Virus record (IMG/VR): IMGVR_UViG_3300023174_000033
Location: 62,001-126,000 of that record
Length of the DNA stretch: 64,000 nt
DNA from: a virus
Reading direction: 5' to 3' (one strand)
Of the stretch, positions 1 through 64,000 are shown one piece after another. The position numbers and the translations under genes were made by a program. Every line of letters begins with the position of its first letter. Within the stretch, counting starts at the first letter, position 1. The notes under the pieces were generated by a model. That model was not told the origin of the DNA. It saw only the letters and a program-made list of their open reading frames with translations, and did no database searches.

Positions 1-2311
1 ATTCAATATCAGTGTCGACGATGTTGTGGTAATAGTTGTAGAAGGCAGAATTATCATTATCAATATAATTGAATTCCGATAAATATATGTAAGTATTACT
101 GTAGTCAACTGGCTTTTCGGGTATAGACAGAATTTTACAACGCTTTACCACCGATCCAGCTTGAAATTGGGGTATACCAGAATTCGGATAAGATCTTTTA
201 TCGATGAAAGAATTCTCAAGACTACCAGCAAACGGGTTAGGTGTCCAATCACCAACGAACCAAAGATTTCTAATCACAGAGGCAGTTCCAACTCCACAAT
301 CTTTCATAATTTTATTACAAGAACCTATTTTCAGATTTTCAATTCTTATATTATCTAGTTTATTACTCGAAGAAGTGTAAACTTGGAAAGCCTCATCACA
401 AGAAATAGCCTCAATATCCTTATACCAACCACTTATATTGATGCTATTTGCACCCCCAACAAATGTGCTTTTGAAAAAATGTCCTGTGATTGATCCCGCT
501 TTTATCTTTTGATAGGTCCCATCAAATTTACCACTAGACACAAAACAATCACCGCTAACATTACCTACTTGAATATTTTCAAAAAAATTATCTGAAGAAT
601 CAAAAGATCCCGAAGTAAATACGTCACCCAGACAGTCTCCAAGCGTTATATTTCTAAATTTTCTTCCAATTATTTGATCTCCGAAAAATGCCTGTCCTGC
701 AATATTTCCGGTCTTCACATCATAAACATCACAATTTAGTTCTTGGTCTGCTACAAAAAAGTTAATACCTAGGTTATTAATATTAATATTCCTGAAACTA
801 CCCTCAATATTTCCAGCACTTGAATGAAAACAATAATTTCCAACATTTCCACCATAAATGTTAGAAGCGGTACAGGAGGTAAAAGCTTGAGTGTCACAAA
901 AATCATAACAACTCTCAAATATTAAATTTTCAATCTTTCCATATAAGCTTTCTGCCTTTATACAATTTGTTACATTACCAATTATTATATTTTGAACACC
1001 GATCCCCAAGTAAACAGTCGATTCTAAAAACGAATTAAAAGTACCAAGAAATTTAGAATCTTTAATTGTTGCTGTGGTGGTATCTGCCACAAAACAATTA
1101 GTATTCAATGTATTTATGTCACTGAACGTACCTATAATTGTGAGTGAGTTGAATATGGATAAGCTATCCACATTGATATTTTCAAAGACTCCAAGGATTG
1201 TACTCGGGCAATTTAAAACTGTACTACTACTAGATTGTAAAACTGTCAAATCTTGAATTTGCCCCGAAAAATAATTTACGGACAGTACTGATGAAGTTAT
1301 GTTTTTAAGGTTTATATTTTTTAAAGTTCCACTCATAGTATAAATTGAATAGAAAACATTTTCAGCTCCATCAACTTGAATATTTTCAAAGTATCCATCA
1401 TTAAGTCCAGTAATACCAGGTTCAAAAATAGTACTAACATTCTTGAATTTCATATTCTTAAACTTTCCAGTGATTATCCTTGATGAAAATATAGTTGTAT
1501 TGGAATTATTTATTTCGATGTTTTCGAAGGTTCCTATTAAACTAGCTATAGAGGAAAAAGAATCATAGGTCGATGTGGTTACTTCACCTATAAATATATT
1601 ACTAAAAGTTCCTGCAATTGTATTACCGCCGGTAAATAACGTATCGACACTTTTGGCACTAATGTTGGTGAATTTACCATCAATTGAAGTTTGAGCAAAA
1701 AAAGCATTCGCGCCATCTTCTATAATTATATTTGTATACTCACCCCTAATATCACTCCAAAAATTTGTTATATCGAATGTAATACCACCAAAAGCAACAT
1801 TTTTCCATCTAGGATAAGACTGATCAATTGCATAACAAGATCCGTCGCCTGGTAAATAAATGTTTTCCAATCCAAAATCAAAACCAGTACTATCTCTAAC
1901 AACTGGCCCACCTATGGTATTTCTCAAAACCGTGTGATATGGATTACTTGACAACCCGATGTAATCAGTGAACCCTACCGGAATTAATTCGCTTGTAGTG
2001 GTCGCAAAATCATATTCACCTGGCATAAGTAAAATAGAGTACCTGTTATCAACAGCTGGAGTGGATGTCCATAAGGAATTGATTATTCCATTTACATCCA
2101 AAAGACCTTGGGCGTTTTCGGTGGGTGTTCCAGTAGCACCCACGATATAATAATTATATCCACTATTTTTTAGGAAACTGAATGTTGGCCCAGGTAATTG
2201 GGATTCAATCCATTCAACGTTGCTTCCACTATATCCAAGTCCGAGGTTATCACTCCCAGTGTTACCTTGTATCTTAAATTGACCTTGTAAATCTATTAAA
2301 TCGTATCTCAT
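1..2311 (-). CDS. Beta-helix fibre/spike-like protein, third tandem paralog (3' end outside window)
   Basis: The frame is open from an ATG at 2311 to the left edge, so about 770 residues are visible and the C-terminus is missing. It is a clear paralog of the two genes upstream. It begins MRYDLIDLQGQFKIQG, has an early segment with LLMPGEYDF and a YIGLSSNPY turn, and then many degenerate repeats of about 20 residues of the type G-x-F-x-N-I-x-I. Such short repeats with regularly placed Gly, Phe/Tyr and Asn-Ile are typical of right-handed parallel beta-helices in phage tail spikes and fibres. It starts 5 nt after the stop of the preceding paralog, so the three are probably co-transcribed. No catalytic motif is recognised. 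A fibre, spike or other virion surface role is inferred from architecture only. Confidence 0.75.
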   Translation of the reverse strand, partial: MRYDLIDLQGQFKIQGNTGSDNLGLGYSGSNVEWIESQLPGPTFSFLKNSGYNYYIVGATGTPTENAQGLLDVNGIINSLWTSTPAVDNRYSILLMPGEYDFATTTSELIPVGFTDYIGLSSNPYHTVLRNTIGGPVVRDSTGFDFGLENIYLPGDGSCYAIDQSYPRWKNVAFGGITFDITNFWSDIRGEYTNIIIEDGANAFFAQTSIDGKFTNISAKSVDTLFTGGNTIAGTFSNIFIGEVTTSTYDSFSSIASLIGTFENIEINNSNTTIFSSRIITGKFKNMKFKNVSTIFEPGITGLNDGYFENIQVDGAENVFYSIYTMSGTLKNINLKNITSSVLSVNYFSGQIQDLTVLQSSSSTVLNCPSTILGVFENINVDSLSIFNSLTIIGTFSDINTLNTNCFVADTTTATIKDSKFLGTFNSFLESTVYLGIGVQNIIIGNVTNCIKAESLYGKIENLIFESCYDFCDTQAFTSCTASNIYGGNVGNYCFHSSAGNIEGSFRNININNLGINFFVADQELNCDVYDVKTGNIAGQAFFGDQIIGRKFRNITLGDCLGDVFTSGSFDSSDNFFENIQVGNVSGDCFVSSGKFDGTYQKIKAGSITGHFFKSTFVGGANSINISGWYKDIEAISCDEAFQVYTSSSNKLDNIRIENLKIGSCNKIMKDCGVGTASVIRNLWFVGDWTPNPFAGSLENSFIDKRSYPNSGIPQFQAGSVVKRCKILSIPEKPVDYSNTYIYLSEFNYIDNDNSAFYNYYHNIVDTDIE

Positions 2312-2316
2312 TGTAA

Positions 2317-4698
2317 TTAATATTTTGGTTCTGACCTGACTGCACTAGAAATAATGTTTTTATCCCCATCAATTAAATTTCTTATTTGTGGATCAATTGC
2401 CCGATTTGATATTAGAAAAGAGATTTTTGAGTTTATAAATGCGACAGTTGCAATACTATATTGACCAGCATCAGCAATAAATCTACATCTATCAATAATC
2501 GCATAATTGTTTATTAGTATAGCAGGTTGCGCAAGACCAGTTGCGTTAATATAAGAATCAGAAATTTTACCGACAAAAAGGGTTGGTATATATGAAGCAG
2601 CGTTTATATTTTTAAAAGTCGCGTTTATCGCAGCATTAAATATTGTAGTAGCAGTACCTAAATATAAATTTTCATATCTACCACTCAAATTTGATGCATT
2701 AAAATACTCTATTCCTACTTCTTCACTGTAGATATAAATGTTGCTATAGGTTCCAGATATACTAAATGCGGATGAAAAAGCTTGTGCTGGAAGTGTATTA
2801 CTACCCCTAATTGTGAAATTATCAACTACCATGTCCATATTACCCCCACTAATGAAAAAAGCAGAATTAATCTTATCCACCACAACATTTGATATTTCAC
2901 CGTAAAGATTTCCACTGGCGTTAAATATACCGCGAGTATCATTAGATTTTACGTTTTTTACTTTAATATTCACATCACCAAAAGTATTAGAAAAAGGAGA
3001 ATTTACATAATTTTCAAATTCTATGTTAAAGAAATCACCAGATAACAATGTCCCATTTACAACACCAAAAGCTCTATTTCCTACATCCTTTATTATTATA
3101 TCACTATAGGTTCCACCCATAGTGGCATCCCCGGACGTGAAAAAAGCGTTAGTAACGACATTTTCTACAAAAATATTTCTGTAAATTCCATCTAAATATC
3201 CACCCTCACTAATCGCCGCGACAGTGATTAAATTCTTACAATCCTTCACATTAATATCGTTGAAATTTCCATTCAAAGTGAAGGTTGATTTGAAAACATC
3301 CAAATTGCTGCATGTTCCAATATTGATATTTCTGAAATTTCCTGAAATTTCACTACCCATAATTATACCACCCGAAACTGATAATAAAGATTTACTAACA
3401 GAAAAATTATTTACATCGATTTGAACAATATTTCCAGAAATGACATTTGGTTCACTTGATGGTCCACCGACCTCATCTACCGATATATCATTGAATGATG
3501 ACACTATATTACCAGTACTGGAAAAAAAAATTTTGCCAGTATCAACATATCCAAAATCCATTTTGCTAAAATTTCCAAGAATGTCTCCGTTATCAGTGTA
3601 GAATACTGATGAAGCTGATTTTACATTTACTCTGCTATAAGTCCCTTTAATGCTACCACCATAATTTAAAAAAACATTTCCCGTGGTAGTACCAATAGTA
3701 ATATCATTCACAACCATATCCAAATCTTTGTCAAGGGATGTAGTGAATAGATCGGAGGAAGAATCTCCGATAGTTATGTTTTCTAATTCTCCAAAAATAT
3801 TACCAAAAATTGACACAAAACTACTACTCAACAGACTTCCTATAGATAAATTTTTGATTTTCACATTTATTTGTTGACCAAAAGATAAGAAACGGTTGCC
3901 ATTCCCTACGTCAAAATTTTCAATGGAACCACTGAATGTAGATCCAGAAAACATACCAAAGAAGTCTCCACCTTTGAAATTACTGAATGTTCCTGAAAAT
4001 AATCCACCACATCCTAAAACCCTACCAACATTATTTTCAAATTTAATATCATCACAAATCAAGTCCATATCGTAATTTGATGTCAGGAAATTTGCATTTT
4101 CCTTGACAGTGATTTTGTTGAACAGTCCATTTAAATAATCAAATGAATTTGTATCATTATTTGGATCATAAAAGCAAGGACTATTGACAATTATGTTTCC
4201 CCATCTCAAATAGGTTGAGGCACTACCAAGAACTCCCAAAGTTGTACCACCGGTCAGTCCAAGGTTATATAAACCACTATCCACCCCCTCATAGTACTGA
4301 ATAGTGTAGGGAGCACTTGAGGCTTTTAAAGTTACAGAACTAGCAGCTGGACCCACACCAACCAAATCAACATAAGATAAAGAAAGACCAAGTGGTTCTG
4401 AATCGAAATCATAAATACCTGGGTTTATTAATATTGCAGCTCTACTTGTAGCAGATATACCAGATAGTGTTGAAGCTGAAGCATAAGCATTTCTCAAACT
4501 TTGACCACTAGCAGTGGCTGAATAAGTGAACGAATTACAAAGTATATAATTAGTACCATATACATTGAATCCTTCTATATTAGGGGATGCGTCTAACCAA
4601 AAAAGGCCACCACCACTGAGTCCCATGAATTGATTTTCACCACCAGTGAGTCCGTTTATTTTAAAATCCCCAAGTATATTTATTTCATCAAACCTCAT
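2317..4698 (-). CDS. Beta-helix fibre/spike-like protein, second tandem paralog
   Basis: This 793-residue protein starts MRFDEINILGDFKING and shares its N-terminal module with the flanking paralogs. Residues about 1-35 carry the GG-rich leader ending in a Trp (GGGLFWLDA). Residues about 75-130 resemble the entry turn of pectate-lyase-like folds (ILINPGIYDF, then YVDLVGVGP). From about residue 140 to 760 there are dozens of G-x-F-x-N-I/F-x-I repeats, as expected for a long parallel beta-helix. It has no signal peptide or membrane segment. It lies 12 nt downstream of the first paralog and 5 nt upstream of the third. The likely role is a virion surface fibre or spike, and the substrate is unknown. 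The repeats make the family assignment general rather than specific. Confidence 0.75.
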   Translation of the reverse strand: MRFDEINILGDFKINGLTGGENQFMGLSGGGLFWLDASPNIEGFNVYGTNYILCNSFTYSATASGQSLRNAYASASTLSGISATSRAAILINPGIYDFDSEPLGLSLSYVDLVGVGPAASSVTLKASSAPYTIQYYEGVDSGLYNLGLTGGTTLGVLGSASTYLRWGNIIVNSPCFYDPNNDTNSFDYLNGLFNKITVKENANFLTSNYDMDLICDDIKFENNVGRVLGCGGLFSGTFSNFKGGDFFGMFSGSTFSGSIENFDVGNGNRFLSFGQQINVKIKNLSIGSLLSSSFVSIFGNIFGELENITIGDSSSDLFTTSLDKDLDMVVNDITIGTTTGNVFLNYGGSIKGTYSRVNVKSASSVFYTDNGDILGNFSKMDFGYVDTGKIFFSSTGNIVSSFNDISVDEVGGPSSEPNVISGNIVQIDVNNFSVSKSLLSVSGGIIMGSEISGNFRNINIGTCSNLDVFKSTFTLNGNFNDINVKDCKNLITVAAISEGGYLDGIYRNIFVENVVTNAFFTSGDATMGGTYSDIIIKDVGNRAFGVVNGTLLSGDFFNIEFENYVNSPFSNTFGDVNIKVKNVKSNDTRGIFNASGNLYGEISNVVVDKINSAFFISGGNMDMVVDNFTIRGSNTLPAQAFSSAFSISGTYSNIYIYSEEVGIEYFNASNLSGRYENLYLGTATTIFNAAINATFKNINAASYIPTLFVGKISDSYINATGLAQPAILINNYAIIDRCRFIADAGQYSIATVAFINSKISFLISNRAIDPQIRNLIDGDKNIISSAVRSEPKY

Positions 4699-4710
4699 AT
4701 CGTATTTATT

Positions 4711-7194
4711 TTACTTTGGTTGTGGTATTCCTATCACATTTATGCCGCCTGCACCTAAAATGGGTGTTATTCCTTGATTAGATGGAAATGACAATGGGTA
4801 GAGCTCGTTATAGGGAAGTGGAAATCCAATTCGGAGTCCACAATTTAGAATATGAACATTTTCTACATCAAAAGCATATATATTGAAAATATCACCATAA
4901 ACAAAATACGATGAGACAAAAGTTGGGATTTCTATGCTTCCATAATAATGAAAATCTGTATTTTCAATTAAGACGGGATATGTAAAATCAATCTCAAATG
5001 GTTCGTAATTGCTCTCAGAAATTTGGATATTGGGGTCGGACATGACACAATTGCTCATAACACCATTAAAAGGAACTCCAAATAGATTGTAATTTTTTAC
5101 GTTATCAAAAATAGTGCTATATGACATCGATGTAGCTTGGAAACTAGTATTCGACAAGGTGTTAGGAATGTATAAATCTTTGAATTTCCCAGAAATTTCA
5201 TTTGTTGTGGTAAATATATAATTCCAGTTATTTCCAATTCTTATATTACTAAATGTCCCACGTAAATTATCACTGGATGAAAAAATATTGTATCCACTAC
5301 CACTACCACAAATTATATCAGAAAATTCCCCATTTATATCGTAACCTTTGAACACATCATCCACCATCGAAGGATTGCAATATCCAAGTCTAATATTAGA
5401 AAATCTGCCCCTTAAAAAGTTACCAGCGGAAAAAACCGTACCGAACAACTCACCTTCTAAATATATCCTATCATAAGTTCCTTCAACATTATACTTGTTT
5501 GAGGTGAACGCTTTTGTGATAGTATTGGGACCACTCATATATGTTATGTTACTAGATGTGCAAATAACGTTTGAATCGGTGGAATTCATCAATTCGTTGG
5601 AATTAAATTGTAAATTATCTACAATACAAGATACGGTTTTACTAGCTACTAGAATTGAATAAGCAGTTAATTGTAAATTTTTGAAAGTTCCATAAATAAA
5701 ATCATTTGATGTAAAAAAACTACCAATCTGATCAGGTAAATTGGTATTTGATATATTTTCAAAAATTGCATCAATACCACCAGTACCTGGAAGGTAACTT
5801 GATGAAATAAAACATTGAGAGTTGTTCGCACAATTATTAAGTTCAATATTTTTAAAATTCCCAAGAATTTTACCATTTTGTGTTGTAAAACAATCAACTG
5901 ATACTGTGTTTATTTTTATATTTTCAAAATTTCCGGTTAAATTACCCCGTTGGACAACTGAAAATCCAGACAAAATTGATTCAATTTCAATATTTTTGAA
6001 ATTGCCAGATACAGTGCCAAAATTACCATTGTTTTTGAAAATAGAAGAAACGGTTCCGCCAGATAAATAAAAATTATTAATATTTACTCTAACATCATCA
6101 GAATTGAAAAGATCGAGGTTCCCCTCAAACTTGATTGAAACATTTGAAAAAGTTCCATATAAAGGGCGAAAAAAAGCTGTGAAAAATTGGTTTGGGTTAC
6201 CAATTTCAAAATTCATATTTTCCATATCAGCATTGAATGAAAAGGCGTTGAAAACGTAGTTGGAGTTTGGATTTTCAATTTTTACATTTTTCCAAACACC
6301 CTCGAGTCCCTTGGCCAAAAAGAAAATATTATTATTGGTTTTAATATCCAAATTTTCAAATGTTCCAGAAACAGTCCCATTTAAAACCGCAAATTGATAA
6401 TCTCCATTTAAAATCTTGAAATCGTATAAATTTATTTTACAATCGAAATCGGAGTTTAAAGCATGAAATAAAGTGTTGCCTCCAAGGTTTTCGAAAGTTA
6501 TGTTACTAAAAGTTCCTTGAATCATTCCGTTTGTCCCAGCGTTGAAACTTGCATAAGAAGTGCCTTCAAAATAAATATTCTCGAAAATAGCGTCTATTGA
6601 ATTCGTAGCGTTGCCAAAAGATCCTCCTGATAGAACTCTAATGTTTCTGAATTCTCCCCTTAAATCGGTTGATGCAAATGGCTGGTAGTTTACTATCAAA
6701 TTTTCACCGTAAACAAAATTTGACCCGGTATCAAAAACATTAAAATCTACAATAAAAAGATTTTTCAATTTGATTGAAGTTCCAGACAGAGTAATAATAC
6801 CAGAAATACTCGTTGATTTTTGATTTGAGCTTAATCCAACAATATCTATATAACTTTCACCGATTGTCATAGTTGGGATCTGGAAAAATCCAGGAGTCAG
6901 TAAAAATGTGTATCTATTTGTCTCAGACAAATTTAAAGTCGCGACTTCAGCAAGAAATGCATTGTAAGCATTTTGGAAGTTAATACCACTTGCACTTGAA
7001 TCACCACTGACAGATTCCACTATCCTGAAGTTCCCACCTATATTTTTTATAAGTGAATCAATCGCAGTTGGTGTGCTAGCAGTTACCCAAGAAACAATCC
7101 CATCTTTATATTGGATTAAATTCTTATTACCACCTTGAACACCTTGAATGGTCAATTTACCATCCAAATTTAAATCTATTTCATCATACCTCAT
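4711..7194 (-). CDS. Beta-helix fibre/spike-like protein, first tandem paralog
   Basis: This 827-residue protein is the first and longest complete member of the tandem set. It opens with MRYDEIDLNLDGKLTIQG, followed by GGNKNLIQYKDGIVSWV, matching the leader of the two downstream paralogs. A segment near residues 95-130 (FLLTPGFFQI, then YIDIVGLSSN) resembles the cap of a beta-helix, and the body consists of G-x-F-x-N-I-x-I repeats. The last 90 residues differ from the paralogs and end GINVIGIPQPK, so the C-terminal tip may be the variable, receptor-facing part. The upstream region contains AATATATA, a motif seen before several virion genes here. The fibre or spike role is inferred from fold-like repeats. 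Confidence 0.75.
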   Translation of the reverse strand: MRYDEIDLNLDGKLTIQGVQGGNKNLIQYKDGIVSWVTASTPTAIDSLIKNIGGNFRIVESVSGDSSASGINFQNAYNAFLAEVATLNLSETNRYTFLLTPGFFQIPTMTIGESYIDIVGLSSNQKSTSISGIITLSGTSIKLKNLFIVDFNVFDTGSNFVYGENLIVNYQPFASTDLRGEFRNIRVLSGGSFGNATNSIDAIFENIYFEGTSYASFNAGTNGMIQGTFSNITFENLGGNTLFHALNSDFDCKINLYDFKILNGDYQFAVLNGTVSGTFENLDIKTNNNIFFLAKGLEGVWKNVKIENPNSNYVFNAFSFNADMENMNFEIGNPNQFFTAFFRPLYGTFSNVSIKFEGNLDLFNSDDVRVNINNFYLSGGTVSSIFKNNGNFGTVSGNFKNIEIESILSGFSVVQRGNLTGNFENIKINTVSVDCFTTQNGKILGNFKNIELNNCANNSQCFISSSYLPGTGGIDAIFENISNTNLPDQIGSFFTSNDFIYGTFKNLQLTAYSILVASKTVSCIVDNLQFNSNELMNSTDSNVICTSSNITYMSGPNTITKAFTSNKYNVEGTYDRIYLEGELFGTVFSAGNFLRGRFSNIRLGYCNPSMVDDVFKGYDINGEFSDIICGSGSGYNIFSSSDNLRGTFSNIRIGNNWNYIFTTTNEISGKFKDLYIPNTLSNTSFQATSMSYSTIFDNVKNYNLFGVPFNGVMSNCVMSDPNIQISESNYEPFEIDFTYPVLIENTDFHYYGSIEIPTFVSSYFVYGDIFNIYAFDVENVHILNCGLRIGFPLPYNELYPLSFPSNQGITPILGAGGINVIGIPQPK

Positions 7195-7234
7195 TTAAAT
7201 TAGATAAATTCCAATTTTAAGGTATATATTAAAT

Positions 7235-8158
7235 CTAGGTAATGCTGAAGTCTTTCAGGTATTTTCTCACAGCAATATCTTTTTGTTTACATTCCAATTC
7301 AATATCAAGTTCAAATCCACAGGAATCAAATGATTCGTATAAAAAATCCGCATGTGCTGATAAAATAACTTTATCATCTTCATGTAATTTTCTAGATGAA
7401 GAATGGTGACAGAGTGGTTTAGTTTTCCAAGTAGATAGACCAAGTTTCAAAGTGTCCTCCCAAGACATATTATCAGGATGACAACTATAATGTAAACTAT
7501 CAACGACTATGGGTATTCCAATTTTAGAATGGACTAGATCATATAACATCTTAACAGAATATTGAGAAGGTTTATCATCATTCTCAATTGTTAACCTGCA
7601 TTTAGTGGACTCTTTCAGTCTATGAAAGTTATCACAAAACCTATTAGCCGCATCGGTGTGTGATGGGGTTGTGACGTTCAGATGAATATTTATTGGGTAA
7701 TAAGTAGATTGTTCCAATCCCATAAGATCCATAAGTTCAGCGTGCTTGTCGAGTTCATCAATAGTTTTTGATACTACATCTTCTTTCTCACTACCAAGAA
7801 CACAAAAATGTGATGGGTGAAAAGATAATCTCATAGAATTTTGTTTCGCGAAATCCCCACAATCTTTCAGTAAAGATTTTATTATTTCAAATTTTGGCAG
7901 ATCTTCAATTTTATAGAACCCCAAACAAGGTAGCATGTCACTAGACATTCTATATACATGGATATTATTATCTAAATTCCATTCAAGGATTTTTTTCAAG
8001 TCTTTTATATTCTGTATAGCAAGTTCTGACACATATCCCAAACCCTTTGATTCAAAGGTTTTTTTCACCATACCTCTATTAACGGATATAAAATCTTTTT
8101 TTTTCTTTCCGATATTCACAGAAAGGTTTATGCAACAATAACCAATATTTTTTTTCAT
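7235..8158 (-). CDS. uvsE: UV damage endonuclease (UvdE/UvsE family)
   Basis: This 307-residue protein is close to the usual UvdE length. It should nick DNA 5' of UV photoproducts using a metal-bound TIM barrel, starting alternative excision repair. Family signatures are visible: YRMSSDMLPCLG near residue 70, RLSFHPSHFCVLG near 115, the INIHLN segment near 158, the TIENDD motif near 190 and VVDSLHYSCH near 220, which together supply the His/Glu/Asp metal ligands. It follows the MazG-like gene on the same strand after a 179-nt gap. That gap has a TATCTTTG box just before the start, although no TTTG element lies 20 nt further upstream. Phage UvdE genes are known in large phages. The identification is strong. 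Confidence 0.9.
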   Translation of the reverse strand: MKKNIGYCCINLSVNIGKKKKDFISVNRGMVKKTFESKGLGYVSELAIQNIKDLKKILEWNLDNNIHVYRMSSDMLPCLGFYKIEDLPKFEIIKSLLKDCGDFAKQNSMRLSFHPSHFCVLGSEKEDVVSKTIDELDKHAELMDLMGLEQSTYYPINIHLNVTTPSHTDAANRFCDNFHRLKESTKCRLTIENDDKPSQYSVKMLYDLVHSKIGIPIVVDSLHYSCHPDNMSWEDTLKLGLSTWKTKPLCHHSSSRKLHEDDKVILSAHADFLYESFDSCGFELDIELECKQKDIAVRKYLKDFSIT

Positions 8159-8337
8159 TTATACACAAAGATACACACTTTTATTTAATAAATATGTTAA
8201 AGTTAAAAATATTTTAAATAAAGTGAAAGAAATTCAGAGAAGTTTGTGAAATAAAATCAGTTAATATGTCTAAACTCATTCAAAAAATGATGGAAAAGTT
8301 CATACTGGAAAATAAAATTGAATAATAATATAAATAT

Positions 8338-8889
8338 TTATTGTTCCAAAATAGTTCTTTCCAATTTTATATCTCTGTTCAAAGCTCTCTCTGAAGTGAA
8401 CTTATCCCCAAATCTAGCTCTCAATTTATTGATATTACTTTCTAATATTTTCTCAATGTCTATTTTATTCAATAAACAAAATACACACATAGTCTCAAAA
8501 ATATAATTTACATTTTTGGATAATTTTTCAATATCAATTTGTTTGTTGTAGAATAGTTTCTTTTTCAAATGGTCAAGAGCGGAACAAGATGATTTGATAG
8601 TTTGTAGAATAAGTGTTTCGTTTTTCAATTGAAAGAAATTATTATCATTAAGCTTTGGTATTTGTAATTGTAGATTTAATTCTCTATCCAAAAGAGCTAT
8701 ATACCAAAACACATCAGCAACTTCTTCTTTTTTATTCACCTCATCATTCCAATCCATCAATTCTTCAAGTTCCGTCAATATTCCAACAACTCCGTGTAGT
8801 AGATTTTCGGTTTGTTTTCCACAATGGAATTCAGTGGATAGTGTTTTTTCAGATAATTCTTTGTAATCAGACCAGTTCATTTTACTCAT
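8338..8889 (-). CDS. MazG-like nucleotide pyrophosphohydrolase
   Basis: This 183-residue all-alpha protein carries the MazG/dUTPase-type metal site. TELEELMDW (acidic residues about 40-43) lies before KKEEVADVFWYIALL (E55, E56, D59), matching the ExxE...ExxD pattern. Such enzymes hydrolyse NTPs or dNTPs to monophosphates. In phages they clean or reshape nucleotide pools, or lower (p)ppGpp-like signals. The C-terminal 110 residues are helical and not recognised. The start overlaps the stop of the upstream RlpA-like gene by 8 nt, so translation is probably coupled. A second ATG three codons in is an alternative start. The exact substrate cannot be told from sequence. Confidence 0.75.
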   Translation of the reverse strand: MSKMNWSDYKELSEKTLSTEFHCGKQTENLLHGVVGILTELEELMDWNDEVNKKEEVADVFWYIALLDRELNLQLQIPKLNDNNFFQLKNETLILQTIKSSCSALDHLKKKLFYNKQIDIEKLSKNVNYIFETMCVFCLLNKIDIEKILESNINKLRARFGDKFTSERALNRDIKLERTILEQ

Positions 8890-9337
8890 GTTTAATTAAT
8901 ACATTCCTTATATTTATTGTGCCAAAAGTGAAAAAGTCTATTTTATTCCTAAATCTTTTGTGCATACAGTCATGTACAGTATAAATTCCTTTCAACTTTT
9001 TTGGGTGCACTACTTCAATTTCACTACCAAATGGATATTTTTTTAACAAATCCCTCGATAACGACACTAGGTTTTTGGTTTTTTTAGAAAGAAATGTCCC
9101 ATCGGCAGTGTGGAATGGTGAGTTGTCACACTGTCCCTTTGTAGGATTGTAGTAACTAGCATTTACTTTTTTTAGGTAGATTGTATCATGTATGTAGATT
9201 GTATCATAAATGATTCTGTCTGGTTTGTGAATTCTAGGTACTAAATAAACTTCTTTGGTAGGACCAACAAACATACATATTAGAAATCCACAACACAAAC
9301 ATAAAAATGGGTAAAGGTTTTGCTTTAAAAACCACAT
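8882..9337 (-). CDS. Membrane-anchored RlpA/3D-domain (double-psi beta-barrel) protein
   Basis: This 151-residue protein has an N-terminal hydrophobic segment (residues about 8-27, LYPFLCLCCGFLICMFVG) that can act as an uncleaved anchor or signal peptide. A linker rich in Tyr, Ile and Asp follows. The C-terminal domain holds NASYYNPTKGQCDNSPFHTADG, quoted here only by its key residues: the early Tyr-Tyr pair, a Cys and the TADG turn. It continues with YPFGSEIEV and GIYTVHDCM, the layout of RlpA-like and 3D domains that bind or cleave peptidoglycan. A role in host envelope degradation or lysis is plausible. It heads the minus-strand group with the MazG-like gene, which it overlaps by 8 nt. Confidence 0.65.
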   Translation of the reverse strand: MWFLKQNLYPFLCLCCGFLICMFVGPTKEVYLVPRIHKPDRIIYDTIYIHDTIYLKKVNASYYNPTKGQCDNSPFHTADGTFLSKKTKNLVSLSRDLLKKYPFGSEIEVVHPKKLKGIYTVHDCMHKRFRNKIDFFTFGTINIRNVLIKHE

Positions 9338-9410
9338 AATTTACATTTATTTTTTTTTCAATCATAATATAGATTGATATTTATATTACGAGAAAAATAT
9401 ATATAGTTTT

Positions 9411-9995
9411 ATGGAACATTTAAAAGTCTTTAAATTTGGGGAATTTAGTATTAACGAAAACATCAAAGATGTGCCTGAAAAGTATGTTGAAAACGTATTG
9501 AGAAAACTCAAAAATAGGTTTGAAGAAATGTTCGCTTATGATGTTGTTGACCAAGGAAAAATAAAAAAATTCGGAGAAAAAAGTAAAGAAGGTGGTGAAA
9601 CTATTTCATTCAAAGATTTAAATTTAGAATTGCAAAGTATTGAACTATCAAAATATTCAAAACTTTATGACAATCTCAAAATTAAATTTTCCGATGAGCA
9701 GTTTTTATATGACTTGACCGTTACAATTGATTTAGCAGATGCAGCCAAAACTGAAGAAGGTGAGGAAGAAAAAGATTTTGAACCTGAAGATATTGAAACT
9801 TGTCAGATTAGATTTAAAAAATATGATACTGATAATTTTGATTTAAAAGGTGAACTCATAAAAACTGTTAAAGTGAAAGACGTTGATGAGGATTTATTAG
9901 TTGAATTGAAACTCAAATTAGATGAAGAATATGGTGGTGAAGAAGAGGAATTTGAGATTGAAGTTGAGGAAGGGGAGGAAGAGGAGCCAGAATAA
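9411..9995 (+). CDS. Acidic protein with capsid-targeting-like leader, function unknown
   Basis: The product has 194 residues and a very acidic C-terminal tail (residues about 175-194 are mostly Glu). No known family is recognised. The N-terminus, MEHLKVFKFGEFSINEN, resembles the T4 capsid-targeting leader of internal head proteins (MKTYQEFIAEA), and cleavage by a prohead protease after SINE would be possible. A second acidic stretch lies at residues about 110-130. The upstream sequence contains AAATATATATAG about 10 nt before the start. It is followed after 8 nt by an unknown gene and then a third gene with a similar leader. A head-packaged or scaffold-like role is inferred from the leader and acidity only. 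Confidence 0.5.
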   Translation: MEHLKVFKFGEFSINENIKDVPEKYVENVLRKLKNRFEEMFAYDVVDQGKIKKFGEKSKEGGETISFKDLNLELQSIELSKYSKLYDNLKIKFSDEQFLYDLTVTIDLADAAKTEEGEEEKDFEPEDIETCQIRFKKYDTDNFDLKGELIKTVKVKDVDEDLLVELKLKLDEEYGGEEEEFEIEVEEGEEEEPE

Positions 9996-10003
9996 ATAGT
10001 TCT

Positions 10004-10504
10004 ATGGAATACAACATAGTAACAAATTTTAGGATAAACACCATTTTCAAACAAAAAAGTAAATATTACCGAGTAACTCTTGGTTATACCGCTACCCAAG
10101 AAGCAAATGGTGGTGAAAGAAACTTTAATAAAAAAGATGAGTTCGCTTACTTTTATAATACCAGATATAGAACTACAATACAATGTCAAGGTAAAATAGG
10201 TAATATAAAATTCTATACAGACCATTACATCACACAACCTCAACTAGCTTTCTATTTTGATAAAGAGGAATACATTTTTGATTTTGATGAAGATATAGTA
10301 AACAACAAAGGGGTTGATTTTTATCTCGGACATTTGATTAAAACTATTGAAACCGAACAAAAGGAATCTGAAGATAAGGTAACTGAAGAATCGCCAATTG
10401 ATGAATCAAATCCAAAATTAGTAGCATTCAACCCTGGATCCGTAAAATATACAGATTTAAAAGCTTACCTAGACCAGAAAAATGCCAATAGATTAAATAT
10501 TTAA
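10004..10504 (+). CDS. Hypothetical protein
   Basis: The 166-residue product is not recognised. It looks like a mixed beta domain (alternating aromatic and charged residues in residues 1-115) followed by a charged linker (residues about 120-140) and a short helix at the end. It has no signal peptide, membrane segment or known catalytic motif. It begins 8 nt after the preceding acidic protein gene, has the same AT-rich codon use and lies in the same plus-strand run, so it is probably co-expressed and may act with that protein. Confidence 0.6.
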   Translation: MEYNIVTNFRINTIFKQKSKYYRVTLGYTATQEANGGERNFNKKDEFAYFYNTRYRTTIQCQGKIGNIKFYTDHYITQPQLAFYFDKEEYIFDFDEDIVNNKGVDFYLGHLIKTIETEQKESEDKVTEESPIDESNPKLVAFNPGSVKYTDLKAYLDQKNANRLNI

Positions 10505-10527
10505 TTTTACACTAAAATATATAATGT

Positions 10528-11826
10528 ATGGTAAATAGGTATTTTGAGTTTGTTGATGAAAGAATTTTTGAATCACTAATTCTTGAAAGTAAGTTTGAGT
10601 TCTCGGATAAGTTTAGAAAAATATTGGGAATGATGCCAAAAGATAATGAAATTAAGAATTATCTTTTAGGTATGAAAGGTGTTGATATCAATTTAGTCCA
10701 AAATTATATTGATGTTTCGGATAATAAAGATGAGGTCACATTTATACAAGATAGAAGAGCTCAACAATTAATAAAGGATAATCCAACTGTTTGGAAAACT
10801 AATTCAAGTTTACCAGGTTCTAAATTTCTAACTTTTAATAAAAATGATGGAGGTGAATATAAAAACAAAAAAATATTTGATGCCCTAGGATTTGAGCCAA
10901 TGGAACCCATAAGTGAAAATCATCCTGTACCCGGTCCAAATGTAGTTGGTAAGGTATTGTCTGAACACATCAGCACTTTGAGTGGTAAAACTTATGTTTT
11001 ATTTGCATGGAATGACAATGGTACTGATAAATTTATTTGCTTAAATAAAGAAGCTTTGAATCAACATTCAGAAACAGAAAGGATGATTTATTCAAGTGGT
11101 AGAAACCCAATTAGAATTGGTAGGTTGGTAAATTCCATTATGTCCGCTGCTAAACAACCAGTGACACCAAAGCAAGTTGAGGATTTTACAAATGCTTATA
11201 AGTCTGCTTGGGATATGATGAATGATGCTTTCTTAAAGTTTGATATCGTTAGTGGTTATGATATAGCAAAATGGTATCACGAAGATACTTATGAATCCGA
11301 TGATTCAACTTTGGGTGGTTCTTGTATGAGATATGATTATTGTTCTGAATTCTTTGGGATATACACTGAAAATTCAGACGTTGTTAAACTTGTGATTCTT
11401 TATTCGGATAAAGATGGTAATGTGAAAGATGGTAAGTTTGTGGGTAAATATATCAAAGGTAGAGCACTACTTTGGAAAACAAATCAAGGTGATATGTTTA
11501 TGGATAGAATCTACACTAATAATGATTCAGATGTAGAACTATTCAAACAATTCGCTGAAAAAAATGGGTGGTGGTATAAGAAAGTTCAGAATTCTAACAA
11601 TAGATTCACCGCACAAAGAGGATCCTCCCTCAAAGATCCAACTTATACAGTTGATTTACAATGGGCTGACCACGAATACTATCCATATGTGGATACATTA
11701 TCTTACATGAAATTAAACCAATTAAGTTTAGGAGACACATCGGGAATCATATCAAATGACCAAGATACTATCACCGCTGGATACGATTTGAGAGATACTG
11801 AAGGTGATAGAGACGAACTTTATTAA
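10528..11826 (+). CDS. Hypothetical phage protein with a G-S-C-M-R motif
   Basis: This 432-residue protein contains LGGSCMRYDYC at about residue 268, then GRALLWKT at about residue 312 and MDRIYTN at about residue 324. The ordered Cys, Arg, Trp and Asp-Arg-Ile-Tyr set looks like a conserved core, and I have an impression of similar motifs in uncharacterised phage proteins, but I cannot name a family or activity. The N-terminus, VNRYFEFVDERIFESLILES, loosely fits the leader seen on other putative head-associated proteins here. AATATATAATG overlaps the start region, resembling the AT-rich box before other late-type genes. It ends about 120 nt before dnaK. Confidence 0.55.
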   Translation: MVNRYFEFVDERIFESLILESKFEFSDKFRKILGMMPKDNEIKNYLLGMKGVDINLVQNYIDVSDNKDEVTFIQDRRAQQLIKDNPTVWKTNSSLPGSKFLTFNKNDGGEYKNKKIFDALGFEPMEPISENHPVPGPNVVGKVLSEHISTLSGKTYVLFAWNDNGTDKFICLNKEALNQHSETERMIYSSGRNPIRIGRLVNSIMSAAKQPVTPKQVEDFTNAYKSAWDMMNDAFLKFDIVSGYDIAKWYHEDTYESDDSTLGGSCMRYDYCSEFFGIYTENSDVVKLVILYSDKDGNVKDGKFVGKYIKGRALLWKTNQGDMFMDRIYTNNDSDVELFKQFAEKNGWWYKKVQNSNNRFTAQRGSSLKDPTYTVDLQWADHEYYPYVDTLSYMKLNQLSLGDTSGIISNDQDTITAGYDLRDTEGDRDELY

Positions 11827-11879
11827 TTTTTTTAAACTTTTTCAATTCTGACAATATATTATTAACAATCACATAATGT

Positions 11880-11894
11880 ATGACATATTGTCAT
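11880..11894. promoter_or_regulatory. Inverted repeat upstream of dnaK
   Basis: ATGACA-TAT-TGTCAT is a perfect 6-bp inverted repeat with a 3-nt centre, about 55 nt before the dnaK start. It could be an operator. It does not match the CIRCE element used by HrcA. Confidence 0.35.
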
Positions 11895-11949
11895 ATATTT
11901 TTTTGTGGTATATAAATTGTAAGTAATTAAAGAAAAAATAAATTAAATT

Positions 11950-13848
11950 ATGGCAAAAAAAGAATATGTATTAGGAATTGACCTCGGGACAACAAACTCT
12001 TGTCTCTCCGTTGTTCAATCAGGAGATCCAATTGTGATCCCAAATCCAGAGGGTAGAAGGACAACCCCTTCAATTGTTGGATTTACTGATAGTGATAGAA
12101 AAGTTGGTGACCCAGCTAAGCGTCAAGCAGTAACCAACCCAACCAAAACTGTTTACTCAATCAAAAGGTTTATTGGAAAAGATTTCAATAATTGTAAAGA
12201 TGAAGTAACTCGAGTACCTTATATAGTTGAAAATACTGGTAACAACGTACCAGGGGTTAAGATTGACGATCGTCATTACACACCACAAGAAATCTCTGCT
12301 ATGATTCTTCAGAAACTAAAAAAGACTGCTGAAGATTATCTTGGACAAGAAGTTAAAAAGGCGGTAATTACCGTACCAGCTTACTTCGGAGATGCTGAAA
12401 GAACCGCAACGATTGAAGCCGGTAGAATTGCTGGTCTTGAGGTAGAAAGGATTATAAACGAACCAACTGCGGCGGCACTAGCTTATGGTTTGGACAAAAA
12501 AGGACAAGACCAAAAGATTATCGTATTTGACCTTGGTGGTGGCACATTTGATATTTCTGTACTTGAAATTGGTGATGGTGTATTTGAAGTAAAATCAACA
12601 GATGGTGACACTCACCTTGGTGGTGATGATTTTGACAACGCGATTATCTCTTGGATGGTGGATGAATTCAAGAAAGATGAAAACATGGATTTGAGTAAAG
12701 ATCCGATGGCTCTTCAACGTCTCAAAGATGCAGCTGAAAAAGCCAAGATCGAACTTTCTTCATCAGCTCAATCTGAAATCAATCTTCCGTATATCACGGC
12801 GGTAGATGGTGTTCCAAAACACTTTGTAAAATCACTTACCAAAGCCAATTTTGAGAAAATGATTTCCAAGTACATTGATAAAACAATCGCTTGTTGTAAA
12901 TCAGCTCTTAAAAATGCTAAAATCTCCGCAAAAGATATTGATGAAGTAATTCTTGTTGGGGGTTCCACAAGGGTACCAGCGGTACAAGAAGCAGTGGAAA
13001 AGTTCTTTGATAAGAAAGCTAACAAATCAGTTAATCCTGACGAAGTAGTGGCAATCGGAGCAGCTATCCAAGGAGCAGTTCTTCAAGGTGATATTACAGA
13101 TGTACTACTACTTGATGTTACTCCACTATCTCTTGGAATTGAAACTATGGGTAATGTAATGACTAGATTGATTGAAGCTAACACTACAATTCCAACTAGA
13201 AAATCAGAAACATTTTCCACCGCGGCCGATAACCAATCATCTGTTGAAATTCACGTTCTTCAAGGTGAGAGATCAATGGCTAAAGATAATCGTTCACTGG
13301 GTCGTTTCCACCTTGATGGTATTATGCCATCCCCAAGAGGGATCCCTCAAATTGAAGTAACTTTTGATATTGACGCTAATGGAATTCTTTCTGTAAGTGC
13401 TAAAGATAAAGCTACAAACAAGGAAAACAAAATTAGAATTGAAGGTGGATCTCAACTTTCCAAGGATGAAATTGAAAGAATGAAGAGAGAAGCTGAAGAA
13501 TTCGCAGAATCGGATAGAATTGAAAGGGAAAAAGTTGAAAAACTGAACAAAGCGGACTCCCTCATTTTCCAAACAGAAAAAAATCTGAAGGAATTTGATG
13601 ATAAGATTAGTGAAGAGGATAAAACTCTGCTTAATGAGAAACTTACTCAATTGAAGAATACTCACCAAGAGAAGAACCTTGATCTAGTTGACCAAAATTG
13701 TGATGAATTGAATGAGGTATGGCAAAAGATTTCAACGAAACTATATGGTCAAGTTCAATCTGATGTTCAGGAAATCAACCCCGAGGATATGAATCCGAAT
13801 GTAGGTGATGGACCTGAAAACGTCCAATTTGAAGAGGTTGTTGAATAA
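11950..13848 (+). CDS. dnaK: Molecular chaperone DnaK (Hsp70)
   Basis: The gene encodes a full-length 632-residue Hsp70. The ATPase domain shows GIDLGTTNS (residues 9-17), the [12 protein letters not shown] segment (169-180), DLGGGTFD (194-201) and VGGSTRVP (336-343). The linker [11 protein letters not shown] starts at about 384, the substrate-binding domain follows, and a helical lid runs from about 500 to 600. The tail ends in EEVVE. It would bind and release unfolded polypeptides with ATP. Only DnaK itself is present, with no neighbouring DnaJ or GrpE, so host co-chaperones are probably used, although a nearby protein has DnaJ-type zinc motifs. An inverted repeat lies upstream and a strong terminator downstream, so it may be its own transcription unit. 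A complete DnaK is uncommon in phages and suggests acquisition from a bacterium. Confidence 0.97.
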
Positions 13849-13870
13849 TATAATTCCCTCTCTGTCTTGA

Positions 13871-13902
13871 AAAAATACTCCCAATTGGGAGTATTTTTTT
13901 TT
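13871..13902. terminator. Rho-independent terminator after dnaK
   Basis: A perfect palindrome (AATACTCCC-AA-TT-GGGAGTATT) is followed by a run of nine T, 22 nt after the dnaK stop. The A-run on the other side would also allow termination from the minus strand. Confidence 0.9.
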
Positions 13903-13954
13903 GTAAAACTTTTGATCAAAGATTAGTAAAATATATAAGAAAAAAGTTTATAAA

Positions 13955-14218
13955 ATGTATTCAATGAAAGAAACAGCTATAAGACAATATTTATCAAAAA
14001 TTGATTTTAAAAGGGATAATTGGTCTTATGTACAAATTGAGGAGGATATGAAAAAGTTTTTGGGAGAAAGACCATCACTTGAAGTAAGTTATGAAAAAGA
14101 TGTAATGGTCAATGAAATTAGTGGTGAAGCGAAAGAGTTTAAGAAACTTACTACTATATCAGTAATTTTCACAGATTTAGACGATAAAATAAAGAAAGTA
14201 CAAATTTTAATTGATTAA
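13955..14218 (+). CDS. Hypothetical small protein
   Basis: This 87-residue protein is not recognised. An N-terminal helix (residues about 1-35) is followed by an alternating beta segment ending in KVQILID. It has no signal or membrane segment. It starts after the dnaK terminator, preceded by AAATATATAAG about 20 nt upstream. It leads a tight plus-strand group, with the next gene starting 2 nt after its stop. The close packing supports it as a real gene. Confidence 0.6.
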   Translation: MYSMKETAIRQYLSKIDFKRDNWSYVQIEEDMKKFLGERPSLEVSYEKDVMVNEISGEAKEFKKLTTISVIFTDLDDKIKKVQILID

Positions 14219-14220
14219 AA

Positions 14221-14451
14221 ATGCAGAACTTAAGTGAATATTACTTGATTATTGAAAAAATAATTGACTTACCAAGTCCTAAAAGAAATCTTATTATGGA
14301 TATGTACAGGGATATGGTACATAGATTAGGTGATAAAAGTTCAGAGGGTATGGTTAAATCCTATTTCAACACATTAGAAATGGGTGGATTTATTACCAAC
14401 AGAACCATGGCTGAAAGGGATAAAAAATTAGGTGATATCGTAAATGAATAA
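14221..14451 (+). CDS. Hypothetical small helical protein
   Basis: The 76-residue product appears all-helical (residues about 5-50) with a basic, Met-rich centre (DMYRDMVHRLGDK). No family is recognised. It begins 2 nt after the preceding stop and overlaps the next gene by 8 nt, which supports translational coupling within a four-gene plus-strand group. Confidence 0.6.
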   Translation: MQNLSEYYLIIEKIIDLPSPKRNLIMDMYRDMVHRLGDKSSEGMVKSYFNTLEMGGFITNRTMAERDKKLGDIVNE

Positions 14452-14812
14452 CTTTGATGTATCAGTTATTGATTATTTAGGTAAATTTCAAAATGGGGTT
14501 TTGGTCTTAATTGCTATAACCTTGGATAGTCAATATTTTGATGCAACTTTTTTTTACACAAAAGAAGAAATAGTTTTAACCATCTCGGACGAGATGGAAG
14601 AAGTTGTTGGGAATATAAAAGAACACCCAAATTATAAGGACCTACTGTTAATAATATTGAAAAAAGTTTTACCTTATCATGATATCGCGGATAGAATTGA
14701 CGATGTTGACTTTGGTAAATGGATTAAAGGGCAAATAGAACTATTTTCAGATGATGAACCAGAAATTATCCCAGATGGAGTAATTAAAAATATAAAAGAA
14801 GATAATGAATAA
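14444..14812 (+). CDS. Hypothetical acidic protein
   Basis: This 122-residue acidic protein has a beta-rich first third (residues about 1-45) and a helical remainder, and its C-terminus is strongly acidic. No domain is recognised. Its start overlaps the preceding gene by 8 nt, and its stop overlaps the start of a short lipoprotein gene, so the four appear to be one transcription unit. Confidence 0.6.
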   Translation: MNNFDVSVIDYLGKFQNGVLVLIAITLDSQYFDATFFYTKEEIVLTISDEMEEVVGNIKEHPNYKDLLLIILKKVLPYHDIADRIDDVDFGKWIKGQIELFSDDEPEIIPDGVIKNIKEDNE

Positions 14813-14924
14813 AAAAAGATTAATATTATTGATTTGCTTATTGTCACTTTCCCTATCAGCATGTAAGACAAGTAAAACTTGTCCTACATACGAATGGATT
14901 TTCTCAAGCTTGAGAAATATCTGA
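14805..14924 (+). CDS. Small lipoprotein (39 residues)
   Basis: The protein begins MNKKRLILLICLLSLS and continues to a lipobox LSAC, with the acylated Cys at residue 20. The mature part has only 20 residues and includes SKTCPTYEW. It is a textbook type II signal peptide: a basic N-region, a Leu-rich core, and Ala before Cys. Very short lipoproteins with a C-x-x-Tyr mature segment are common in Bacteroidota. Its ATG overlaps the stop of the previous gene, and its 3' end overlaps the convergent nusG gene by 21 nt. The role is unknown; superinfection exclusion or lysis are possibilities without direct evidence. Confidence 0.65.
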   Translation: MNKKRLILLICLLSLSLSACKTSKTCPTYEWIFSSLRNI

Positions 14925-15437
14925 TAGTGTTAGGTCTAAAGCTGTAACCCGACCAAAGATACTCACCTCAATCTTTGCCTTCTCTCTTTCATAATCAAGG
15001 TTTGTAATTTTACCTTTGAATGAAGCGAATGGTCCGTTCTTTACAGTAACTTCTTGACCAATTGCGTATAAACCTTTATCAACGCTATTCCTAACCTCAA
15101 CCTCACCGTTCATCCTATCAATTTCAGATTTTCTTAAAATAATTGGATTGCCTTGCGGATCTTTTAAAACACTAGTCATTCCATTAATTACTTTAGTGAA
15201 GTGGAGCACCCTATCAATTGATTCGGTCTCAACGAAAATATATCCTGGGTAAAGAATTTGTTCTTTCTGTTTTACTTTACCATCTTTGATATAAGATATT
15301 TTCTGCGAAGGAATTAGAACAAAGATCTCTTCTTTAAATTCCCTTAACATATCAAATTTCAATTTTTCAGATACACTCTTCTCACGATTGTTCTGTACCT
15401 TTACTGTATACCAGTTTTTTTCTACCAATGTTTCCAT
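14904..15437 (-). CDS. nusG: NusG-like transcription elongation/antitermination factor
   Basis: This 177-residue protein matches the usual NusG length and domain order. The N-terminal NGN domain includes NWYTVKVQNNREKSV (residues about 7-21) and YPGYIFVET near residue 63. The C-terminal KOW domain includes IGQEVTVKNGPFASFKG (near residue 126) and SIFGRVTALDL near the end. NusG binds RNA polymerase across the clamp and increases processivity. A phage copy could favour phage operons or compete with host NusG. The KOW region resembles Bacteroidota NusG (IFGR followed by an L-rich strand). The gene is convergent with the lipoprotein gene and follows the clamp-loader-like gene by 2 nt. Confidence 0.92.
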   Translation of the reverse strand: METLVEKNWYTVKVQNNREKSVSEKLKFDMLREFKEEIFVLIPSQKISYIKDGKVKQKEQILYPGYIFVETESIDRVLHFTKVINGMTSVLKDPQGNPIILRKSEIDRMNGEVEVRNSVDKGLYAIGQEVTVKNGPFASFKGKITNLDYEREKAKIEVSIFGRVTALDLTLSDISQA

Positions 15438-15439
15438 AT

Positions 15440-15841
15440 TTATTTGTATAAATTCTTTAAGTATTTGATTTCTTCTTTTAACTCATCGGAATGAAATTTT
15501 ATTATAAACTCCAATTCGGAATCTTTAAACTCAAAATTATTCTTAATCAAAGTGAGTTCCTCATCTGAAAAGATAAAATCTTTCTTCTTTTCTGTTTTGG
15601 ACCAAAACCATTTTGGATATGGTTTATCTTTCATAAAAAGGAAGATTAAATCCATCCCGACTGAATAGTCTATATGTTTATCGTTCAAAAGTTGTGAAAT
15701 TTCTGGGTATTTTTTTGATAACAACCGATTTACGATGAAAAAGTATTTAATCTTTTGTTCATCAGTTACATACTTCCAATCCGAATGATTTTTGAACATA
15801 ACATTCGTAACACCTAAAAGATTGTCATCAATTTTTTTCAC
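15440..15841 (-). CDS. Possible clamp-loader small subunit (gp62-like), tentative
   Basis: With a GTG start at 15841 the product has 134 residues. An ATG at 15799 is the alternative and would remove 14 residues. The longer ATG frame from 15913 is unlikely because it would overlap the divergent RNA-ligase start. The segment FFIVNRLLSKKYPEISQLLN, then PYPKWFW, resembles the F-x-VNR-x-LS pattern and downstream K-W region that I recall from small clamp-loader subunits of T4-like phages. The length also fits the shorter versions. This is memory of a pattern, not a database match. It sits 2 nt upstream of nusG on the same strand, near other replication genes. It could also be an unrelated conserved phage protein. 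Confidence 0.4.
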   Translation of the reverse strand: MKKIDDNLLGVTNVMFKNHSDWKYVTDEQKIKYFFIVNRLLSKKYPEISQLLNDKHIDYSVGMDLIFLFMKDKPYPKWFWSKTEKKKDFIFSDEELTLIKNNFEFKDSELEFIIKFHSDELKEEIKYLKNLYK

Positions 15842-15902
15842 AGACTTTTTTATAAAATAAGATACAAAAGTTAAATAAATTTTATATCTTTGTAAAAATA
15901 TT

Positions 15903-17186
15903 ATGGCATACAAAGCAAAAATCAGTCAGCTTACCAATCTTAAACCACATCCCAATGCGGATCGTGTACAATTGGCTATTTGTAATGGGAATCAAGTTGT
16001 TGTTGGTATACAACACAAAGAGGGTGATATCGGCGTTTATTTTGACTCCGATGGACAACTATCCGAAGAATTCTGTAAAATGAATAATCTCTATAGAGAT
16101 TTAAAATTGAACTCAAATCCAGATTCTAAACCAGGATTTTTTGATAATAATAGACGAGTTAGAACTCAAAAGTTTCGCGGAGAGGTTTCTGATGGACTTT
16201 GGCTTCCCTTGCAGTGTTTTAGTTACATTTCAGACTATGATGCATTGGAAATTGGAAAAGAATTTGATAGTATAAACGGTCACGTCATTTGCAATAAGTA
16301 TGTTAATAAACAGACTATAGAATTTGCTTCAAAAAATAAAACCGTAAGAACTGCTAGAAAATCCGTAATGTTCAAAGAACATTTTGACACTGAACATTTT
16401 GGAAAAAATATAGAAAAATTCAAAACTGGTGATCTAATCATAATAACCGAAAAGTTACACGGAACTTCGGGCAGAGTAGGATATGTGAAAGTTGAAAAGA
16501 ACTTGAAATGGTATGAACGTATACTTGGGAAATTGGGAGTCAGTATTGAATCCTTTGAATGGCAATATCTAAATGGAACTAGGCGTGTTGTTCTAGAAGA
16601 ATCTACTGGTAAACAGTTTCATGATCCAAACATAAGGGAGAAATCTTTTGAGTTATTCAATGGTAAATTGAAGAAGGGTGAATCTGTTTATTTTGAAATT
16701 GTCGGATTTGAACCAAGTGGTTCTCCAATTATGCCGTCGGTTAATACAAAACTTCTTAACGATAAAAACTTCACCAAGAAGTATGGAGATCATATGATTT
16801 ATTCTTACGGATGCGAGACTAGAGAATGTGATATTTATGTTTACAGGATAACTTCAACCAATGAGGATGGTGATACTGTTGACTATTCTTGGTCTGATGT
16901 TGTTAAAAGGTGTGGAGAGTTGGGAGTAAAAACTGTTCCGGAAATAATGAAATTCGTCTATGGTGATAGTCAATCTGTTTCCGAAAATTGGTTTGATTTA
17001 GTTCCTTACTTTGCAAATGGACAATCAAGTTTAGACGAATCTCACATAAGTGAGGGAGTTTGTGTGAGAATTGAAGGAGGACTTGAAAACAAAACCTTCA
17101 AGTACAAGAGTTTTGAATTCAAAGTACTTGAAGGTATTATTAAAGATCTTGGCCAAATTGACCAAGAAGAAGCTCAATCACTATAA
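15903..17186 (+). CDS. ATP-dependent RNA ligase (Rnl2/Rnl5-like)
   Basis: This 427-residue protein has the nucleotidyltransferase motif I TEKLHGTSGRVG, with Lys184 as the likely AMP-accepting nucleophile. Downstream are a VYFEIVGFE segment (motif IIIa/IV-like) and, near the C-terminus, EGVCVRIEG and KYKSFEFK (motifs IV and V). The first 150 residues form an extra N-terminal region containing LKPHPNADRVQLA, similar to the OB-like N-terminal module of the DRB0094/Rnl5 type. It should seal nicks in RNA or RNA/DNA hybrids, and in phages such enzymes repair tRNAs cut by host defence nucleases. A TATCTTTG box lies 10 nt before the ATG. The gene is convergent with the RNase H gene and overlaps it by 6 nt. 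Confidence 0.85.
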   Translation: MAYKAKISQLTNLKPHPNADRVQLAICNGNQVVVGIQHKEGDIGVYFDSDGQLSEEFCKMNNLYRDLKLNSNPDSKPGFFDNNRRVRTQKFRGEVSDGLWLPLQCFSYISDYDALEIGKEFDSINGHVICNKYVNKQTIEFASKNKTVRTARKSVMFKEHFDTEHFGKNIEKFKTGDLIIITEKLHGTSGRVGYVKVEKNLKWYERILGKLGVSIESFEWQYLNGTRRVVLEESTGKQFHDPNIREKSFELFNGKLKKGESVYFEIVGFEPSGSPIMPSVNTKLLNDKNFTKKYGDHMIYSYGCETRECDIYVYRITSTNEDGDTVDYSWSDVVKRCGELGVKTVPEIMKFVYGDSQSVSENWFDLVPYFANGQSSLDESHISEGVCVRIEGGLENKTFKYKSFEFKVLEGIIKDLGQIDQEEAQSL

Positions 17187-18155
17187 ACCTAGGAAAACAG
17201 TATTCATTTTATCAATTATCTCTGTTGGAAAGTTAACAGTTTCAAGAGAGATAATTCTTTTGTTGCTTTCCAAATTTGAAGCAATTTCAGGGATTATTTT
17301 ATTTGAAATTTTCTTTTTTTCAACAATTAGATCGGCTATGTTCTCCATCAAATCTGGATCGGATAGGTTAAGTTCCCCAAATTCCTGTATATACTTTTGG
17401 TATATACTCATAGCACCATTGACACCTATTCCTCTTCTTTTTCCATTTTTCTCCACCGACCAAGCTGATGATATATTATCACTAGTATCACCTGATATAA
17501 GTTTAACTATCAAACACTCAATTGGATCAACTTCAAATATTTCATATTTATCTATGAACCCATTCATCATATTTTGAAATTCAGAACTATCATTCAAATT
17601 GAAAATATCATCGTTATTTACTTTTCTAATTTCCGATATAAATATTTTATAATTCTTTGGTAGAAATACCTTCTGTTTAGCTTGCATTTCATTTAACATA
17701 AAGTTAATATAAAATGGATTGGTTGAATATTTGATCAACTGTTTGATATCGTGGTCATTTGAAATTGTAATTGTTGACCGACCCTCATTGTTTGACTTTT
17801 CAATTAAAAAGGATATCCAATCATCACCTTCAATTCCTGGTGCTTCCAAAACCTTTATACCCCTTAATTTGATATTATTCTTAAAATCACCGTAACAATT
17901 GTAAACAAAATCCCAATCTACATCGGTATCTCTTTTACGATTTGATTTATAGTTCTTATTGAGTTTTTTCCTCCAAGATTTTTCCTTTGAATCTGAAACT
18001 AGGTAAATGTTTGTGAATGGGTACCATTTTCTATAATTATTAACGGATGTTTCTAAACTTTTCTCTAATGCTCCAAATAAAAGATTATTCTTATGGAGTG
18101 TAAAAACTAATTTGCTGAGGAGATAATTTCCATCAATAATTAAATTACACAACAT
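17181..18155 (-). CDS. rnh: RNase H / 5'-3' flap exonuclease (T4 Rnh-like)
   Basis: The preferred start is the ATG at 18155, giving MLCNLIIDGNYLLSKL and 324 residues. This places the first catalytic Asp (IIDGN) in its normal position next to the N-terminus. Other signatures are the YKSNR/KRD segment near residue 70, EGDDWISFLIEK (metal-binding acidic cluster), TISNDHDIKQLI and ISGDTSDNI (helix-hairpin-helix region), all expected for FEN-1/T4 RNase H nucleases. Its task would be removing RNA primers and flaps during lagging-strand synthesis. It lies with topoisomerase and clamp-loader-like genes, consistent with replication. Confidence 0.88.
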   Translation of the reverse strand: MLCNLIIDGNYLLSKLVFTLHKNNLLFGALEKSLETSVNNYRKWYPFTNIYLVSDSKEKSWRKKLNKNYKSNRKRDTDVDWDFVYNCYGDFKNNIKLRGIKVLEAPGIEGDDWISFLIEKSNNEGRSTITISNDHDIKQLIKYSTNPFYINFMLNEMQAKQKVFLPKNYKIFISEIRKVNNDDIFNLNDSSEFQNMMNGFIDKYEIFEVDPIECLIVKLISGDTSDNISSAWSVEKNGKRRGIGVNGAMSIYQKYIQEFGELNLSDPDLMENIADLIVEKKKISNKIIPEIASNLESNKRIISLETVNFPTEIIDKMNTVFLGL

Positions 18156-18206
18156 GATAATTCGTTTTTTTTTGTTTATATTTGTAAAAACTTGTTTTGT
18201 TTCCAA

Positions 18207-18533
18207 ATGAAAAATCATTTAAGGGATAGAGGTTGGAGGAGATTCAAATTGGAATGTTACCACTTGAGACGCATGAAAAGGTGGTCGGGTTTGTATTGGT
18301 ATCGTTGGACTGATGTAAATCTAATATCAATTCAAAAGCCCATATGGATTGATTCTATAGGATTGGGAAACGTGAACATTGCGAAGAAAACAAGAACAAC
18401 AAAATGGGATACAAGACACAAAATGAAATGGGGGAAAAAGGGCAAAAGGAATTATGACTATAGCTCCGACCCCAATACAAGAATAAAAGATAAAGTTAGA
18501 TTTCTTAAAGAACTCAGAGAATATGGATATTGA
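18207..18533 (+). CDS. Hypothetical basic protein
   Basis: Starting at the ATG at 18207 the product has 108 residues and is strongly basic with many Trp and Tyr residues (RDRGWRRFKLE; later MKWGKKGKRNYDY). No family is recognised; the composition suggests nucleic-acid binding. A TATATTTG box lies about 22 nt upstream of the ATG. The gene is divergent from the RNase H gene and overlaps the next gene by 11 nt. Confidence 0.5.
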   Translation: MKNHLRDRGWRRFKLECYHLRRMKRWSGLYWYRWTDVNLISIQKPIWIDSIGLGNVNIAKKTRTTKWDTRHKMKWGKKGKRNYDYSSDPNTRIKDKVRFLKELREYGY

Positions 18534-19059
18534 GAAATTTATACCAGATACAAATCCCAATTGGGTCATAAGAAACAATACACTATATTATAAAAAGGGA
18601 GGATTAATACCTTTTTTAAAAAAAATTGATGGTAATTACTTTATATCACTTGACAGAAGGGCTACCAAGAAAGTAACCAAACTAATGAAGAAGTTACAAG
18701 ATATGGGTATAATTTTCTATCTATGTGATAGAATGACAATTGCTGAAAAACATATCTATAATCAAGATTTAGAGCGAATAATCAGAAATTATTTATTAGG
18801 ATTGAGTGATGAAAATTTCTTCCATTATGTACAAAATTCAAATTTTGACTACATAAAAAATCTTACTGATTTTTTAAATATGTACGATTGTCATAAACTT
18901 TTCAAAAAAGTTTATGATTCGCTCTTACACGGACATTTTACGAAAGTAACGATGGATTGGTATACTAGAACTAAATATAATATCGTTAAAAATGAGGAGA
19001 TTAGAGATTTCTACCAGATCTTGGAAAGACAAATCAAGTTAAATATCTTTTTTTCCTAG
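18523..19059 (+). CDS. Hypothetical protein
   Basis: This 178-residue protein, rich in Tyr, Phe and Lys, looks mostly helical after residue 40. No known domain is recognised. Its start overlaps the preceding basic protein gene by 11 nt, which suggests coupled translation. Its end overlaps the convergent 72-residue gene by 21 nt. Confidence 0.55.
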   Translation: MDIEKFIPDTNPNWVIRNNTLYYKKGGLIPFLKKIDGNYFISLDRRATKKVTKLMKKLQDMGIIFYLCDRMTIAEKHIYNQDLERIIRNYLLGLSDENFFHYVQNSNFDYIKNLTDFLNMYDCHKLFKKVYDSLLHGHFTKVTMDWYTRTKYNIVKNEEIRDFYQILERQIKLNIFFS

Positions 19060-19257
19060 AATTTTTTCTATCTTCTCCCTTCTCAATCTAAATAAATATT
19101 TCTCCAAGAATTTTTGTATTTCTTCATCAATTCTCAAAGTTATCACAGAATTGTCACGAGATTTATCCAAGAGTCCTCTTATAAACTTTTGGAACTCTTC
19201 CTCAAAAATTGGGTCACCACTCAATTTTTTATAATTTTCATGCCATAGGAATTTCAA
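19039..19257 (-). CDS. Hypothetical small helical protein downstream of topoisomerase
   Basis: The product has 72 residues, is highly charged and probably helical (FEEEFQKFIRGLLDKSR; later EKYLFRLRREKIEKILG). Its start overlaps the stop of the topoisomerase large subunit by 4 nt, so it is probably translated by coupling with that subunit. No family is recognised. Confidence 0.6.
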   Translation of the reverse strand: MKFLWHENYKKLSGDPIFEEEFQKFIRGLLDKSRDNSVITLRIDEEIQKFLEKYLFRLRREKIEKILGKKDI

Positions 19258-21092
19258 GTTTGTAAAAGTTCATTTTTTCTCAAATCGGAATCTTTCCCAA
19301 ACCAAACATTCAAATATTTTTTTGAACTTTCGTCGGTTGTAATCCTTACAAGTTTGGGATTATTTATTATTTCTTTGTATTCATCATCAATCAAGGCACC
19401 AAGACCCTTTTTATATTCAATTTCCCAATCTTTTACATTGATAGTCTCTACCCATTTATTGTATTCTTCTTGATTATAAAAAGAAATCTTCTTCTTATTC
19501 TTTAAATGCTTTGATACCACAATTGGAGTCTCCGCTTTAAATACCATCGGGTTTTCAAATAATTCTGGCCAGTACTTGTGAAAGAAATTTATCAATAAAC
19601 CCACAATTGAACTTCCATCATGGTCAGCATCACAATAAAAAAGAATTTTACCATATCTTAAAGTTCCAGGAACAGCCTTCTGTCCTAATTTCAATCCTAA
19701 AGCCCCCATTAAATTAACAACCTCATTATTTGAAACTAATTTTTGATTGTTAATTTCTAATGCATTTATGAATTTTCCTCTTAAAGAAAAAGCACCTTGA
19801 GTTTGTGGATCGCGATACTTTCTAAAAGCCGATGAAGCAGAGTCACCTTCAAATATTGAAAGTGAGCACTTCCACCTCTCACGACTTTTAGCATCAATTA
19901 ACTTTTCAACCTTTATCTTTGAAAGATTTTTATTCAATTCTCTTGCTAACTTATTTTCATCAGCGGATTTCTTTTTCTGTACCCAATCAAGGATTGAACT
20001 AATTATCTCGGATTTCAAAATTGACTTTATCATCTTTTCAGAAACTTCAAATGTGTATCCAAAATCTTTAACCTCTGTAATTAGTTTTTCTTTTGTTTGG
20101 GAAGAGAAACTTGGATTTACAACTGTTGAACAAATAAAAATCTGAATATGATTCTTCAACTCCGATGGTTTGATATCAACCTTGTGTTTCTTCTGAAAAA
20201 AATCACGAAGATTTGTGACTATTTGGTTCATCACGTAATCAACATGATTTCCACCATCGTAAGTTTCTGTTGAATTAACAAATGATATTTGTTGAAATCC
20301 CTCATCTGAATGAGCGACTCCTAAACTCCAAGATTTATCTTGATTTGTCTCAAAAAAATAATCCTCACGATAAAACTTGATGTAGTCCTCAAAAGACTTA
20401 ACATTTATTAACTCATCATTAAAGTAAATTTTAATTGCGGGATTACAACCAGCAATATCATATACTCGTTTCTTTATAACATCAAACATTTCAGAATTCA
20501 AACAATTGAGTCCGAATTTTTCATAATCTGGAATAAACTTAATTGATGTGTGATTAACCTTACTTTTTTTAATTTGAGGTTCTGTTTTTTTACCCATGTT
20601 ATCAGAAAAAATCTGAAAATAGTGGTTCTTACCATCACAAGTGGATATAATAAATTCTTTTGAATAAATGTTTGTTAGACTTGAGCCAACACCATTTGTA
20701 CCTGCCCAAGTTCTTGATTCAGAATCATCAAAGTTGGAACCAGCTTTAAGATTTGAGAATATCATTTCTGGTATCCATTGATTTTCTTCTTTATGCTTTA
20801 CGACAGGTATACCACCGTTATCCCAAACTTCAATTTGGTCATTTTTAATAGTAATCTTTATTGTGTTTAGTTTACTATCATCTCTTTTATGTTCATCAAC
20901 AGAGTTTGTGATGATTTCGTCAAATATCTTGAGAAGTCCAGGATTATAAGTAATTTCATTTGAAATCATCTTCCCATCATTAATAAGAAATTTCTTGGAT
21001 GTATGTGGTTTTATTGAACCAATATACATTGAAGGTCTTGACAAAACATGAGTTCTATCATCTAATTTCTTAAACTTTTTCTCTATGGACAT
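19254..21092 (-). CDS. 39: DNA topoisomerase II large subunit (gp39/gp60, GyrB-like)
   Basis: The ATG at 21092 (MSIEKKFKKLDDRTHVLSRP) gives 612 residues and fits the family better than the longer reading. The N-terminal GHKL ATPase shows EIITNSVDEHKRD (Glu/Asn ATP site), VWDNGGIP and TNGVGSSLTN. The C-terminal Toprim domain shows FEGDSASSAF and FYCDADHDGSSI, with the metal-binding acidic residues present. It is a continuous version of the T4 gp39-gp60 pair. Together with the divergent gp52-like gene it should form an ATP-dependent type II topoisomerase that relieves supercoils and unlinks phage DNA. A 72-residue gene overlaps its 3' end by 4 nt. Confidence 0.93.
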   Translation of the reverse strand: MSIEKKFKKLDDRTHVLSRPSMYIGSIKPHTSKKFLINDGKMISNEITYNPGLLKIFDEIITNSVDEHKRDDSKLNTIKITIKNDQIEVWDNGGIPVVKHKEENQWIPEMIFSNLKAGSNFDDSESRTWAGTNGVGSSLTNIYSKEFIISTCDGKNHYFQIFSDNMGKKTEPQIKKSKVNHTSIKFIPDYEKFGLNCLNSEMFDVIKKRVYDIAGCNPAIKIYFNDELINVKSFEDYIKFYREDYFFETNQDKSWSLGVAHSDEGFQQISFVNSTETYDGGNHVDYVMNQIVTNLRDFFQKKHKVDIKPSELKNHIQIFICSTVVNPSFSSQTKEKLITEVKDFGYTFEVSEKMIKSILKSEIISSILDWVQKKKSADENKLARELNKNLSKIKVEKLIDAKSRERWKCSLSIFEGDSASSAFRKYRDPQTQGAFSLRGKFINALEINNQKLVSNNEVVNLMGALGLKLGQKAVPGTLRYGKILFYCDADHDGSSIVGLLINFFHKYWPELFENPMVFKAETPIVVSKHLKNKKKISFYNQEEYNKWVETINVKDWEIEYKKGLGALIDDEYKEIINNPKLVRITTDESSKKYLNVWFGKDSDLRKNELLQT

Positions 21093-21162
21093 TTTTTGGT
21101 GAAATTTGTGATTATATATATCCCTCGATAACTTTTGTTTATTCACCAAATATATTGACAGT
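21093..21162. promoter_or_regulatory. Divergent regulatory region between topoisomerase subunit genes
   Basis: This 70-nt spacer separates the two divergent topoisomerase start codons. It contains a perfect 9-bp inverted repeat, TTTGGTGAA (21096-21104) and TTCACCAAA (21142-21150), with the arms 4 nt and 12 nt from the two starts. The symmetry suggests a shared operator or paired translation signals. Confidence 0.45.
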
Positions 21163-22506
21163 ATGACCAACGAAAAAACTATATCGGAATTCCTATCACA
21201 AGAATATAAAGATTTTTCTCTTTATACGATTGAAAATAGAGCAATACCATCAGTAATTGATGGATTCAAACCGACACACAGAAAGATAGTACACATTTCA
21301 AACGAGATTTGGAGAAATGGTGGAGAGAAACCTTTGAAAGTGTTTCAATTAGCAGGTAAAGTTGCATCAGACGCATTTTACCATCATGGAAATGCAAGTC
21401 TTGAGTCTGCAATCATCACAATGGCACAGAGTTTTAAGAACAATTTACCCCTACTTCAAGAAATAGGTCAATTTGGATCATTGAGGTCACCAGAACCCGC
21501 TGCTGCTAGATACATTGGAACAAAACTACACCCCAACTTTAAATTACTTTATAAGGACTTTGAATTACTAACCTATAAAGAAGAGGAGGGAGAAATAATT
21601 GAACCACACTTCTTTTTACCAATAGTTCCAACGGTTTTAATAAATGGTTCATCAGGTATAGCCGTTGGATTTTCCTCAAACATCTTGAATAGAAATCCAC
21701 TGGAGGTTTTAATAGCATGTGAGTCCGCATTGAAAGGAAAAAAGTTAATTGATATAAAACCATTCAATAACTACTTTTTTGGCACTTACACAAAAGATTT
21801 GGAAAATCCAAAAAAGTGGATTATTCGTGGTAAATTAACACAACAGAATACTTCAACTGTTAAGATAACTGAACTACCCCCATCAATGACTTTTGAAAAA
21901 TATGAAACACATCTTGACTTTCTTGTTGAAAGTAAATCAATAGTCTCATATGAAGATAATTCAAAAGACAAAATTGACTACACGATAAAGTTTACAAGAG
22001 AATCTTTATCACAGTTTTCAGAGGATAAGCTATATAAATTATTAAAACTTGAAGAAACCGAAACCGAAATATTCACAACGCTTGATGAACATGGCAAATT
22101 GAAAATATTTGAATCGGTGATTGATATAATCAACTATTTTGTTGAATTCCGATTGGAGTTTTATCACAAAAGAAAGGAGTTCCTACTTGACAAACTACAG
22201 AAAGAATTAAAATTGTTAAGTAATAAAGGTAAATTTATCAAAGCAATACTTGATAATAAAATTGAAATAAAAAATACTCCGAAATTGGAGATAATAAAAT
22301 CAATTGAATCTATGAATTTGGATAAAGTGGATGATAGTTATGACTACCTATTGAGAATGCCCCTTTGGTCATTAACCAAAGAAGTTTTTGATAAATTAAA
22401 AGAAGATTATAAAAACAAGAAATCCGAGCACGAAGAGCTTGAAAAGGTTGATCCTAAAACAATGTATCTTGATGATTTGTCCGTTTTGAAAAATAAGTTG
22501 AAGTGA
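21163..22506 (+). CDS. 52: DNA topoisomerase II medium subunit (gp52, GyrA-like)
   Basis: This 447-residue protein is close to T4 gp52 in length. The breakage-reunion core shows NRAIPSVIDGFKPTHRK (residues about 25-41), YHHGNASLESAI (73-84) and SPEPAAARYIGTKL, where Tyr117 after Arg116 is the predicted DNA-linking tyrosine. The next conserved segment is VPTVLINGSSGIAVGFSS, near residue 158. The remainder forms the coiled-coil/C-gate region. The C-terminal DNA-wrapping domain of gyrase is absent, as in T4. It is divergent from the large-subunit gene across a 70-nt regulatory spacer. Confidence 0.93.
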   Translation: MTNEKTISEFLSQEYKDFSLYTIENRAIPSVIDGFKPTHRKIVHISNEIWRNGGEKPLKVFQLAGKVASDAFYHHGNASLESAIITMAQSFKNNLPLLQEIGQFGSLRSPEPAAARYIGTKLHPNFKLLYKDFELLTYKEEEGEIIEPHFFLPIVPTVLINGSSGIAVGFSSNILNRNPLEVLIACESALKGKKLIDIKPFNNYFFGTYTKDLENPKKWIIRGKLTQQNTSTVKITELPPSMTFEKYETHLDFLVESKSIVSYEDNSKDKIDYTIKFTRESLSQFSEDKLYKLLKLEETETEIFTTLDEHGKLKIFESVIDIINYFVEFRLEFYHKRKEFLLDKLQKELKLLSNKGKFIKAILDNKIEIKNTPKLEIIKSIESMNLDKVDDSYDYLLRMPLWSLTKEVFDKLKEDYKNKKSEHEELEKVDPKTMYLDDLSVLKNKLK

Positions 22507-23292
22507 TTATAATCCCATCATTATCTTATCAAACAAGTCTGTAATGTCCGTACCAGCTCTTTTTAGTTCAAGAACTTTTTCGTTTATAGTAGATTTTGAC
22601 ACATAATCGGAAAAGTTTGACTCTTTTTCATATACCACATTCTCCCTTGATTCTAATTCATTTTCTTTTGAAATAACCAATTGTTCACGATTCTCAATTT
22701 CAGAAGTTTTTGTTTCTAAATTTTTTTGAATTTCATTCAGCTTCTTTTCAAGATTTGATAAATCAAGTTCTTTCTTATTGTTATCAAGTATTTCTTTTTC
22801 AAGTTGTTGCTCTTTTAATTCAAATTTTTTCAATCTTGATTCAAATTCAATTTGAAGTGTATCATCTTTTATGGTCTTCTCAACAAATACCTCCTTTTCA
22901 ACAATTTTAGGTTTTTCAACAACTACTTTTTTCTCAACAATTGTCGGTTTTTCAACAACCACTTCCTTGATTACTTCCTTTTCAACAACCACTTCTTTTA
23001 CAATAGTCTCTTGATCCTCCATCAAGGACTCTATGAAAGGAACAATTTTCTTTGTTATAACCGCGGGTTGTGGTATTTTATTTGTCCTCAAAAAAGATTG
23101 TAATTCTTCCTTCCAATCAAATAGAGTAAAAAAATCTTCGTTATTTTTTATAACCTCGGTCGGAACCTTGACTGTTTCATTTTTATTTTTAAAAGTGAAA
23201 TTTTCAATGATAGTCTTCGCCTTTAAAACAATAATCTTTTTATCTTCAGTTATTAATTGAAAATCTTTCAAAACTTTATATTTTACTGTCAT
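22507..23292 (-). CDS. Coiled-coil protein with Val-Glu-Lys repeats, function unknown
   Basis: This 261-residue protein has three parts. A small beta domain (residues about 1-60) starts MTVKYKVLKDFQLITEDKK. A repeat region (about 95-140) consists of V-V-V-E-K-P/E type repeats. A long coiled coil (about 140-235) is rich in Glu, Lys and Leu, and the protein ends with a short segment DLFDKIMMGL. The domain order is like phage scaffold or head-interior proteins, but no family is recognised. It is convergent with the gp52-like gene with no gap. TATATATAG lies upstream of its start. Confidence 0.55.
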   Translation of the reverse strand: MTVKYKVLKDFQLITEDKKIIVLKAKTIIENFTFKNKNETVKVPTEVIKNNEDFFTLFDWKEELQSFLRTNKIPQPAVITKKIVPFIESLMEDQETIVKEVVVEKEVIKEVVVEKPTIVEKKVVVEKPKIVEKEVFVEKTIKDDTLQIEFESRLKKFELKEQQLEKEILDNNKKELDLSNLEKKLNEIQKNLETKTSEIENREQLVISKENELESRENVVYEKESNFSDYVSKSTINEKVLELKRAGTDITDLFDKIMMGL

Positions 23293-23378
23293 CGGTAAAT
23301 AAATTTTAATCTATATATAAAAAATTTAAATTTCTTTGAAAATTTATTTTTTTCAAAGATTTTTCATATATTTGCACT

Positions 23379-24566
23379 ATGGAAGAATTAAAAGATACAA
23401 TTGAAATGACTGGAATTTACAAACCAAAAACAAAATTCATAGAATTCATCGGAGCAAAGGGGAATGTTAATTTCCTAGCACAATCTGCAACTATTGACGC
23501 TAAACAACTCTCTGGAATGTACTATGAAGATATCACATTAAAAATGACCATGTATGACGATGGCACGATTGGGTTGGACGAGTTAGATACAAATCATACT
23601 ACACAAGAAGAAAGGATTCGTTTGATTCAAATTATTGAGGATAAGACTCTTTCCACATTCAGAGATAGGTCGGTAATAAATGAGTTGATGTTCACTTCAA
23701 TTGAAAAAGTAAAGGATAAAAATGTTCCCTTATATCTCGCTGTTGATTATCAAAAACCAATTGACAAGTTGGGTTCGCTTCTTGATGATGAAGTTGAAAT
23801 TTCAGACGATGCTATGGATAATCTCAATGACCTATTGAATTCCTGGTTTGAAGATGAAGAATTTGCAAAAGAGGTTGAGGAAATGATTAATGAAGAGAAT
23901 AGTCAATCAGATGGAATTATTAATGATGAATTCATGCAAGATCATGATACAGTATCAACCTCTAATATTAATGATTCATTTTCAAAAATGAAGGAAGAGA
24001 AACTACTTGAACTGAAAAGGAAAAGGGATAAGACTGAAACGGAAATAAACAAACAAACTTTCCAATTGTCTACCACACAGAAACAACTAACCGAACTTGA
24101 ATCGGAGTTGAAACTATTGGAAGATAGAATTGAAAACCTACAACCCTCTCTTGAAAGTAATGGTCTCTATTTCTCCGTTTCTGAAAGACAAAATGAGCAA
24201 ATTAATCTTGACTCAAAAACCGAGGAATTAATTAGAAAGACTGTAACTAAAGTTAAATCAATCAATGCTGACGCATTTATGAGTCTTTTTAAAGATGGTG
24301 AGTTTCATATTTGTGTCGCAACTAAAAATGATACCGAATTTGAAAAAATTACCGATATTGAAAAATTAGACAAGGAAATTCTGGAAAACTTATCAAAGCT
24401 TGATTTATCTTTTGAGGATGGCAAATTTATCTATCATGGAGAACTTAACTGGGGAGATATTGTAAACAAAATGTGCAAGTTTGGATTCCAACAAGATCAT
24501 GAATTTGATTTGATTTGTTTCCCCAAATCAGAAACCGTTGAAAATGATAAAACATCAAAGTTCTGA
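23379..24566 (+). CDS. Hypothetical coiled-coil protein
   Basis: This 395-residue protein has an acidic N-terminal domain (residues about 1-170), a Glu/Lys-rich coiled coil (about 205-265) and a C-terminal alpha/beta domain (about 290-385) containing DAFMSLFKDGEFHICVAT. No known family is recognised. TATATTTG ends only 4 nt before the ATG, so either the mRNA is almost leaderless or the box is a chance match. It is followed by another unknown gene on the same strand. Confidence 0.55.
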   Translation: MEELKDTIEMTGIYKPKTKFIEFIGAKGNVNFLAQSATIDAKQLSGMYYEDITLKMTMYDDGTIGLDELDTNHTTQEERIRLIQIIEDKTLSTFRDRSVINELMFTSIEKVKDKNVPLYLAVDYQKPIDKLGSLLDDEVEISDDAMDNLNDLLNSWFEDEEFAKEVEEMINEENSQSDGIINDEFMQDHDTVSTSNINDSFSKMKEEKLLELKRKRDKTETEINKQTFQLSTTQKQLTELESELKLLEDRIENLQPSLESNGLYFSVSERQNEQINLDSKTEELIRKTVTKVKSINADAFMSLFKDGEFHICVATKNDTEFEKITDIEKLDKEILENLSKLDLSFEDGKFIYHGELNWGDIVNKMCKFGFQQDHEFDLICFPKSETVENDKTSKF

Positions 24567-24610
24567 ATTCTAAAATGTAATATATAGATAAATAAATAAT
24601 TTATATTTTT

Positions 24611-25288
24611 ATGGAATCCAAAATTATGAACCCTGAAATAAAAACCAAAATCAATAGAATTGATTACGAACTAAAAGAATTCTTTGAAAATGTTTATATC
24701 AAAGATAAATTCTATAAGACAGGTTTTTTTGAAATAACCGCTAATCTAGTTAGTTATATAAAAGAATCAAGGGATCACAAAAGGGTTGAGGTTAAAATAA
24801 TAATTAACCAACCAGATTTGTTAACCGATCCTGTAAAATGGAGCTATTCAACAAATCCACTTAATGAAAATGCACTTTGGATTGATAGGGTTTCTAATTT
24901 TGATAATCTATCAGAAGATATTATACAAATCGCAAAAGAGTGTAGATTTGACGAAAGCTATCTTATGGATTTAGAACCGGTCGTTGATGTTATAAATGAG
25001 AGTACAATTGAGGAGGTTATTGAAAAAGAGTTTGATTTCCAAGATACTCTTCTTAACATTTTAGAAAATTATAAAGTTCAGGTAAATATGAAGCAATCCG
25101 AGTTACATTCTGTAAATGAAAATTTATATGGAAGAGCATCAGATAGGATTGTGAGATTTTATCATAAGTCCGACATCAAAGTCTCCGACAAATTCAAGAT
25201 TGAAGCTGAAATGATGACTCTGGAGAATGTAAACTGGTGTCTTTTTAGAGAGGAGTACATTGAGGTAAATTATACCTCTTATCTTTAA
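24611..25288 (+). CDS. Hypothetical protein
   Basis: The 225-residue product is acidic with a mixed alpha/beta look, and no domain is recognised. The ATG at 24611 is used; a second ATG at 24626 (MNPEIKTKINRIDYELKEFF) is an alternative. The upstream sequence carries AATATATAGAT. It ends just before the promoter of the metallopeptidase/vWA gene. Confidence 0.55.
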   Translation: MESKIMNPEIKTKINRIDYELKEFFENVYIKDKFYKTGFFEITANLVSYIKESRDHKRVEVKIIINQPDLLTDPVKWSYSTNPLNENALWIDRVSNFDNLSEDIIQIAKECRFDESYLMDLEPVVDVINESTIEEVIEKEFDFQDTLLNILENYKVQVNMKQSELHSVNENLYGRASDRIVRFYHKSDIKVSDKFKIEAEMMTLENVNWCLFREEYIEVNYTSYL

Positions 25289-25294
25289 TTTTTT

Positions 25295-25326
25295 TTTGGT
25301 GAATTAAATTTTTTGTTCTATATTTG
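25295..25326 (+). promoter_or_regulatory. Bacteroidota-type promoter for the vWA/metallopeptidase gene
   Basis: TTTG (25295-25298), 20 nt, then TATATTTG (25319-25326) matches the Bacteroidota sigma-ABfr -33/-7 consensus. It lies 22 nt before the ATG. Confidence 0.75.
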
Positions 25327-25347
25327 TATTCTAAATCATAGAACATT

Positions 25348-26739
25348 ATGTATATCAAAAATATTCACGAAAAACTCCTCGAATCAATCCAACAGATGTT
25401 GATTGATACCAAGGTAAATTTACCCTACTATGGTAATTTCAACCTTTTTGTAAGTTTCCACGAAAGAAAGGATATGCCAACCTGCGCTGTCAATATGACA
25501 GCAAGTGGTATGAATTTCTATTATAACTCCGAGTTCCTTAATAATCTTTCCCAAAAAGAAGTAAACTTCATTACACTACATGAAGATTTTCACCTTCTTT
25601 GGAACCACCCAAAACGTACTATCACTGGTCAGTACGATCCAAAGCTATCTAACGTAGCACAAGATATGATTATCAATCATATCATTTGGGAGGATATTCC
25701 ACATAGATATGTGGAAATTCCAAAAGACGCACAAGGAAGAAATATGGCACTGTTTGTACCAAAAGAATATCAAGGTAAACTTATCTTTGAGGAACTATAT
25801 GAGTGGCTACGCGATGAAAAAGAAAAGCGTGACAAAGAAAAACAAGAGAATCAATGCCAATCTTGTGACGGCACTGGCAAACAACAAAATGGTAATCAAG
25901 AGGGTGACCAAGAGGGTGAAGGGGAAGATTGTCAAGATTGCCAAGGTTCTGGTCAGAAAGGTGGTGGTCAAACTCCTGGTGATAAATATGGACCATATGG
26001 TAAAGATCCAAAGAACCCAGGCGGTTCTCTTGACACCTGGTCTCTTGACCAAATCCTTGATGATTTGGATAAAAACCAAGGTGAATATCTTGACCACCAT
26101 CTTGGTGATGAAATACCAGAAGAGATGCGTGATTCTGTTATCAAAGACGCTATGGAAAGACTCTCAGCTCGTGGACTCCAAGGTGGTAATATTGAGCAAA
26201 CACTTGGTAAACTAAGGAAGCAAAGAAAGGATTACCTTAAATATATCAAAAGGTCTGTATCAAATATTATCTTTGGAACCACCAAAACAAGAACCATCAC
26301 TCGCCCAAATCGTAGAGGTATTCTTGGTCTTAAAGGTAATAAGAAAATTAAGAATAAGATTAACTGTATCCTTGATACATCTGGGTCTATGGGAGGAACG
26401 TTTGAAAGAGTACTTTCTTATATCTACAGAAATGATATTGAGGTAAATCTTATTGAAGCCGACACAGAAGTAAAGTGGGTTGAGAATATCAAATCCAAAA
26501 AGAAACTTGAAAGCGTTAAGATTGCCGGCCTTGGTGGAACAATGTTGATGCCAGCTGTGAAGTATGTTGAAAAACACTTCAACCAGTACAATACTCTTAT
26601 CATCACTGATGGATATTGTGATAGTCTTGACCTTTCAAAACTTCAAGGAAATGTACTATTGATTTCAATTGGGGTTGAGGTTCCTATAAGTAAATCAAAC
26701 GGTAAGGTCAAGCAAATCAAAGTAGACCCAGATCAATAA
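25348..26739 (+). CDS. COG3864/DUF2201-type metallopeptidase-vWA protein with DnaJ-like zinc motifs
   Basis: This 463-residue protein has two recognisable parts. The N-terminal domain holds HEDFH (residues 78-82), a zincin-type HExxH motif followed by WNH. The C-terminal vWA-like domain holds the MIDAS motif DTSGSMGG (343-350). Between them is a low-complexity linker with two C-x-x-C-x-G-x-G motifs (Cys170/173 and Cys195/198), as in the zinc centre of DnaJ. This layout matches the predicted metal-dependent peptidases of COG3864, which usually pair with MoxR AAA+ ATPases. A MoxR gene lies 2.9 kb downstream on the same strand. Its own promoter and terminator are visible. Substrates are unknown. 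Confidence 0.8.
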   Translation: MYIKNIHEKLLESIQQMLIDTKVNLPYYGNFNLFVSFHERKDMPTCAVNMTASGMNFYYNSEFLNNLSQKEVNFITLHEDFHLLWNHPKRTITGQYDPKLSNVAQDMIINHIIWEDIPHRYVEIPKDAQGRNMALFVPKEYQGKLIFEELYEWLRDEKEKRDKEKQENQCQSCDGTGKQQNGNQEGDQEGEGEDCQDCQGSGQKGGGQTPGDKYGPYGKDPKNPGGSLDTWSLDQILDDLDKNQGEYLDHHLGDEIPEEMRDSVIKDAMERLSARGLQGGNIEQTLGKLRKQRKDYLKYIKRSVSNIIFGTTKTRTITRPNRRGILGLKGNKKIKNKINCILDTSGSMGGTFERVLSYIYRNDIEVNLIEADTEVKWVENIKSKKKLESVKIAGLGGTMLMPAVKYVEKHFNQYNTLIITDGYCDSLDLSKLQGNVLLISIGVEVPISKSNGKVKQIKVDPDQ

Positions 26740-27510
26740 TTAAAATTTTGAGAAGTTGGTTATCAAATAACCAACTTTTTCAAATTTATAGGACTTTGGA
26801 TCTACGTCTAAGAAGTTAAATTTATCTCTGGTGAGTTCCAAACCAAATGTGAACTTATTAAAGAATTTTAGTAAATCTTCTATTGATTCTTCGGTGTAAC
26901 TAAATACATAATTTGGATCGTGTTTTGAATTGTATCCATTGTAGTGACCAACTTCAACTGTGTTTGGTGGAGTAATCTTAAATTCAAACATCATTGCATC
27001 CCCATAAGTATTTTCCACATTTATTTCAAAAGTATCTCCCCTTTTCATAAAGTTCAAGTCAAAACCTAAATAATCTGGTTCTCCATCGCTCAAAACATCG
27101 CCTGTTTTTTCTGGGGTACTTTGCCAGTATTGGAACATCATTTTTGGAAACTGTATCCAACAATCACACAATTTCAAATCAAATTGACCATTACTTGTTA
27201 CAATTGATAGTGATTGTGGAACTTGTTCTTTTAAATCATCATGAAGAATTGATATTTTTTTACTCTCATTTGCAAATTCAACTTTGTCCACATCGTCTAA
27301 ATCAACATAATATAAATCCCCATCAACATTGATTGTAATTTCACCATTTTCATCAATATCAACCGGAGTTAATGGTTTTTCTGGATTGTTATCTGGTAAC
27401 TCTTTAACAATTTCAGAATAAATTACACCCCCACCTTGTATACACTTCTCAATATCTTCAGAAGTAATATTATTCACTTTAAAATCCTCGTATAATTTAA
27501 TCCTTTTCAT
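26740..27510 (-). CDS. Hypothetical protein with capsid-targeting-like leader
   Basis: The ATG at 27510 gives 256 residues beginning MKRIKLYEDFKVNN, which resembles the T4 head-targeting leader (K-x-Y-x-E-F). The longer reading from 27555 lacks this feature. The rest is acidic and beta-rich with conserved-looking CDCWIQFPKMMFQYWQ at about residue 113, but no family is recognised. TATATATAG lies directly before the ATG. The last codons contain the hairpin that terminates the convergent vWA gene. A packaged head protein is inferred from the leader only. Confidence 0.5.
   Translation of the reverse strand: MKRIKLYEDFKVNNITSEDIEKCIQGGGVIYSEIVKELPDNNPEKPLTPVDIDENGEITINVDGDLYYVDLDDVDKVEFANESKKISILHDDLKEQVPQSLSIVTSNGQFDLKLCDCWIQFPKMMFQYWQSTPEKTGDVLSDGEPDYLGFDLNFMKRGDTFEINVENTYGDAMMFEFKITPPNTVEVGHYNGYNSKHDPNYVFSYTEESIEDLLKFFNKFTFGLELTRDKFNFLDVDPKSYKFEKVGYLITNFSKF
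26753..26781. terminator. Terminator between convergent genes, inside a coding end
   Basis: AAGTTGGTTA (26753-26762) pairs with TAACCAACTT (26768-26777) around a 5-nt loop and is followed by T residues. It serves the plus-strand vWA gene while being part of the 3' coding end of the minus-strand gene. Confidence 0.85.
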
Positions 27511-27566
27511 ATTTCTATATATAAATTCACTTATTTGATAAAATATATAAGTCAAATTATTCTTAA

Positions 27567-28304
27567 ATGAAACACTTTATAACTTATTTAAAAGACACAC
27601 TAGGATCCAATTATTTGGGGATTGATATAAACATAACTGAAATAAACCCGTTTCTTAATCAACTAAAAGAGATACTGGGAGAACAGTATGAAGAGTATAC
27701 TAAAAATCAACAAAACAGAGATACTGGAGGTTTCCACATCACGGTTTTTAATGTGGTGGAGTATAATGAATTGAGTAGAAAGATTGGTCTTTCCCAATTT
27801 ACAAATATGGTTGATAAGGTTCTCAAGTTCCCAATTTCAGATTTGAAATTGATGGGATTGGGCAAATCCGAAAAAAGTGGTAATACTGCTTACTATGTTG
27901 TTGTACAATCCGACCAGTTAGACCACATCAGAGAACATTTTGAATTACCAATTGAGGATTTTCACGTAACAGTTGGGTTCAAACACAAAGATGTTTATGG
28001 TGTGAGAAAAAATGAAATACTTAAACCTCATAATAATTTTATTAGTGTTTTAAGTAAGAACTGGAAGAAAGAAGGTGAGAGCTTTGAATTTGTGAAGGGT
28101 ATTAAAAATTTTGATGGTGATTTCTATAAACTTATTGAACCCATACAAATAAATGATACCAACGCAATATTTAGGATTGGAATGGAATATTATCAAATAT
28201 CTTTAGTTGATGGAAGCTTATACATAGTCGGACGTTGGCAAGATGAAGATGATAAACCAATCTTATCAAATACAATTGTTACAAAAAAATTAAAAAATCA
28301 ATAA
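27567..28304 (+). CDS. 2H phosphoesterase-like protein
   Basis: This 245-residue protein has two His-x-Thr motifs, GFHITVFN (near residue 52) and DFHVTVGF (near residue 131). Their spacing of about 80 residues is the hallmark of the 2H phosphoesterase fold (2'-5' RNA ligase/cyclic phosphodiesterase). The N-terminal part (residues 1-170) contains the fold, and the last 75 residues are an extra beta-rich region. The start, MKHFITYLKDTLG, is weakly similar to the head-targeting leader. Phage 2H enzymes include anti-CBASS cyclic-nucleotide hydrolases and RNA-end enzymes, and the activity here cannot be assigned. AATATATAAG precedes the start. Confidence 0.65.
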   Translation: MKHFITYLKDTLGSNYLGIDINITEINPFLNQLKEILGEQYEEYTKNQQNRDTGGFHITVFNVVEYNELSRKIGLSQFTNMVDKVLKFPISDLKLMGLGKSEKSGNTAYYVVVQSDQLDHIREHFELPIEDFHVTVGFKHKDVYGVRKNEILKPHNNFISVLSKNWKKEGESFEFVKGIKNFDGDFYKLIEPIQINDTNAIFRIGMEYYQISLVDGSLYIVGRWQDEDDKPILSNTIVTKKLKNQ

Positions 28305-28308
28305 TAAA

Positions 28309-28587
28309 ATGTTAAGCAAATTTTATAGCCTAGATGAATGCTACAACAAAGACAAAGTATTCGATCATTTAGAGGAATTACAAGGTAATGAAATGATTAT
28401 TTATGAAATAGTTGATACTGATATAATAAAAATCAAGGATATCGGTCTAAGTGAAAAAGACACCAAAGACCTATTGAATTTCTTTGATAATAATGACGTT
28501 ATTGAGTATTCAGATTACGACGAAGATGATGATTCAGATGATTATTTTGACGATGATGATTACTACTCAAGTGAGGACCTCTATTGA
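28309..28587 (+). CDS. Hypothetical very acidic small protein
   Basis: This 92-residue protein has an Asp/Tyr-rich tail (residues about 63-92) and a predicted small alpha/beta start. No family is recognised. It begins 4 nt after the 2H gene and overlaps the Fe-S carrier gene by 4 nt, so the three are probably co-translated. Acidic DNA-mimic functions are possible but not supported beyond composition. Confidence 0.55.
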   Translation: MLSKFYSLDECYNKDKVFDHLEELQGNEMIIYEIVDTDIIKIKDIGLSEKDTKDLLNFFDNNDVIEYSDYDEDDDSDDYFDDDDYYSSEDLY

Positions 28588-28919
28588 TTATGATTACTTT
28601 AACAGAAAATGCCAAGACAAAAGCAATTAGTTTATTCGCCGAGTCAAATCTTGACGCTGATAATTCTTTTATCAGAGTTGGTGTAAAAGGTGGTGGATGT
28701 TCTGGATTGAGTTATGTTTTGGAATTTGATAGTGATTTAAAACCAGGTGATAGTGAGTTTACCGATAAGGGAATTAAAATTGTCTGTGATAAAAAAAGTT
28801 TACTGTATCTGATTGGTACAGAATTGGATCATTCCGATGGATTGAACGGAAAGGGTTTTGAGTTCAAAAATCCAAATGCCGCGCGTGTTTGTGGATGTGG
28901 GGAAAGTTTTTCTTTATAA
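28584..28919 (+). CDS. A-type iron-sulfur cluster carrier (IscA/ErpA/HesB family)
   Basis: The 111-residue length and the motifs fit the family. GVKGGGCSGLSY carries the first Cys (39), and RVCGCGESF near the C-terminus carries Cys103 and Cys105, the three ligands used by A-type carriers to hold and pass on Fe-S clusters. LTENAKTKAISLF at the N-terminus is also typical. An ATG two codons later is an alternative start. It overlaps the preceding acidic gene by 4 nt. No obvious Fe-S enzyme is next to it, so the recipient is unknown. Phage copies exist in cyanophages and other large phages. Confidence 0.9.
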   Translation: MIMITLTENAKTKAISLFAESNLDADNSFIRVGVKGGGCSGLSYVLEFDSDLKPGDSEFTDKGIKIVCDKKSLLYLIGTELDHSDGLNGKGFEFKNPNAARVCGCGESFSL

Positions 28920-28934
28920 TTTTTTAAAATAATC

Positions 28935-28966
28935 CTTGACAAAACCTTAAAAAGGTAGTATCTTTG
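28935..28966 (+). promoter_or_regulatory. Bacteroidota-type promoter
   Basis: CTTG (28935-28938), 20 nt, then TATCTTTG (28959-28966) lies 20 nt before the ATG at 28987. The upstream element also reads TTGAC. Confidence 0.75.
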
Positions 28967-28986
28967 TATTACAAAACAACGAAGAT

Positions 28987-29604
28987 ATGGCAAACTTATT
29001 CAATAAAGCAAAACAAGTAGCTCCCAAGAAGGCAGCAAAAAAAGATGAAAAGGTAAGAATCAATATCACTGATTCCGACTTCTTTTCCAAAATCCAAACC
29101 CTTGAGCAGATCAATGACTCAATGAAGAACATGAAAGCACAAGCTGACATGATTTCTGATGAAGTTAGAGATCTCTCTAAAGATGCTTGGATTAACCTTT
29201 ATTCAGAAACTGGTAAAAATCCAGGAAGTGTGGTTGTTTACCAAGACTCATTTGGTGAGACTGCACAGTTGATGTTTGTACCAACCGATAAGTACATCAC
29301 AATCACTGCTGATAGGGCTGAAGAGTTACAATCAGAATATGGATCTGATATCGTAGAAGAAGAAACTACTTTCTCCTTTGATTCAGATATGATTGAGAAG
29401 TATGGAGAAGTTCTTTCTTCTCTGATTATGAGTTGTGATGATATTTCTGACTCTGATAAAGAAAAAATTATCAAGGCTTCTACTAAATTTTCCGTAGCAA
29501 AAGGTACCTTGGATAAACTCAACAAATACGGTGAAGTATCGGAAGTTATGGAAGCCGTTCGTCCAGTAGTCGCCCTCAAAAATATTGAGGTAGTAAAAAG
29601 TTAA
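28987..29604 (+). CDS. Hypothetical protein upstream of MoxR ATPase
   Basis: This 205-residue protein has a basic Lys/Ala-rich N-terminus (residues 5-21), a helical region (about 30-65) and a mixed acidic C-terminal part. No family is recognised. It has its own promoter and is followed by a second promoter in front of the MoxR ATPase. The arrangement suggests it may be a partner or substrate of the MoxR/vWA set, but this rests on position only. Confidence 0.6.
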   Translation: MANLFNKAKQVAPKKAAKKDEKVRINITDSDFFSKIQTLEQINDSMKNMKAQADMISDEVRDLSKDAWINLYSETGKNPGSVVVYQDSFGETAQLMFVPTDKYITITADRAEELQSEYGSDIVEEETTFSFDSDMIEKYGEVLSSLIMSCDDISDSDKEKIIKASTKFSVAKGTLDKLNKYGEVSEVMEAVRPVVALKNIEVVKS

Positions 29605-29611
29605 TAAAAAA

Positions 29612-29643
29612 TTTGTATATCCAATTTATTATAGATACCTTTG
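29612..29643 (+). promoter_or_regulatory. Bacteroidota-type promoter for the MoxR ATPase gene
   Basis: TTTG (29612-29615), 20 nt, then TACCTTTG (29636-29643) lies 22 nt before the ATG at 29665. Confidence 0.75.
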
Positions 29644-29664
29644 TAAAACAATTCAAATAAGATT

Positions 29665-30837
29665 ATGACAAACTTCGTAAATATCTCCAACGAGAATCCT
29701 AACTCAAAAATGGATAAAATGTTCGTTGATAAATTATCAACTCTCACCGCCAAGGAGCGCAAGTATTTCATGACCATGTGGCCAAAGTCTGGTGTACTTT
29801 ACATCACTTCAAAACCTGGTATTGCAAAGTCTGCAATCTCAAGGGCAATCGCTGAAAAGATGGGATTCCGTTATATGGATATGCGTCTATCAATGAGTGA
29901 AGAAAGTGATTTCAAATTTCCATACCTTAAAGACCAGAACTATGATGGAAAGAGTATCAAGGTTTCAGGTTACGCAGTACCAGAATGGGCGTTTGAATCA
30001 AATCAACAACCCACAATCATTCACTTTGAAGAGTTGAATCGGGCACCACAGTTTGTTCGTAACGCAGCACTTCAAATCCTTCTTGAGCGTCAGATTGGTG
30101 ACTTCAAATTCAACGACAATGTACTTATGATGGCCTCTGGTAACTTGGGGGACGAGGATGGAACTGACGTAGAAGAGTTTGACAACGCACTCAACAACCG
30201 TCTTATTCACTTCTCACACACACTTGGAGCTGACGAGTGGATTGACAACTTCGCTAAAGATAATGTTCACGCTGTGATTGTATCTTACATCAAAGCTTAT
30301 CCAGAGAAGCTTTATCAGAACCCAACCGAGAACACCAAGGCTTACGCCACCCCACGTTCTTGGACCTTCTTGAGTGATTTTATCACAGAGAACTTTGGTA
30401 AAGATGCTTCTCCAAAAGATTTCTTACCTTATATCCAAGAAATCGCACACGCTTACGTTGGGAATTCAGCTCAAAGGTTCCTCCAATATTGTCAAGAAAT
30501 GGTTAATATCAGTATCAAAGATATCATTGACCGTTATGACCAAATTGAAAAGGAACTTGATAAGTACAATCGTGATAAGAACTCTGAACTTATCAACTCT
30601 CTCAAAGAGTATGATATTAAAAAGTTCTCCGATAAACAACTGGCGAACGTTTCCAAGTTTTTGAAACGTGTTGGTGAAGATGAACTGACAGCTTATCTCC
30701 TACACGTTCTTGACAATGTACCAGATGTTTCAGACGCCAAGGTGAAGAAGTTTATGCAAAACTTCAAGGATGTTCTTCTCAACATCAAAAGGATTAATAA
30801 ACCCGCAGATTCCACAGACAAGAAGTCCTCTAAATGA
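29665..30837 (+). CDS. MoxR-type AAA+ ATPase
   Basis: This 390-residue AAA+ protein has a P-loop SKPGIAKS (residues 49-56, with the first Gly replaced by Ser) and a Walker B-like IIHFEELNRAP (118-128), where Glu replaces the usual Asp. Sensor 1 is MMASGN (155-160), followed by NALNNRL with an arginine-finger candidate. The EELNRAP segment and gene context are typical of MoxR ATPases, which work with vWA proteins to insert cofactors or remodel complexes. The vWA/metallopeptidase at 25348 is the likely partner. The C-terminal 150 residues are helical. A promoter precedes it and a terminator overlaps its stop codon. Confidence 0.85.
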   Translation: MTNFVNISNENPNSKMDKMFVDKLSTLTAKERKYFMTMWPKSGVLYITSKPGIAKSAISRAIAEKMGFRYMDMRLSMSEESDFKFPYLKDQNYDGKSIKVSGYAVPEWAFESNQQPTIIHFEELNRAPQFVRNAALQILLERQIGDFKFNDNVLMMASGNLGDEDGTDVEEFDNALNNRLIHFSHTLGADEWIDNFAKDNVHAVIVSYIKAYPEKLYQNPTENTKAYATPRSWTFLSDFITENFGKDASPKDFLPYIQEIAHAYVGNSAQRFLQYCQEMVNISIKDIIDRYDQIEKELDKYNRDKNSELINSLKEYDIKKFSDKQLANVSKFLKRVGEDELTAYLLHVLDNVPDVSDAKVKKFMQNFKDVLLNIKRINKPADSTDKKSSK

Positions 30838-30847
30838 GGACTTTTTT
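30823..30847 (+). terminator. Terminator overlapping the MoxR stop codon
   Basis: AAGTCCTC pairs with GAGGACTT around a 5-nt loop and is followed by TTTT. The stop codon TGA lies within the hairpin. Confidence 0.85.
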
Positions 30848-30859
30848 CACTAAATAATT

Positions 30860-31090
30860 ATGAAAATATTAGTTAAAATACAAAACAGTTTTGGTCTCTT
30901 TGAGTCCCTCCCAATTAAAATAGATGAAGAGGAATATCCAAAAATTTTGGAAATGGCTAGAAACTTTTATATAACTGGCGGATATGAAATGGTGACAAAA
31001 AATGGTTTCCTTGTAATCCCACCAGAAATTGTTAAACAATCAATTTTAATTATTGAAACATTAAACGATGAAAATCCCACTGAAGAGTAA
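30860..31090 (+). CDS. Hypothetical small protein
   Basis: The product has 76 residues with a beta start (MKILVKIQNSFGLF) and an acidic helical end. No family is recognised. It begins 13 nt after the MoxR terminator and overlaps the YkuK-like gene by 23 nt, which supports a real, co-translated gene. Confidence 0.55.
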   Translation: MKILVKIQNSFGLFESLPIKIDEEEYPKILEMARNFYITGGYEMVTKNGFLVIPPEIVKQSILIIETLNDENPTEE

Positions 31091-31730
31091 ATTCAAAAAG
31101 TTTACTGGCGAATTTATACCAGATATAGTTGAATATGTAAAGGAGCATTTGGAAAATAACCCTCACTCAACAGTTAGTGTTGGTTGTGATTCAATTCAAC
31201 GTAAACGGAAAACCCTTTACACCATAACAATTATGATGTATAATGGTTGTATCAAAAATGGAGCACACGTTGTTTTCTTCAGAGAAAATCATCAGAAAGT
31301 AAGAGATAACTTTGAACGTCTACATAAAGAAGCTGAGTACGTACATAACGTTGGGGAGTTGATTAATTCGGAACTCTCAAATCATTTCACAAGAAGGGAT
31401 CTTGACTTGGACGAAAGGAAAAGATATAAATTCCATTTGCTTAAATGTAATGGGGAAATGGAGAACATATCTCAATTTGATGAACACTCTTATATAAAAA
31501 GTATTCAATTGTCTGACTTTGAATCAATCCAAACATTCAATCTAATTGACTTACATTTGGACTTCAATCCAAGTGAGGGAGGGATTGATAAAAGGGGAAA
31601 TCAAAAAAATAAATCACACGTTGCTTACAAAAGTTTTGTACCTTGGCTTCGTGGATTGGGGTATAGAGTTTTCGCTAAACCCATGTCATACGCCTCAACA
31701 AACGCAGCTGATATACTCTTGAAAAATTAA
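31068..31730 (+). CDS. RNase H-fold YkuK/DUF458-family protein
   Basis: This 220-residue protein fits DUF458 (YkuK), predicted nucleases or binders with an RNase H-like fold. Supporting segments are TVSVGCDSIQ (first acidic residue of the core), the central IDLHLDFNPSEGG and the end RVFAKPMSYASTNAAD, which carries the family's K-P-x-x-x-A-x-x-x-A-D pattern. The likely activity is on RNA or DNA, not verified. The gene overlaps the preceding small gene by 23 nt and is followed by the bifunctional nuclease gene after 33 nt, so nucleic-acid enzymes cluster here. Confidence 0.75.
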   Translation: MKIPLKSKFKKFTGEFIPDIVEYVKEHLENNPHSTVSVGCDSIQRKRKTLYTITIMMYNGCIKNGAHVVFFRENHQKVRDNFERLHKEAEYVHNVGELINSELSNHFTRRDLDLDERKRYKFHLLKCNGEMENISQFDEHSYIKSIQLSDFESIQTFNLIDLHLDFNPSEGGIDKRGNQKNKSHVAYKSFVPWLRGLGYRVFAKPMSYASTNAADILLKN

Positions 31731-31763
31731 AAAAACTTTCATCTTTTACACTATAAAACTATT

Positions 31764-32366
31764 ATGAAATATAAAGAACTAAAAATCATAGGTCTCTCCT
31801 ACAGTCAAACTCAGGTTGGTTCTTATGTCATTGTACTTTCCGAAAAAAATGGAAATAAAAAACTTCCTATCATAATCAAAGCAAACGAAGCGCAATCTAT
31901 TGCTTTGAAACTAGAAGGCATAAAGACACAAAAAGATCTCACACATGATTTAATTAAGAATGTTTTAGACAAAATGGGTGGTGACCTTTATGAAGTTAGA
32001 ATTACTCATATGTTGGAAGGTATGTTCTACACCAAACTTATATTTCATAATATGATTGAAGAATTTGAAATTGAATCATCAATCGGAGATGCTCTTTGTT
32101 TGGCAGTCACATACAAATGTCCAATTGTTTGCTCAAAGGAAGTTCTAAATCTTGGGGGAATTGAAATGGATGATGATGGAAACATCACAGAAGAACAAAA
32201 TGAGAAGAACCATCAGTCAAAGGATCTTACCTCAATCGTTTCAGTTGCGGATCTTGAAAAGATGCTTGACAAAGCTATTGAGAATGAAGAATATGAAATC
32301 GCTTCTCAATTGAGAGATAAAATTGCAGAATTAAAATTGACAGAAGAAAAAAATAAGAACGTATAA
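31764..32366 (+). CDS. Bifunctional nuclease (DUF151) with C-terminal UVR motif
   Basis: This 200-residue protein has the BFN/DUF151 domain in residues about 1-135, with KLPIIIKANEAQSIALKLEG and SSIGDALCLAV as recognisable parts. A UvrB/UvrC-type UVR helix pair follows near residues 160-195 (LEKMLDKAIENEEYEIASQL, then RDKIAEL). This two-domain form and length are characteristic of Bacteroidota chromosomal proteins, which points to acquisition from the host group. Plant and bacterial relatives have DNase/RNase activity. Its stop overlaps the ATG of the methylase gene by 1 nt. Confidence 0.85.
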   Translation: MKYKELKIIGLSYSQTQVGSYVIVLSEKNGNKKLPIIIKANEAQSIALKLEGIKTQKDLTHDLIKNVLDKMGGDLYEVRITHMLEGMFYTKLIFHNMIEEFEIESSIGDALCLAVTYKCPIVCSKEVLNLGGIEMDDDGNITEEQNEKNHQSKDLTSIVSVADLEKMLDKAIENEEYEIASQLRDKIAELKLTEEKNKNV

Positions 32367-33220
32367 TGTGTTTAAGTTACATAGGTGGGAAAAGTAAAAT
32401 AGCGAAATCTTTTATTGTCCCAAGAATACCAAAAGATATTGAGGTTTATGTAGAACCTTTTAGTGGTATGTATTGGACATTTTTTGGTATGGATTTGGAT
32501 CAATATCCAAATCTTAAAACAATCGTTTATAATGATTGGAACCCATTGAATGTAAATTTGTTCAGATGTTTACAGACACCTGAAATTCTATTACAACACT
32601 GTGAGAAAATACCAGTGCAACAAAAAGGTGTTTTCCCAACACCTATTCAATGTAAGAAGTTTTTTCAAGATGCTCAGGATGAATTATATAGAAGTGGTTT
32701 AGAATTAACCGACGAACCAAACTTTGATGTCGCTGCTAAACACGCTCTAATTTTAGCTAGTGTGTTCTCTGGGGCTAATCCAGAGAGATCGACTTTCATT
32801 GATCTGAAAGGTAAATACAATTCAAAGTTTACTTCTTTTATGAATAAATTAAGAAATCCTGGATGGTTGAGGAAATTCAAATCAATAACTTTTGTGAGTC
32901 AAGGTGATTTTGAAGATTGTATCAAGAAGTGGGATGGTGAGAAAACTTACTTTTATTGCGATCCACCATATTATATTGTAGGAGAAGGTAGTTATTACTC
33001 AAACCATTCCTTTTCAAGAAATGATCACGAAAGACTTGCTAACTCTTTAAAGTCAATCAAAGGTAAATTTTCGTTGAGTTATTACTTCTTTGATTTACTA
33101 ACACAATGGTTTCCAAAGTCAGATTACACTTGGACAAGGAAAGAATTCCCCAAAGCAGCTATGGCCAAAGCTGGTCAGAAACAAACAACTGCTGTTGAGC
33201 TTTTGATTATGAATTATTAA
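32366..33220 (+). CDS. Dam-type (D12 class) adenine-N6 DNA methyltransferase
   Basis: This 284-residue protein shows YIGGKSKIAK (residues about 5-14, the SAM-binding motif replacing FxGxG), EPFSGM near residue 30, the N-D-x-N-segment YNDWNPLNV, and the catalytic motif CDPPYY at about residue 198. This order (X, I, then IV) is that of D12-class alpha methylases. It should transfer a methyl group from SAM to adenine in a short DNA site; the site cannot be told. Its ATG overlaps the preceding stop. Phage methylases usually protect phage DNA from restriction. Confidence 0.9.
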   Translation: MCLSYIGGKSKIAKSFIVPRIPKDIEVYVEPFSGMYWTFFGMDLDQYPNLKTIVYNDWNPLNVNLFRCLQTPEILLQHCEKIPVQQKGVFPTPIQCKKFFQDAQDELYRSGLELTDEPNFDVAAKHALILASVFSGANPERSTFIDLKGKYNSKFTSFMNKLRNPGWLRKFKSITFVSQGDFEDCIKKWDGEKTYFYCDPPYYIVGEGSYYSNHSFSRNDHERLANSLKSIKGKFSLSYYFFDLLTQWFPKSDYTWTRKEFPKAAMAKAGQKQTTAVELLIMNY

Positions 33221-33221
33221 T

Positions 33222-33620
33222 ATGTGGATAGTTGTGGCTAAAAAAGGAACCTTCGTACACAGAGACGATATGATTTCTGATATACTTGAAATTTCAAGAG
33301 AAGAATCTGAAGATTTTCAAGAATTCTATGTGACAAAGAATACATCAAATTTTAGGTACAATGTTGTAGCTAGTATTTTTTACGCAAAAATATATAAGTC
33401 CAAGGGATACTGTGAAAGAATAGTAAATAAATTTAAATTCTATAAAAACTCTGAATTCAATAGAAATCCTTTCCACTGGTTAAAAGACTATCATTTAAGT
33501 TTCAGAAAAGTAACCCAAGAAGAATGGAATAGAGTTTGTGATAATGAATTAAAGAAACTTGAACAGAGTTATATTGAACATAAGTCCTTGATTGAAAGAA
33601 AAAAGAGTATGTATAAATGA
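33222..33620 (+). CDS. Hypothetical protein
   Basis: The 132-residue product is rich in Lys, Phe and Tyr, with a compact first half and a helical C-terminus (residues about 100-132). No family is recognised. It starts 1 nt after the methylase stop and overlaps the next gene by 4 nt, so it is part of the same operon. Confidence 0.6.
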   Translation: MWIVVAKKGTFVHRDDMISDILEISREESEDFQEFYVTKNTSNFRYNVVASIFYAKIYKSKGYCERIVNKFKFYKNSEFNRNPFHWLKDYHLSFRKVTQEEWNRVCDNELKKLEQSYIEHKSLIERKKSMYK

Positions 33621-33895
33621 TAAGGTCTAAGACTTGGGTCAAAGATAGATATTTTGATTATGTCATTGGAGATATCGTAAAATTAGTCAGAAAGAAAAAG
33701 AACGGTCACCCAAGGTCTTTATCATTTGGTGTGAGTTACAAAGTTTTGAAAGTTGAAAATGAGGATTTATTTGTGCAAGAACTAAATGAACAACAACTTC
33801 ATTTAGGTGATATACGGATTAAAAAAGTTAATAGGAATTATTTCGTACCAATTGATAAAATGAGGGACGAACTCATAAAGGATATTCTTAATTAA
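33617..33895 (+). CDS. Hypothetical basic small protein
   Basis: This 92-residue protein is basic with a beta-rich SH3-like look (DIVKLVRKKKNGHP, then YKVLKVENEDLFVQEL). No family is recognised. It is the last gene of the plus-strand run and overlaps the previous gene by 4 nt. A bidirectional terminator follows its stop after 5 nt. Confidence 0.6.
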   Translation: MIRSKTWVKDRYFDYVIGDIVKLVRKKKNGHPRSLSFGVSYKVLKVENEDLFVQELNEQQLHLGDIRIKKVNRNYFVPIDKMRDELIKDILN

Positions 33896-33900
33896 AATAA

Positions 33901-33928
33901 AAAAAGGTCTTAAATTAAGACCTTTTTT
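33901..33928. terminator. Bidirectional terminator between the plus operon and tRNA-Leu
   Basis: A perfect inverted repeat of 13 nt arms (AAAAAGGTCTTAA / TTAAGACCTTTTT) gives a GC-containing stem with A and T tails on both sides, so it can stop transcripts from both strands. Confidence 0.9.
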
Positions 33929-33978
33929 GTAGCCGAAGCGGGAATCGAACCCGCACGTCCTTGCGGACAAAGGATTTT

Positions 33979-34673
33979 CTTACTACTATAGTTTTCACTA
34001 CCCTTTCGGTTTGTAGTCTGGACTATACCTTAACCTTATCTTACGACTTAGGTTCTCCGTGTCTAGTCTCTACACCTTCTTCATTTCTGAAGCTTGGCTC
34101 GGTATTCCCATTTTAAAGGGTTCACCGAATTTACGGAGTTCTACTCAGAGATTTTCACCTCTGGCACTCATATTTTTCGCTCGATAGTTATCTGTAAATG
34201 AGTGGCAGTTTGGACATAATAATTGTATATTTTCAATTCTATTGTCAAATCTATCACCATTTATGTGATGTAGTTCAAGTGGGATATCAGAATCTAACCA
34301 TTTTGTCAAATTACACTTTACACAAACAGGTTCCATAATTTTCAACTTAAGAAGCTGATTCTTCAATTTATATGAAGAATAAGGTAAACCTGATGAATAA
34401 CATGAATTTTGAACCAATCTTGATGACAAATCTTTATTTTTTGACCAAGTCTTTCCTTTACTCCAAAGTTGGCCATGAAAATGAGAAGTGTCTAATCCAA
34501 ATTGTTTAATTCTAGTTTTTATATTCTGATAGTTTCCACCAGCTTCTTTAAGTCCAAGTTTTTGTAAAACTTGTCTAACAGAATAACACTCACTAACTAT
34601 AAGTTCTAAATTTTCTTTTGTATATTTATTGTTCATACATTATATATAAAAAATAGAATACAAAAAAAGAACC
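33979..34673 (-). mobile_element. Group I intron in the tRNA-Leu(UAA) anticodon
   Basis: The 695-nt intron ends in G just before exon AAAATCC. In the segment after the HNH gene, the core can be folded by eye. P3 is CTCCGT/ACGGAG, P4 uses TCGGT/ACCGA, P5 is CCC/GGG, P6 is CTTC/GAAG, P7 is GACTA/TAGTC, P8 is AACCT/AGGTT, and P9 is ACTAC/GTAGT with a GAAA tetraloop. The conserved stretches AGAGACTAGA and AAGGTATAGTCC match the R and S elements of group I introns. A hairpin CAGAG/CTCTG (P2) overlaps the HNH stop codon. GAGT(G)CC just before it can pair with exon GGACTT as P1, which would place the whole HNH gene in the P1 loop. Confidence 0.92.
34145..34636 (-). CDS. Intron-encoded HNH homing endonuclease
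   Basis: This 163-residue protein has an HNH core with structural zinc pairs Cys105/Cys108 and Cys141/Cys144, the catalytic pair His123-His124 in LELHHINGDRFDNR, the Asn-rich NIQLLCPNC segment, and His145. The N-terminal half (residues 5-50) contains a helix-turn-helix-like region (SVRQVLQKLGL) suitable for DNA recognition. It lies entirely inside the tRNA-Leu intron and should cut intron-less alleles of trnL to spread the intron. Its ATG is 37 nt inside the intron, and its 3' end overlaps predicted intron pairings. Confidence 0.93.
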   Translation of the reverse strand: MNNKYTKENLELIVSECYSVRQVLQKLGLKEAGGNYQNIKTRIKQFGLDTSHFHGQLWSKGKTWSKNKDLSSRLVQNSCYSSGLPYSSYKLKNQLLKLKIMEPVCVKCNLTKWLDSDIPLELHHINGDRFDNRIENIQLLCPNCHSFTDNYRAKNMSARGENL

Positions 34674-34708
34674 AAGTCCTTCGTGTATACCAGTTTCACC
34701 ATCCGGCC

Positions 34709-34931
34709 ATAATTAAAATTATATAACTTTTTTAGACATAAGTTTTTTTTTTAAAAAAAGTATAAAAAACAGGTTGGGTGTTTTTTGTGTAGTTCTCTAC
34801 ACTGATATTCAATTTGTATTTGTTAATATTTTGCTGAAATCAACCTTTACTTTTACACTTAAAAAAACCACAGGATAATTTTTTACTGATCCATTAGTAT
34901 TGTTAAGTTTTGCTGAACTTATCCCTTTTGG
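34709..34931. other. Gene-free stretch between the Ro-like gene and tRNA-Leu
   Basis: No open frame is supported. It contains a perfect hairpin GTGTAG-TTCT-CTACAC (near 34787-34802) and two related segments beginning TTTTGCTGAA (near 34831 and 34908), each followed by a T/C-rich stretch and TTAC/TTATAC. The long A and T runs near 34746-34770 make a terminator or small RNA possible. The DUF2828/Ro-like gene ends at its left edge on the minus strand, so it is 3' flank of that gene and 5' flank of the tRNA. Confidence 0.3.
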
Positions 34932-36335
34932 TTATACTTTTATATCTTTATATCTCACTTTGTTTAGTGTTTCTTCCATAATTTTCACTGGGCTCAAGTC
35001 TTCACCACCCAAGATTGATTTAAGAATTGATGGACTCAATCCAGAAATAAGAGCTGTCCCTTTTTCATCAAACTTCACTGGGAAATTTGAATTTCTTGAT
35101 TGAATGTTCCAGTAAATTATATCTGGCATTTTGTATCCAATATTCTCATACTGATGTCTAATCATTTCTTGAGCGGTGAAAGAGCCTCCTTGTGCTTCAT
35201 CAAACTCCATATCACTCATAATCAGAATTTTGGTGGGCATTTCTGACTCGGATACCTTGTTCTCTAAAGCTTTATTTAGAATAAGGGTAAACACTGCTTC
35301 CAAGTTTGTATTCATCCCCCAAGAAGCGTTCTGTAGTTGCAAAAACCTTTCATTCAAATTACCAAGCAGCTTTTGCAATTGTGGTTTACTTGAGAATGTG
35401 ATGAAGTGATCTTTGAATATACCCTCAATCCTCTCGGAAATATACATTCCGAGTGAGATTGAGACATCCATACAGGTCACACTGCCCTTCCCACCAATTA
35501 GGGTTGACATTGATCCGGATACGTCTACAAGGGGTAAGATTCTCTCACTAGAGTCTTCCATGTAATTTGGAAGTGCTTTCCATTGCTCATTCGCCAATCC
35601 TTGATTACCATATTGCAAAGTCTTGATTACATCATATGGATACAAGGTGGAAGCATTGACTTTGGTTGTTCCCTCTTTTAGAGATTGTAAGTAAGAAGCA
35701 AATCCTACTTGATCTCTGTTTGTGAAGACCTTCGTATATCTTGACATAGCTAATGACGGCACCTTTGAATATTCAATATTTTGCCATTCTTTAGCACACA
35801 TCTTTTGCTCTACCGTGTTAGACAATCTAACCAATAGTTGACGAAGTTCTTTTGGGGTAGTTTTCATCCTTTTACGGATTTTGTTAAAGACTACTCCCTT
35901 TCTGGGAATCCATTTCGAGCAAAGTCCATCACCTTTCTCTAAACCACTCAAAATAAGGTCTAAAACGTCCTCTTCAAGTTCAGTTCCGAACAGAGTGAAA
36001 ATATCGTCCCATCTTCCATATTCGGATATAAGGTGAATATTTTTCCTTAACTCATTCGGGTGAGTTTGGGCTAGGAACTCAATTATATCCTTGAATATCT
36101 GTCGTTCACCGGCACCTTCTCTAACATCCCTTGACCAGAAAAGAATTTTCATAGCCGTTATTGGTGACTCATTAAAGGATTTACTAAACATACTAAGAAG
36201 TCTAGATTTATCCTGTCCACGCATAGCACCGATTGTGAAGAATAAGTTTACACATTCGTTCATAGTAGTTGAATTAGTCAACATACCATTCTCGGTAAAT
36301 ACGTCTTTCGTCTGTAGCGATTCTAGAAAATTCAT
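34932..36335 (-). CDS. DUF2828/Ro60-like protein with vWA domain
   Basis: This 467-residue protein has an N-terminal helical-repeat region (residues about 20-250) with WSRDVREGAGERQIFKDII, then ISEYGRWDDIFTLFG, the pattern I associate with DUF2828 and Ro/TROVE-type solenoids. A C-terminal vWA domain has the MIDAS motif DVSGSMS at about residue 273 and MSDMEFDEA at about 374. Ro proteins bind Y RNAs and misfolded RNAs through the solenoid ring, and DUF2828 members are poorly studied. It lies directly upstream of the tRNA-Leu/intron locus on the same strand. A role in RNA binding or quality control is inferred. Confidence 0.7.
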   Translation of the reverse strand: MNFLESLQTKDVFTENGMLTNSTTMNECVNLFFTIGAMRGQDKSRLLSMFSKSFNESPITAMKILFWSRDVREGAGERQIFKDIIEFLAQTHPNELRKNIHLISEYGRWDDIFTLFGTELEEDVLDLILSGLEKGDGLCSKWIPRKGVVFNKIRKRMKTTPKELRQLLVRLSNTVEQKMCAKEWQNIEYSKVPSLAMSRYTKVFTNRDQVGFASYLQSLKEGTTKVNASTLYPYDVIKTLQYGNQGLANEQWKALPNYMEDSSERILPLVDVSGSMSTLIGGKGSVTCMDVSISLGMYISERIEGIFKDHFITFSSKPQLQKLLGNLNERFLQLQNASWGMNTNLEAVFTLILNKALENKVSESEMPTKILIMSDMEFDEAQGGSFTAQEMIRHQYENIGYKMPDIIYWNIQSRNSNFPVKFDEKGTALISGLSPSILKSILGGEDLSPVKIMEETLNKVRYKDIKV

Positions 36336-36400
36336 AATTTTAGACCAGTTTTGTGATTTGTGAGATATTATATCTAACCAAAATCATTAGTTGATAAAGA

Positions 36401-36595
36401 TTATACTTTTTCACCAAAGATTTCCGAAAAAAAACTATTCCAATAATTACAAAATGGCCTCATTATAAAATAAACACCAATAAAGCTGAATAAGTGTAAG
36501 AAGGTTAGATTTTCACTCAAATAAAAGTGTCTCAAAGCAGATAGTCCTATAACAAATAATAGTATCGTCAAAGAGTATATAAGAAATTTTTTCAT
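36401..36595 (-). CDS. Small membrane protein
   Basis: The product has 64 residues and two hydrophobic segments (about 4-22 and 33-48) separated by a short polar loop, so it is probably an inner-membrane protein. No family is recognised. It sits 51 nt downstream of the giant fibre gene and 65 nt before the Ro-like gene on the same strand; AATATATAAG precedes it by about 20 nt. A holin or similar role is possible in principle, but no lysin is adjacent. Confidence 0.5.
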   Translation of the reverse strand: MKKFLIYSLTILLFVIGLSALRHFYLSENLTFLHLFSFIGVYFIMRPFCNYWNSFFSEIFGEKV

Positions 36596-36646
36596 AACGG
36601 ATCAAATATTTTCTTATATATTCTTTACAATATCATTTTTTTTTCC

Positions 36647-39600
36647 TTATTTGTATAATATTGTACCTGTTGTGGATGAGGAGAATGTTACCCCAAACGA
36701 ATTAACATCATTGTGAATTATACTAATTGGATTTATTACACTGTTATTAGTATCTAGTATCTGAACGATCGGGAAATATCCTAAGTTGTGTTGGACAAGG
36801 TATTCCGTACCACTGTTGAGTCCTGTGCCATCCAATGAATAACTACATCCAACTAGACTCGGTAACCAAGTTAATTGACCAATACCGTTTACTCCAATTG
36901 CAAAACTCGCAGATCCTCTAACATAATTCAGATTGACCCAACTATTTCCTATGGTGATACTGTTTGACGCACCATACTCAACACTGTTGCTTTCCAAGTG
37001 TATGTAAGGACCACTACCAGCTGTTGAACCGTCAATTAAATCAGATGCGGATACTTCAATTTTCGCCTCAAATGAAGGTGGATCAATATGAGAACCTCCA
37101 ATTATGTATTTACTTCTAATCTTAACTCTTTCCTCAACATCAACATTCGATATTGGGGCTTGGTAGAAATCCGATCTAGAATTATTAATACCAACCCCAG
37201 CTAATCCACCCGATACAAAATTTTCCCTACTTGAGTAAACTGCTGGATATAATTCGTTTGTGGTGTGGTCGTATTTGCTAGCACTTGGGTTAAATCCAAT
37301 AAGACCAGATGATTCAAGTACAAATGCGTATTCACTATTAGCCAAAGTCGCGCCTTTTATGTATCCATCTGTCGTTGAGTTGGAAATTTTAATTACATAA
37401 TCACCATCGTAAGACCATGAAGCGGTATTTCCAATTGTTAGAGTTTGGTCAAATGTGTAGATTGGAGCTGGTCCTTGTGGACCTGTGTCACCTTGATCGC
37501 CTTGAGGTCCCATCTCACCTTGTTCACCTTGTGGGCCCATCTCGCCTTGGTCACCTTGTGGGCCCATCTCGCCTTGGTCACCCTGTGGCCCCATTTCGCC
37601 TTGGTCACCCTGTGGCCCCATCTCACCTTGGTCACCCTGTGGCCCCATCTCACCTTGGTCACCCTGTGGCCCCATCTCACCTTGGTCACCCTGTGGCCCC
37701 ATCTCACCTTGGTCACCCTGTGGCCCCATCTCGCCTTGGTCACCCTGTGGCCCCATCTCACCTTGGTCACCCTGTGGCCCCATCTCACCTTGGTCACCCT
37801 GTGGCCCCATCTCACCTTGGTCACCCTGTGGCCCCATCTCACCTTGGTCACCCTGTGGCCCCATCTCACCTTGGAATCCTTGAGGACCAGTTACTCCTTG
37901 TACACCCTGGACACCCTGTAGACCCTGTGGACCAGTTATTCCTTGAACACCTTGGAATCCTTGTGGGCCAATCATACCTTGATGCCCTTGTGGGCCGAAA
38001 TCACCTTGGAATCCTTGTGGACCAGTAACACCTTGGAAACCTTGTGGACCGGTTGATCCCTGTGGACCAGATAGCCCTTGAAGACCTTGTGGACCAGTCA
38101 TACCTTGGAAACCTTGAGGACCGGTATCTCCTTGATATCCTTGTGGGCCCGTATTACCAAATGGCATGAAAGTGAAATTATAAATACTGTTAGGATAGAA
38201 TTGACCATTTGAGACAACAGGAGAGGAAAGACTCAACCCATAAACATTATTACTCTGTATTAGATTAACACCATAAACTGGGTAAATACCAACATTACTA
38301 GCTGTCAAAGCATCGGATACCTGTATCCATGTATTAATACCCTTATCAACAAATGTTTTTAGTGAATTAAACCAACCAGAGTAGTTTACCCCGTTGACAT
38401 CAGTTTTGTGAATTTTCAGATAATCATTCAGAGCGAAATTTGCATCTTCAATATCAAACTTACCAGTAGCAACACTGCCATTATCTAAACTCTCACATCT
38501 CCACTGTACCACAGTTTGTACTAAAGAAGTAACGGTTCCTTGTGGTCCTTCCAAACCTTGGAATCCCTGTGGACCCATATCACCCTGTGGACCACTTACA
38601 CCTTGGAAACCTTGTGGACCAGTCTCACCCTGTAATCCTTGTGGACCACTATAACCTTGAGGGCCAGTCATACCTTGTGGACCAGTCTCACCCTGTAATC
38701 CTTGTGGACCACTATAACCTTGAGGGCCAGTTACACCCTGTAATCCCTGTGGGCCAATAATACCCTGAAAACCTTGAGGGCCAGTTTCACCCTGTGACCC
38801 TTGAGGCCCAGACAACCCTTGAACCCCCTGTGGACCAGTATCACCTTGATTACCTTGGGGACCACTGTAACCCTGTGGACCACTGTAACCCTGTGGACCA
38901 AAATCACCTTGGAATCCTTGCGGACCTGTAATTCCTTGAACACCAGTTGATCCAGTTGATCCAACCGAACCATTAGCCACCCAAGTTACGTTATAAAGTT
39001 GCTCAGCAGCGAAAGATCCACTTGAAACAACAGCGGTTGAATCCACTTTAACAGAGTAGGTTGTGCCGTTGCCGGTCACACCAGTTACTCTATATAGCCC
39101 TGTATTACTTGGAGTTAAAGCATCGTAAATTTGTAGATAACTAGTGTTTTCATTTTGAACAAATATTCTAAGTTGATCAAACCATAATGAGTAATCTACA
39201 CTTTGTATATCTTGTTTATGGAAATTAAATTCTGAATTATTAGCAAATGTATTATTTTCAGAACTGAAATAATTTGGGTTATTTAATAGAGGATTGAAAC
39301 CTTTATACTTCCACTGGACAATTGTTTGCACTAATGACACAACCGAACCTTGGTCACCTTTGTATCCTTGTGGACCTGTTTCGCCCTGTGGACCAGATAA
39401 TCCCTGTAATCCTTGTGGGCCAGTATTACCTTGGAATCCTTGTGGGCCAGTATTACCTTGAACACCTTGAAAACCTTGAGGACCAATATTACCTTGATTA
39501 CCTTGTGGACCAGTCATTCCTTGATTACCTTGTGGACCAGTCATTCCTTGGAAACCTTGTGGACCAGTCATTCCTTGGAAACCTTGTGGACCAGTTTCAC

Positions 39601-42600
39601 CCTGTGACCCAGTATTTCCCTGTGAACCTTGAACGCCTTGGAAACCTTGTGGACCAGTCATTCCTTGATTACCTTGTGGACCAGTATTGCCTTGCAAACC
39701 TTGTGGACCAGATAAACCTTGAGGGCCAGTCACACCTTGCAAACCTTGTGGACCAGATAAACCTTGAGGACCAGTCACACCTTGCAAACCTTGTGGACCA
39801 GATAAACCTTGAGGACCAGTTCTTCCGAATGGTATCCAAGTAACATTGAAAACACTGGTTGGATTTAGAGTTCCGTTACCAACGATTTTATTCCCAACGT
39901 TAATAGTGTATTTAGGATCCGTGTAAGATAAACTACTAACTGGAAATAAACCAGTGTTACTTACTGTTAGCGAATCGTAAACTTGTATATAAGCTAAACT
40001 TCCACCGTCTACAAATCCTTTTAATTGGTCAAACCAATCGTTATAATCAACACCATTTATATCAAATTTATTGAAAACAAACTGTGTTGGTGGTGATGTA
40101 GTGAAGTTCGAACTGTTTGATTCAAATCTTCCATTCGGAAGTGATCCACCTATCAATCCGTCATATCTCCACTGCACAATTGTTTGCACCACCGAAACAA
40201 CTACACCCTGTGGTCCGGTATCACCTTGTAGTCCTTGATTACCCTGTGGGCCACTGAATCCTTGTGGACCAGTTACACCTTGATATCCTTGTGGACCAAA
40301 TTTTCCTTGTGGTCCTGTATCACCTTGTAATCCTTGTGGACCAGATAATCCTTGTGGACCTGTCTCCCCTTGGAATCCTTGCGGACCGGTGTTACCCTGA
40401 AAACCCTGTGGACCAGATAGACCCTGAAGACCTTGTGGGCCACTGAATCCTTGTGGACCGGTGTCACCTTGATACCCCTGTGGACCCGTATTACCTTGTA
40501 GACCTTGTGGGCCGGTGTTACCCTGGAATCCTTGAGGACCTGTATCACCTTGATAACCTTGAGGACCCGTATTACCTTGTAGACCTTGCGCGCCGGTGTT
40601 ACCCTGGAATCCTTGTGGACCAGTCATACCTTGTAACCCTTGGGGACCAGTCATACCTTGTAACCCTTGTGGGCCGGTGTCACCTTGATAACCTTGTGGA
40701 CCACTATATCCTTGCGGGCCAGTCTCACCTTGGAAACCTTGTGGACCAGTCTCTCCCTGAACGCCAGTTGAACCGGTGCCCCCAACTGAACCATTAGCAA
40801 CCCATGTTACGTTGTATAGTTGTTCAGTCGCAAAACTACCATTTGAAACAACTGCTGTAGAATCAACAGATACAGAATAAGTTGTCCCGTTGCCGGTCAC
40901 ACCAGTTACTCTATATAGCCCTGTATTACTTGGAGTTAAAGCATCGTAAATTTGTAGATAACTAGTATTTTGATTCTCAATGAATATTCTTAATTGTTCA
41001 AACCAAAGAGAATAGTCAACACTTTGTATATCTTGTTTATGGAAATTAAATTCGTTATTACTACCAAATGCAGGATTTTGTGAACTGAAATAATTTGGGA
41101 ATGATCCTAATGGATTCGTACCTTTGTATTTCCACTGAACAATTGTTTGCACTAATGACACAACCGAACCTTGGTCACCTTTGTATCCTTGTGGACCAGA
41201 ATATCCTTGTGGACCAGATAAACCTTGCACACCTTGTGGACCTGTCTCACCTTGGAAACCTTGTGGACCTGTCTCACCTTGGAAACCTTGAGGGCCAGAT
41301 AAACCTTGAAGTCCCTGAGGCCCGGTCATACCTTGGAAACCCTGTGGGCCAGTTGAACCTTGATATCCTTGTGTGCCAGTGTTTCCTTGTGGACCTGTAT
41401 CACCTTGCAAACCTTGTGGACCAGTTGAACCTTGAAACCCCTGTGGACCAGATAATCCCTGTAAACCTTGTGGACCAGATAAACCTTGTAGTCCTTGTGG
41501 ACCGGTATCACCTTGGAAACCTTGTGGGCCGAAATCACCTTGGAAACCTTGTGGGCCTGTAACTCCTTGTAGTCCCTGGGAGCCACTGTATCCTTGTGGA
41601 CCAGTTATTCCTTGGAAACCTTGGGGTCCTGTTTCACCTTGATATCCTTGAGGACCTGTATTACCTTGAGATCCTGTGTTGCCCTGTGGACCTGTATTAC
41701 CTTGGAATCCTTGAGGACCTGTATTACCTTGGAATCCTTGAGGACCTGTGTCGCCTTGATAACCTTGTGGACCACTAAAACCCTGTGGACCAGTGTCACC
41801 TTGTGGACCAGTTGGTCCGGTAGCACCTATGGAACCATTTACGAACCAACCAATGTTATATATGTTGTTACCTGTAAACGTGCCACTACCAACTATAGCT
41901 GGAACGTCTGTAAAGATATAGTAGCTATGGGTACTAAATACTTGAGAAGGACTTGTCTGTGTAGCAGCAAGAACTTTGTAGAATCCAGTTATACTCTGAG
42001 TTGTTGAATCATAGATTTGTAAGTATGAAGGATTTTCATTATTAACAAACTTTTGCAATTGATCAAACCAGAGTGAATAACTAACTGAGTTGATATCCCT
42101 AAATTCAAATCTGAAATAAGGGTTAGTTGGTAAATCAATACTACTAGTTTCAAAATAACCTTGGGTTAGGCCGCCACCCAATAAACCACCATACTTATAT
42201 TGTATTATGGTTTGGACCATGGAAACAACTAATCCGTCAACTCCTTGTGGGCCGGTATCACCTTGGAATCCTTGTGGGCCAAAGTCTCCTTGGAATCCTT
42301 GAGGTCCACTAAATCCTTGGGTGCCTTGTGGGCCGGTATCGCCTTGTGAACCTTGTGGGCCAGATAATCCTTGTGGACCAGTGTTTCCTTGATATCCTTG
42401 TGGACCAGTGTTTCCTTGATATCCTTGTGGGCCAGATAATCCTTGATGTCCCTGTGGACCAGTGTCTCCCTGTGATCCTTGTGGACCAGTATCTCCTTGA
42501 AAACCTTGAGGACCAGTGTCTCCCTGATAACCCTGCGGACCACTTTCGCCTTGAAAACCTTGAGGACCAGTGTCTCCCTGATAACCCTGCGGACCGGTAT

Positions 42601-45196
42601 CACCTTGATAACCCTGCGGACCACTTTCTCCTTGATAACCCTGCGGACCAGTATCACCTTGATAACCCTGCGGACCAGTATTACCTTGGAATCCCTGTGG
42701 ACCACTTTCTCCTTGAAAACCTTGCGGACCAGTATCACCCTGATATCCTTGCGGACCGGTATCTCCCTGTAGTCCCTGTGGGCCAGTATCACCTTGATAT
42801 CCCTGTGCCCCCTGTGGGCCAGTATCACCTTGATATCCTTGCGGACCGGTATCACCTTGAAATCCTTGATCACCTTGTGGGCCAGTATCACCTTGTGATC
42901 CCTGTGGGCCAGTATCACCTTGATAACCCTGTGGGCCAGTATCTCCTTGAAATCCTTGATCACCTTGTGGGCCAGTATCACCTTGATATCCTTGAGGACC
43001 GGTATCTCCCTGAACGCCTTGAGGACCAGTCTCACCTTGGAAACCTTGAGGACCAGTCTCACCTTGAACACCAGTTGAACCAGTACCACCAAATGATCCA
43101 TTAGCAACCCAAGTAACATTATAAACTTGTTCTGTTGCGAAACTTCCATTTGACACTAATGCGGTTGAGTCAACCGAAATTGAATAAGTTGAACTTCCAT
43201 ATGTAACACCAGTCACTCGGTATAGACCAGTGTTACTGGATGTTAAAGCATCATATACTTGTAAATAACTTACATTTTGACTATCTACGAAAGTTAAGAG
43301 TTGTTGAAACCAAACTGAATAATCTATGGATTGATTATCTAGTTTATTGAAAATAAATTCACTATTACTAGCAAAAGTAGGTTGATCGGAAGTAAAATAT
43401 TTTGATACCGGTTCAGTTGCTGAATTTAGACCTTGGTATTTCCACTGAACAACAGTTTGAACTAATGAAACAACAACCCCCTGTGGACCTTGTTCACCTT
43501 GAGTTCCGGAAAAACCTTGAGGACCGGATAATCCTTGAACACCCTGTGGGCCAATTTCCCCTTGTGGGCCACTTTCTCCTTGAAAACCTTGCGGACCAGT
43601 ATCACCTTGATGCCCTTGCGGACCAGTATCACCCTGTAGTCCCTGTGGACCTGTTTCACCTTGATACCCCTGTGCCCCCTGTGGACCTGTTTCACCCTGG
43701 TAACCTTGTGGGCCAGAAATACCTTGCACACCTTGTGGACCAGTTTCTCCTTGGAATCCCTGTGGGCCGGTATCACCTTGATATCCCTGTGGACCTGATA
43801 AACCTTGTAGTCCTTGTGGACCCGTCAAACCTTGTGGACCAGTTAAACCTTGATAACCCTGTGGGCCAGAAAGTCCTTGTGGACCCGTGAAACCTTGTGG
43901 GCCTTGTGGACCGGTGTCACCTTGATAACCTTGAACTCCGGTTTCTCCTTGCCAACCTTGTGGACCAGAAACACCTTGAGGACCTGTAGTGCCTTGGAAA
44001 CCTTGAACACCAGTACTGCCCTGCCATCCTTGTGGACCAGAAAGTCCTTGTGGACCAGTAACACCCTGGAAACCTTGAACACCAGTACTACCCTGCCATC
44101 CTTGTGGACCAGATAACCCCTGTAATCCTTGTGGACCAGTAAAACCTTGATATCCTTGCACACCAGTGTTTCCCTGCCATCCTTGTGGACCAGATAAACC
44201 CTGGAATCCTTGTGGACCAGTCATACCTTGATATCCTTGTGGACCAGATAACCCCTGTAAACCTTGTGGACCTGTATCACCTTGCAAACCTTGTGGGCCG
44301 GTTCTACCTTGGAATCCCTGTGGACCAGTTCTACCTTGATAACCTTGAGGCCCAGATAAACCTTGAAAACCCTGTGGGCCACCAGAACCTTGAGAACCAG
44401 TGGCACCACCACCGGTTATAATCTTACCACTGAATTGTTGGTCAAAAGTAACAACGTAAGTATCTGTACTAATATAATTAACAGAATATGAAGCTGGTTG
44501 AATGTTTACGTTACCATTGGAGGTATCAACTGCTTGTACTAGTGGATATCCATTGAAACTATGTGTAACAGTAACTTGAGTTTTATTAGAAAAGTCTGTT
44601 ATAAAATTTGAGACAGCATCAAGACCTCTCGGACCTTGAACACCTTGTGGTCCACTCAAACCCTGAAAACCAGTATTGCCTCTACCTGGGTTTGTAGCCC
44701 AACCAATTGTATAGGTTCTCCCATCTACAAATACACCACCAACTGCAATTGGTTGCACATTTAGATCAAACCCCGTAAATCCATCATCTACAATATTTGT
44801 TACTTGAAAAAGAGCTCTGTTTAGAGGGTCTTGATCTTCAACTATATTTAAATAACTTATTTGTTCACGGTCAACAAAAACTTTCAATTGTTGTAACCAA
44901 GGGGAATAATCCACACCATAAAGGTCAATATATTGAATACTTAAAGAAGTAATAAATTCAGGATCGTCATTATTTGCAACAAATTTTTGTATGGTTGTAA
45001 GATTACCACCAGCTAGATATTTCCATTTTGATGAAGGTGAAGATAATTGCACTACCACGCCCTGTGGTCCTGTTTCGCCCTTTGGTGGTAAATCTACCGG
45101 ATTCCCAAATCCATCGTAGAATTCATTTCCGTTTATAACTTGTACTAATCGTTGATATGTACCTGATACGGTTGTTCCGGTTAAATTATATGACAT
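36647..45196 (-). CDS. Giant collagen-like phage fibre protein (2849 residues)
   Basis: The protein alternates long G-P-Q-G-x-Q-G collagen-like tracts with globular modules. Modules lie at about 44680-45060, 43090-43470, 41815-42240, 40770-41170, 39830-40205, 38965-39345 and 38155-38540. Each begins near [13 protein letters not shown] and contains [14 protein letters not shown]-type and YLQIYDALT-type segments. A different small beta domain ([17 protein letters not shown], near 44450-44600) recurs at the extreme C-terminus as [17 protein letters not shown]. The C-terminal 270 residues form the head. Collagen tracts in phage fibres are expected to form triple helices, so a trimeric, very long receptor fibre is likely. 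AATATATAG lies upstream of the start. One frame is open throughout. Confidence 0.9.
37505..37880 (-). repeat. 27-bp tandem repeat array (14 copies) in the fibre gene
   Basis: Fourteen units spaced exactly 27 bp (the CAT of each Met codon runs from 37511 to 37862) encode GDQGEMGPQ. Units differ by only a few synonymous or single changes, so the array is recent and its copy number is probably variable. Confidence 0.95.
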
Positions 45197-45281
45197 ACTT
45201 GTCTATATATTAAAGAAATTCCAATCAAAATATTTTTTTGTAGATTGGTAATAAGTCTTAATATCTTAAATATATAACTTC

Positions 45282-45623
45282 ATGTCAAACAAAGTTTATC
45301 TAGAATGGGAAAAAGTAACGAAGAATTGGGAAAATGTTTTCCAAGTCTGGGAAGAAGTCATTCTAATAGAAGAAGTAGCTAGATTAATCGGAGGCAGTGG
45401 TGGATTGAGTGAGTTTGTAAAACACAACCCTTGGAAACCCATAAGAGAAAAATTAGGTGTAGAAAAAACAAAAAAATTCATAAAAATTTTTGCATTGGTT
45501 AATGATCTGGATTTTAATGAGAAGTTAGAATATAATGAGGATGTGAGAGTCACTGTAAAACAAATGAAAAAAGTTTTTGAACAAATTGAACCAATGGGTG
45601 TAAAAATAACATTTGAAAACTAA
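45282..45623 (+). CDS. Hypothetical small protein
   Basis: This 113-residue protein is helical and rich in Trp, Glu and Lys (WEKVTKNWENVFQVWEEV). No family is recognised. AAATATATAAC precedes the start by about 8 nt, like other virion-type genes here. It opens the plus-strand run that leads into probable head, gp32 and tail genes. Confidence 0.55.
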   Translation: MSNKVYLEWEKVTKNWENVFQVWEEVILIEEVARLIGGSGGLSEFVKHNPWKPIREKLGVEKTKKFIKIFALVNDLDFNEKLEYNEDVRVTVKQMKKVFEQIEPMGVKITFEN

Positions 45624-45634
45624 TATATAGATAG

Positions 45635-46315
45635 ATGGATAAGAAACCTATAATCAATTTTTCTAAATTTTACTCTGATAGTAAACAACAATCTACTCCA
45701 AAAACGGAGAAAAATAAAGATATGGTTGTGGAAAAAAGGAAAATTGAAAAAAAACCTTTGAAAGAATCAAAGGAAAAAGAAATGGAAATTTCTTATCCTA
45801 AAGAAGTTTCAAAGGTTATTGAGGAACCAGTGGTTGATAAATCATTTGATCCAAAAGTTGACCCAGAGTCTTTCATAGTGGATGAACCAGAGGAATTTGA
45901 GTATGAAGATGAAAATTTACCCTCATTAGATAATAAAAATAATTTTAATAAAGTGGAAGAAAATTATTACCCAGTTTATAAAGATAAATTTGAAAGCTTC
46001 ACCTGTAATGTTTTAGTTGAAGGTGCAAAATTAAATAACACAAAAGCTAGACTTATTTTAGAGTCAGATGATTGGAACCTTGTATTTGAGGGTGATATTG
46101 ATCAGACCGGAAAATGTACTATTCCTATCAAGAAACTAAACATTTTAGATGAGGGCACTGTTGGTAAAATAAGATTAGAAGTTATCGCCGATAATACCAT
46201 ATTCAGTCCATGGGAAGATGATTTCAAAGTAAGATTGAGTAAGAAGGTTGAAGTACAAGTTCCAAAGAAAGAAATTCCAAAGGAAACTTCCGTACAAGTA
46301 AAATTCAAAGGTTAA
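45635..46315 (+). CDS. Hypothetical protein with charged N-terminal half
   Basis: This 226-residue protein has a disordered, Lys/Glu-rich first half (residues about 15-110) and a beta-sandwich-like C-terminal half (about 115-205: FTCNVLVEGAKLNNTKARLI, then later KIRLEVIADN). No family is recognised. AATATATAGAT lies just before the ATG. Its stop overlaps the next ATG, so translation is probably coupled. Confidence 0.55.
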   Translation: MDKKPIINFSKFYSDSKQQSTPKTEKNKDMVVEKRKIEKKPLKESKEKEMEISYPKEVSKVIEEPVVDKSFDPKVDPESFIVDEPEEFEYEDENLPSLDNKNNFNKVEENYYPVYKDKFESFTCNVLVEGAKLNNTKARLILESDDWNLVFEGDIDQTGKCTIPIKKLNILDEGTVGKIRLEVIADNTIFSPWEDDFKVRLSKKVEVQVPKKEIPKETSVQVKFKG

Positions 46316-46560
46316 TGAAACATCTGGTTTATTTTAATCAACTAAACGAAAACCTACCAAGACAATCAACAGTTAATCAACTCAAGAGGTTGAGGAAATT
46401 AACAAAGGGAATAGATATCGGTGATAGAATTTCCGATATGACTAAACAAGGAGCAAATATATTGCACATAACTAATCCAGTGGATACTGGGGTTGAATCA
46501 ATTGAACATTTTTGGAAACATAATGACCCCGTAAAATTGTCAACCACAAAATCAAAATAA
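46315..46560 (+). CDS. Small protein with capsid-targeting-like leader
   Basis: The 81-residue product is basic, beginning MKHLVYFNQLNEN. This resembles the head-targeting leader seen on other proteins here, with a possible cleavage after LNE. The remainder is helical with no known family. It overlaps both neighbours by 1 nt, which suggests coupled translation with the 2H phosphoesterase gene. Confidence 0.55.
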   Translation: MKHLVYFNQLNENLPRQSTVNQLKRLRKLTKGIDIGDRISDMTKQGANILHITNPVDTGVESIEHFWKHNDPVKLSTTKSK

Positions 46561-47114
46561 TGGGGAAAATAAAAACTTACTCCGAATTCATGTTTATTTC
46601 CGAAGATAAATCAGGAACAAATTATGAATACGGATGTCTGATGTTAAATCTAAATTTCCAAAACTGGAAAATTTTCACCTCAAATATTGATAAAGATGAT
46701 TTATACGAATCGGAAAGTGAAAGATATGGAATTGAAACCGAACCCCATGTCACTATATTATATGGAATACACAAATCAGTTGATGATGATGTTGTTTATG
46801 CACTTTTTTCCGATTTGAAAAAGAATGATTTTGATTTAAAAGTCAGTGGGATTGACTGTTTCTTCAATAAAGATTATGATGTACTGAAAATGAACATACT
46901 TTCCGACAAATTGAGTGAGTTAAACAAACTTGCTAAAAGATTACCACACACATCTGATTATCCTGATTATAAACCACACATTACAATAGCCTATCTACAA
47001 AAGGGTAAAGCTAGTCAGTACGCAAACACAAACTTTAATATAAATTTGGATAACATAAATAAAATAGTTTATTCTAAATCAAATGGCCAAAAGATTAGCA
47101 TACCTGTTATTTAA
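46560..47114 (+). CDS. 2H phosphoesterase with capsid-targeting-like leader
   Basis: This 184-residue protein has the two His-x-Thr motifs of the 2H superfamily, EPHVTILYGIH (near residue 60) and KPHITIAYL (near residue 139), with normal spacing. The N-terminus, MGKIKTYSEFMFISED, closely resembles the T4 internal-protein leader MKTYQEFIAEA and offers a cleavage site after FISE. T4 Acb1, which hydrolyses cyclic nucleotides of CBASS, is a 2H enzyme, so an anti-defence role is plausible; RNA-end processing is the alternative. The gene overlaps the preceding leader-bearing gene by 1 nt and precedes gp32. Confidence 0.8.
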   Translation: MGKIKTYSEFMFISEDKSGTNYEYGCLMLNLNFQNWKIFTSNIDKDDLYESESERYGIETEPHVTILYGIHKSVDDDVVYALFSDLKKNDFDLKVSGIDCFFNKDYDVLKMNILSDKLSELNKLAKRLPHTSDYPDYKPHITIAYLQKGKASQYANTNFNINLDNINKIVYSKSNGQKISIPVI

Positions 47115-47207
47115 GATTTATTCCTCATATTCAGACCGTAGAATTAAAATACGGAAAAACTGGTAAATAATTTAAAACCTTAATTTTACTTTTTTATATA
47201 ATAAATA

Positions 47208-47228
47208 ATCACTCATAGTACGAGTGAT
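47208..47228 (+). promoter_or_regulatory. Hairpin in the gp32 5' leader
   Basis: ATCACTC (47208-47214) pairs perfectly with GAGTGAT (47222-47228) around a 7-nt loop, ending 24 nt before the gp32 ATG. T4 gene 32 is translationally self-regulated through a structured leader, so this is a candidate operator. Confidence 0.5.
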
Positions 47229-47252
47229 ATATAAAACAAATTTTAAGAAAAT

Positions 47253-48215
47253 ATGGAAAAATTTAACGAAATGGATGACTTATTTGGAACAAATTTAGAC
47301 ACCAAAATGGATTTTCTCAATGAGAAAAAACCACAAAGCGCTGATGGGGTTTACAGAATTGACCTCACAAAAGTAAAAGACAAGAAAAGAGGTTACAGGT
47401 CTGTAGTCAGATTTCTACCCAACTTGACAAAAGAAGGAAAAGTGGGACAAGCGGCTATTGAAAAAATTGCTCATTATGTTAACATCAAAGAAGCAAAAGA
47501 ACTTTCTGGTTGGTTTGATTCACCGAAAAATTTCGGTGAAAAATGTCCACTGACAGATCTTTATTATCAAATGATGAACTCTAAAAACGTAGTTCTTCAA
47601 GAGAAAGCTAAATGTCTAAACTATTCCAAAAAATATTATTCTTATGTACTTGTTTTGGAAGATGAACAACAACCAGACCTTGTTGGAAAGATTATGTTGT
47701 TCTCATACGGAAAAACAATTAAGGATAAAATCGCAGCTGAAAGGAATGGTGAAATCACTGGTGTTTCTTGTAACATTTTTGATTTGGCACAAGGAAAGGA
47801 TTTTGTACTACTAGCAAAAGAAATTTCAACTGGTGATGAAAATTATCCTGATTACAAAAACTCAATGTTCAAACCAGAGGTAACTTCTCTTCCAATTTTC
47901 AACGAAGAAAAGAATGTTTTCAAAAACGTACCGGTTGTAGATGGTAAAGTAGACGCAAGGGCCCAACAAATGGTGAAAGAATTTCTACTGAAGCGTGAAC
48001 ATGATCTAGAAGAACAAGCTCCAAAGAAAGTTTCAGAAGAGCAACAAGGTAAAATTAGTGAAATAATTTCTTACCTAACTGGAAAAACCAGTGGTTCTTA
48101 TAACAATAGTTCTAAACCTTCTTCGGATGATTTTGAACTTGACGGTCTAGTCACATCTGGTACGAAGGAAGTATCAAATACTTCCACCGATGAAGACGAC
48201 TTCTTTGACTTTTAA
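47253..48215 (+). CDS. 32: Single-stranded DNA-binding protein (T4 gp32-like)
   Basis: This 320-residue protein is close to T4 gp32 (301). The core shows YRSVVRFLPN (near residue 48), the LSGWFDSPKNFGEKCPLTDL region (85-104) and KYYSYVLVLED followed by GKIMLFSYGKTIKDKI, matching the gp32 OB-fold. Cys98 and Cys121 are the only Cys in the region of T4's zinc site, so the zinc site is probably incomplete. The C-terminus is acidic and ends DEDDFFDF, as needed for partner binding. It coats single-stranded DNA in replication and recombination. A leader hairpin and a downstream terminator suggest an independent unit. Confidence 0.93.
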   Translation: MEKFNEMDDLFGTNLDTKMDFLNEKKPQSADGVYRIDLTKVKDKKRGYRSVVRFLPNLTKEGKVGQAAIEKIAHYVNIKEAKELSGWFDSPKNFGEKCPLTDLYYQMMNSKNVVLQEKAKCLNYSKKYYSYVLVLEDEQQPDLVGKIMLFSYGKTIKDKIAAERNGEITGVSCNIFDLAQGKDFVLLAKEISTGDENYPDYKNSMFKPEVTSLPIFNEEKNVFKNVPVVDGKVDARAQQMVKEFLLKREHDLEEQAPKKVSEEQQGKISEIISYLTGKTSGSYNNSSKPSSDDFELDGLVTSGTKEVSNTSTDEDDFFDF

Positions 48216-48220
48216 AATAT

Positions 48221-48248
48221 AAAGGGTGGGTTACCCCACCCTTTTTTA
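48221..48248 (+). terminator. Terminator after gp32
   Basis: AAAGGGTGG pairs with CCACCCTTT around a short loop and is followed by T residues, 5 nt after the gp32 stop. Confidence 0.9.
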
Positions 48249-48253
48249 ATTTT

Positions 48254-49069
48254 TTGACTATGGTTGTTAATAAGAAATTTGTAGATTTGTCATCAGGTAA
48301 GGTCTTTGAAGTAATTGACCAATTTGAAGATATTGCCATATTGGATAACCGGTTAAAGGTTAAAGTCAATAACTTATTGAATAAGCAATTATATGAAGAG
48401 TATATTGATCCAAGTGCTTTCCTCCGAAATGATAACCTAGTCAATACATTTGCGCAACAAATCAGACAATTACCACTTGATGAAATTTACAAGAAAAAAA
48501 TTGATGATTTTGAGCCGGAAAATAATTTCAGACCCTCTATTACAGATTCTGCTGTTATACCATATGATCCAGAAGAAGAAAAAAGAGAATTATTAGAAAA
48601 GGCTAGAAAAATGTATCAAAATACGCCAATGCAAAATAATAATTTTGAAAAATTAGCAGATTTTATTGACGAAGATGAAAACATTGAAATGCCGAGAAGA
48701 GAACAACAAAGACGTACTCAAGTAAGTGATACAGAAGTCGAAGAAACAAAAATTATAGAAAATACACAGTATATGGATCCAATTTTATCAATGTTCAGAA
48801 ATGTTAAAAGGAATACAGAGTTCAGGATAAATTTTGAGATAAATAACAAAATTCCCAGACTTGATTTCATTGAAATGATGGAAGATTCATATAATACGAG
48901 TATCATAGAATTTTTGGCAGAAGAGTTCACCAATCAGATATTAATAAACCCCGAATTAATTAAAAATAAAATAAGTGAAGAGATTCGGAAAATGGTTTAT
49001 GAATCAACTGATGATACATCTGAAGTATCAGAAAAAAATGAAAAAATGAAAAAAACAAAATCTCAATGA
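48254..49069 (+). CDS. Hypothetical protein, possibly virion-associated
   Basis: This 271-residue protein has a small N-terminal domain (MVVNKKFVDLSSGKVFEVID), a charged low-complexity centre (residues about 90-170) and a helical C-terminal part (about 175-255). No family is recognised. It overlaps the following glycosyltransferase gene by 4 nt and lies between gp32 and tail genes. Confidence 0.55.
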   Translation: MTMVVNKKFVDLSSGKVFEVIDQFEDIAILDNRLKVKVNNLLNKQLYEEYIDPSAFLRNDNLVNTFAQQIRQLPLDEIYKKKIDDFEPENNFRPSITDSAVIPYDPEEEKRELLEKARKMYQNTPMQNNNFEKLADFIDEDENIEMPRREQQRRTQVSDTEVEETKIIENTQYMDPILSMFRNVKRNTEFRINFEINNKIPRLDFIEMMEDSYNTSIIEFLAEEFTNQILINPELIKNKISEEIRKMVYESTDDTSEVSEKNEKMKKTKSQ

Positions 49070-49938
49070 AAAATGCTTTTTATATTATAACAATCCATAA
49101 CAAACAAGACCTCATAGGAAAAGTTCTCGAAGGTATTATAAATTCAACATCAAATACGAAATTCAATGTTCACATTTTATGCGTTTTGGATGGATGTACA
49201 GATGAATCTGAAAAAATAATTGATACTTATGTTAAATCACATGGAGAAAAATATAAATTTCATAAAATTTATGAAGATGATGTTCACGAATTGCTTTCTT
49301 TGAATTCTGCATTCAAATATATTGAGGGACTTGACTCTTCACCAGAAGATCTTTTGTTTTTGTTACAGGATGATGTAATTCTGACTGAAGATAATCTGAA
49401 TGAATTAATTGAAAATTTATATTTTAATATACCAAAACTTGGTTATGTATCTTTCAGATGTGGTATGAAAACAAATCTCAATCCAGAGACCGGACTTTTA
49501 ATGGAACATACACACACAGAATCCACTTATGGCCACTGGAAACAGTTAGGGGAAACTTTTTTCAGAGAATTGCAAGACAAGCAATTTGCTTTTTATGAAA
49601 TAGTTATAAAAAGTCCTACGTGTATAAAGAAAAGCATTCTTGACGAGGTTGGTTACTTTGATGAATATCTAGCACCATTCGGACACGACGATCTCGATCT
49701 TTCAATAAGGTTGAATAAGTTGGGATATCAAAATGCTGTTTTCGGAGCTTCTTTTGAAAGTAAAGTGGATTGGGGGGGCACAAGGGAAGAAAAAAATAAA
49801 GAAAAGGATTATCACAAAAAATATAGTGATATCATACAAAGAAATAAAATTTATTTGACAAATAAACATATAGATTATTACGAAGCTAATCAAAAAAGCT
49901 TTTTAGATTTATTAGAAAAAATCAATTCTAGAAAATGA
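49066..49938 (+). CDS. Family 2 glycosyltransferase
   Basis: This 290-residue GT-A protein has the N-terminal nucleotide-sugar fold (FYIITIHNKQDLIGKVLEGI; then ILCVLDGCTDES). A D-x-D-type motif follows in LLQDDVILTEDN near residue 104, and the acceptor-side segment FGHDDLDLSIRLNKLGY lies near residue 205. It should transfer a sugar from a nucleotide donor. It overlaps both neighbours by 4 nt and is the only glycosyltransferase in the plus-strand virion run. The target could be a virion protein, for example the fibre. Confidence 0.85.
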   Translation: MKNAFYIITIHNKQDLIGKVLEGIINSTSNTKFNVHILCVLDGCTDESEKIIDTYVKSHGEKYKFHKIYEDDVHELLSLNSAFKYIEGLDSSPEDLLFLLQDDVILTEDNLNELIENLYFNIPKLGYVSFRCGMKTNLNPETGLLMEHTHTESTYGHWKQLGETFFRELQDKQFAFYEIVIKSPTCIKKSILDEVGYFDEYLAPFGHDDLDLSIRLNKLGYQNAVFGASFESKVDWGGTREEKNKEKDYHKKYSDIIQRNKIYLTNKHIDYYEANQKSFLDLLEKINSRK

Positions 49939-50327
49939 TTGACCAACAGTTAATTGAATCGGCAAAACAAATAAGAAAAAAATATGTTGAAATTATCAAG
50001 GAAATTAATTTCCATGAAGATGATTTAAGAGAATTGGCTAGTTTTCTACAAACCAAAATGTCCGAATTCAAAAGAATACATGAAGAGGAATTTAAAAATA
50101 AACCATCACAAGCAGAAGTTGACCGAATTACTAAATTAGTAGTTTCCGAAATTGAAGATATGGAGGTGAAGGAAGGTAGAATTAAAAAAAGATTTGAACA
50201 CCTAAATGATGAACTTGAGAAACTACAAGTTGAGGAAAAACTTCTTGAAAATACTATTAAGGAAAGATACCCAAGTATGACCACTGAAGAAATAAAATTG
50301 GAAATACATAAGCACTTGGGCGAATAA
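49935..50327 (+). CDS. Hypothetical coiled-coil protein
   Basis: The product has 130 residues, almost entirely helical and rich in Glu, Lys and Leu, with a heptad pattern from about residue 10 to 115. No family is recognised. It overlaps the glycosyltransferase gene by 4 nt. A hairpin covers its stop codon. Confidence 0.55.
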   Translation: MIDQQLIESAKQIRKKYVEIIKEINFHEDDLRELASFLQTKMSEFKRIHEEEFKNKPSQAEVDRITKLVVSEIEDMEVKEGRIKKRFEHLNDELEKLQVEEKLLENTIKERYPSMTTEEIKLEIHKHLGE

Positions 50328-50335
50328 TCGCCCAA
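50316..50335 (+). terminator. Hairpin over the stop codon, possible terminator
   Basis: TTGGGCGA pairs with TCGCCCAA around ATAA. A T-run appears only about 10 nt later, so it may be a weak terminator or an RNA-processing hairpin. Confidence 0.5.
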
Positions 50336-50378
50336 AGGATTTATATTTTTTATATATAAATCAAAACCATTTTAATTA

Positions 50379-53075
50379 ATGCGGGTTTCCAAATTTATAA
50401 AGGCAAATAAATTCGTACTTTTAGAATACATATACGATACTGAAAATAATATCAGTGATTCTTATGAAATTCTAATAAATCTGAAAGACAACATACTCAA
50501 CCTTTCCTACATGAGTGGGGGAATTGGGGGAGATACTTCATTTACAAATAATGGAGCGACCAGTCAATTATTTAAATTAGATCCAATAAATAATATTTAT
50601 GGACTAATAAATACAACCGACTATAGTTTTTTACAAATTAAAGATTACAACCAGGGATTTCCAGCCAGACATGATTCTATACGCATTCACTTTCCCACAA
50701 ATTACACATTTGGAGAATACATAGGTTTCTATATCAGAGTTTATACACTTGACTATAACAACAATAAAGGATATGATTTAAGTAACTTTTACTTTGATTC
50801 CACAGATTCAACTCAAACAAATATATTAGGGTTTACATCACCACCTTTATTGTTTAATGAAACACTGTGGGGTAAAAATATTCTTCTCAATTTTCCATCT
50901 ATATCTTATTTAGCAAACCAAAGGAAAGATGGATCAACTGCACCAAATACCATAAATTATAACCTAACAAATGGTGCTGGTCTTAGTCAGAATGCACCGG
51001 TCTTTATTGACTTTCACTTTATTAGATCCAAGAAAACTTTAAATAGTGTAACGACTTATACATTAGGACCAAAGACGGCAGTTAGTTTCCCACAATCACC
51101 AGATTATGAGAAGTTAGGTCTTATAATCCAACATTCACAGAACGGTGATTTTTTTGAGATTTTCGGATCATATAATGGAAATATAACAGAGTTTAATACT
51201 TTTATGAATAACTCTGTTTTACAAGGTAAAAGATATTATATTGAATATGAAATAACTCTCTTTGAACAAAATATTCGTGGTAAAACTTTCAAAATAATTG
51301 TCGATGAAGATTTCAACGAGAAGATTGAATATAGACCAATTATTAAGTTTAGCACAACTACTGCAATAATTGAAGTCGTGATGAATCTTATAGATGCGGT
51401 TGACATGAGTACTATACAGAGAAGAGCATCATATGGAATGTTACAAGATGAGGTAGCTAAATATAGTCTTAATTTGACAAAAATAAATTTACAAACCGCA
51501 TCAAAGCCAAAAATTTACAACATTAAAAATCCAGAAGGAGCTGGAATTTTTGGAAACTTGAATGGGTCAGCGTATTCAGATGGTAGACTCTATGGTAACG
51601 CTGGTGGTAGTTTATTTAGCACAAATACATCTAAAAATTTATTTGGTTTGGGGAGAAAGGGTAGAGGTTCAAATATCGGCACCGCTGGTGGAGCTGGTGG
51701 TTCTGGATTAAGTCAGATTTCAGATCAGTCAAGACCACAGGTAATTATTGAGCCATATCCAGTTGATAGGTTGGTTTTAAGTGATAGATTTTCCATACTC
51801 ACAAAGACGGATAGTGTAGCGGTAGGTGGAAAATTATTCTATGGATTGGGTAAGGTTCAAATTATACTCTATACATTTGATAACATAATTCAATTTTTTA
51901 TGGCGAGGGATGTTACAACTAGTGCCACACAGACTACATCAGCTCCTGAATATTTGGATTTAACAAATGTTGGGGAAATAAAGATGGTGATAAAAAATCA
52001 ACAGACATCATTAGACTTCCCCCTATACACAGAATCCCAAGCAATTGATCTCAGTATAGGTCAAATAGTTTTCAGGATAGCAGCTGATAAAATGGGAGAT
52101 GTTAGAAAAATATTTGACTCTGGTGTAAATATTTTTTACGTAACCACCACTAACAATTCAATACAGACAGTAATTTATTCCGGGTTGTTTACAATCTTTG
52201 ACTCAAAGGAAAACATTAATAACTTGAATAATCAACAAGCTGAAGTACAAGCAGCTGCATTGGGTGGGGAACCTGCTATTGTCTCCGAAGTTGAACCAAC
52301 GAAGGTAGGAACCGCTTTAGTTACTAGAAGAATAGTTGCTGGTGGTGCTCCAGGTGGAACTACAACTGGTGCTAATGCTGGTGGAGCTAATGGTGGAGCA
52401 AATACTGATAATCTTACTAACTCGTCAATACCATCAACTATAAAAGAGGATGATTGGACATATGAAGTTACTAGCAGATCAAGTGTGGTTGTTGATGGAT
52501 ATGAATATACTAATTCGCAACTTAAACAAATTTTATTAGGTACTCCAAATGAATCTACCAACTTAACAGGATTAGTTATAAAATCCACAACATCTGGAAT
52601 AAGTCTTCTAGCTAAAGATAATAAATTCTTGGGCCAGATGAGAGAAATTAGGAACAGTCTTTACAACAGTCTGAACGAAACTAATAAGACACAAGCTAGA
52701 CAAACATCGGAATCTTTCAGAATTTCCGAAAGGAATAAACAAACTTCCGGCACAGCATCAAGTGTTGGCCTGGGTCTTGAAAATGGAATCCAATCAACTG
52801 GTAAAATAACCGAGACCACTTTCAATGGTTCAATTTATAAAATAACACCAGGAATAAATGTTGGAGGAAAACCAAGTACAAATATAATATTGAAATATCA
52901 AGGTGTTCAAAACTTTACAATCTATACGGCTCAATTAGAGAAGATCTATCCAAGTGTAACAGATTGGACAAATATGGAATTCAAAAATAATTCTCAATTG
53001 TTCGCAAATGGTGTTTACGTAGATAATTTGAATACACTCACATCCAAATGGTTGGCTGGTGGATTCCAAGTATAA
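50379..53075 (+). CDS. Large virion-type protein, probable tail/baseplate component
   Basis: This 898-residue beta-rich protein has no signal peptide. Residues about 1-340 look like two or more beta domains. Around residues 385-450 is a Gly/Ser/Asn-rich region (LFGLGRKGRGSNIGTAGGAG), and a second Gly-rich linker lies at about 655-675. The end, TDWTNMEFKNNSQLFANGVYVDNL, is compact. No family is recognised. It is followed after 15 nt by a tail-tube-like gene and preceded by TATATATAAAT, so a tail or baseplate part is inferred from size, composition and position. Confidence 0.55.
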   Translation: MRVSKFIKANKFVLLEYIYDTENNISDSYEILINLKDNILNLSYMSGGIGGDTSFTNNGATSQLFKLDPINNIYGLINTTDYSFLQIKDYNQGFPARHDSIRIHFPTNYTFGEYIGFYIRVYTLDYNNNKGYDLSNFYFDSTDSTQTNILGFTSPPLLFNETLWGKNILLNFPSISYLANQRKDGSTAPNTINYNLTNGAGLSQNAPVFIDFHFIRSKKTLNSVTTYTLGPKTAVSFPQSPDYEKLGLIIQHSQNGDFFEIFGSYNGNITEFNTFMNNSVLQGKRYYIEYEITLFEQNIRGKTFKIIVDEDFNEKIEYRPIIKFSTTTAIIEVVMNLIDAVDMSTIQRRASYGMLQDEVAKYSLNLTKINLQTASKPKIYNIKNPEGAGIFGNLNGSAYSDGRLYGNAGGSLFSTNTSKNLFGLGRKGRGSNIGTAGGAGGSGLSQISDQSRPQVIIEPYPVDRLVLSDRFSILTKTDSVAVGGKLFYGLGKVQIILYTFDNIIQFFMARDVTTSATQTTSAPEYLDLTNVGEIKMVIKNQQTSLDFPLYTESQAIDLSIGQIVFRIAADKMGDVRKIFDSGVNIFYVTTTNNSIQTVIYSGLFTIFDSKENINNLNNQQAEVQAAALGGEPAIVSEVEPTKVGTALVTRRIVAGGAPGGTTTGANAGGANGGANTDNLTNSSIPSTIKEDDWTYEVTSRSSVVVDGYEYTNSQLKQILLGTPNESTNLTGLVIKSTTSGISLLAKDNKFLGQMREIRNSLYNSLNETNKTQARQTSESFRISERNKQTSGTASSVGLGLENGIQSTGKITETTFNGSIYKITPGINVGGKPSTNIILKYQGVQNFTIYTAQLEKIYPSVTDWTNMEFKNNSQLFANGVYVDNLNTLTSKWLAGGFQV

Positions 53076-53090
53076 ATAAAATTAGATTAA

Positions 53091-53690
53091 ATGAGGTTAT
53101 CATCACAGAATTCGCAATTTATATTTAACTTACCGAGTGATTTTCTCCCACAAGAGATTATAAATACTTACACACCAATACTAAAAAAGAATTGGATACA
53201 ATATGAGAATGTAATTGACTACTTAAATTCTACAATAAAGTCAATAAATTATCCTGGATTGACAGTTGAAACTCCTCAACAAAATTTGATTCGTGGTAAA
53301 GTAAGAGCATACAAACCATCAAAAAATGTTCAAGATATATTATCAACCAAAGATTTACAAGTAGTTTTCAGATCAGTTGATGCTGATTTAAATTATTGGA
53401 TATTCTATGATATATTCATCAAACACTATTTAGACGTTGGAAATATTTATGTGAACCCACTAACGATAACCGCAGTTGATATATGGAGAGATGGAATTTA
53501 CAAGATAAAATTCTTTGAAATAATGTTAGTTAATTTGAGTGAAAATACTTTTGACTACTCAAAACAACAAGTCAACGCAAAAGAATTTACGTTGACTTTT
53601 AGATTTAATTTTACAGATGTGGAGTTCCTACTCAATCAATCAAAAGTTTTGGAACTTGGAAGAGCTCCGAAAATTATTCAAAAGATTTAA
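53091..53690 (+). CDS. Tail-tube-like protein (gp19/gp54 fold), tentative
   Basis: This 199-residue protein contains a segment typical of tail-tube folds. These are INYPGLTVETPQQ near residue 59, VVFRSVDADLNYWIFYDIF near 100, then VDIWRDGIYKIKFFEIMLVN, and finally AKEFTLTFRFNFTDVEF. The order (loop, helix, strand with Asp-x-x-Gly, final strand with Phe-x-x-x-Phe) matches tube or tube-initiator proteins of contractile-tail phages. Exact identity is not certain. It follows the large virion protein by 15 nt, and its end overlaps the convergent glycosyltransferase gene by 4 nt. Confidence 0.5.
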   Translation: MRLSSQNSQFIFNLPSDFLPQEIINTYTPILKKNWIQYENVIDYLNSTIKSINYPGLTVETPQQNLIRGKVRAYKPSKNVQDILSTKDLQVVFRSVDADLNYWIFYDIFIKHYLDVGNIYVNPLTITAVDIWRDGIYKIKFFEIMLVNLSENTFDYSKQQVNAKEFTLTFRFNFTDVEFLLNQSKVLELGRAPKIIQKI

Positions 53691-54448
53691 GCAGTGAATG
53701 GCACTGAAATACCGTTAGTATTATTATACTTCTTCATTGTCCAATTTTGAGGCATAACAAAATGAGCTCCCCAACTTGAATCTTTATTAAAATCATGAAA
53801 AGTTCCTTCTCTGCCCATAGATGTACAAAGATGGATAAAAGAGCTATCAATACAATGTACTTCCTCCGCTTTCTCAATCATCCCACACCAATCAGTAATT
53901 GAACCAGTAATTGGAGTCACCCGAATAATTTTTAAATCTTTTCTAGTTTCCAATGGACAAGTTCCCCAAGAAGCAGTGTCATGTATTAAAATGAAAGGTT
54001 CCCCATTTGGGTTTAGTTGGTCTTCTATTTTTTTCTCTGTTTGATAGTCTCTGTCAATCTTAAACGAGGTCCATCTTTTTTCAAAGGGAATATTCATACT
54101 ATCATAAAAAGAAACATCCCAATCTTTCCTTGTTTTATAGTGACCGATCAAATAAATCTTGGAACAGAATTTGACATGAGGTAGATTATAAATTTCATTC
54201 CAATCTCCTTGAACCGATATCAATATCAATCTTTTTTCATCACTAAACATTTTAAATACGGTTGAATAGTTGTGATGTTTTACAGGCATAAAAAAATATT
54301 CAGCATCGGATTCTTGGTTGATTATTTCCCGAGTAAGACCATTGCAAACTATATGATCGCCTAAACCAAGATGTTGGTGAATAAAAATACACTTAACTGG
54401 TTTTTCAGAAATTCTTTTTACTAATTCATTTAATAAGTTTTCTTGCAT
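53687..54448 (-). CDS. GT-B-type glycosyltransferase (GT9/heptosyltransferase-like)
   Basis: This 253-residue protein shows HQHLGLGDHIVCNGLTREI (residues about 24-42), the glycine-rich start of GT9-like transferases. Near the C-terminus is AEEVHCIDSSFIHLCTSMGR, the donor-site segment with Asp-Ser-x-x-x-His typical of GT-B enzymes. It is shorter than classical heptosyltransferases. It is the last of seven consecutive minus-strand glycosyltransferase genes and is convergent with the tail-tube-like gene. Donor and acceptor are unknown. Confidence 0.7.
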   Translation of the reverse strand: MQENLLNELVKRISEKPVKCIFIHQHLGLGDHIVCNGLTREIINQESDAEYFFMPVKHHNYSTVFKMFSDEKRLILISVQGDWNEIYNLPHVKFCSKIYLIGHYKTRKDWDVSFYDSMNIPFEKRWTSFKIDRDYQTEKKIEDQLNPNGEPFILIHDTASWGTCPLETRKDLKIIRVTPITGSITDWCGMIEKAEEVHCIDSSFIHLCTSMGREGTFHDFNKDSSWGAHFVMPQNWTMKKYNNTNGISVPFTA

Positions 54449-54462
54449 AATTTAAATTATTT

Positions 54463-55161
54463 TTATCCACGATATCTATGCACATTTACAAATTGCCAAA
54501 AATTCGGATCCAATTCATTCTCATAACAATATTGGTCAATTTGTGGTAGGTGCATAACCTTATGTTTATGAGCCAACAAAGAAAAAATAGCTTGATCGTG
54601 TCTGTGGTCAATAAAATCATCAAAGTTTTCTTTGTGTTGATTTGGAAGATCGGTTATTGCATTTTTATTTTGAGATACTTCCAACCATTCCTCAACAAAA
54701 CTCATAACAAATTCTGTTTTTCTGAAAAAAATGTATGTAGCGTTGATTTGGTTCAAATCTTTTGATTGGTCCTTATCATCACCATTTGCGAAGTAAAAAC
54801 AATCACCTTTCGTATATTTTGATGTTTTGTGTATCAATTGAAAAGCCAAAATACCCCGATTGTCCATGAGCTTCATTATCGGATCAGGGTCTTTGACAAA
54901 CATGGCACCCGCGTCCATATAAATTAAGTAGTCTCCGAAATTTAATTTTTTTAATGTTTTATATATGAGGTGTGGTTTCCAAAGCCAATATCCACCACCC
55001 CTCGGAGAAGAAAGTATCTCTTTATTCCTCTCAAAAAAATCTGCATCTATATCCTTCTCAGAATATCCAATAGTTGTGAATCCAAGTAAATCTGCAACCC
55101 TCAATCCCTCACTTTGTGATTTTACGAATCCATTTGAGGCGTAATTTATAAAGTATTTCAT
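54463..55161 (-). CDS. Glycosyltransferase-like protein (GT-A, D-x-G-A type)
   Basis: This 232-residue protein shows SPRGGGYWLWKPHLIYKTL (residues about 52-70) and GDYLIYMDAGAMF (near 76-88), the pattern of GT-A proteins in capsule and fibre modification clusters. DHRHDQAIFSLLAHKHK lies near residue 190. It is a clear paralog of the gene at 55847, with the same GGGYW-W-K-P segment and HRHDQ motif. It lies within the seven-gene cluster, 14 nt upstream of the GT-B gene and 11 nt downstream of a GT2 gene. Confidence 0.75.
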   Translation of the reverse strand: MKYFINYASNGFVKSQSEGLRVADLLGFTTIGYSEKDIDADFFERNKEILSSPRGGGYWLWKPHLIYKTLKKLNFGDYLIYMDAGAMFVKDPDPIMKLMDNRGILAFQLIHKTSKYTKGDCFYFANGDDKDQSKDLNQINATYIFFRKTEFVMSFVEEWLEVSQNKNAITDLPNQHKENFDDFIDHRHDQAIFSLLAHKHKVMHLPQIDQYCYENELDPNFWQFVNVHRYRG

Positions 55162-55172
55162 ATTTTGTGAGA

Positions 55173-55832
55173 TTAAATTTGAACTCTTGAAATTTGGTCA
55201 TGTGGTATAGATTGATACTGAGCTTGTGAAACGGTTGAATTCCAATTATAGTAACACATCACTTTGTCAATAACAATTTCAGACTTAGCTCTTGAAATTG
55301 CTTCCATTACAAAAATTGTATCTTCTTGAGTATTTGAGTCCCCAAATGGAATTTCTTTGGCTAAACTTGTTTTCCACGCGCACCAATGCCAAGGTGGTCT
55401 TCTACACGGTACCGTTCTTCCATAATTATCTAAAGCTAACTGGTCGAACGGGAATTTATTATTATGTTGCAAACTTGTTTTTATAATCCAAGTTTTGCCA
55501 TCAATTTGTGCTTGTTGATCATAACAAATCACATCCACATCGGTATTATTAGTTATATGAGATCTCATAGTTTCAACAAAATCAGAAGAAACATCATCAT
55601 CATCATCAATTATGCAAGTATATTTACCTTGTGCGATTTTGAACAACAAAGTTCTTTTTCTACCGACACTCATTGCTTTATTGTCAATGATGGTAACTAC
55701 TTCTATATCTTTTGCATCACCTATCTGAGATTTCAACTTTTCGTAAAGTGGGGTTAGGTGTGTAAACATTCTATCAGGTAAACTAGGTATACCGATTGTT
55801 AATATTATTTCGTTTTTATTGAAATTTGACAT
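55173..55832 (-). CDS. Family 2 glycosyltransferase
   Basis: This 219-residue GT-A protein has ILTIGIPSLPDRMFTHLTP near the start, KYTCIIDDDDDVSSDFVETM (the metal-binding Asp run, near residue 72) and WHWCAWKTSLAKEIPFGD near residue 148 (acceptor-side region). The Asp run follows a strand of small hydrophobics as in GT2 enzymes. It lies between the two paralogous GT-A genes in the cluster. Donor and acceptor are not known. Confidence 0.8.
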   Translation of the reverse strand: MSNFNKNEIILTIGIPSLPDRMFTHLTPLYEKLKSQIGDAKDIEVVTIIDNKAMSVGRKRTLLFKIAQGKYTCIIDDDDDVSSDFVETMRSHITNNTDVDVICYDQQAQIDGKTWIIKTSLQHNNKFPFDQLALDNYGRTVPCRRPPWHWCAWKTSLAKEIPFGDSNTQEDTIFVMEAISRAKSEIVIDKVMCYYNWNSTVSQAQYQSIPHDQISRVQI

Positions 55833-55846
55833 TTTTATTATTAATT

Positions 55847-56587
55847 TTATCCCCTTATTCTTGTCGCCAAGAAAGGTACTTTTACAACATTAAACAAATG
55901 CATCCACCCATCATAATCGGGTGAGTAAGTTTCATCAGATACAATTACTGGATCTTTCACCTCTAATTTAACCAAACAAGATGAAACCGATTGGTCATGT
56001 CGATGTACTTGGTTTTTTTCATACTTTTTATAATCATTGTATTCATCGCTGAAAAGATATGGTGCAGTTTGTGTGATTTCTAGAAGTCTTTCTAAATATC
56101 TTTGACTATTTTTATTTTTCTTGAAAATCAATACTCCGGCCATAAGTATGTCTCTCTTTCTGAAATCCATATCATCTAATTTGCCGAAAAATTCAAAAAC
56201 TTTTGAATTAGTATGCCAATGTTCCTCGGTTCCTACGTGCTCATATCTGAAAATACCAGATTCGGTATTATCAATCATTTTTAGAAATTCATGGAGTCTT
56301 TCTTTTCCTTGTGGATTAACTGTACAACCACAATCAACATAAACACAATAATCACCATCATTCATTTTTTCAAATGTTTTCAACAAAATAGGTGCCTTCC
56401 ACATCCAATAACCACCACCCCTTGAGTGATTTATATATGGTTCTGTTTTTTTAATAAAATCTTCTGGAAGATCTTCCCTACCATATGCTTGAACATGGTC
56501 CAAATAACCACAATTTATAGCCTCTTTAACGATTCTCTGTTTTGAGGACAAATAATTTTGGTCACCATAAGTAATAAAATATATCAT
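55847..56587 (-). CDS. Glycosyltransferase-like protein, paralog of the gene at 54463
   Basis: This 246-residue protein shows HSRGGGYWMWKAPILLKTF (residues about 54-72), GDYCVYVDCGCTV (near 78-90) and VHRHDQSVSSCLV near residue 194, aligning with its paralog at 54463. The Asp in VDCG is the likely metal/donor site. Family members are often annotated as hypothetical in bacteria and phages. A duplication inside the cluster is the simplest explanation. Confidence 0.75.
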   Translation of the reverse strand: MIYFITYGDQNYLSSKQRIVKEAINCGYLDHVQAYGREDLPEDFIKKTEPYINHSRGGGYWMWKAPILLKTFEKMNDGDYCVYVDCGCTVNPQGKERLHEFLKMIDNTESGIFRYEHVGTEEHWHTNSKVFEFFGKLDDMDFRKRDILMAGVLIFKKNKNSQRYLERLLEITQTAPYLFSDEYNDYKKYEKNQVHRHDQSVSSCLVKLEVKDPVIVSDETYSPDYDGWMHLFNVVKVPFLATRIRG

Positions 56588-56616
56588 ATGTTTTATAATT
56601 AATTATTTATTTTTGT

Positions 56617-57450
56617 TTATTTAGAATCTATAATATCAAAAAGGAACTTTTTGATATTTTCTTCTTTATTATTTTCAGGAATCTGATTCTCCGGAAACCA
56701 TGGATTTGATATCATTTCAAGGTATTTTTCTTGGTTATTGTCTATCTCAATTATCTTTTCAATCATTTCTTTGAAATCATTGTGATCATAATAATTTATG
56801 AAAGATTTAGTATTGAATTCTTTATAAATATCTGGATTACCCCAATAGATAGGAATTGAATTTACCGTCATTGGTTCCATAATTTTTTCAGTGGTATATC
56901 CTTTATGTTGCGGTCTATAAGCATTGTTTTCAAAAGCAATTGAAAATTTATAAGTGGACTGAAACTCTCTTTTATCTTGAACAACGTATCCAATATTATT
57001 CATCCACCGACCACCACAATCTACCTTTTTATATTTTGACAACTCCTTTACAAAGTTATTTCTTTCTTGACAGTTACCGTTTGAAGCTACAAAATTGCAA
57101 AAATTTCTTTTGGAAAAAGATTCATCTATCACTTTCTCTCTCTGTAATTCATAGTATCCATCATAAAGCAAATAATGTGGTAATCTATAATTCCTTGGAT
57201 TATCCAAATAATCAAAAGAAAATGACCAATCACAATAATCCAAAGGGGGTGCTATATTTTCACCAGTATAAAATATCTTTTTACATTTATAATTTTGGTG
57301 ATTATTTCCAAATATTGAAAAGAATAAGAAATCAGGATTGTTACTGATTTCTATATCATATTCATCTTTTAAAAGATTGTAAAAATAATTATTAGTTTTA
57401 TCATATCCTCCCCAAAAATCAGAAAAATCAATTTTTATTTTCTTTTTCAT
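56617..57450 (-). CDS. GT10 family fucosyltransferase-like protein
   Basis: This 277-residue protein matches the alpha-1,3-fucosyltransferase family. STYKFSIAFENNAYR lies near residue 170, and YTTEKIMEPM followed by IPIYWGNPDI lies near residue 190, the conserved donor-binding segment that contacts GDP-fucose. YCDWSFSFDY near residue 72 is also typical. It overlaps the upstream gene by 4 nt. Fucose on a phage or host surface glycan is the predicted outcome, depending on a GDP-fucose supply from the host. Confidence 0.88.
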   Translation of the reverse strand: MKKKIKIDFSDFWGGYDKTNNYFYNLLKDEYDIEISNNPDFLFFSIFGNNHQNYKCKKIFYTGENIAPPLDYCDWSFSFDYLDNPRNYRLPHYLLYDGYYELQREKVIDESFSKRNFCNFVASNGNCQERNNFVKELSKYKKVDCGGRWMNNIGYVVQDKREFQSTYKFSIAFENNAYRPQHKGYTTEKIMEPMTVNSIPIYWGNPDIYKEFNTKSFINYYDHNDFKEMIEKIIEIDNNQEKYLEMISNPWFPENQIPENNKEENIKKFLFDIIDSK

Positions 57451-58142
57451 ATTGAAACTTGCAACCTCTCATTAAGTGATAGCTTTCTTCTTATTTCCCA
57501 TTTATGCTTATCATCCTCAAATTTATTGTAGTAATTTTGGTCATTTTGGTCTGGATTTCTTTTACCATTTGACCAATGAAAATGCTCAAATACAAAATCT
57601 TTATCTTGCAACCTTTCATCAATAATTAATTTCAATTGTTCAGCATTCAAATAGTGTTCAGCATCGGAACACAAATGATTATAAGCCGGATTATAAATTA
57701 TTTTATTCATTTTGAGCAAAGCCGAATAAGTCATAATTGGAATACTAAATACAGGTTCTGCCATATTACTAAAATCAAGAGCTTGGTACCCATCATTGAC
57801 CATCAAACAACCTTCCCTACCTTTTAACTTTTCAGATATATACTTGTCCCAATTATTTGGAGGTAAGAAATCATCAGAAGCAAAAATCACAACATCATCC
57901 GAGTTTCCCTCAACTCTAGAACTTAAATAATATGATGGATAAGCAACCCCTATTCTATCAGGTCTATCAGTTATAACAACATCTAAACTTGGTAAAGTTT
58001 TTAAGATTGAATCTTTCTGTGTTTGTGTGTTTACACAGACATATGTTTTTATCGTTTCATTTTTTGAGGATTTGTCCATCCAAGTTTTGAAAGAAGATAG
58101 AAAAACCTCGGGTCTTATCGTACACCATAATAAATGTATCAT
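57447..58142 (-). CDS. Glycosyltransferase-like protein (GT-A)
   Basis: This 231-residue protein has an N-terminal strand MIHLLWCTIRPEVFLSSFK, a DDVVIFASDDFLPPNNWD segment (near residue 86) with the Asp pair of a GT-A donor site, and HLCSDAEHYLNAEQ near residue 157. No single GT family is certain. It overlaps both neighbouring cluster genes by 4 nt, so it is part of a coupled operon. Confidence 0.65.
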   Translation of the reverse strand: MIHLLWCTIRPEVFLSSFKTWMDKSSKNETIKTYVCVNTQTQKDSILKTLPSLDVVITDRPDRIGVAYPSYYLSSRVEGNSDDVVIFASDDFLPPNNWDKYISEKLKGREGCLMVNDGYQALDFSNMAEPVFSIPIMTYSALLKMNKIIYNPAYNHLCSDAEHYLNAEQLKLIIDERLQDKDFVFEHFHWSNGKRNPDQNDQNYYNKFEDDKHKWEIRRKLSLNERLQVSI

Positions 58143-58912
58143 ATTGCCATATTTTTCATTTTATCAACATTACCAATGGCATCCTTTGATTGGACTGTTA
58201 ATTCGTAAAGTTGTTCTTTATTTAGGGTTAAATATCTGTTATATAAATGTAAATTTCTGAAATATAGTTCTTGATTTATATTGCCACGAATATGCCACAA
58301 ATGATAACATTTATCTTTAGCTTGAAAATGGTTTAAATAATTTTTTACTTTTATTGATTGGTAATCATCTTCAGCTCCCCATCCCCAAAAATCCTCGTTC
58401 CATCCACAGATTTTCTCTAAAGCTTGCTTTTGGAATATTATTATCCCACCACAAAAAGGAACTTTTTGGTGGTCAGTTTCTCCTCTACCTGGCCTTACAA
58501 TTGAATATAATTGGTTTATATCACCAGTTTTCCAATATTGTTCTGTTTCATTATATTCCAAATCTACCACCGATGAATATGGGTTTATACATTCATATTC
58601 GGAGACCAAATTAATTGAATTCATTAAAGACTCTTTATTCATAACCAAATCCGCATCTCCGAAAACTATAACGTCAGATTGAGCACTCTTCCAAGCCACA
58701 TTGAAACACCAAGCTTTATTAAAGGGATGTTCATTTTGAAGGAATATGTGTTTAAATTTTACACCCAAATCAACAGTTGAGAGGTAAGAATTCTTATCAC
58801 TTTCCACTACGATTATTTCACAATCAAGTTCCGAAACCCAACCCAAAATTTTTTGTAGATTATGAATTCTGTCTGGTGAATTTCTATAAGCTATTATATA
58901 AGAAAATTTCAT
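58139..58912 (-). CDS. Family 2/7-like glycosyltransferase
   Basis: This 257-residue protein has SYIIAYRNSPDRIHNLQKIL at the start, VIVFGDADLVMNKES (D-x-D site near residue 84) and WNEDFWGWGAEDDYQSIKV (near residue 178), the G-W-G-x-E-D-D motif of galactosyltransferase C-terminal regions. It should transfer a sugar from a UDP donor. It is the first gene of the seven-gene cluster, and its ATG overlaps the stop of the Clp-type gene by 4 nt. Confidence 0.85.
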   Translation of the reverse strand: MKFSYIIAYRNSPDRIHNLQKILGWVSELDCEIIVVESDKNSYLSTVDLGVKFKHIFLQNEHPFNKAWCFNVAWKSAQSDVIVFGDADLVMNKESLMNSINLVSEYECINPYSSVVDLEYNETEQYWKTGDINQLYSIVRPGRGETDHQKVPFCGGIIIFQKQALEKICGWNEDFWGWGAEDDYQSIKVKNYLNHFQAKDKCYHLWHIRGNINQELYFRNLHLYNRYLTLNKEQLYELTVQSKDAIGNVDKMKNMAI

Positions 58913-60081
58913 TTTTTTGATTTTGACTTTTTAATTTTAACAACCATTTCTTCCTTTTCCTTATTATAATCAAGTAGAATTTTACTCCCCTTTGGTGGAT
59001 TTGACTTGATTATTTCTTCTGTGATTGGATCCTCAATGTACTTTTGTATTGCTCTCTTCAATGGTCTAGCGCCATATTCAGCATCGTATCCTTTTTCTGT
59101 GACATAGTCTTTAGCCGCATCTGTCAAATCAAAATCAAAATCTAAAGATGCGATCCTTTCTATCATTTTTTTCAACTCCACGTTGATTATCTTTTGAATA
59201 TCTTCTTTTTCCAAAGAATTAAAAGTTATCACTTCATCAATTCTGTTTAGAAATTCAGGCGCGAATGTTTTTTTCAATTCTTTCTCAATTACTTCTTTTG
59301 AGTCAGAACCCTTATTTGACTCTTTTGATTTTGTAGTAAACCCTATACCGGTTCCGAAATCTTTTAATTGTCTAGAACCAGTATTTGAGGTCATTATAAT
59401 TATAGTATTCTTAAAATCAACTTTTCTACCCATTGAGTCTGTTAGCTGACCATCATCTAAAACTTGTAGTAACATATTAAAGACTTCTGGGTGAGCTTTC
59501 TCAATTTCATCAAGTAAAATTACAGAATATGGACGCCTTCTTACTTTTTCAGTTAGTTGACCACCCTCGTCATGTCCGACATATCCTGGAGGAGCTCCAA
59601 CCAATCTTGAAGTAGCAAACTTCTCCATGAATTCACTCATGTCAATTCTTATAAGTGATTCAGAAGAATCAAATAAATGTTCAGCAAGTACCTTGGCTAG
59701 TTGAGTATTGTGACTCAATAAACCATTTGTATAATACCTTCTGTCAGAATTTCCATCTAACTCAAGATCAAACATCACTTCATTATAATTCAACTCTTCA
59801 ACAGAATCAACTTCTTCAATTCCATTTTCAGCAATTATTCTATCACCGACTTTTAAGTCTTTCACAAAAACTTCTTCCAAGTTTTCTCTGAAAAGAATAT
59901 GATTATCAGCACAATAAAGTATTGTTTTATTTTTAGTAGTTAGTCTAAATACATCATACTTTACTGTTTGATGTAAATATTTTATATCTACAAATCCTGA
60001 ATCAGTCAATACTTCAAAATCATCAACTTTGTAGGAATCTGTTATTTTTTTATCATATAATGATAATTCGCTTGCTTTCAT
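58909..60081 (-). CDS. Split-intein C-fragment fused to the C-terminal half of a Clp AAA+ ATPase
   Basis: The ATG at 60081 (MKASELSLYDKK) gives 390 residues; a TTG 21 nt upstream is unlikely. Residues 1-125 are a Hint/intein domain ending in YYTNGLLSHN. Thr126 begins a Clp D2 domain in the middle of its Walker A (GVGK|T), with TQLAKVLAEHL following. Walker B is VILLDEIEKAHPEVF (Asp191, Glu192), sensor 1 is TSNTG, the arginine finger lies in APEFLNRIDE, and sensor 2 is GARPLKRAI. The N-terminal and D1 domains, the first part of the P-loop and intein block A (with Cys1) are absent here. They must be encoded elsewhere if the protein is functional. Trans-splicing would then give a full ClpB/ClpC-like unfoldase. 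It overlaps the cluster gene by 4 nt. Confidence 0.88.
   Translation of the reverse strand: MKASELSLYDKKITDSYKVDDFEVLTDSGFVDIKYLHQTVKYDVFRLTTKNKTILYCADNHILFRENLEEVFVKDLKVGDRIIAENGIEEVDSVEELNYNEVMFDLELDGNSDRRYYTNGLLSHNTQLAKVLAEHLFDSSESLIRIDMSEFMEKFATSRLVGAPPGYVGHDEGGQLTEKVRRRPYSVILLDEIEKAHPEVFNMLLQVLDDGQLTDSMGRKVDFKNTIIIMTSNTGSRQLKDFGTGIGFTTKSKESNKGSDSKEVIEKELKKTFAPEFLNRIDEVITFNSLEKEDIQKIINVELKKMIERIASLDFDFDLTDAAKDYVTEKGYDAEYGARPLKRAIQKYIEDPITEEIIKSNPPKGSKILLDYNKEKEEMVVKIKKSKSKK
59707..60081 (-). other. C-terminal part of an atypically split intein
   Basis: The 125-residue segment contains DFEVLTDSGFVDIKYL, the block B-like YCADNHILF (with the conserved His), KDLKVGDRI, the block F-like MFDLELDG, and block G GLLSHN followed by Thr. 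The canonical first block with the N-terminal Cys and its following 20-25 residues is missing. This is the arrangement of inteins split very near their N-terminus, such as AceL-TerL. No endonuclease domain is present. Confidence 0.82.
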
Positions 60082-60154
60082 AAAATTAAAAAAGATTTTC
60101 AAGGGTTTTTATCAAACTAATTGAATTTGTTTAGAAAAAAATTTGAAAATAAAG

Positions 60155-60225
60155 AGGTCCGCCCTGGAGTCGAACCAGGCTAGATGGTGTTGCAAACCAT
60201 CACATAACCGCTCTGACATCGGACC
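60155..60225 (-). tRNA. trnC(GCA): tRNA-Cys(GCA)
   Basis: Acceptor GGTCCGA/GCGGACC (6 of 7 paired), anticodon loop TTGCAAC with anticodon GCA, and T-arm CCTGG-TTCGACT-CCAGG. The discriminator is U73, as required for bacterial tRNA-Cys. CCA is not encoded. Confidence 0.92.
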
Positions 60226-60393
60226 CTATTTAAGAATCTCTTCTATTTTTTCATCCCTCTGAAGTTGTGTGTAATAATCTTCAGATTGAAGATCAAAAAC
60301 ATAGCATTCATACATACGAATTAAATCACTATAGGATTCAAGTGCAATGTGTTTAGACTCTTGTAGATAATTTAGGTATTCTTCAGAATTCAT
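60226..60393 (-). CDS. Small protein (55 residues) abutting tRNA-Cys
   Basis: The product is helical and acidic, starting MNSEEYLNYLQESKHI and ending YYTQLQRDEKIEEILK. It has no recognised family. Its stop codon directly abuts the 5' end of tRNA-Cys. A TATCTTTG box lies just before the ATG. The C-terminal Q-L-x-R-D-E-x-I-x-x-L pattern recurs in the small protein at 61585 and, more weakly, in its neighbours, which supports it as a real gene of a small family. Confidence 0.55.
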   Translation of the reverse strand: MNSEEYLNYLQESKHIALESYSDLIRMYECYVFDLQSEDYYTQLQRDEKIEEILK

Positions 60394-60447
60394 AATACAA
60401 AGATAGGAATTATTAGTTAGAATGTGAGATATTTCTCAAATCTTTAT

Positions 60448-61074
60448 TCAAAGATTTGAGAAATATGTTGGTCTCTTCACAACTGGTAATACTTTATTTA
60501 CCCAAACTTCATGATTGTCACTTAATTTACCAATTGAGGAATATCCGTAATCTTCAAGATAAGAAAAATCATTTGTTTTATTATTCCAAGTATAGTCATG
60601 GTACTCAAGTAAAATAACTCCGAATTTTACGAAGTCAAAATCAATACCACTTAAAACCTCATGCTCATAACCTTCAACATCAAGAGAAAAGAAATCAATA
60701 TTCCTCATATTGTGTTTTTTCAAAAGAGTGTCTAAAATAGTCACTGGCCAAATTGTATAATTTTCTTGGTCAATATCATGAATACCAGGAATATTGTACA
60801 TATGGTCATACTCATGTTTATAAGCTTTGATGGTTTCTTCCTTATAATCTCTACCAACAAGTGCGTAATTCTCAACTATTGATTGGGGTCTCAATATTTT
60901 ATAATCCTCATTATGGTCCATTCTTGGCTCAACTAACAATCCGGACCATCCGTTTTGTTCTAGCCTGTAAGTATTATTTTGATCTGTTGGGTGACTTGAA
61001 CCGGTCTCTAAATAGACTCCTTTGAAGTTTTTAAAGAAGTCTAATATGAATCGGTCTATATTGTGTTGACTCAT
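60448..61074 (-). CDS. FkbM-family SAM-dependent methyltransferase
   Basis: This 208-residue protein shows GVYLETGSSHPTDQNNTY (SAM-binding motif I region, near residue 19), LEQNGWSGLLVEPR (near 37) and NIDFFSLDVEGYEHEVLSGI (near 125), the three classic FkbM segments. FkbM enzymes O-methylate sugars or small molecules, and in phages they accompany glycosyltransferases. The seven-gene glycosyltransferase cluster 1.5 kb away is a natural partner, methylating the sugars it adds. The gene sits between the tRNA-Arg and the tRNA-Cys genes. Confidence 0.88.
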   Translation of the reverse strand: MSQHNIDRFILDFFKNFKGVYLETGSSHPTDQNNTYRLEQNGWSGLLVEPRMDHNEDYKILRPQSIVENYALVGRDYKEETIKAYKHEYDHMYNIPGIHDIDQENYTIWPVTILDTLLKKHNMRNIDFFSLDVEGYEHEVLSGIDFDFVKFGVILLEYHDYTWNNKTNDFSYLEDYGYSSIGKLSDNHEVWVNKVLPVVKRPTYFSNL

Positions 61075-61126
61075 AATTTTATTTTTTTTTGTGTGTATTT
61101 TAAGGAACTCATTTAGAGTCCCTTTG

Positions 61127-61198
61127 TAGTCCCGCCAGGAATCGAACCTGGAAGAATTGCTTAGAAGGCAACCAGTATATCCGTTTACTTACAGGACC
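61127..61198 (-). tRNA. trnR(UCU): tRNA-Arg(UCU)
   Basis: A 72-nt cloverleaf has acceptor GGTCCTG/CGGGACT (with G1-U72 and one more wobble), anticodon stem GTTGC/GCAAT-type pairing, loop CTTCTAA with anticodon TCT, and T-arm CCAGG-TTCGATT-CCTGG. It reads AGA, the favoured Arg codon here. CCA is not encoded. Confidence 0.9.
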
Positions 61199-61210
61199 AT
61201 ATACTTTATA

Positions 61211-61588
61211 TCAAAGACTCTGAAAAAAGTTCTTCAATTTAATCCTTTCATCCCTATAATCGTCCCAGGTACTGCCTTTGCCCAAATCAACCATATGTTT
61301 CTGTTTCTTATGACAAACATAATACTTTTCATTTTCAAATCCAAGTTCAAAGTCAGAATTTTCCCAATATTCATCAATTAACTTATTAATCATTTTCTGA
61401 ATAGATTCTTCTGTTGTGACTTTAATATGGAAAGGATCGATGTAGAATGGGAAATCTCCCAATTCATCTTCATCAAACATTTTATCACCTTCTTTATCAA
61501 GGGATTTTTTCATTTTCTTTTGAAGAACTTTAATCCTTTCAAGGAGTTCAATTTTTTCGTCAATGCAATCAACTTCAATTTGTATCAT
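61211..61588 (-). CDS. Hypothetical protein
   Basis: The 125-residue product has a helical N-terminal coiled region (residues about 5-35) and an acidic centre (KMFDEDELGDFPFYIDP). It ends WDDYRDERIKLKNFFQSL, similar to the tail of neighbouring small proteins. No family is recognised. It overlaps the upstream gene by 4 nt and lies 12 nt before tRNA-Arg. Confidence 0.55.
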   Translation of the reverse strand: MIQIEVDCIDEKIELLERIKVLQKKMKKSLDKEGDKMFDEDELGDFPFYIDPFHIKVTTEESIQKMINKLIDEYWENSDFELGFENEKYYVCHKKQKHMVDLGKGSTWDDYRDERIKLKNFFQSL

Positions 61589-61857
61589 GATAATAAATTT
61601 TTAATTTGTTCGTCTCTGTTTAATTGAATAAAATAAGGGTCCTCTTTCATAAATATCTCAATGTTAGATCTGAATTGTCTAGACAAAGGTTTGTATTTGT
61701 GTAAATAAATTTGTAGTTTTTCATTGGGATATAATTTGTGGAAGGTTTTCAAAAATTCTTCATCACTTTCGTCCCATCTACCGAGAGATTTAACACGGTA
61801 TTCACTCCACATTTTATTTGTACCCTGAAACACATGACCTTTGTATAGACCAATCAT
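61585..61857 (-). CDS. Hypothetical small protein
   Basis: This 90-residue basic protein with many aromatic residues ends DPYFIQLNRDEQIKNLLS, nearly the same tail as the 55-residue protein at 60226. No family is recognised. It overlaps the GreA gene by 1 nt and the next gene by 4 nt, so it is co-translated. Confidence 0.6.
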   Translation of the reverse strand: MIGLYKGHVFQGTNKMWSEYRVKSLGRWDESDEEFLKTFHKLYPNEKLQIYLHKYKPLSRQFRSNIEIFMKEDPYFIQLNRDEQIKNLLS

Positions 61858-62327
61858 TACTTGACTCGGATTTCCAAAATCCCAAGTTCCATTTTACCAA
61901 TAGGAACTTCAGCAATTACTTTATCACCAACTCTTTTACCCATCAGAGCAGCCCCAATCGGACTGAGGTGTGAAATTTTTCCACTCTTGATATCAATTTC
62001 ATTCTCGGGCACAATCCGATATTCAATTGTAACACCACTTTTGGTATTCTTAAATTTAACCCATGTAAGTAGTTGAACTGTACCATCATCAATAATACCC
62101 TCTAAAATTTCAGCATCTGCCAATTTTTGTGAAAGATTATTAATTTTTCTATTCAAATCATCAAGGGCTGTTTTAGCAGCATCATATTCAGCATTTTCAG
62201 ATAAGTCACCCTTATCTTTTGCTTCTGCTAAATTTTGAATATGTTCCCTAAGTTGAGGACCCCTCATATCTCTTAGTTCTTGTTCTAGTTTTTGAAACCC
62301 TTCACGGGTCATAGGTATTCTTGCCAT
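61857..62327 (-). CDS. greA: Transcript cleavage factor GreA
   Basis: This 156-residue protein has the typical GreA length and domains. The N-terminal coiled coil (residues about 8-75) includes the tip KGDLSENAEYDAAK with Asp41 and Glu44 in the positions that hold the catalytic metal in RNA polymerase's secondary channel. The C-terminal globular domain (from about 80) includes LSPIGAALMGKRVGDKV. It would rescue backtracked RNA polymerase. A complete GreA is unusual in phages, and together with NusG it suggests phage control of elongation. It overlaps the downstream gene by 1 nt. Confidence 0.95.
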   Translation of the reverse strand: MARIPMTREGFQKLEQELRDMRGPQLREHIQNLAEAKDKGDLSENAEYDAAKTALDDLNRKINNLSQKLADAEILEGIIDDGTVQLLTWVKFKNTKSGVTIEYRIVPENEIDIKSGKISHLSPIGAALMGKRVGDKVIAEVPIGKMELGILEIRVK

Positions 62328-62349
62328 ATTTTTAATTTTAATTTGAATT

Positions 62350-62646
62350 TCAGTTATATTTATCTAATTCTAAAAGTTGATTTATTTTTTTGTCCCTAAG
62401 TTTGTTTTTTATCAAGTCATAACTAAGTATGAAGTGTTTATACATTTCTTCTTCTGTAAAATATGATAAATTTCTATAATCTCCATCAAGTCCAACAGCA
62501 TATCCAAATCCTTTTTTATCAGTAGCATTGTTCCAAGTCAAATCACCACACCCACTTATTCTATAAGTGCATCCATACTTCATGGGCAAGATTTCATTAA
62601 AACAATAAATACTATCCCCTACTTCAAATCCAATTTCTTTTTTCAT
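62350..62646 (-). CDS. Hypothetical small protein
   Basis: The 98-residue product starts MKKEIGFEVGDSIYCFNEIL and has Cys-rich turns (MKYGCTYRISGCGDLTW). Its end, KNKLRDKKINQLLELDKYN, resembles the tails of neighbouring small proteins. A small SH3-like barrel is possible. It overlaps the metallophosphoesterase gene by 4 nt and precedes greA. Confidence 0.55.
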   Translation of the reverse strand: MKKEIGFEVGDSIYCFNEILPMKYGCTYRISGCGDLTWNNATDKKGFGYAVGLDGDYRNLSYFTEEEMYKHFILSYDLIKNKLRDKKINQLLELDKYN

Positions 62647-63245
62647 CGGTTTGTATCTGATTCGTGGTGGTCAATAAATTTTATATCAATCTTATCCATG
62701 ATCTTGAAGATTTCATTTATATGGTAGGGTCTAAACTCTGGGTGAGTATCTACCCCAACATCCATAGACCTACCAATCCCCTTTAGACTTCCGTGGCTGT
62801 GACCAAAAAGATGTATAACACCTTTGTGTGAAGCTGGCCATACTTGATGTGAGTAATGTGATAGGTGGAACTCCCTTGAACCAATTTTACCAGTAAAGAC
62901 ATTTTGAACAGATTCAAAAAGGTCCATTGGATTAAAAGAAGTATCATGAAATTTAATTTCTTTGTTTGTGATGTGTTGGTCGTGGTTGCCCAACATTAGG
63001 TGAATGTTTTTGCAGATAAGTGATTTTCTAAAGTAGTAGATATTGTGGACACCCCCAAAGCTCCAATCACCTAGGTGATAAAGAATATCATCTTCACCAA
63101 CAACATTGTTGATGTTCTTAATAAGTGTATCGTTCATTTCTTGAACGGAATTGAAGTTTCTATACCCATCTTTCCAAGAAGAAACTTTAGGACCAGCAAT
63201 ATTGGTATGTCCGAAATGAGTGTCTGATGTAAACCATATGTTCAT
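62643..63245 (-). CDS. Calcineurin-like metallophosphoesterase
   Basis: This 200-residue protein has the metal-binding motifs of the family: TSDTHFGHTNI (Asp8, His10), YHLGDWSFGG (near residue 56), MLGNHDQHI (near 84) and FGHSHGS (near 146). It hydrolyses phosphate esters; the substrate (nucleotide, protein or nucleic acid) is not given by sequence. A Bacteroidota-type promoter precedes it, and it leads a minus-strand operon with the small protein, greA and others. Confidence 0.9.
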   Translation of the reverse strand: MNIWFTSDTHFGHTNIAGPKVSSWKDGYRNFNSVQEMNDTLIKNINNVVGEDDILYHLGDWSFGGVHNIYYFRKSLICKNIHLMLGNHDQHITNKEIKFHDTSFNPMDLFESVQNVFTGKIGSREFHLSHYSHQVWPASHKGVIHLFGHSHGSLKGIGRSMDVGVDTHPEFRPYHINEIFKIMDKIDIKFIDHHESDTNR

Positions 63246-63249
63246 AATA

Positions 63250-63281
63250 CAAAAGTAGTATAAATCTTTTCAATTACCAAA
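63250..63281 (-). promoter_or_regulatory. Bacteroidota-type promoter for the metallophosphoesterase operon
   Basis: On the minus strand, TTTG (63281-63278), 20 nt, then TACTTTTG (63257-63250) is followed 4 nt later by the ATG. The leader would be extremely short. Confidence 0.65.
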
Positions 63282-63298
63282 TTTTAATATATAAAAAT

Positions 63299-63676
63299 AT
63301 GAAGTATCTAAAAAAATTTGAAATGTTCCACTCCACTGGGTTAGATGATGGTAAAGATCACGTTGTTCCCAAGTATAATCCAAAAATAAGAAAGGAAGTG
63401 AGTGATTTTTTAGATGATTTGCCGGAGAGTAGTAAAATACAAGTTTTAAAATGTGTCGGAATTGAAGCGAACACTGAAGAAGATGGTGAGTTTGAGAAAC
63501 AATTTGAATTAGCAAAAAAGAAATTTATTGATTTCTTTGAAAACAACACAAATTTATCTATACAAACTATAGACTTGGAAAAATTCACAATTCCGGGGAA
63601 AGGCGGGGATGGAATACCTAGGGTAATGAATATTGGGGGAACAAGCCAAACTAACTCATTTAGGATAGGTCAGTAA
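63299..63676 (+). CDS. Hypothetical protein with capsid-targeting-like leader
   Basis: This 125-residue protein starts MKYLKKFEMFHSTG, similar in pattern to other leader-bearing proteins here. The rest is acidic and helical up to residue 95, then Gly-rich. No family is recognised. TTAATATATAAAAAT lies directly upstream. It precedes uvsX by 53 nt. Confidence 0.5.
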   Translation: MKYLKKFEMFHSTGLDDGKDHVVPKYNPKIRKEVSDFLDDLPESSKIQVLKCVGIEANTEEDGEFEKQFELAKKKFIDFFENNTNLSIQTIDLEKFTIPGKGGDGIPRVMNIGGTSQTNSFRIGQ

Positions 63677-63729
63677 GAAACAATTTTGTAAAAACTAAAT
63701 ATAAGTAGAAATACAAAATTATTTTTATT

Positions 63730-64000
63730 ATGGCTAAAAAAGAAAAAGATTCCAAGAAATTTGAATTTAGTAAAATCGGTTCTTTGATGAACAATATTGC
63801 AAAAACTGTTCCTATCATAATTGATACCGAAATTAAAGAAAAGAAATTTATATCAACTGGTGTTTATTTATTAGACGCCGCTCTATCATCCAGACTGATT
63901 GGTGGTGGTGTACAAACTAACAGAATTACTTGTTTTGCAGGAGAATCCGGTACAGGAAAATCATTTCTAGCGTATTCAGTTGCTAAAAATGCACAAAAAG
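63730..64000 (+). CDS. uvsX: UvsX recombinase (RecA/RAD51-like), 3' part outside window
   Basis: The visible 90 residues start MAKKEKDSKKFEFSKIG and contain STGVYLLDAALSSRLIGGGV and the Walker A motif FAGESGTGKSFLAYS (GESGTGKS), matching the N-terminal region and P-loop of T4-like UvsX proteins. UvsX forms filaments on single-stranded DNA with gp32 and drives strand exchange. No intein interrupts the visible P-loop. The frame is open to the window edge. Confidence 0.9.
   Translation, partial: MAKKEKDSKKFEFSKIGSLMNNIAKTVPIIIDTEIKEKKFISTGVYLLDAALSSRLIGGGVQTNRITCFAGESGTGKSFLAYSVAKNAQK

Follow-up and report, generated by a model that had tools for sequence, protein, structure and literature searches.

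Does the "ancient" anticodon site of tRNA-Leu(UAA), at which group I introns are textbook for cyanobacteria and plastids, mark old age, or is it a target that is hit repeatedly? And do endonucleases choose such a site, with ribozymes following? Both questions become testable with the giant-phage locus described here, which lies in a 64,000-nucleotide stretch of DNA (the window; bases 62001-126000 of a 464,605-bp IMG/VR virus record).

An interrupted tRNA-Leu(UAA) gene and its ribozyme

On the minus strand of the window, a tRNA-Leu(UAA) gene (34708-33930) is interrupted after U34 by a 695-nt intron (34673-33979; Table 1). With introns allowed, ARAGORN returned tRNA-Leu(taa) with a 695-nt intron at position 36, i.e. 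the same boundaries, and the joined exons give the complete, normal fold of a class II tRNA-Leu(taa); run without introns, the program missed this gene. UUA accounts for 26% of the leucine codons in 16 window genes, so that a tRNA-Leu(UAA) is plausibly useful to the phage.

Table 1. Coordinates (window numbering) of the split tRNA gene, its intron and the elements within the intron
Feature	Position	Strand	Remarks
5' exon of tRNA-Leu(UAA)	34674-34708	-	GGCCGGATGGTGAAACTGGTATACACGAAGGACTT, final base U34; ARAGORN with introns; joined exons give a 7-bp acceptor stem
Group I intron	33979-34673	-	695 nt; omega-G, its final base, at 33979; RF00028 and covariation
Candidate promoter of the HNH gene, TATATATA	34641-34648	-	In the 37-nt ORF leader; suggested by ATATATA enrichment
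HNH endonuclease ORF, 163 aa	34145-34636	-	PHROG_10822, E 7.6e-48; occupies the P1 loop; 3' end overlaps the guide sequence and P2
Guide sequence (IGS) GAGUGC	34163-34169	-	Doubles as codons for M-S-A; GAG invariant and GAGTGC nearly invariant in 32 introns
P2 hairpin CAGAG/CTCTG	34145-34163	-	5/5 pairs covary; overlaps the final HNH codons
P3 5' strand CUCCGU	34133-34138	-	6/6 pairs covary, 100% paired
P4 (UUCGGU/ACCGAG) and P5 (CCC/GGG)	34098-34129	-	Fold and covariation
P6 hairpin CUUC/GAAG	34079-34092	-	Fold and covariation
P7 5' strand GACUA, guanosine-binding helix	34064-34068	-	100% paired with 34021-34025; last pair switches A-U/U-A
P3 3' strand ACGGAG	34055-34060	-	Covariation
P8 hairpin AACCU/AGGUU	34033-34054	-	Fold and covariation
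P7 3' strand UAGUC	34021-34025	-	Covariation
P9 (ACUAC/GUAGU), enclosing P9.1 and P9.2	33982-34017	-	ACCAC/GUGGU to ACUAC/GUAGU covariation, phages and bacteria
3' exon of tRNA-Leu(UAA)	33930-33978	-	Begins AAAATCC; CCA not encoded; ARAGORN with introns

The covariance model RF00028 gave a 51.5-bit match at 34205-33997 (cut-off 50 bits; E 5e-12 over the 64-kb window), and this was the sole match above the cut-off over the whole record (E 5.9e-13). Without the ORF, the core has 191 nt and a fold energy of -55 kcal/mol (z = -5.3), a value equalled by no shuffle. We placed it in an alignment with 31 phage and bacterial introns of the same site, under a hand-made structure spanning P2-P9, including the P7 pseudoknot. 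Across the 32 introns, 93.6% of the cells are paired, compared with 74.7% in shuffles and 28-42% in slid controls; 309 cells are double-changed (shuffles 93, slid controls no more than 52); and the covariation score is 0.532, against 0.173 in shuffles. The P3/P7 pseudoknot core is present together with P4-P6, P8 and P9, and P3 and P7 are paired in every cell. The preliminary description, made from the letters alone, had called a group I intron at 33930-34708 with this exon junction and final G, and had proposed a tRNA scan with introns allowed and a covariance-model search as checks; both recovered the element as described, all of it on the minus strand.

The U.G pair of the 5' splice site is formed by U34 with the G of the GAGUGC guide, and the terminal G lies at 33979. 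The P10 pairing is apparently weaker in the window, where AUAU precedes GAG, as compared with AUUU in ORF-less introns. With no P7.1/P7.2, a short P5/P6 and the presence of P9.1/P9.2, the intron aligns with known IC3 tRNA introns, and this layout, judged by architecture and direct alignment, is compatible with subgroup IC3.

The HNH gene and the proposed mobility of the intron

The HNH gene that had been noticed inside the intron is indeed there, read from 34636 to 34145. Its HNH/zinc motif is intact, as H124, N136, H145 and the zinc-binding Cys 105, 108, 141 and 144 do not vary among 19 aligned relatives. Against the three nearest relatives dN is ~0.22-0.24 and dS 1.5-2.6 (dN/dS ~0.1-0.16), and since dN is far below dS, the ORF is under purifying selection. 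The AlphaFold model of the protein (pLDDT 83, pTM 0.52) has a helical N-terminal part and, C-terminally, an HNH motif surrounded by two strands and two helices; a fold search with this model gave weak best matches, mostly HNH nucleases, and a sequence search of the PDB gave no match. Relatives with 72-74% identity lie in the P1 loop of same-site introns of other phages. The final codons, AAT ATG AGT GCC AGA ... CTC TGA, also form the guide sequence and P2, and L253-L257 have the same overlap; this overlap and the wide spread of the arrangement go beyond the preliminary description. Directly upstream of start codons, ATATATA occurs in 14 of 55 window genes for 0.9 expected, a 16-fold enrichment. 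It is a candidate phage promoter, and the HNH gene may thus use a promoter of the phage.

The sequence itself shows the exons, the intron, the covarying core, an HNH gene that is intact and under selection, and several related phages in which this arrangement recurs; splicing, cleavage and copying we infer from this anatomy and from what phage group I introns are known to do. The pre-tRNA would splice itself, joining the exons into ...GGACUUAAAAUCC..., so that a UUA-reading tRNA is regained. The HNH protein, expressed probably from a promoter inside the intron, would nick or cut the anticodon region of intron-free tRNA-Leu(UAA) genes, and the intron would be copied into the cut genes by recombination during co-infection; as the intron breaks the HNH target, its carrier would be protected. 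We consider it likely that we are dealing with an HNH homing endonuclease aimed at tRNA-Leu and riding recurrent group I introns, the introns at this site being repeated colonisations of one conserved target rather than one inherited ancient intron.

A suitable target exists in nature, as an intronless phage tRNA-Leu(UAA) gene (L383) has the same bases, at least over the 25 that were searched, across the window's insertion point. Exact spliced-exon scans for intronless alleles returned this single, distant one for the window, at least 24 for a third exon pair and none for the exons of L013. Comparison by blastn of all intron-plus with intronless loci gave no pair aligned across the junction; spliced-exon scans and a synteny search found no two nearly identical phage genomes that differ in the presence of the intron; and among 80 relatives of the neighbouring DUF2828-like gene, none has a tRNA-Leu at that place. 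This would fit an intron that is no longer mobile and is vertically inherited, its HNH gene being kept, under purifying selection, for interference on competitor or host tRNA-Leu genes or as a folding aid. Phage intron nucleases can be co-infection weapons (PMC12908238; PMC11878797), and interference is reported for the PhiPA3 intron nuclease. We nevertheless regard such an immobile intron as unlikely: the patchy distribution, an ORF-less sister (L077), HNH swaps between ribozymes and loops, and free-standing copies point to continuing mobility, and interference and homing share the same cut, so that the two are partly compatible. The suggestion in the preliminary description that the HNH gene would make the intron mobile is plausible, given the intact residues, the low dN/dS and the presence of the same HNH family in many tRNA-Leu introns.

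The proposed homing element resembles the phage protein-gene introns of the I-HmuI, I-BasI and I-PfoP3I type in combining a phage, a group I ribozyme, an HNH nuclease and a homing logic; unlike them, it lies in a tRNA, its HNH belongs to PHROG_10822, and its core resembles tRNA introns. It also has a parallel in the Synechocystis tRNA-fMet intron with I-Ssp6803I (Bonocora and Shub 2001, as cited in PMC3984707), a group I intron in a tRNA anticodon whose endonuclease is, by that secondary account, specific for the same anticodon region. There, however, the tRNA is a different one and the intron is bacterial. The nuclease fold of I-Ssp6803I is PD-(D/E)XK, not HNH.

The HNH family and tRNA-Leu

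Loci picked by HNH similarity alone numbered 38 after removal of near copies, and 13 of these score as intron-borne, the clear cases being in Leu(UAA) and three (L285, L369, L377) being doubtful. The family occupies the P1 loop (L1) in the window, L013, L067 and L253-257, and the P6 loop in L006, L021, L098, L186 and L240, these introns being of different lineages. In the protein tree, the window HNH groups with those of L253/L254/L256 (support 100/98), and the intron-borne L033 and the free-standing L271 are sisters (98/88). Of the free-standing copies, 21 lie at most 150 nt from a tRNA, and for 15 of them this nearest neighbour is a tRNA-Leu, compared with 19% of the tRNAs of the loci (P 2.5e-7) or with a 10.6% background when neighbours are left out (P 7e-11). 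Free-standing copies lie between Leu(UAG) and Leu(UAA) (L259), after an intact Leu(UAA) (L260-264, L268, L279) or overlapping one (L271), and the HNH gene abuts a tRNA-Leu in Citrobacter phage Michonne, Pseudomonas phage PPSC2, Gordonia phage GodonK and cyanophage S-CRM01. Some loci scored as free-standing are undetected introns (L265, L270 and L285 turned out to be, or probably to be, introns); a count of 15 switches between the intron-borne and free-standing states is for this reason an overestimate and was not used. RF00028 at E 0.001, applied to 20 HNH loci, missed most introns with large insertions, and a non-match there is no evidence. These comparisons indicate that the HNH family is tied to the tRNA-Leu gene and not to one ribozyme, and that it shifts among intron lineages, between the P1 and P6 loops and between intron-borne and free-standing states.

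It could be argued that tRNA arrays are general landing hotspots for endonucleases and that the link with tRNA-Leu reflects no target specificity. SegB of T6, like the present family, has a gene that adjoins tRNA genes and a presumed target in tRNA DNA, and SegB-type endonucleases occur in the tRNA arrays of phages with no preference among isotypes (PMC13096335); moreover, HNH copies in Rhodococcus phage Dorin and phage V45v66 abut other tRNAs. SegB differs, however, in being free-standing, whereas the family of the window is HNH and prefers tRNA-Leu. The 15 of 21 free-standing copies, where 11-19% would be expected, and the fact that all confidently recognised intron-borne copies are in Leu(UAA), make the hotspot explanation quite unlikely.

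Spread and descent of introns at the leucine site

Our scan of viral contigs searched for the 3' splice junction and is biased to one 3' end, so that its counts are minima and not frequency estimates. From 120 stretches it gave at least 54 fully parsed viral tRNA-Leu(UAA) introns, at least 20 of them longer than 450 nt; with roughly 25-30 or more further viral loci that have Leu-type or UAA-anticodon exons outside the parser, there are at least ~80 in all. Same-site introns occur in three huge phages, one with an HNH in the P6 loop (LR756511, 595 kb) and two ORF-less (LR756501, 735 kb, and, unannotated, Agrobacterium phage Atu_ph07, 490 kb). A 3'-junction scan of bacteria with the same bias gave, from 117 stretches, at least 59 Leu introns alongside introns in other tRNAs; the Leu introns are those of cyanobacteria, alpha-, beta- and gammaproteobacteria, Bacteroidota, Acidobacteriota and Bacilli bins. 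Non-cyanobacterial tRNA-Leu(TAA) genes with a putative group I intron have precedents in the Beggiatoaceae Beggiatoa and Thiomargarita (PMC4853749); those introns are chromosomal, and the accessible part of that report mentions no phage or HNH link.

A 2014 review held phage introns to be confined to protein genes (PMC3984707), and phage tRNA introns go without mention in the accessible parts of recent papers on jumbo phages and on introns and of a 2025 paper on an intron database (subscription papers and preprints aside). Phage tRNA-Leu introns, some with endonucleases, are thus common in a niche that the review called empty, and phage tRNA genes join the loci contested by mobile elements. 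The same intron at the same site was also seen in class I (short-variable-arm) phage tRNAs with a UAA anticodon (L022, L048, L072, L092, L095, L102, L105, L118). Another phage tRNA intron, group I-like and at the anticodon, is found in Microcoleus phage My-WqHQDG (L011), in a tRNA-Arg annotated with 286 nt, and bacterial group I-like introns occur in several more tRNA types, for instance at actinobacterial and proteobacterial loci (L182, L183, L142, L226, L227, L212 and others).

The insertion site had been described as exactly that of the cyanobacterial and plastid introns, and this holds: the cyanobacterial loci share the ...GGACTT/intron/AAAATCC junction (in RNA, ...GGACUU/intron...G/AAAAUCC), the insertion after U34 and the P1-P9 core architecture. 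Descent is another matter. In a phylogeny of 143 intron cores (108 columns, pruned of long branches, plastid introns left out), the window and eight phage introns form one clade (100/99) and eleven cyanobacterial Leu introns a separate one (100/100). Forcing the two clades together lowers lnL by 46.7 (p-AU 0.066; without pruning, 0.097), a single clade of all Leu-site introns is rejected (p-AU 1.8e-6), and one of all phage Leu-site introns is marginal (p 0.045). The nearest cores to that of the window are all viral; the closest, in another phage (L077), is 98% identical and has no ORF, so the HNH gene was gained or lost within the lineage. Introns of other tRNAs (Arg, Ile, Met and more) are interspersed among the Leu-site introns; a shared site is therefore no proof of shared descent. 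Apart from the clade of the window, phages have at least one other Leu-site lineage that is divergent and well separated (15 members of the tree, 97/96); it comprises L021, L025, L038, L051, L079, L098, L100 and relatives and has a GAGCTAAA...GACTATATACC core. The tree thus indicates that the Leu site has been filled more than once.

The preliminary description had linked the phage copy to the ancient intron and had proposed a core phylogeny; its outcome, a separate phage clade, goes against that descent, not against the intron, as the description itself had stated for such a result. The identical site, the same general IC3-type core, and the presence of the same HNH family at a tRNA-Leu of cyanophage S-CRM01 might suggest that the phage intron branched off, recently or long ago, from the cyanobacterial/plastid trnL(UAA) intron, having been acquired from a host cyanobacterium and equipped with an HNH gene. 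We consider this very unlikely, given the separate, fully supported clades, the cost of uniting them, the viral nearest cores with other-tRNA introns falling between, and the rejection of a single Leu-site clade. The two introns also differ at the P9/3' end (GACTAC...GTAGTAAG in the window, AATTCTC...GAGAATG in cyanobacteria), and the window copy lies in a phage genome and carries an HNH gene, whereas the cyanobacterial loci examined are ORF-less. Direct kinship with the cyanobacterial/plastid intron is disfavoured, though not formally rejected, and not supported by a tree of few columns. As for an artefact or a decayed element, through chance pairing or mis-assembly, the RF00028 score lies just 1.5 bits above the curated cut-off, but the exact tRNA halves, the many independent homologues, the covariation and the intact ORF refute it.

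Beyond repeated colonisation of one target, one might tentatively speculate that the Leu(UAA) anticodon is an endonuclease-defined niche, in which a tRNA-Leu-specific HNH circulates in phages and repeatedly joins different ribozymes; phages would then be a reservoir seeding bacterial Leu introns and perhaps the cyanobacterial/plastid ancestor, a proposal that we hold to be possible though doubtful.

Two further features of this phage deserve mention. A ClpB-like chaperone contains a naturally split intein, encoded by window 58909-60102 (minus strand) and by L381:154-1644 (G000:C1, near 170 kb). The gene for the N-part (496 aa) ends ...FLFLGPTGVGK/CVTKDTS..., and the second gene starts with the intein C-part ending ...TNGLLSHN/TQLAKVLAEH..., followed by ClpB D2; the break is within the Walker A motif, and the halves lie ~50 kb apart on opposite strands. 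Window 36647-45196 (minus strand) encodes a 2849-aa collagen-like GPQG-repeat protein, probably a fibre.

Follow-up and report, generated by a model that had tools for sequence, protein, structure and literature searches.

An open frame of 2849 codons in a phage genome encodes a collagen-like protein in which long Gly-X-Y tracts alternate with seven copies of one globular bead. Its product is probably (roughly 70%) a structural fibre that belongs to the virion and serves there as a long, anchored, multivalent adhesin. Beaded phage collagens are already known, and the seven-bead fibre is an extreme new variant rather than a new kind.

Anatomy of the fibre gene

The window analysed is a 64,000-nucleotide stretch (positions 62,001 to 126,000) of IMG/VR record IMGVR_UViG_3300023174_000033. 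The frame occupies 36647-45196, exactly as delimited in an initial annotation of the sequence; it lies on the minus strand, and the plus strand of the same interval is full of stops. Its parts are as follows, in order from the N-terminus after the whole frame.

36647..45196, minus: beaded collagen-like fibre, 2849-aa open frame
45059..45196, minus: N-terminal 46 aa, presumed virion anchor
44681..45061, minus: bead M1 (aa 46-172)
44618..44680, minus: Gly-X-Y tract, 7 triplets
44408..44617, minus: bead B1, second bead type (aa 194-263)
43472..44407, minus: Gly-X-Y tract, 104 triplets
43091..43474, minus: bead M2
42227..43099, minus: Gly-X-Y tract, 97 triplets
41828..42229, minus: bead M3
41162..41836, minus: Gly-X-Y tract, 75 triplets
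40784..41164, minus: bead M4 (87% identical to M6)
40199..40792, minus: Gly-X-Y tract, 66 triplets
39818..40201, minus: bead M5
39341..39826, minus: Gly-X-Y tract, 54 triplets
38963..39343, minus: bead M6 (modelled bead, pLDDT 91.4)
38531..38971, minus: Gly-X-Y tract, 49 triplets
38150..38533, minus: bead M7
37466..38158, minus: Gly-X-Y tract, 77 triplets
37488..37874, minus: 27-bp tandem array, 14.3 copies, 96% identity, within the last collagen tract
36650..37465, minus: C-terminal head, 272 aa, presumed distal end
36650..36829, minus: bead B2, second bead type, C-terminal cap (pLDDT 96.4)

The collagen-like tracts and C-terminal head reported earlier are borne out. Counting runs of at least four triplets, the eight tracts comprise 529 Gly-X-Y triplets (1587 residues, 55.7% of the protein). 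GPQ accounts for 166 triplets, Gln occupies the Y position in 330, an aromatic residue (F, Y or W) occupies X in 93, and Lys or Arg occupies Y in 3. The Pfam Collagen family (PF01391) matches 26 stretches at E 7.3e-232, which identifies the protein as collagen-like; nothing else in Pfam matches the whole protein at E<=1e-3. A hydroxyproline route was considered and rejected: the PF13640 oxygenase is absent from the record, and Pro occupies Y in 0 of the 529 triplets. The neighbour at L018:5723-6538, which by eye resembled an oxygenase, has no Pfam match.

The terminal regions are more isolated. No second copy of the N-terminal 46 residues was found in the same phage genome, and a resemblance to the L015 protein noticed by eye yielded no match when searched. 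The head, whose last 60 residues form bead B2, has no match in the PDB or the phage collection; a 38-aa match in L033 lies on the strand opposite a longer open frame and was dropped. Promoter and terminator candidates were likewise set aside, as the scans gave fewer sites than the shuffle mean.

Two bead types

The seven modules recognised initially are indeed related: the M beads, about 125 residues each, share 26-87% identity, and every non-self pair in an all-against-all BLASTP comparison falls at E <= 3e-6. Module-to-module dN/dS is 0.18-0.72 for pairs with computable dS, which indicates that the M beads evolve as coding sequence.

Structurally, bead M is predicted to be a beta module with one helix. 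The AlphaFold model of M6 (pLDDT 91.4, pTM 0.85) matches 49 predicted viral proteins in BFVD at E<=1e-3, of which 25 are named collagen triple helix repeat and 16 are unnamed; five come from giant eukaryotic viruses. Solved structures give nothing comparable: of 893 Foldseek matches in the PDB none reaches E<=1e-3, the best VIA-align score is an ordinary Z of 5.7, and PDB sequence profiles give chance-level matches such as ribosomal protein L6 (E 0.05). Scanned against Pfam and PHROG, six M beads (all except M6) show nothing credible, and these six, B1 and the head all lack a match above the Pfam cut-offs. The missing listed fold is no proof of a new fold. Since bead M has no solved homologue, its binding function is conjecture, and carbohydrate binding is a guess.

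The initial annotation overlooked a second, 60-residue type, bead B, present in two copies. It resembles a PHROG labelled 'virion structural protein' (E 1.4e-4). Among the best solved structures for its model are tail parts of TP901-1, Tuc2009 and T7 (Z 4.7-5.3), which are tied with unrelated Ig-like folds.

Relatives of bead M in other viruses

The module had been proposed for a search in other phages, and such a search succeeds: iterated HMM profiles of bead M reach hundreds of viral contigs, and of 130 distinct beads 127 adjoin Gly-X-Y tracts. This census used HMMs partly trained on the seven M beads themselves and loci picked through bead patterns; 80 loci were retained from 545 confirmed stretches, and 7 loci that repeated contigs already counted were dropped. 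Seven beads is the highest number among the 136 bead-bearing frames examined, although many frames end at contig or flank edges, so that bead numbers elsewhere are lower bounds. The earlier description of the design as unusual thus holds for bead number; against it stand a six-bead sibling in the same record, the wide occurrence of bead plus collagen, and several bead-bearing relatives with longer collagen than the 2849-residue protein.

A shared profile and predicted fold define the bead M family, as seen in HMM iteration, in hhalign (E 8.6e-5, yet a probability of 60%) and in BFVD matches with TM up to 0.84. Distant members belong to a cyanophage protein annotated 'baseplate wedge tail fiber connector', to the 'collagen triple helix repeat protein' of S-CAM7 and to the 'putative tail fiber' of Pelagibacter phage HTVC010P, which matches a PHROG tail protein at E 1.4e-144. 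In S-H34 and HTVC010P beads are also present outside collagen, which implies that they need not be collagen clamps. Other searches detect little: two viral-contig scans with profiles built from this genome's beads alone gave no relative, and in tblastn against 50,697 phage records M4, M1, one L009 bead and the head had no match, the L015-type bead being the only query that did. A weak Devosia locus from one genome-contig scan was not recovered by HMM iteration and was dropped. Literature searches showed no description of bead M, which is not proof of absence.

Genomic context and alternative readings

The source record is a phage genome of 464.6 kb; a T4-type gp23 major capsid match (E 1.9e-25) and a gp32-like SSB establish a tailed-phage origin for the gene. 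A sheath match is weak (E 6.6e-5, below cut-off). The record encodes at least four further collagen-like proteins, one of them with six M beads. PHROG matches of the 2849-residue protein are tail proteins, driven by the collagen tracts. Together, the phage genome, the collagen tracts, these PHROG matches and the bead relatives annotated as tail fibre or baseplate lend good support to the beads-on-triple-helix phage fibre proposed initially; the companion suggestion of a tail-sheath decoration finds no evidence here.

The immediate neighbourhood counts against this reading: a DUF7788/DUF2828 protein and DNA-metabolism genes flank the frame, with no recognised tail operon around it. This position outside a tail operon would suit a capsid fibre that decorates the head and aids loose surface contact. 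Collagen-like head spikes are known, SPP1 gp12 being cited as one in PMC7602432 and PMC13212656, and the PHROG matched by bead B is filed under head and packaging. That label is annotation only, however, and distant beads sit in proteins annotated as baseplate or tail fibre; a head location is less probable. Still less probable is a non-virion protein produced during infection that coats the host cell or its matrix. The isolation of the gene would fit, as would several glycosyltransferases within the window and a GT25-family gene near the sibling collagen gene, which suggest that surface-sugar remodelling may belong to the phage's biology; the tail-protein annotation of distant bead relatives argues against it. 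A supposed T9SS sorting tail at L018:3374-5719, taken as a host clue, has no NCBIfam support, and Pfam places a YDG domain there over cut-off.

Short tandem repeats are difficult to assemble, and the length of the 27-bp array may be wrong, while the six-bead sibling gene is split by a premature in-frame TGA; but an unselected expansion or a mis-assembled, functionless tract is largely refuted by 2849 codons with 0 stops, by dN/dS of 0.18 for M4 vs M6 and 0.09-0.10 between beads of the sibling gene, and by the same architecture in many independent contigs.

Proposed architecture and function

In the preferred reading, a virion-anchored fibre, three chains would wind into a collagen triple helix, with the N-terminus as its virion anchor and the C-terminal head as its far end. 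At 0.29 nm per residue (the collagen rise given in PMC3368898), 1587 collagen residues would make a shaft of about 0.46 micrometre. The beads would break this rod at fixed points, holding three long repetitive chains in register, and may act both as flexible joints and as seven low-affinity contact sites repeated along the shaft. It is this combination that suggests a long multivalent adhesin, which could catch the host, or sugars on the host surface, before short receptor-binding parts engage.

The closest described parallel is the E. coli prophage protein EPclB, in which, according to its published account (PMC3368898), two collagen domains surround a globular repeat, electron microscopy reveals globules on flexible stalks, and the molecule is presumed trimeric with three globules, needing no hydroxyproline and favouring Gln or Thr at Y. 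The two proteins share collagen domains parted by globular repeats and Gln at Y. However, EPclB has 645 residues with 157 + 114 in collagen, as reported there, and its PfN, Pf2 and PfC domains (PF08400, PF03406, PF06820) were not found here, which places the fibre outside the EPclB type. On the same account EPclB has many Lys/Arg at Y and no aromatics, whereas here the former are almost missing and the latter are common at X. Given this composition, with Gln-rich Y, aromatic X and scarce Lys/Arg at Y, unlike E. coli phage collagens, triple-helix stability is only presumed.

According to PMC9437275 and PMC9692632, the adhesion devices of streptococcal and lactococcal phages contain small beta domains and carbohydrate-binding modules with collagen linkers between them. 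In BK5-T Tal, predicted models in these reports repeat a collagen-like linker and small beta domain ten times into a long trimeric arm. The BK5-T and streptococcal Tal linkers described are short, whereas those between beads here are mostly 49-104 triplets, and the Tal 3-beta domain of about 60 residues is nearer in size to bead B than to bead M with its one helix. SPP1 gp12, as reported, is likewise a collagen-like virion fibre, but capsid-bound. The bacterial adhesins Lcl, SclA and SclB (NCBIfam) score above cut-offs, yet it is collagen repeat that makes up the best matched stretches, and the C-terminal head shows no LPXTG-type end.

Beyond phages, collagen-repeat proteins of Indivirus, Klosneuvirus and Marseillevirus LCMAC102 in BFVD share the predicted bead fold (TM 0.74-0.84 to M6), with identity of only 12-18%. 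Tentatively, bead M may be an ancient, virus-wide, re-usable module of collagen rods in tailed phages and giant eukaryotic viruses, an in-line trimer clamp and contact site, with reach tuned by in-frame slippage and bead duplication and the seven-bead, half-micrometre rod as an extreme. If so, a small domain with neither a Pfam entry nor a solved relative would explain very long hydroxyproline-free viral collagen rods, which beads would split into registered segments in phages and giant viruses alike. Many unannotated huge-phage proteins would gain a structural reading, and long collagen materials made without hydroxylation a natural design. It also raises the question of whether phages and giant eukaryotic viruses hold this fibre part in common by ancestry or by exchange.

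Architecture of the beaded fibre

That the window encodes a real collagen-like phage fibre is well supported, and this protein is an extreme variant of already known beaded phage collagens. The window covers bases 62001-126000 of a 464,605-bp record. The single open frame of 2849 residues described in the initial annotation stands and lies on the minus strand, the plus strand over the same interval being closed by many stops:

36647-45196, minus strand: collagen-like beaded fibre, open for 2849 codons

Counted as runs of at least four Gly-X-Y (GXY) triplets, collagen sequence makes up 55.7% of the protein (529 triplets, 1587 residues), divided into eight tracts of 7, 104, 97, 75, 66, 54, 49 and 77 triplets. 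GPQ is the commonest triplet (166/529). The Y position is filled by Gln in 330 and Thr in 115 of the 529 triplets, by Lys or Arg in 3 and by Pro in none, while Pro occupies the X position in 169/529 and Phe, Tyr or Trp in 93/529. The last tract holds a 27-bp unit in 14.3 copies (387 bp, 43 triplets). Six consecutive tracts shrink from the N- to the C-terminus (104, 97, 75, 66, 54, 49); this was noted post hoc, as was the fact that the last tract minus its 43-triplet array (34 triplets) extends the falling series.

Between the tracts sit seven beads, M1-M7, that are mutually related in all-against-all BLASTP (E 3e-6 to 6e-81, identity 26-87%), with dN/dS of 0.18-0.72 where synonymous divergence was computable. 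Tract counts, BLASTP links and dN/dS therefore confirm the earlier observation of long collagen tracts alternating with seven related modules, far beyond chance.

Other collagen-like genes and genomic context

The record carries a T4-type major capsid protein (PF07068, E 1.9e-25) and a gp32-like SSB; a sheath match (E 6.6e-5) falls under the curated cut-off, and none of the genes directly flanking the fibre gene is a recognised tail gene. The window also encodes type II topoisomerase subunits, Hsp70, RNA ligase, the C-terminal part of ClpB and glycosyltransferases. By eye, the N-terminal part of the ClpB-like protein (window 58909-60102) resembles an intein or Hint-type remnant. Besides two further collagen-like proteins of 954 and 1292 aa, the genome contains the following relevant features:

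L014:1802-8485 and 8498-10075 (whole-record positions 369801-378074): sibling collagen-like gene, frames of 2227 aa and 525 aa, six M beads in total
L014:11110-11820: glycosyltransferase of the GT25 family (Pfam E 3.2e-16), lying two genes beyond the sibling collagen gene
L018:1-345 and L017:12769-14604: collagen-like gene cut by both contig ends, halves carrying the same 12-residue repeat
Window 53687-58912, minus strand: seven-gene run with several glycosyltransferase-type members, among them a GT10 fucosyltransferase and a GT7C galactosyltransferase

The two sibling frames are separated by a single in-frame TGA inside a GXY tract. Among 37 window genes checked, 26 end in TAA and 9 in TGA, which makes TGA an ordinary stop codon in this phage. 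The repeat common to the halves of the end-cut gene suggests that the record map is circular. The GT25 family includes collagen galactosyltransferases, which makes glycosylation of collagen a lead in this phage.

Predicted folds of the two bead types

The AlphaFold2 model of M6, built from 23 aligned beads (pLDDT 91.4, pTM 0.85), comprises one helix and eight strands, each at least three residues long. A good match was not found among solved structures, either by Foldseek (best E 9.8e-3, TM 0.27) or by VIA-align (best Z 5.7, 78 residues, 2.7 A). Among predicted viral proteins, 49 match at E<=1e-3 (best 9.6e-10, TM 0.84). Of these, 25 carry the name collagen triple helix repeat and 16 are unnamed; five belong to named giant viruses (Indivirus, two; Klosneuvirus, two; Marseillevirus LCMAC102).

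A second bead type, B (~60 residues, H-x-x-x-x-Y/F-P-x-V/I-Q), does not appear in the initial annotation's account of the protein. The genome has nine copies of it, spread over four proteins when the sibling frames are taken as one; the window protein holds two, the first following the initial short tract and the second forming its last 60 residues. The model of B (pLDDT 96.4) has 20 matches at E<=1e-3 among predicted viral proteins, of which three bear the name collagen triple helix repeat. Its best solved matches, at Z 4.7-5.3, include the TP901-1 and Tuc2009 tripods and the T7 fibre N-terminus; unrelated Ig-like folds score just as high.

Distribution of bead M

Bead M is widespread and unnamed. 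Searching 50,697 phage records with single bead sequences returned no match, and a profile scan of IMG/VR with the bead returned one locus. Stepwise profiles added L009, a locus whose 2919-aa GTSGTNG protein contains two beads, and six other distinct contigs. Starting from a related bead type in the 954-aa protein led to Methylophilaceae phage P19250A and to cyanophage baseplate proteins, and from these to further family members in S-CAM7, Pelagibacter HTVC010P and a 735-kb uncultured phage. The module search in other phages proposed earlier has thus yielded relatives in P19250A, S-CAM7, HTVC010P and further viral contigs.

L038:839-4444: P19250A bead-bearing protein, 1201-aa GYSG-type collagen-like, one bead, annotated as tail length tape-measure protein
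L040: uncultured phage LR756501 (735 kb), in which three collagen-like frames lie side by side; one has 1853 GXY residues and is truncated at the end of the locus

The tape-measure annotation of the P19250A protein is probably a misannotation. One iterated profile seeded with four distant beads recovered all seven window-protein beads; direct profile comparison of distant and window beads gave E 8.6e-5 with a probability of only 60%. Scanning with the distant-type profile gave at least 545 confirmed stretches, from which 80 loci were kept, and the closer-type profile gave 45 loci. The literature searches made here did not find a description of bead M.

The census took together 132 loci found via bead patterns (7 were dropped as repeats of contigs already included), with 136 frames bearing at least one bead. 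One bead was present in 125 frames, two in 8, and three, four and seven in 1 each, numbers that outside the window protein are lower bounds, since many frames are cut by contig or flank ends. The HMMs used were partly trained on the seven window-protein beads. The four-bead frame is the first part of the sibling gene and the seven-bead frame the window protein. GXY residues lie close to 127 of 130 distinct beads, and among frames of at least 300 aa, 119/132 with a bead contain at least 60 GXY residues, against 34/466 without. The longest rod, in locus L133, has up to 2839 GXY residues in one frame. The claim that the design is unusual thus holds for bead number, the highest of the 136 frames, but not for rod length.

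Proposed organisation and precedents

Phage fibres are usually homotrimers that sit on the virion by their N-terminus and carry the head at the outer end. The window protein would adopt the same layout, its head pointing outward; virion attachment, trimer state and bead binding are all putative. Three nearly repetitive chains of such length could lose register by slipping, and folded beads at intervals would stop slippage while supplying joints and contact sites. With the 0.29 nm rise per collagen residue given in PMC3368898, the 1587 collagen residues correspond to a rod of ~460 nm, beads not counted.

The E. coli prophage protein EPclB, as described in passages of PMC3368898, is the measured precedent, with a globular repeat flanked by two collagen domains. 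In streptococcal and lactococcal phages, models outlined in PMC9437275 and PMC9692632 have collagen linkers joining small beta domains and carbohydrate-binding modules, with ten linker-bead repeats in BK5-T. Collagen repeats also figure in a gene-transfer study, as one of the families that passed between giant viruses and subsequently underwent duplication (PMC11334073).

The near-identical contigs L022 and L023 come from different samples. Across 18.4 kb of alignment they show no mismatch, and their sole gap, of 18 bp, changes the length of a collagen tract by six residues in frame. This comparison suggests tract length as the fast-changing feature; repeat assembly could also give such a gap.

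Follow-up and report, generated by a model that had tools for sequence, protein, structure and literature searches.

The window analysed here is a stretch of 64,000 nucleotides, G000:C1:62001-126000 of the 464,605-bp virus record IMGVR_UViG_3300023174_000033. Two open reading frames lie on its plus strand inside 46315-47114, encoding proteins of 81 aa (46315-46560, beginning MKHLVYFNQLNENLPRQ) and 184 aa (46560-47114, beginning MGKIKTYSEFMFISEDKSG), and the two share one base in a TAATG overlap. The preceding gene (45635-46315, plus strand, 226 aa) ends on 46315 and overlaps the 81-aa gene in the same style; its start (IINFSKF) is weakly leader-like, and a promoter-like AATATATA stands just upstream. 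Downstream lies the gene of a gp32-type single-strand DNA-binding protein (47253-48215, plus strand), which carries no leader and serves as a contrast and as a synteny anchor; an ATP-grasp RNA ligase of the same phage (15903-17186, plus strand; match at G000:C1:78437-79108), also without leader, is a second contrast. The minus strand of the window holds a collagen-like protein of 2849 aa that is very rich in GPQG-type repeats (36647-45196) and a row of genes resembling glycosyltransferases by eye (53687-60102).

On its profile matches and predicted structure, the 184-aa protein is a 2H phosphoesterase. Alignment places its HxT motifs at residues 63-65 (HVT, 46746-46754) and 140-142 (HIT, 46977-46985), opposite H44/T46 and H113/T115 of T4 Acb1; the sequence-only reading had both motifs and the coordinates right. 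The two His and two Thr of these motifs are kept in 50-52 of the 52 relatives aligned. Pfam Acb1 matches the protein at 2e-10 (41 bits, cut-off 27), 2_5_RNA_ligase2 (PF13563) at 8.7e-8 (32.8 bits, also above a cut-off of 27) and PHROG 755 'RNA ligase' at 1.2e-12, while phmmer against the solved Acb1 structure 7t26 gives 2.8e-5; TIGR02258 (ThpR) stays far under its curated cut-off (32.3 vs 65.7 bits). Acb1 is matched by 50 of the 52 relatives, and 2_5_RNA_ligase2 by equally many. The protein consists of a single domain and lacks the several unlike domains of a polyvalent protein. A profile scan of IMG/VR for 2H relatives gave 341 encoding stretches among 389 candidates, and the best 80 of the 341 were kept. 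Across 84,980 bacterial and archaeal species, represented by one genome each, the 2H profile found 8 loci only, and the gene is thus mainly viral.

The AlphaFold2 model, built from 52 aligned sequences, has a mean pLDDT of 89.9. Its first two ten-residue blocks stand at about 50 and the remaining ones at 87 or more, with the block directly after residues 1-20 above 90. In the model these 20 low-confidence residues form a leader outside the folded 2H domain (residues 22-184 approximately, 46623-47111), and in most comparisons known 2H enzymes match the model from about residue 19-23 on. Residues 1-15 (46560-46604), MGKIKTYSEFMFISE|D, constitute a predicted cleavable capsid-targeting leader of the T4 type, with an aromatic core and a hydrophobic-x-E cut site, ISE|D, the vertical line marking the predicted cut. 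The T4 leaders MKTYQEFIAEA of ipII/ipIII and MKTFKEFTSTTTPVSTITEA of ipI were used as controls, and the T4-like character claimed earlier for this start was borne out by that comparison and by a start pattern that exceeds chance.

Most stand-alone 2H relatives carry 10-25 residues ahead of the conserved YGC start, such as MIIKNYIQFIKES, MMKKYLEFIKEA and MIRLKRYSEFMQILED, with a leucine-rich form in other relatives (MKLRKILKEIQK, MNIKQRLREVLLEAE, MKDFIKSIFRKKLNEG). Among 59 distinct N-terminal extensions, 48 contain the T4-type head-protease motif [ILMVF]xE; residue shuffling yields 19.3 ± 3.3, and none of 2000 shuffles reaches the observed count. Since the relatives are not independent, the comparison describes the set more than it gives a probability. 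This count omits loci with fusions or several domains, incomplete frames, L143, which had been read in the wrong frame, and L152, for which no domain start was found; it assumes an upstream non-ATG start for L095, L096 and L142. In L115, L003 and L112 the rule that sets the domain start cut prematurely, and any extension above 30 aa was intended to be shortened to a later Met. Some relatives have no leader, e.g. L012, L014, L117, L124 and L151, the first two although their records hold a head protease.

The 81-aa protein has its own predicted leader, MKHLVYFNQLNE (46315-46350, plus strand, site LNE|N). Its relatives (L065, L066, L067 and L069) vary at the N-terminus up to an E and are conserved beyond it, with the junctions QLNE|NLPRQSTV, ELSE|GALPRKSTV and FIRE|GALPQESTV, a boundary that agrees with the earlier suggestion of a leader on the gene preceding the 2H enzyme. 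Around 2H loci with an aromatic leader, 103 of 391 neighbours bear an aromatic leader, compared with 9 of 87 around leucine-rich loci (p 0.03 by locus, with leader types assigned by a rule that made visible errors at L095 and L135). In four close huge phages (L075, L078, L080, L094) the 2H gene has many leader genes around it, frequently in runs without a break.

Leader-like starts were then counted in 266 mechanically called ORFs (first ATG) from 224 kb of the 464.6-kb phage, with 914 internal Met as control and with patterns written after examples had been seen. Pattern C, the T4 type (Y/F..F/Y, a hydrophobic residue, then E), is present at 10 of 266 ORF starts vs 2 of 914 internal Met, and pattern B (MK.[LI]...F/Y) at 34 of 266 vs 13 of 914. 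Column-by-column shuffles between proteins gave 18.4 ± 3.5 for pattern B and 2.3 ± 1.5 for pattern C, and 0 of 1000 reached the observed values. Enrichment was also found in LR745206 (pattern B, 11 of 53 vs 2 of 194) and in LR756504 (pattern C, 5 of 50 vs 0 of 203); it was absent in LR756500, LR756508 and LR756511 (18 ORFs each) and in Maribacter phages, and pattern B was not enriched in ten IMG/VR head loci (1 of 115 vs 7 of 715). Patterns A and B are mildly enriched in T4 itself (p 0.004 and 0.009) and are therefore not specific, and pattern C is not significant there (2 of 233, p 0.25). In the phage studied here the leader-bearing genes encode the 2H enzyme, a CCA-adding enzyme, a HAD-like protein and proteins of unknown function, and their leaders end mostly in NE|N, VE|S or SE|D.

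Such starts could instead be N-terminal helices for partner binding or cell placement, or a feature of translation start, on enzymes made in the infected cell. The leaders are indeed diverse, N-termini are biased in an A+T-rich genome, some relatives have no leader, and a profile of the scaffold repeat described below is not enriched at the N-termini. However, the enrichment survives shuffles that keep positional composition, identical leader residues are encoded by differing codons in this phage, and no leader is found on the DnaK, gp32, RNA ligase, topoisomerase-like or portal genes. The NE|N site furthermore occurs inside fusion proteins, where a start-codon effect cannot explain it, and we regard this alternative as rather improbable.

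A gp23-type capsid protein, a T4-type head protease and a portal are present in the record. The protease was identified with phrog_207 (1.1e-29, in L021); Peptidase_S77 (PF03420) had given no match, but it was silent on the controls too and was replaced. The protease is fused to a scaffold-like part made of tandem 14-residue units (YSEY[IL]AENLDKNI; L021:7865-9937, minus strand), and relatives, up to and including the 735-kb phage LR756501, keep this fusion. The units number 9-15 in 15 of 16 relatives and 2 in LR756500, and the protease-linked region of the present phage has 10 matches to [YF]xx[YF][ILMVF]xE, mostly YSEY[IL]AEN. The scaffold repeat was dropped as a source of the leaders: its profile (173 units from 15 relatives) was not enriched at this phage's N-termini (Mann-Whitney p 0.067; scores of at least 2 in 2 of 264 N-termini vs 20 of 2109), and our claim is therefore limited to a T4-like hydrophobic-x-E pattern shared by scaffold and leader. 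Behind the 2H loci, 21 of 34 records have a head protease match; the 13 others are contigs measuring 41 to 281 kb and possibly incomplete, the 41.5-kb portal-fusion phage among them.

The probable cleavage site of the capsid protein, SINE|NAYANA, aligns with FLTE|AEIGG of T4, whose gp23 is presumably cut at FLTE|A. Two further capsid proteins (L060, L061) have QINE|N and SINE|N, and the SINE|N site matches the ends of the leaders. An exonuclease occurs in close relatives. As a separate gene it carries a leader in L094 (MKILKYSELINE|NKMWYKS) and L110 (MKHIIGYNQLNE|NKMWYKT), and where the exonuclease is fused behind a 2H domain (L015, L084, L103, L109) the junction reads [IL]NE|NKMWYKT in 4 of 4. 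An NE|N junction that is kept inside fusions, where it is no longer a possible start signal, would be expected if the head protease cuts there. At the level of sequence this exonuclease junction is the best single argument for cleavage, the alternative being that its residues were carried along when leader-bearing genes fused.

Capsid targeting of the 2H enzyme is well supported by these comparisons, namely the leaders on most 2H relatives and on unrelated enzymes, the T4-type protease and the shared NE|N site, and packaging of the enzyme is probable. The proposal of an injected anti-defence 2H enzyme thus holds by comparison for its capsid-targeting part, while the anti-CBASS substrate attached to it is less certain. 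In the sequence of packaging, cleavage, injection and catalysis that we infer, the leader would take the enzyme into the scaffolding core at head assembly, the T4-type head protease would cut the protein after ISE, and the mature enzyme would stay in the head and enter the host with the DNA. There it would most likely act on cleaved host RNA, chiefly tRNA, whose 2',3'-cyclic phosphate ends it would open, and it would work with the co-packaged CCA-adding enzyme and the phage RNA ligases, such that translation would survive tRNA-cutting defences before phage gene expression. Packaging together with this RNA-end substrate comes close to an even chance without reaching it.

The substrate suggested earlier was that of Acb1, a cyclic di- or trinucleotide signal, which a packaged and injected enzyme would hydrolyse to counter CBASS. 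Judged from sequence and fold, the kinship with Acb1 is real at family level. The Pfam Acb1 match is above its cut-off and better than that of 2_5_RNA_ligase2, the phmmer match to 7t26 agrees with it, 7t27 is the first Foldseek match of the model, and T4/FBB1 Acb1 (gp57B) shares with the protein the 2H fold, both HxT motifs, an aromatic residue at three of the four base-stacking positions (Y12, W74 and F107, not W147) and a DYPDYxPHIT stretch. Five ligand or catalytic residues of T4 Acb1, with roles taken from PMC9117128, are identical (Y12, corresponding to Y24, and H44, T46, H113 and T115), and W74 and F107 are replaced by the aromatic F101 and Y134. In T4, the gene of the injected protein ipI lies directly beside 57B, the Acb1 gene (L029:23591-24410). 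The identity to T4 Acb1 is, however, about 20%, T4 Acb1 has no cut site before its domain whereas the present protein has a leader, and E141 and W147 stand opposite Q177 and V183, where the C-terminus is loosely aligned, so that the adenine contact and the lid residue are not kept.

Structure comparison, proposed with the Acb1 link, does give 7t27 as best Foldseek match but sets other 2H enzymes about as near. The highest VIA Z belongs to Usb1, which trims RNA 3' ends (13.6, rmsd 3.2, 157 aligned), and is followed by 12.9 (1iuh), 12.2 (Acb1) and 11.7 (LigT). Usb1, the Thermus LigT-like protein, Acb1, LigT and cGAMP phosphodiesterases lie too close together for the fold comparison to serve as evidence for one substrate. 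The kinship does not fix the substrate, since matches of about equal quality are obtained with Usb1, LigT and cGAMP phosphodiesterases, E141 and W147 are not conserved, and RNA/tRNA repair is favoured at least equally by the context of genes and domains. Fusions with CCA-adding enzyme or exonuclease and a HAD_SAK neighbour fit RNA better, and a packaged anti-CBASS enzyme, the second of two leading readings, appears less likely.

The CCA-adding enzyme of this phage starts with MRILNFKNFLVES and bears a leader of the type seen on the 2H enzyme. In this phage and five relatives the CCA-enzyme leaders have FLVE|S, FLE|S or FNE|S; among the 10 distinct starts read, one more leader is plausible and three distinct starts have none. 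The 2H domain is joined to CCA-enzyme domains in 5 of 8 scanned fusions (L098, L100, L108, L116 and L118; 685-1787 aa), which combine several unlike domains as polyvalent proteins do, and two of these (L100, L116) also contain ART-PolyVal. Another association is seen in L140, where a leader-bearing HAD_SAK_1 'RNA repair' gene lies directly behind the 2H gene. A CCA enzyme and an ATP-grasp RNA ligase were found in 11 of 11 records searched, HAD_SAK_1 in 8 of 11, the present phage not among them, and RtcB in 0 of 11; the two RNA ligases of this phage carry no leader. With HAD_SAK_1 three times and RNase_T once among 117 neighbours of 2H relatives, RNA-repair neighbours are few. A 2H domain of the same subfamily also ends portal proteins in L005-L007 and L147, a second tie to the virion through a fusion type that has already been reported.

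Because of the leader on the CCA enzyme and the 2H/CCA fusions in other phages, repair of RNA or tRNA ends is modestly favoured over cyclic nucleotides as the candidate function, and both are counter-defence in a wide sense. Against RNA ends stand the best Pfam match, which is Acb1 and not an RNA-end family, the TIGR02258 score under its cut-off, the failure to find HAD_SAK_1 in this phage, and its two leaderless RNA ligases. Bacterial ThpR/LigT is an RNA 2',3'-cyclic phosphodiesterase, which the present protein resembles in its 2H fold, its VIA Z of 11.7 to LigT and a weak TIGR02258 match, and from which it differs by that match being far below cut-off, by its leader and by belonging to a phage-borne family. 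In a survey of jumbo phages, 2H enzymes are given a role on 2',3'-cyclic phosphates and in RNA repair (PMC7824862). For these 2H domains Iyer et al. 2017 saw no association with RNA ligases (PMC5512222), which counts against RNA ends.

A packaged RNase or Usb1-like RNA 3'-end trimmer would attack host RNA instead of repairing it. Usb1 does have the highest VIA Z, but the next values are close (12.9 for 1iuh, 12.2 for Acb1), and a fusion to an RNase_T domain is set against the CCA-adding fusions, which suggest mending. Iyer et al. proposed that 2H domains joined to portal or MuF act as RNases (PMC5512222). We hold this alternative to be very improbable.

The T4 internal proteins IPI, IPII and IPIII resemble the present case in having a short leader at the N-terminus, built around Y/F..F and with a cut site of the [I/L]xE|A type, in the T4-type head protease, and in that a single kind of leader precedes mature proteins unrelated to each other. 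They differ in that the putative cargo here, known from sequence, consists of enzymes (2H and CCA-adding, with exonuclease and HAD in relatives), and in that a 464.6-kb phage has many leader genes with the predominant endings given above. The T4 proteins have a CTS in common and act against nucleases of the host, IPI being injected and blocking the gmrS/gmrD nuclease (PMC3012670), and IPIII counters an unknown barrier (PMC9391042). Iyer et al. 2017 describe 2H domains as parts of polyvalent proteins and of fusions with portal or MuF, with RNase or counter-nucleotide roles proposed (PMC5512222). Those domains are also thought to be injected, and the portal-2H (L005-L007, L147) and ART-PolyVal (L100, L116) proteins are of the same kind, whereas the present 2H enzyme is a single domain with a predicted cleavable leader and not a covalent fusion. 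No report of capsid-tagged (CTS) 2H or CCA enzymes was found in the open-licence literature searched.

In this very large phage a small 2H enzyme that would cut RNA or nucleotides, and further enzymes such as one for mending tRNA ends, appear to bear a short removable label, which suggests that the tagged enzymes are loaded into the head, injected with the DNA, and protect the infection from its first moment. Tentatively, and with somewhat less than even confidence, one removable tag may load many unrelated enzymes genome-wide in huge phages of this group, including a tRNA-end repair kit (2H and CCA-adding enzyme, with exonuclease and HAD_SAK phosphatase in relatives), the protease being fused to a scaffold of tag-like units. 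The virion would then be a ready-made translation-protecting toolkit, with tag, cut site and fusion junction as interchangeable parts. If true, the largest phages would bring enzymes into the cell, beyond small inhibitors, and would counter tRNA-cutting or signal-based defences ahead of all phage gene expression. With such a tag comes a simple sequence-based listing of the probable head contents of uncultured huge phages, and a pointer to those among their many unknown genes that are worth testing as first-minute counter-defences.

The T4 late promoter TATAAATA is not enriched ahead of the leader genes of this phage (2 of 47 vs 7 of 219 others). An ATATATA element, possibly a late promoter, is found within 45 nt upstream of 27 of 47 leader genes vs 57 of 219 others (p 5e-5). 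It peaks near -15 and -30 and precedes leader, capsid, portal and sheath genes, and it is seen, for example, just before 45635. Two tandem genes, L022:9815-14029 (1404 aa) and 14183-18325 (1380 aa), have the same tail-sheath-like start, MAAIQIGKYRRPGIFFEEFDLS.
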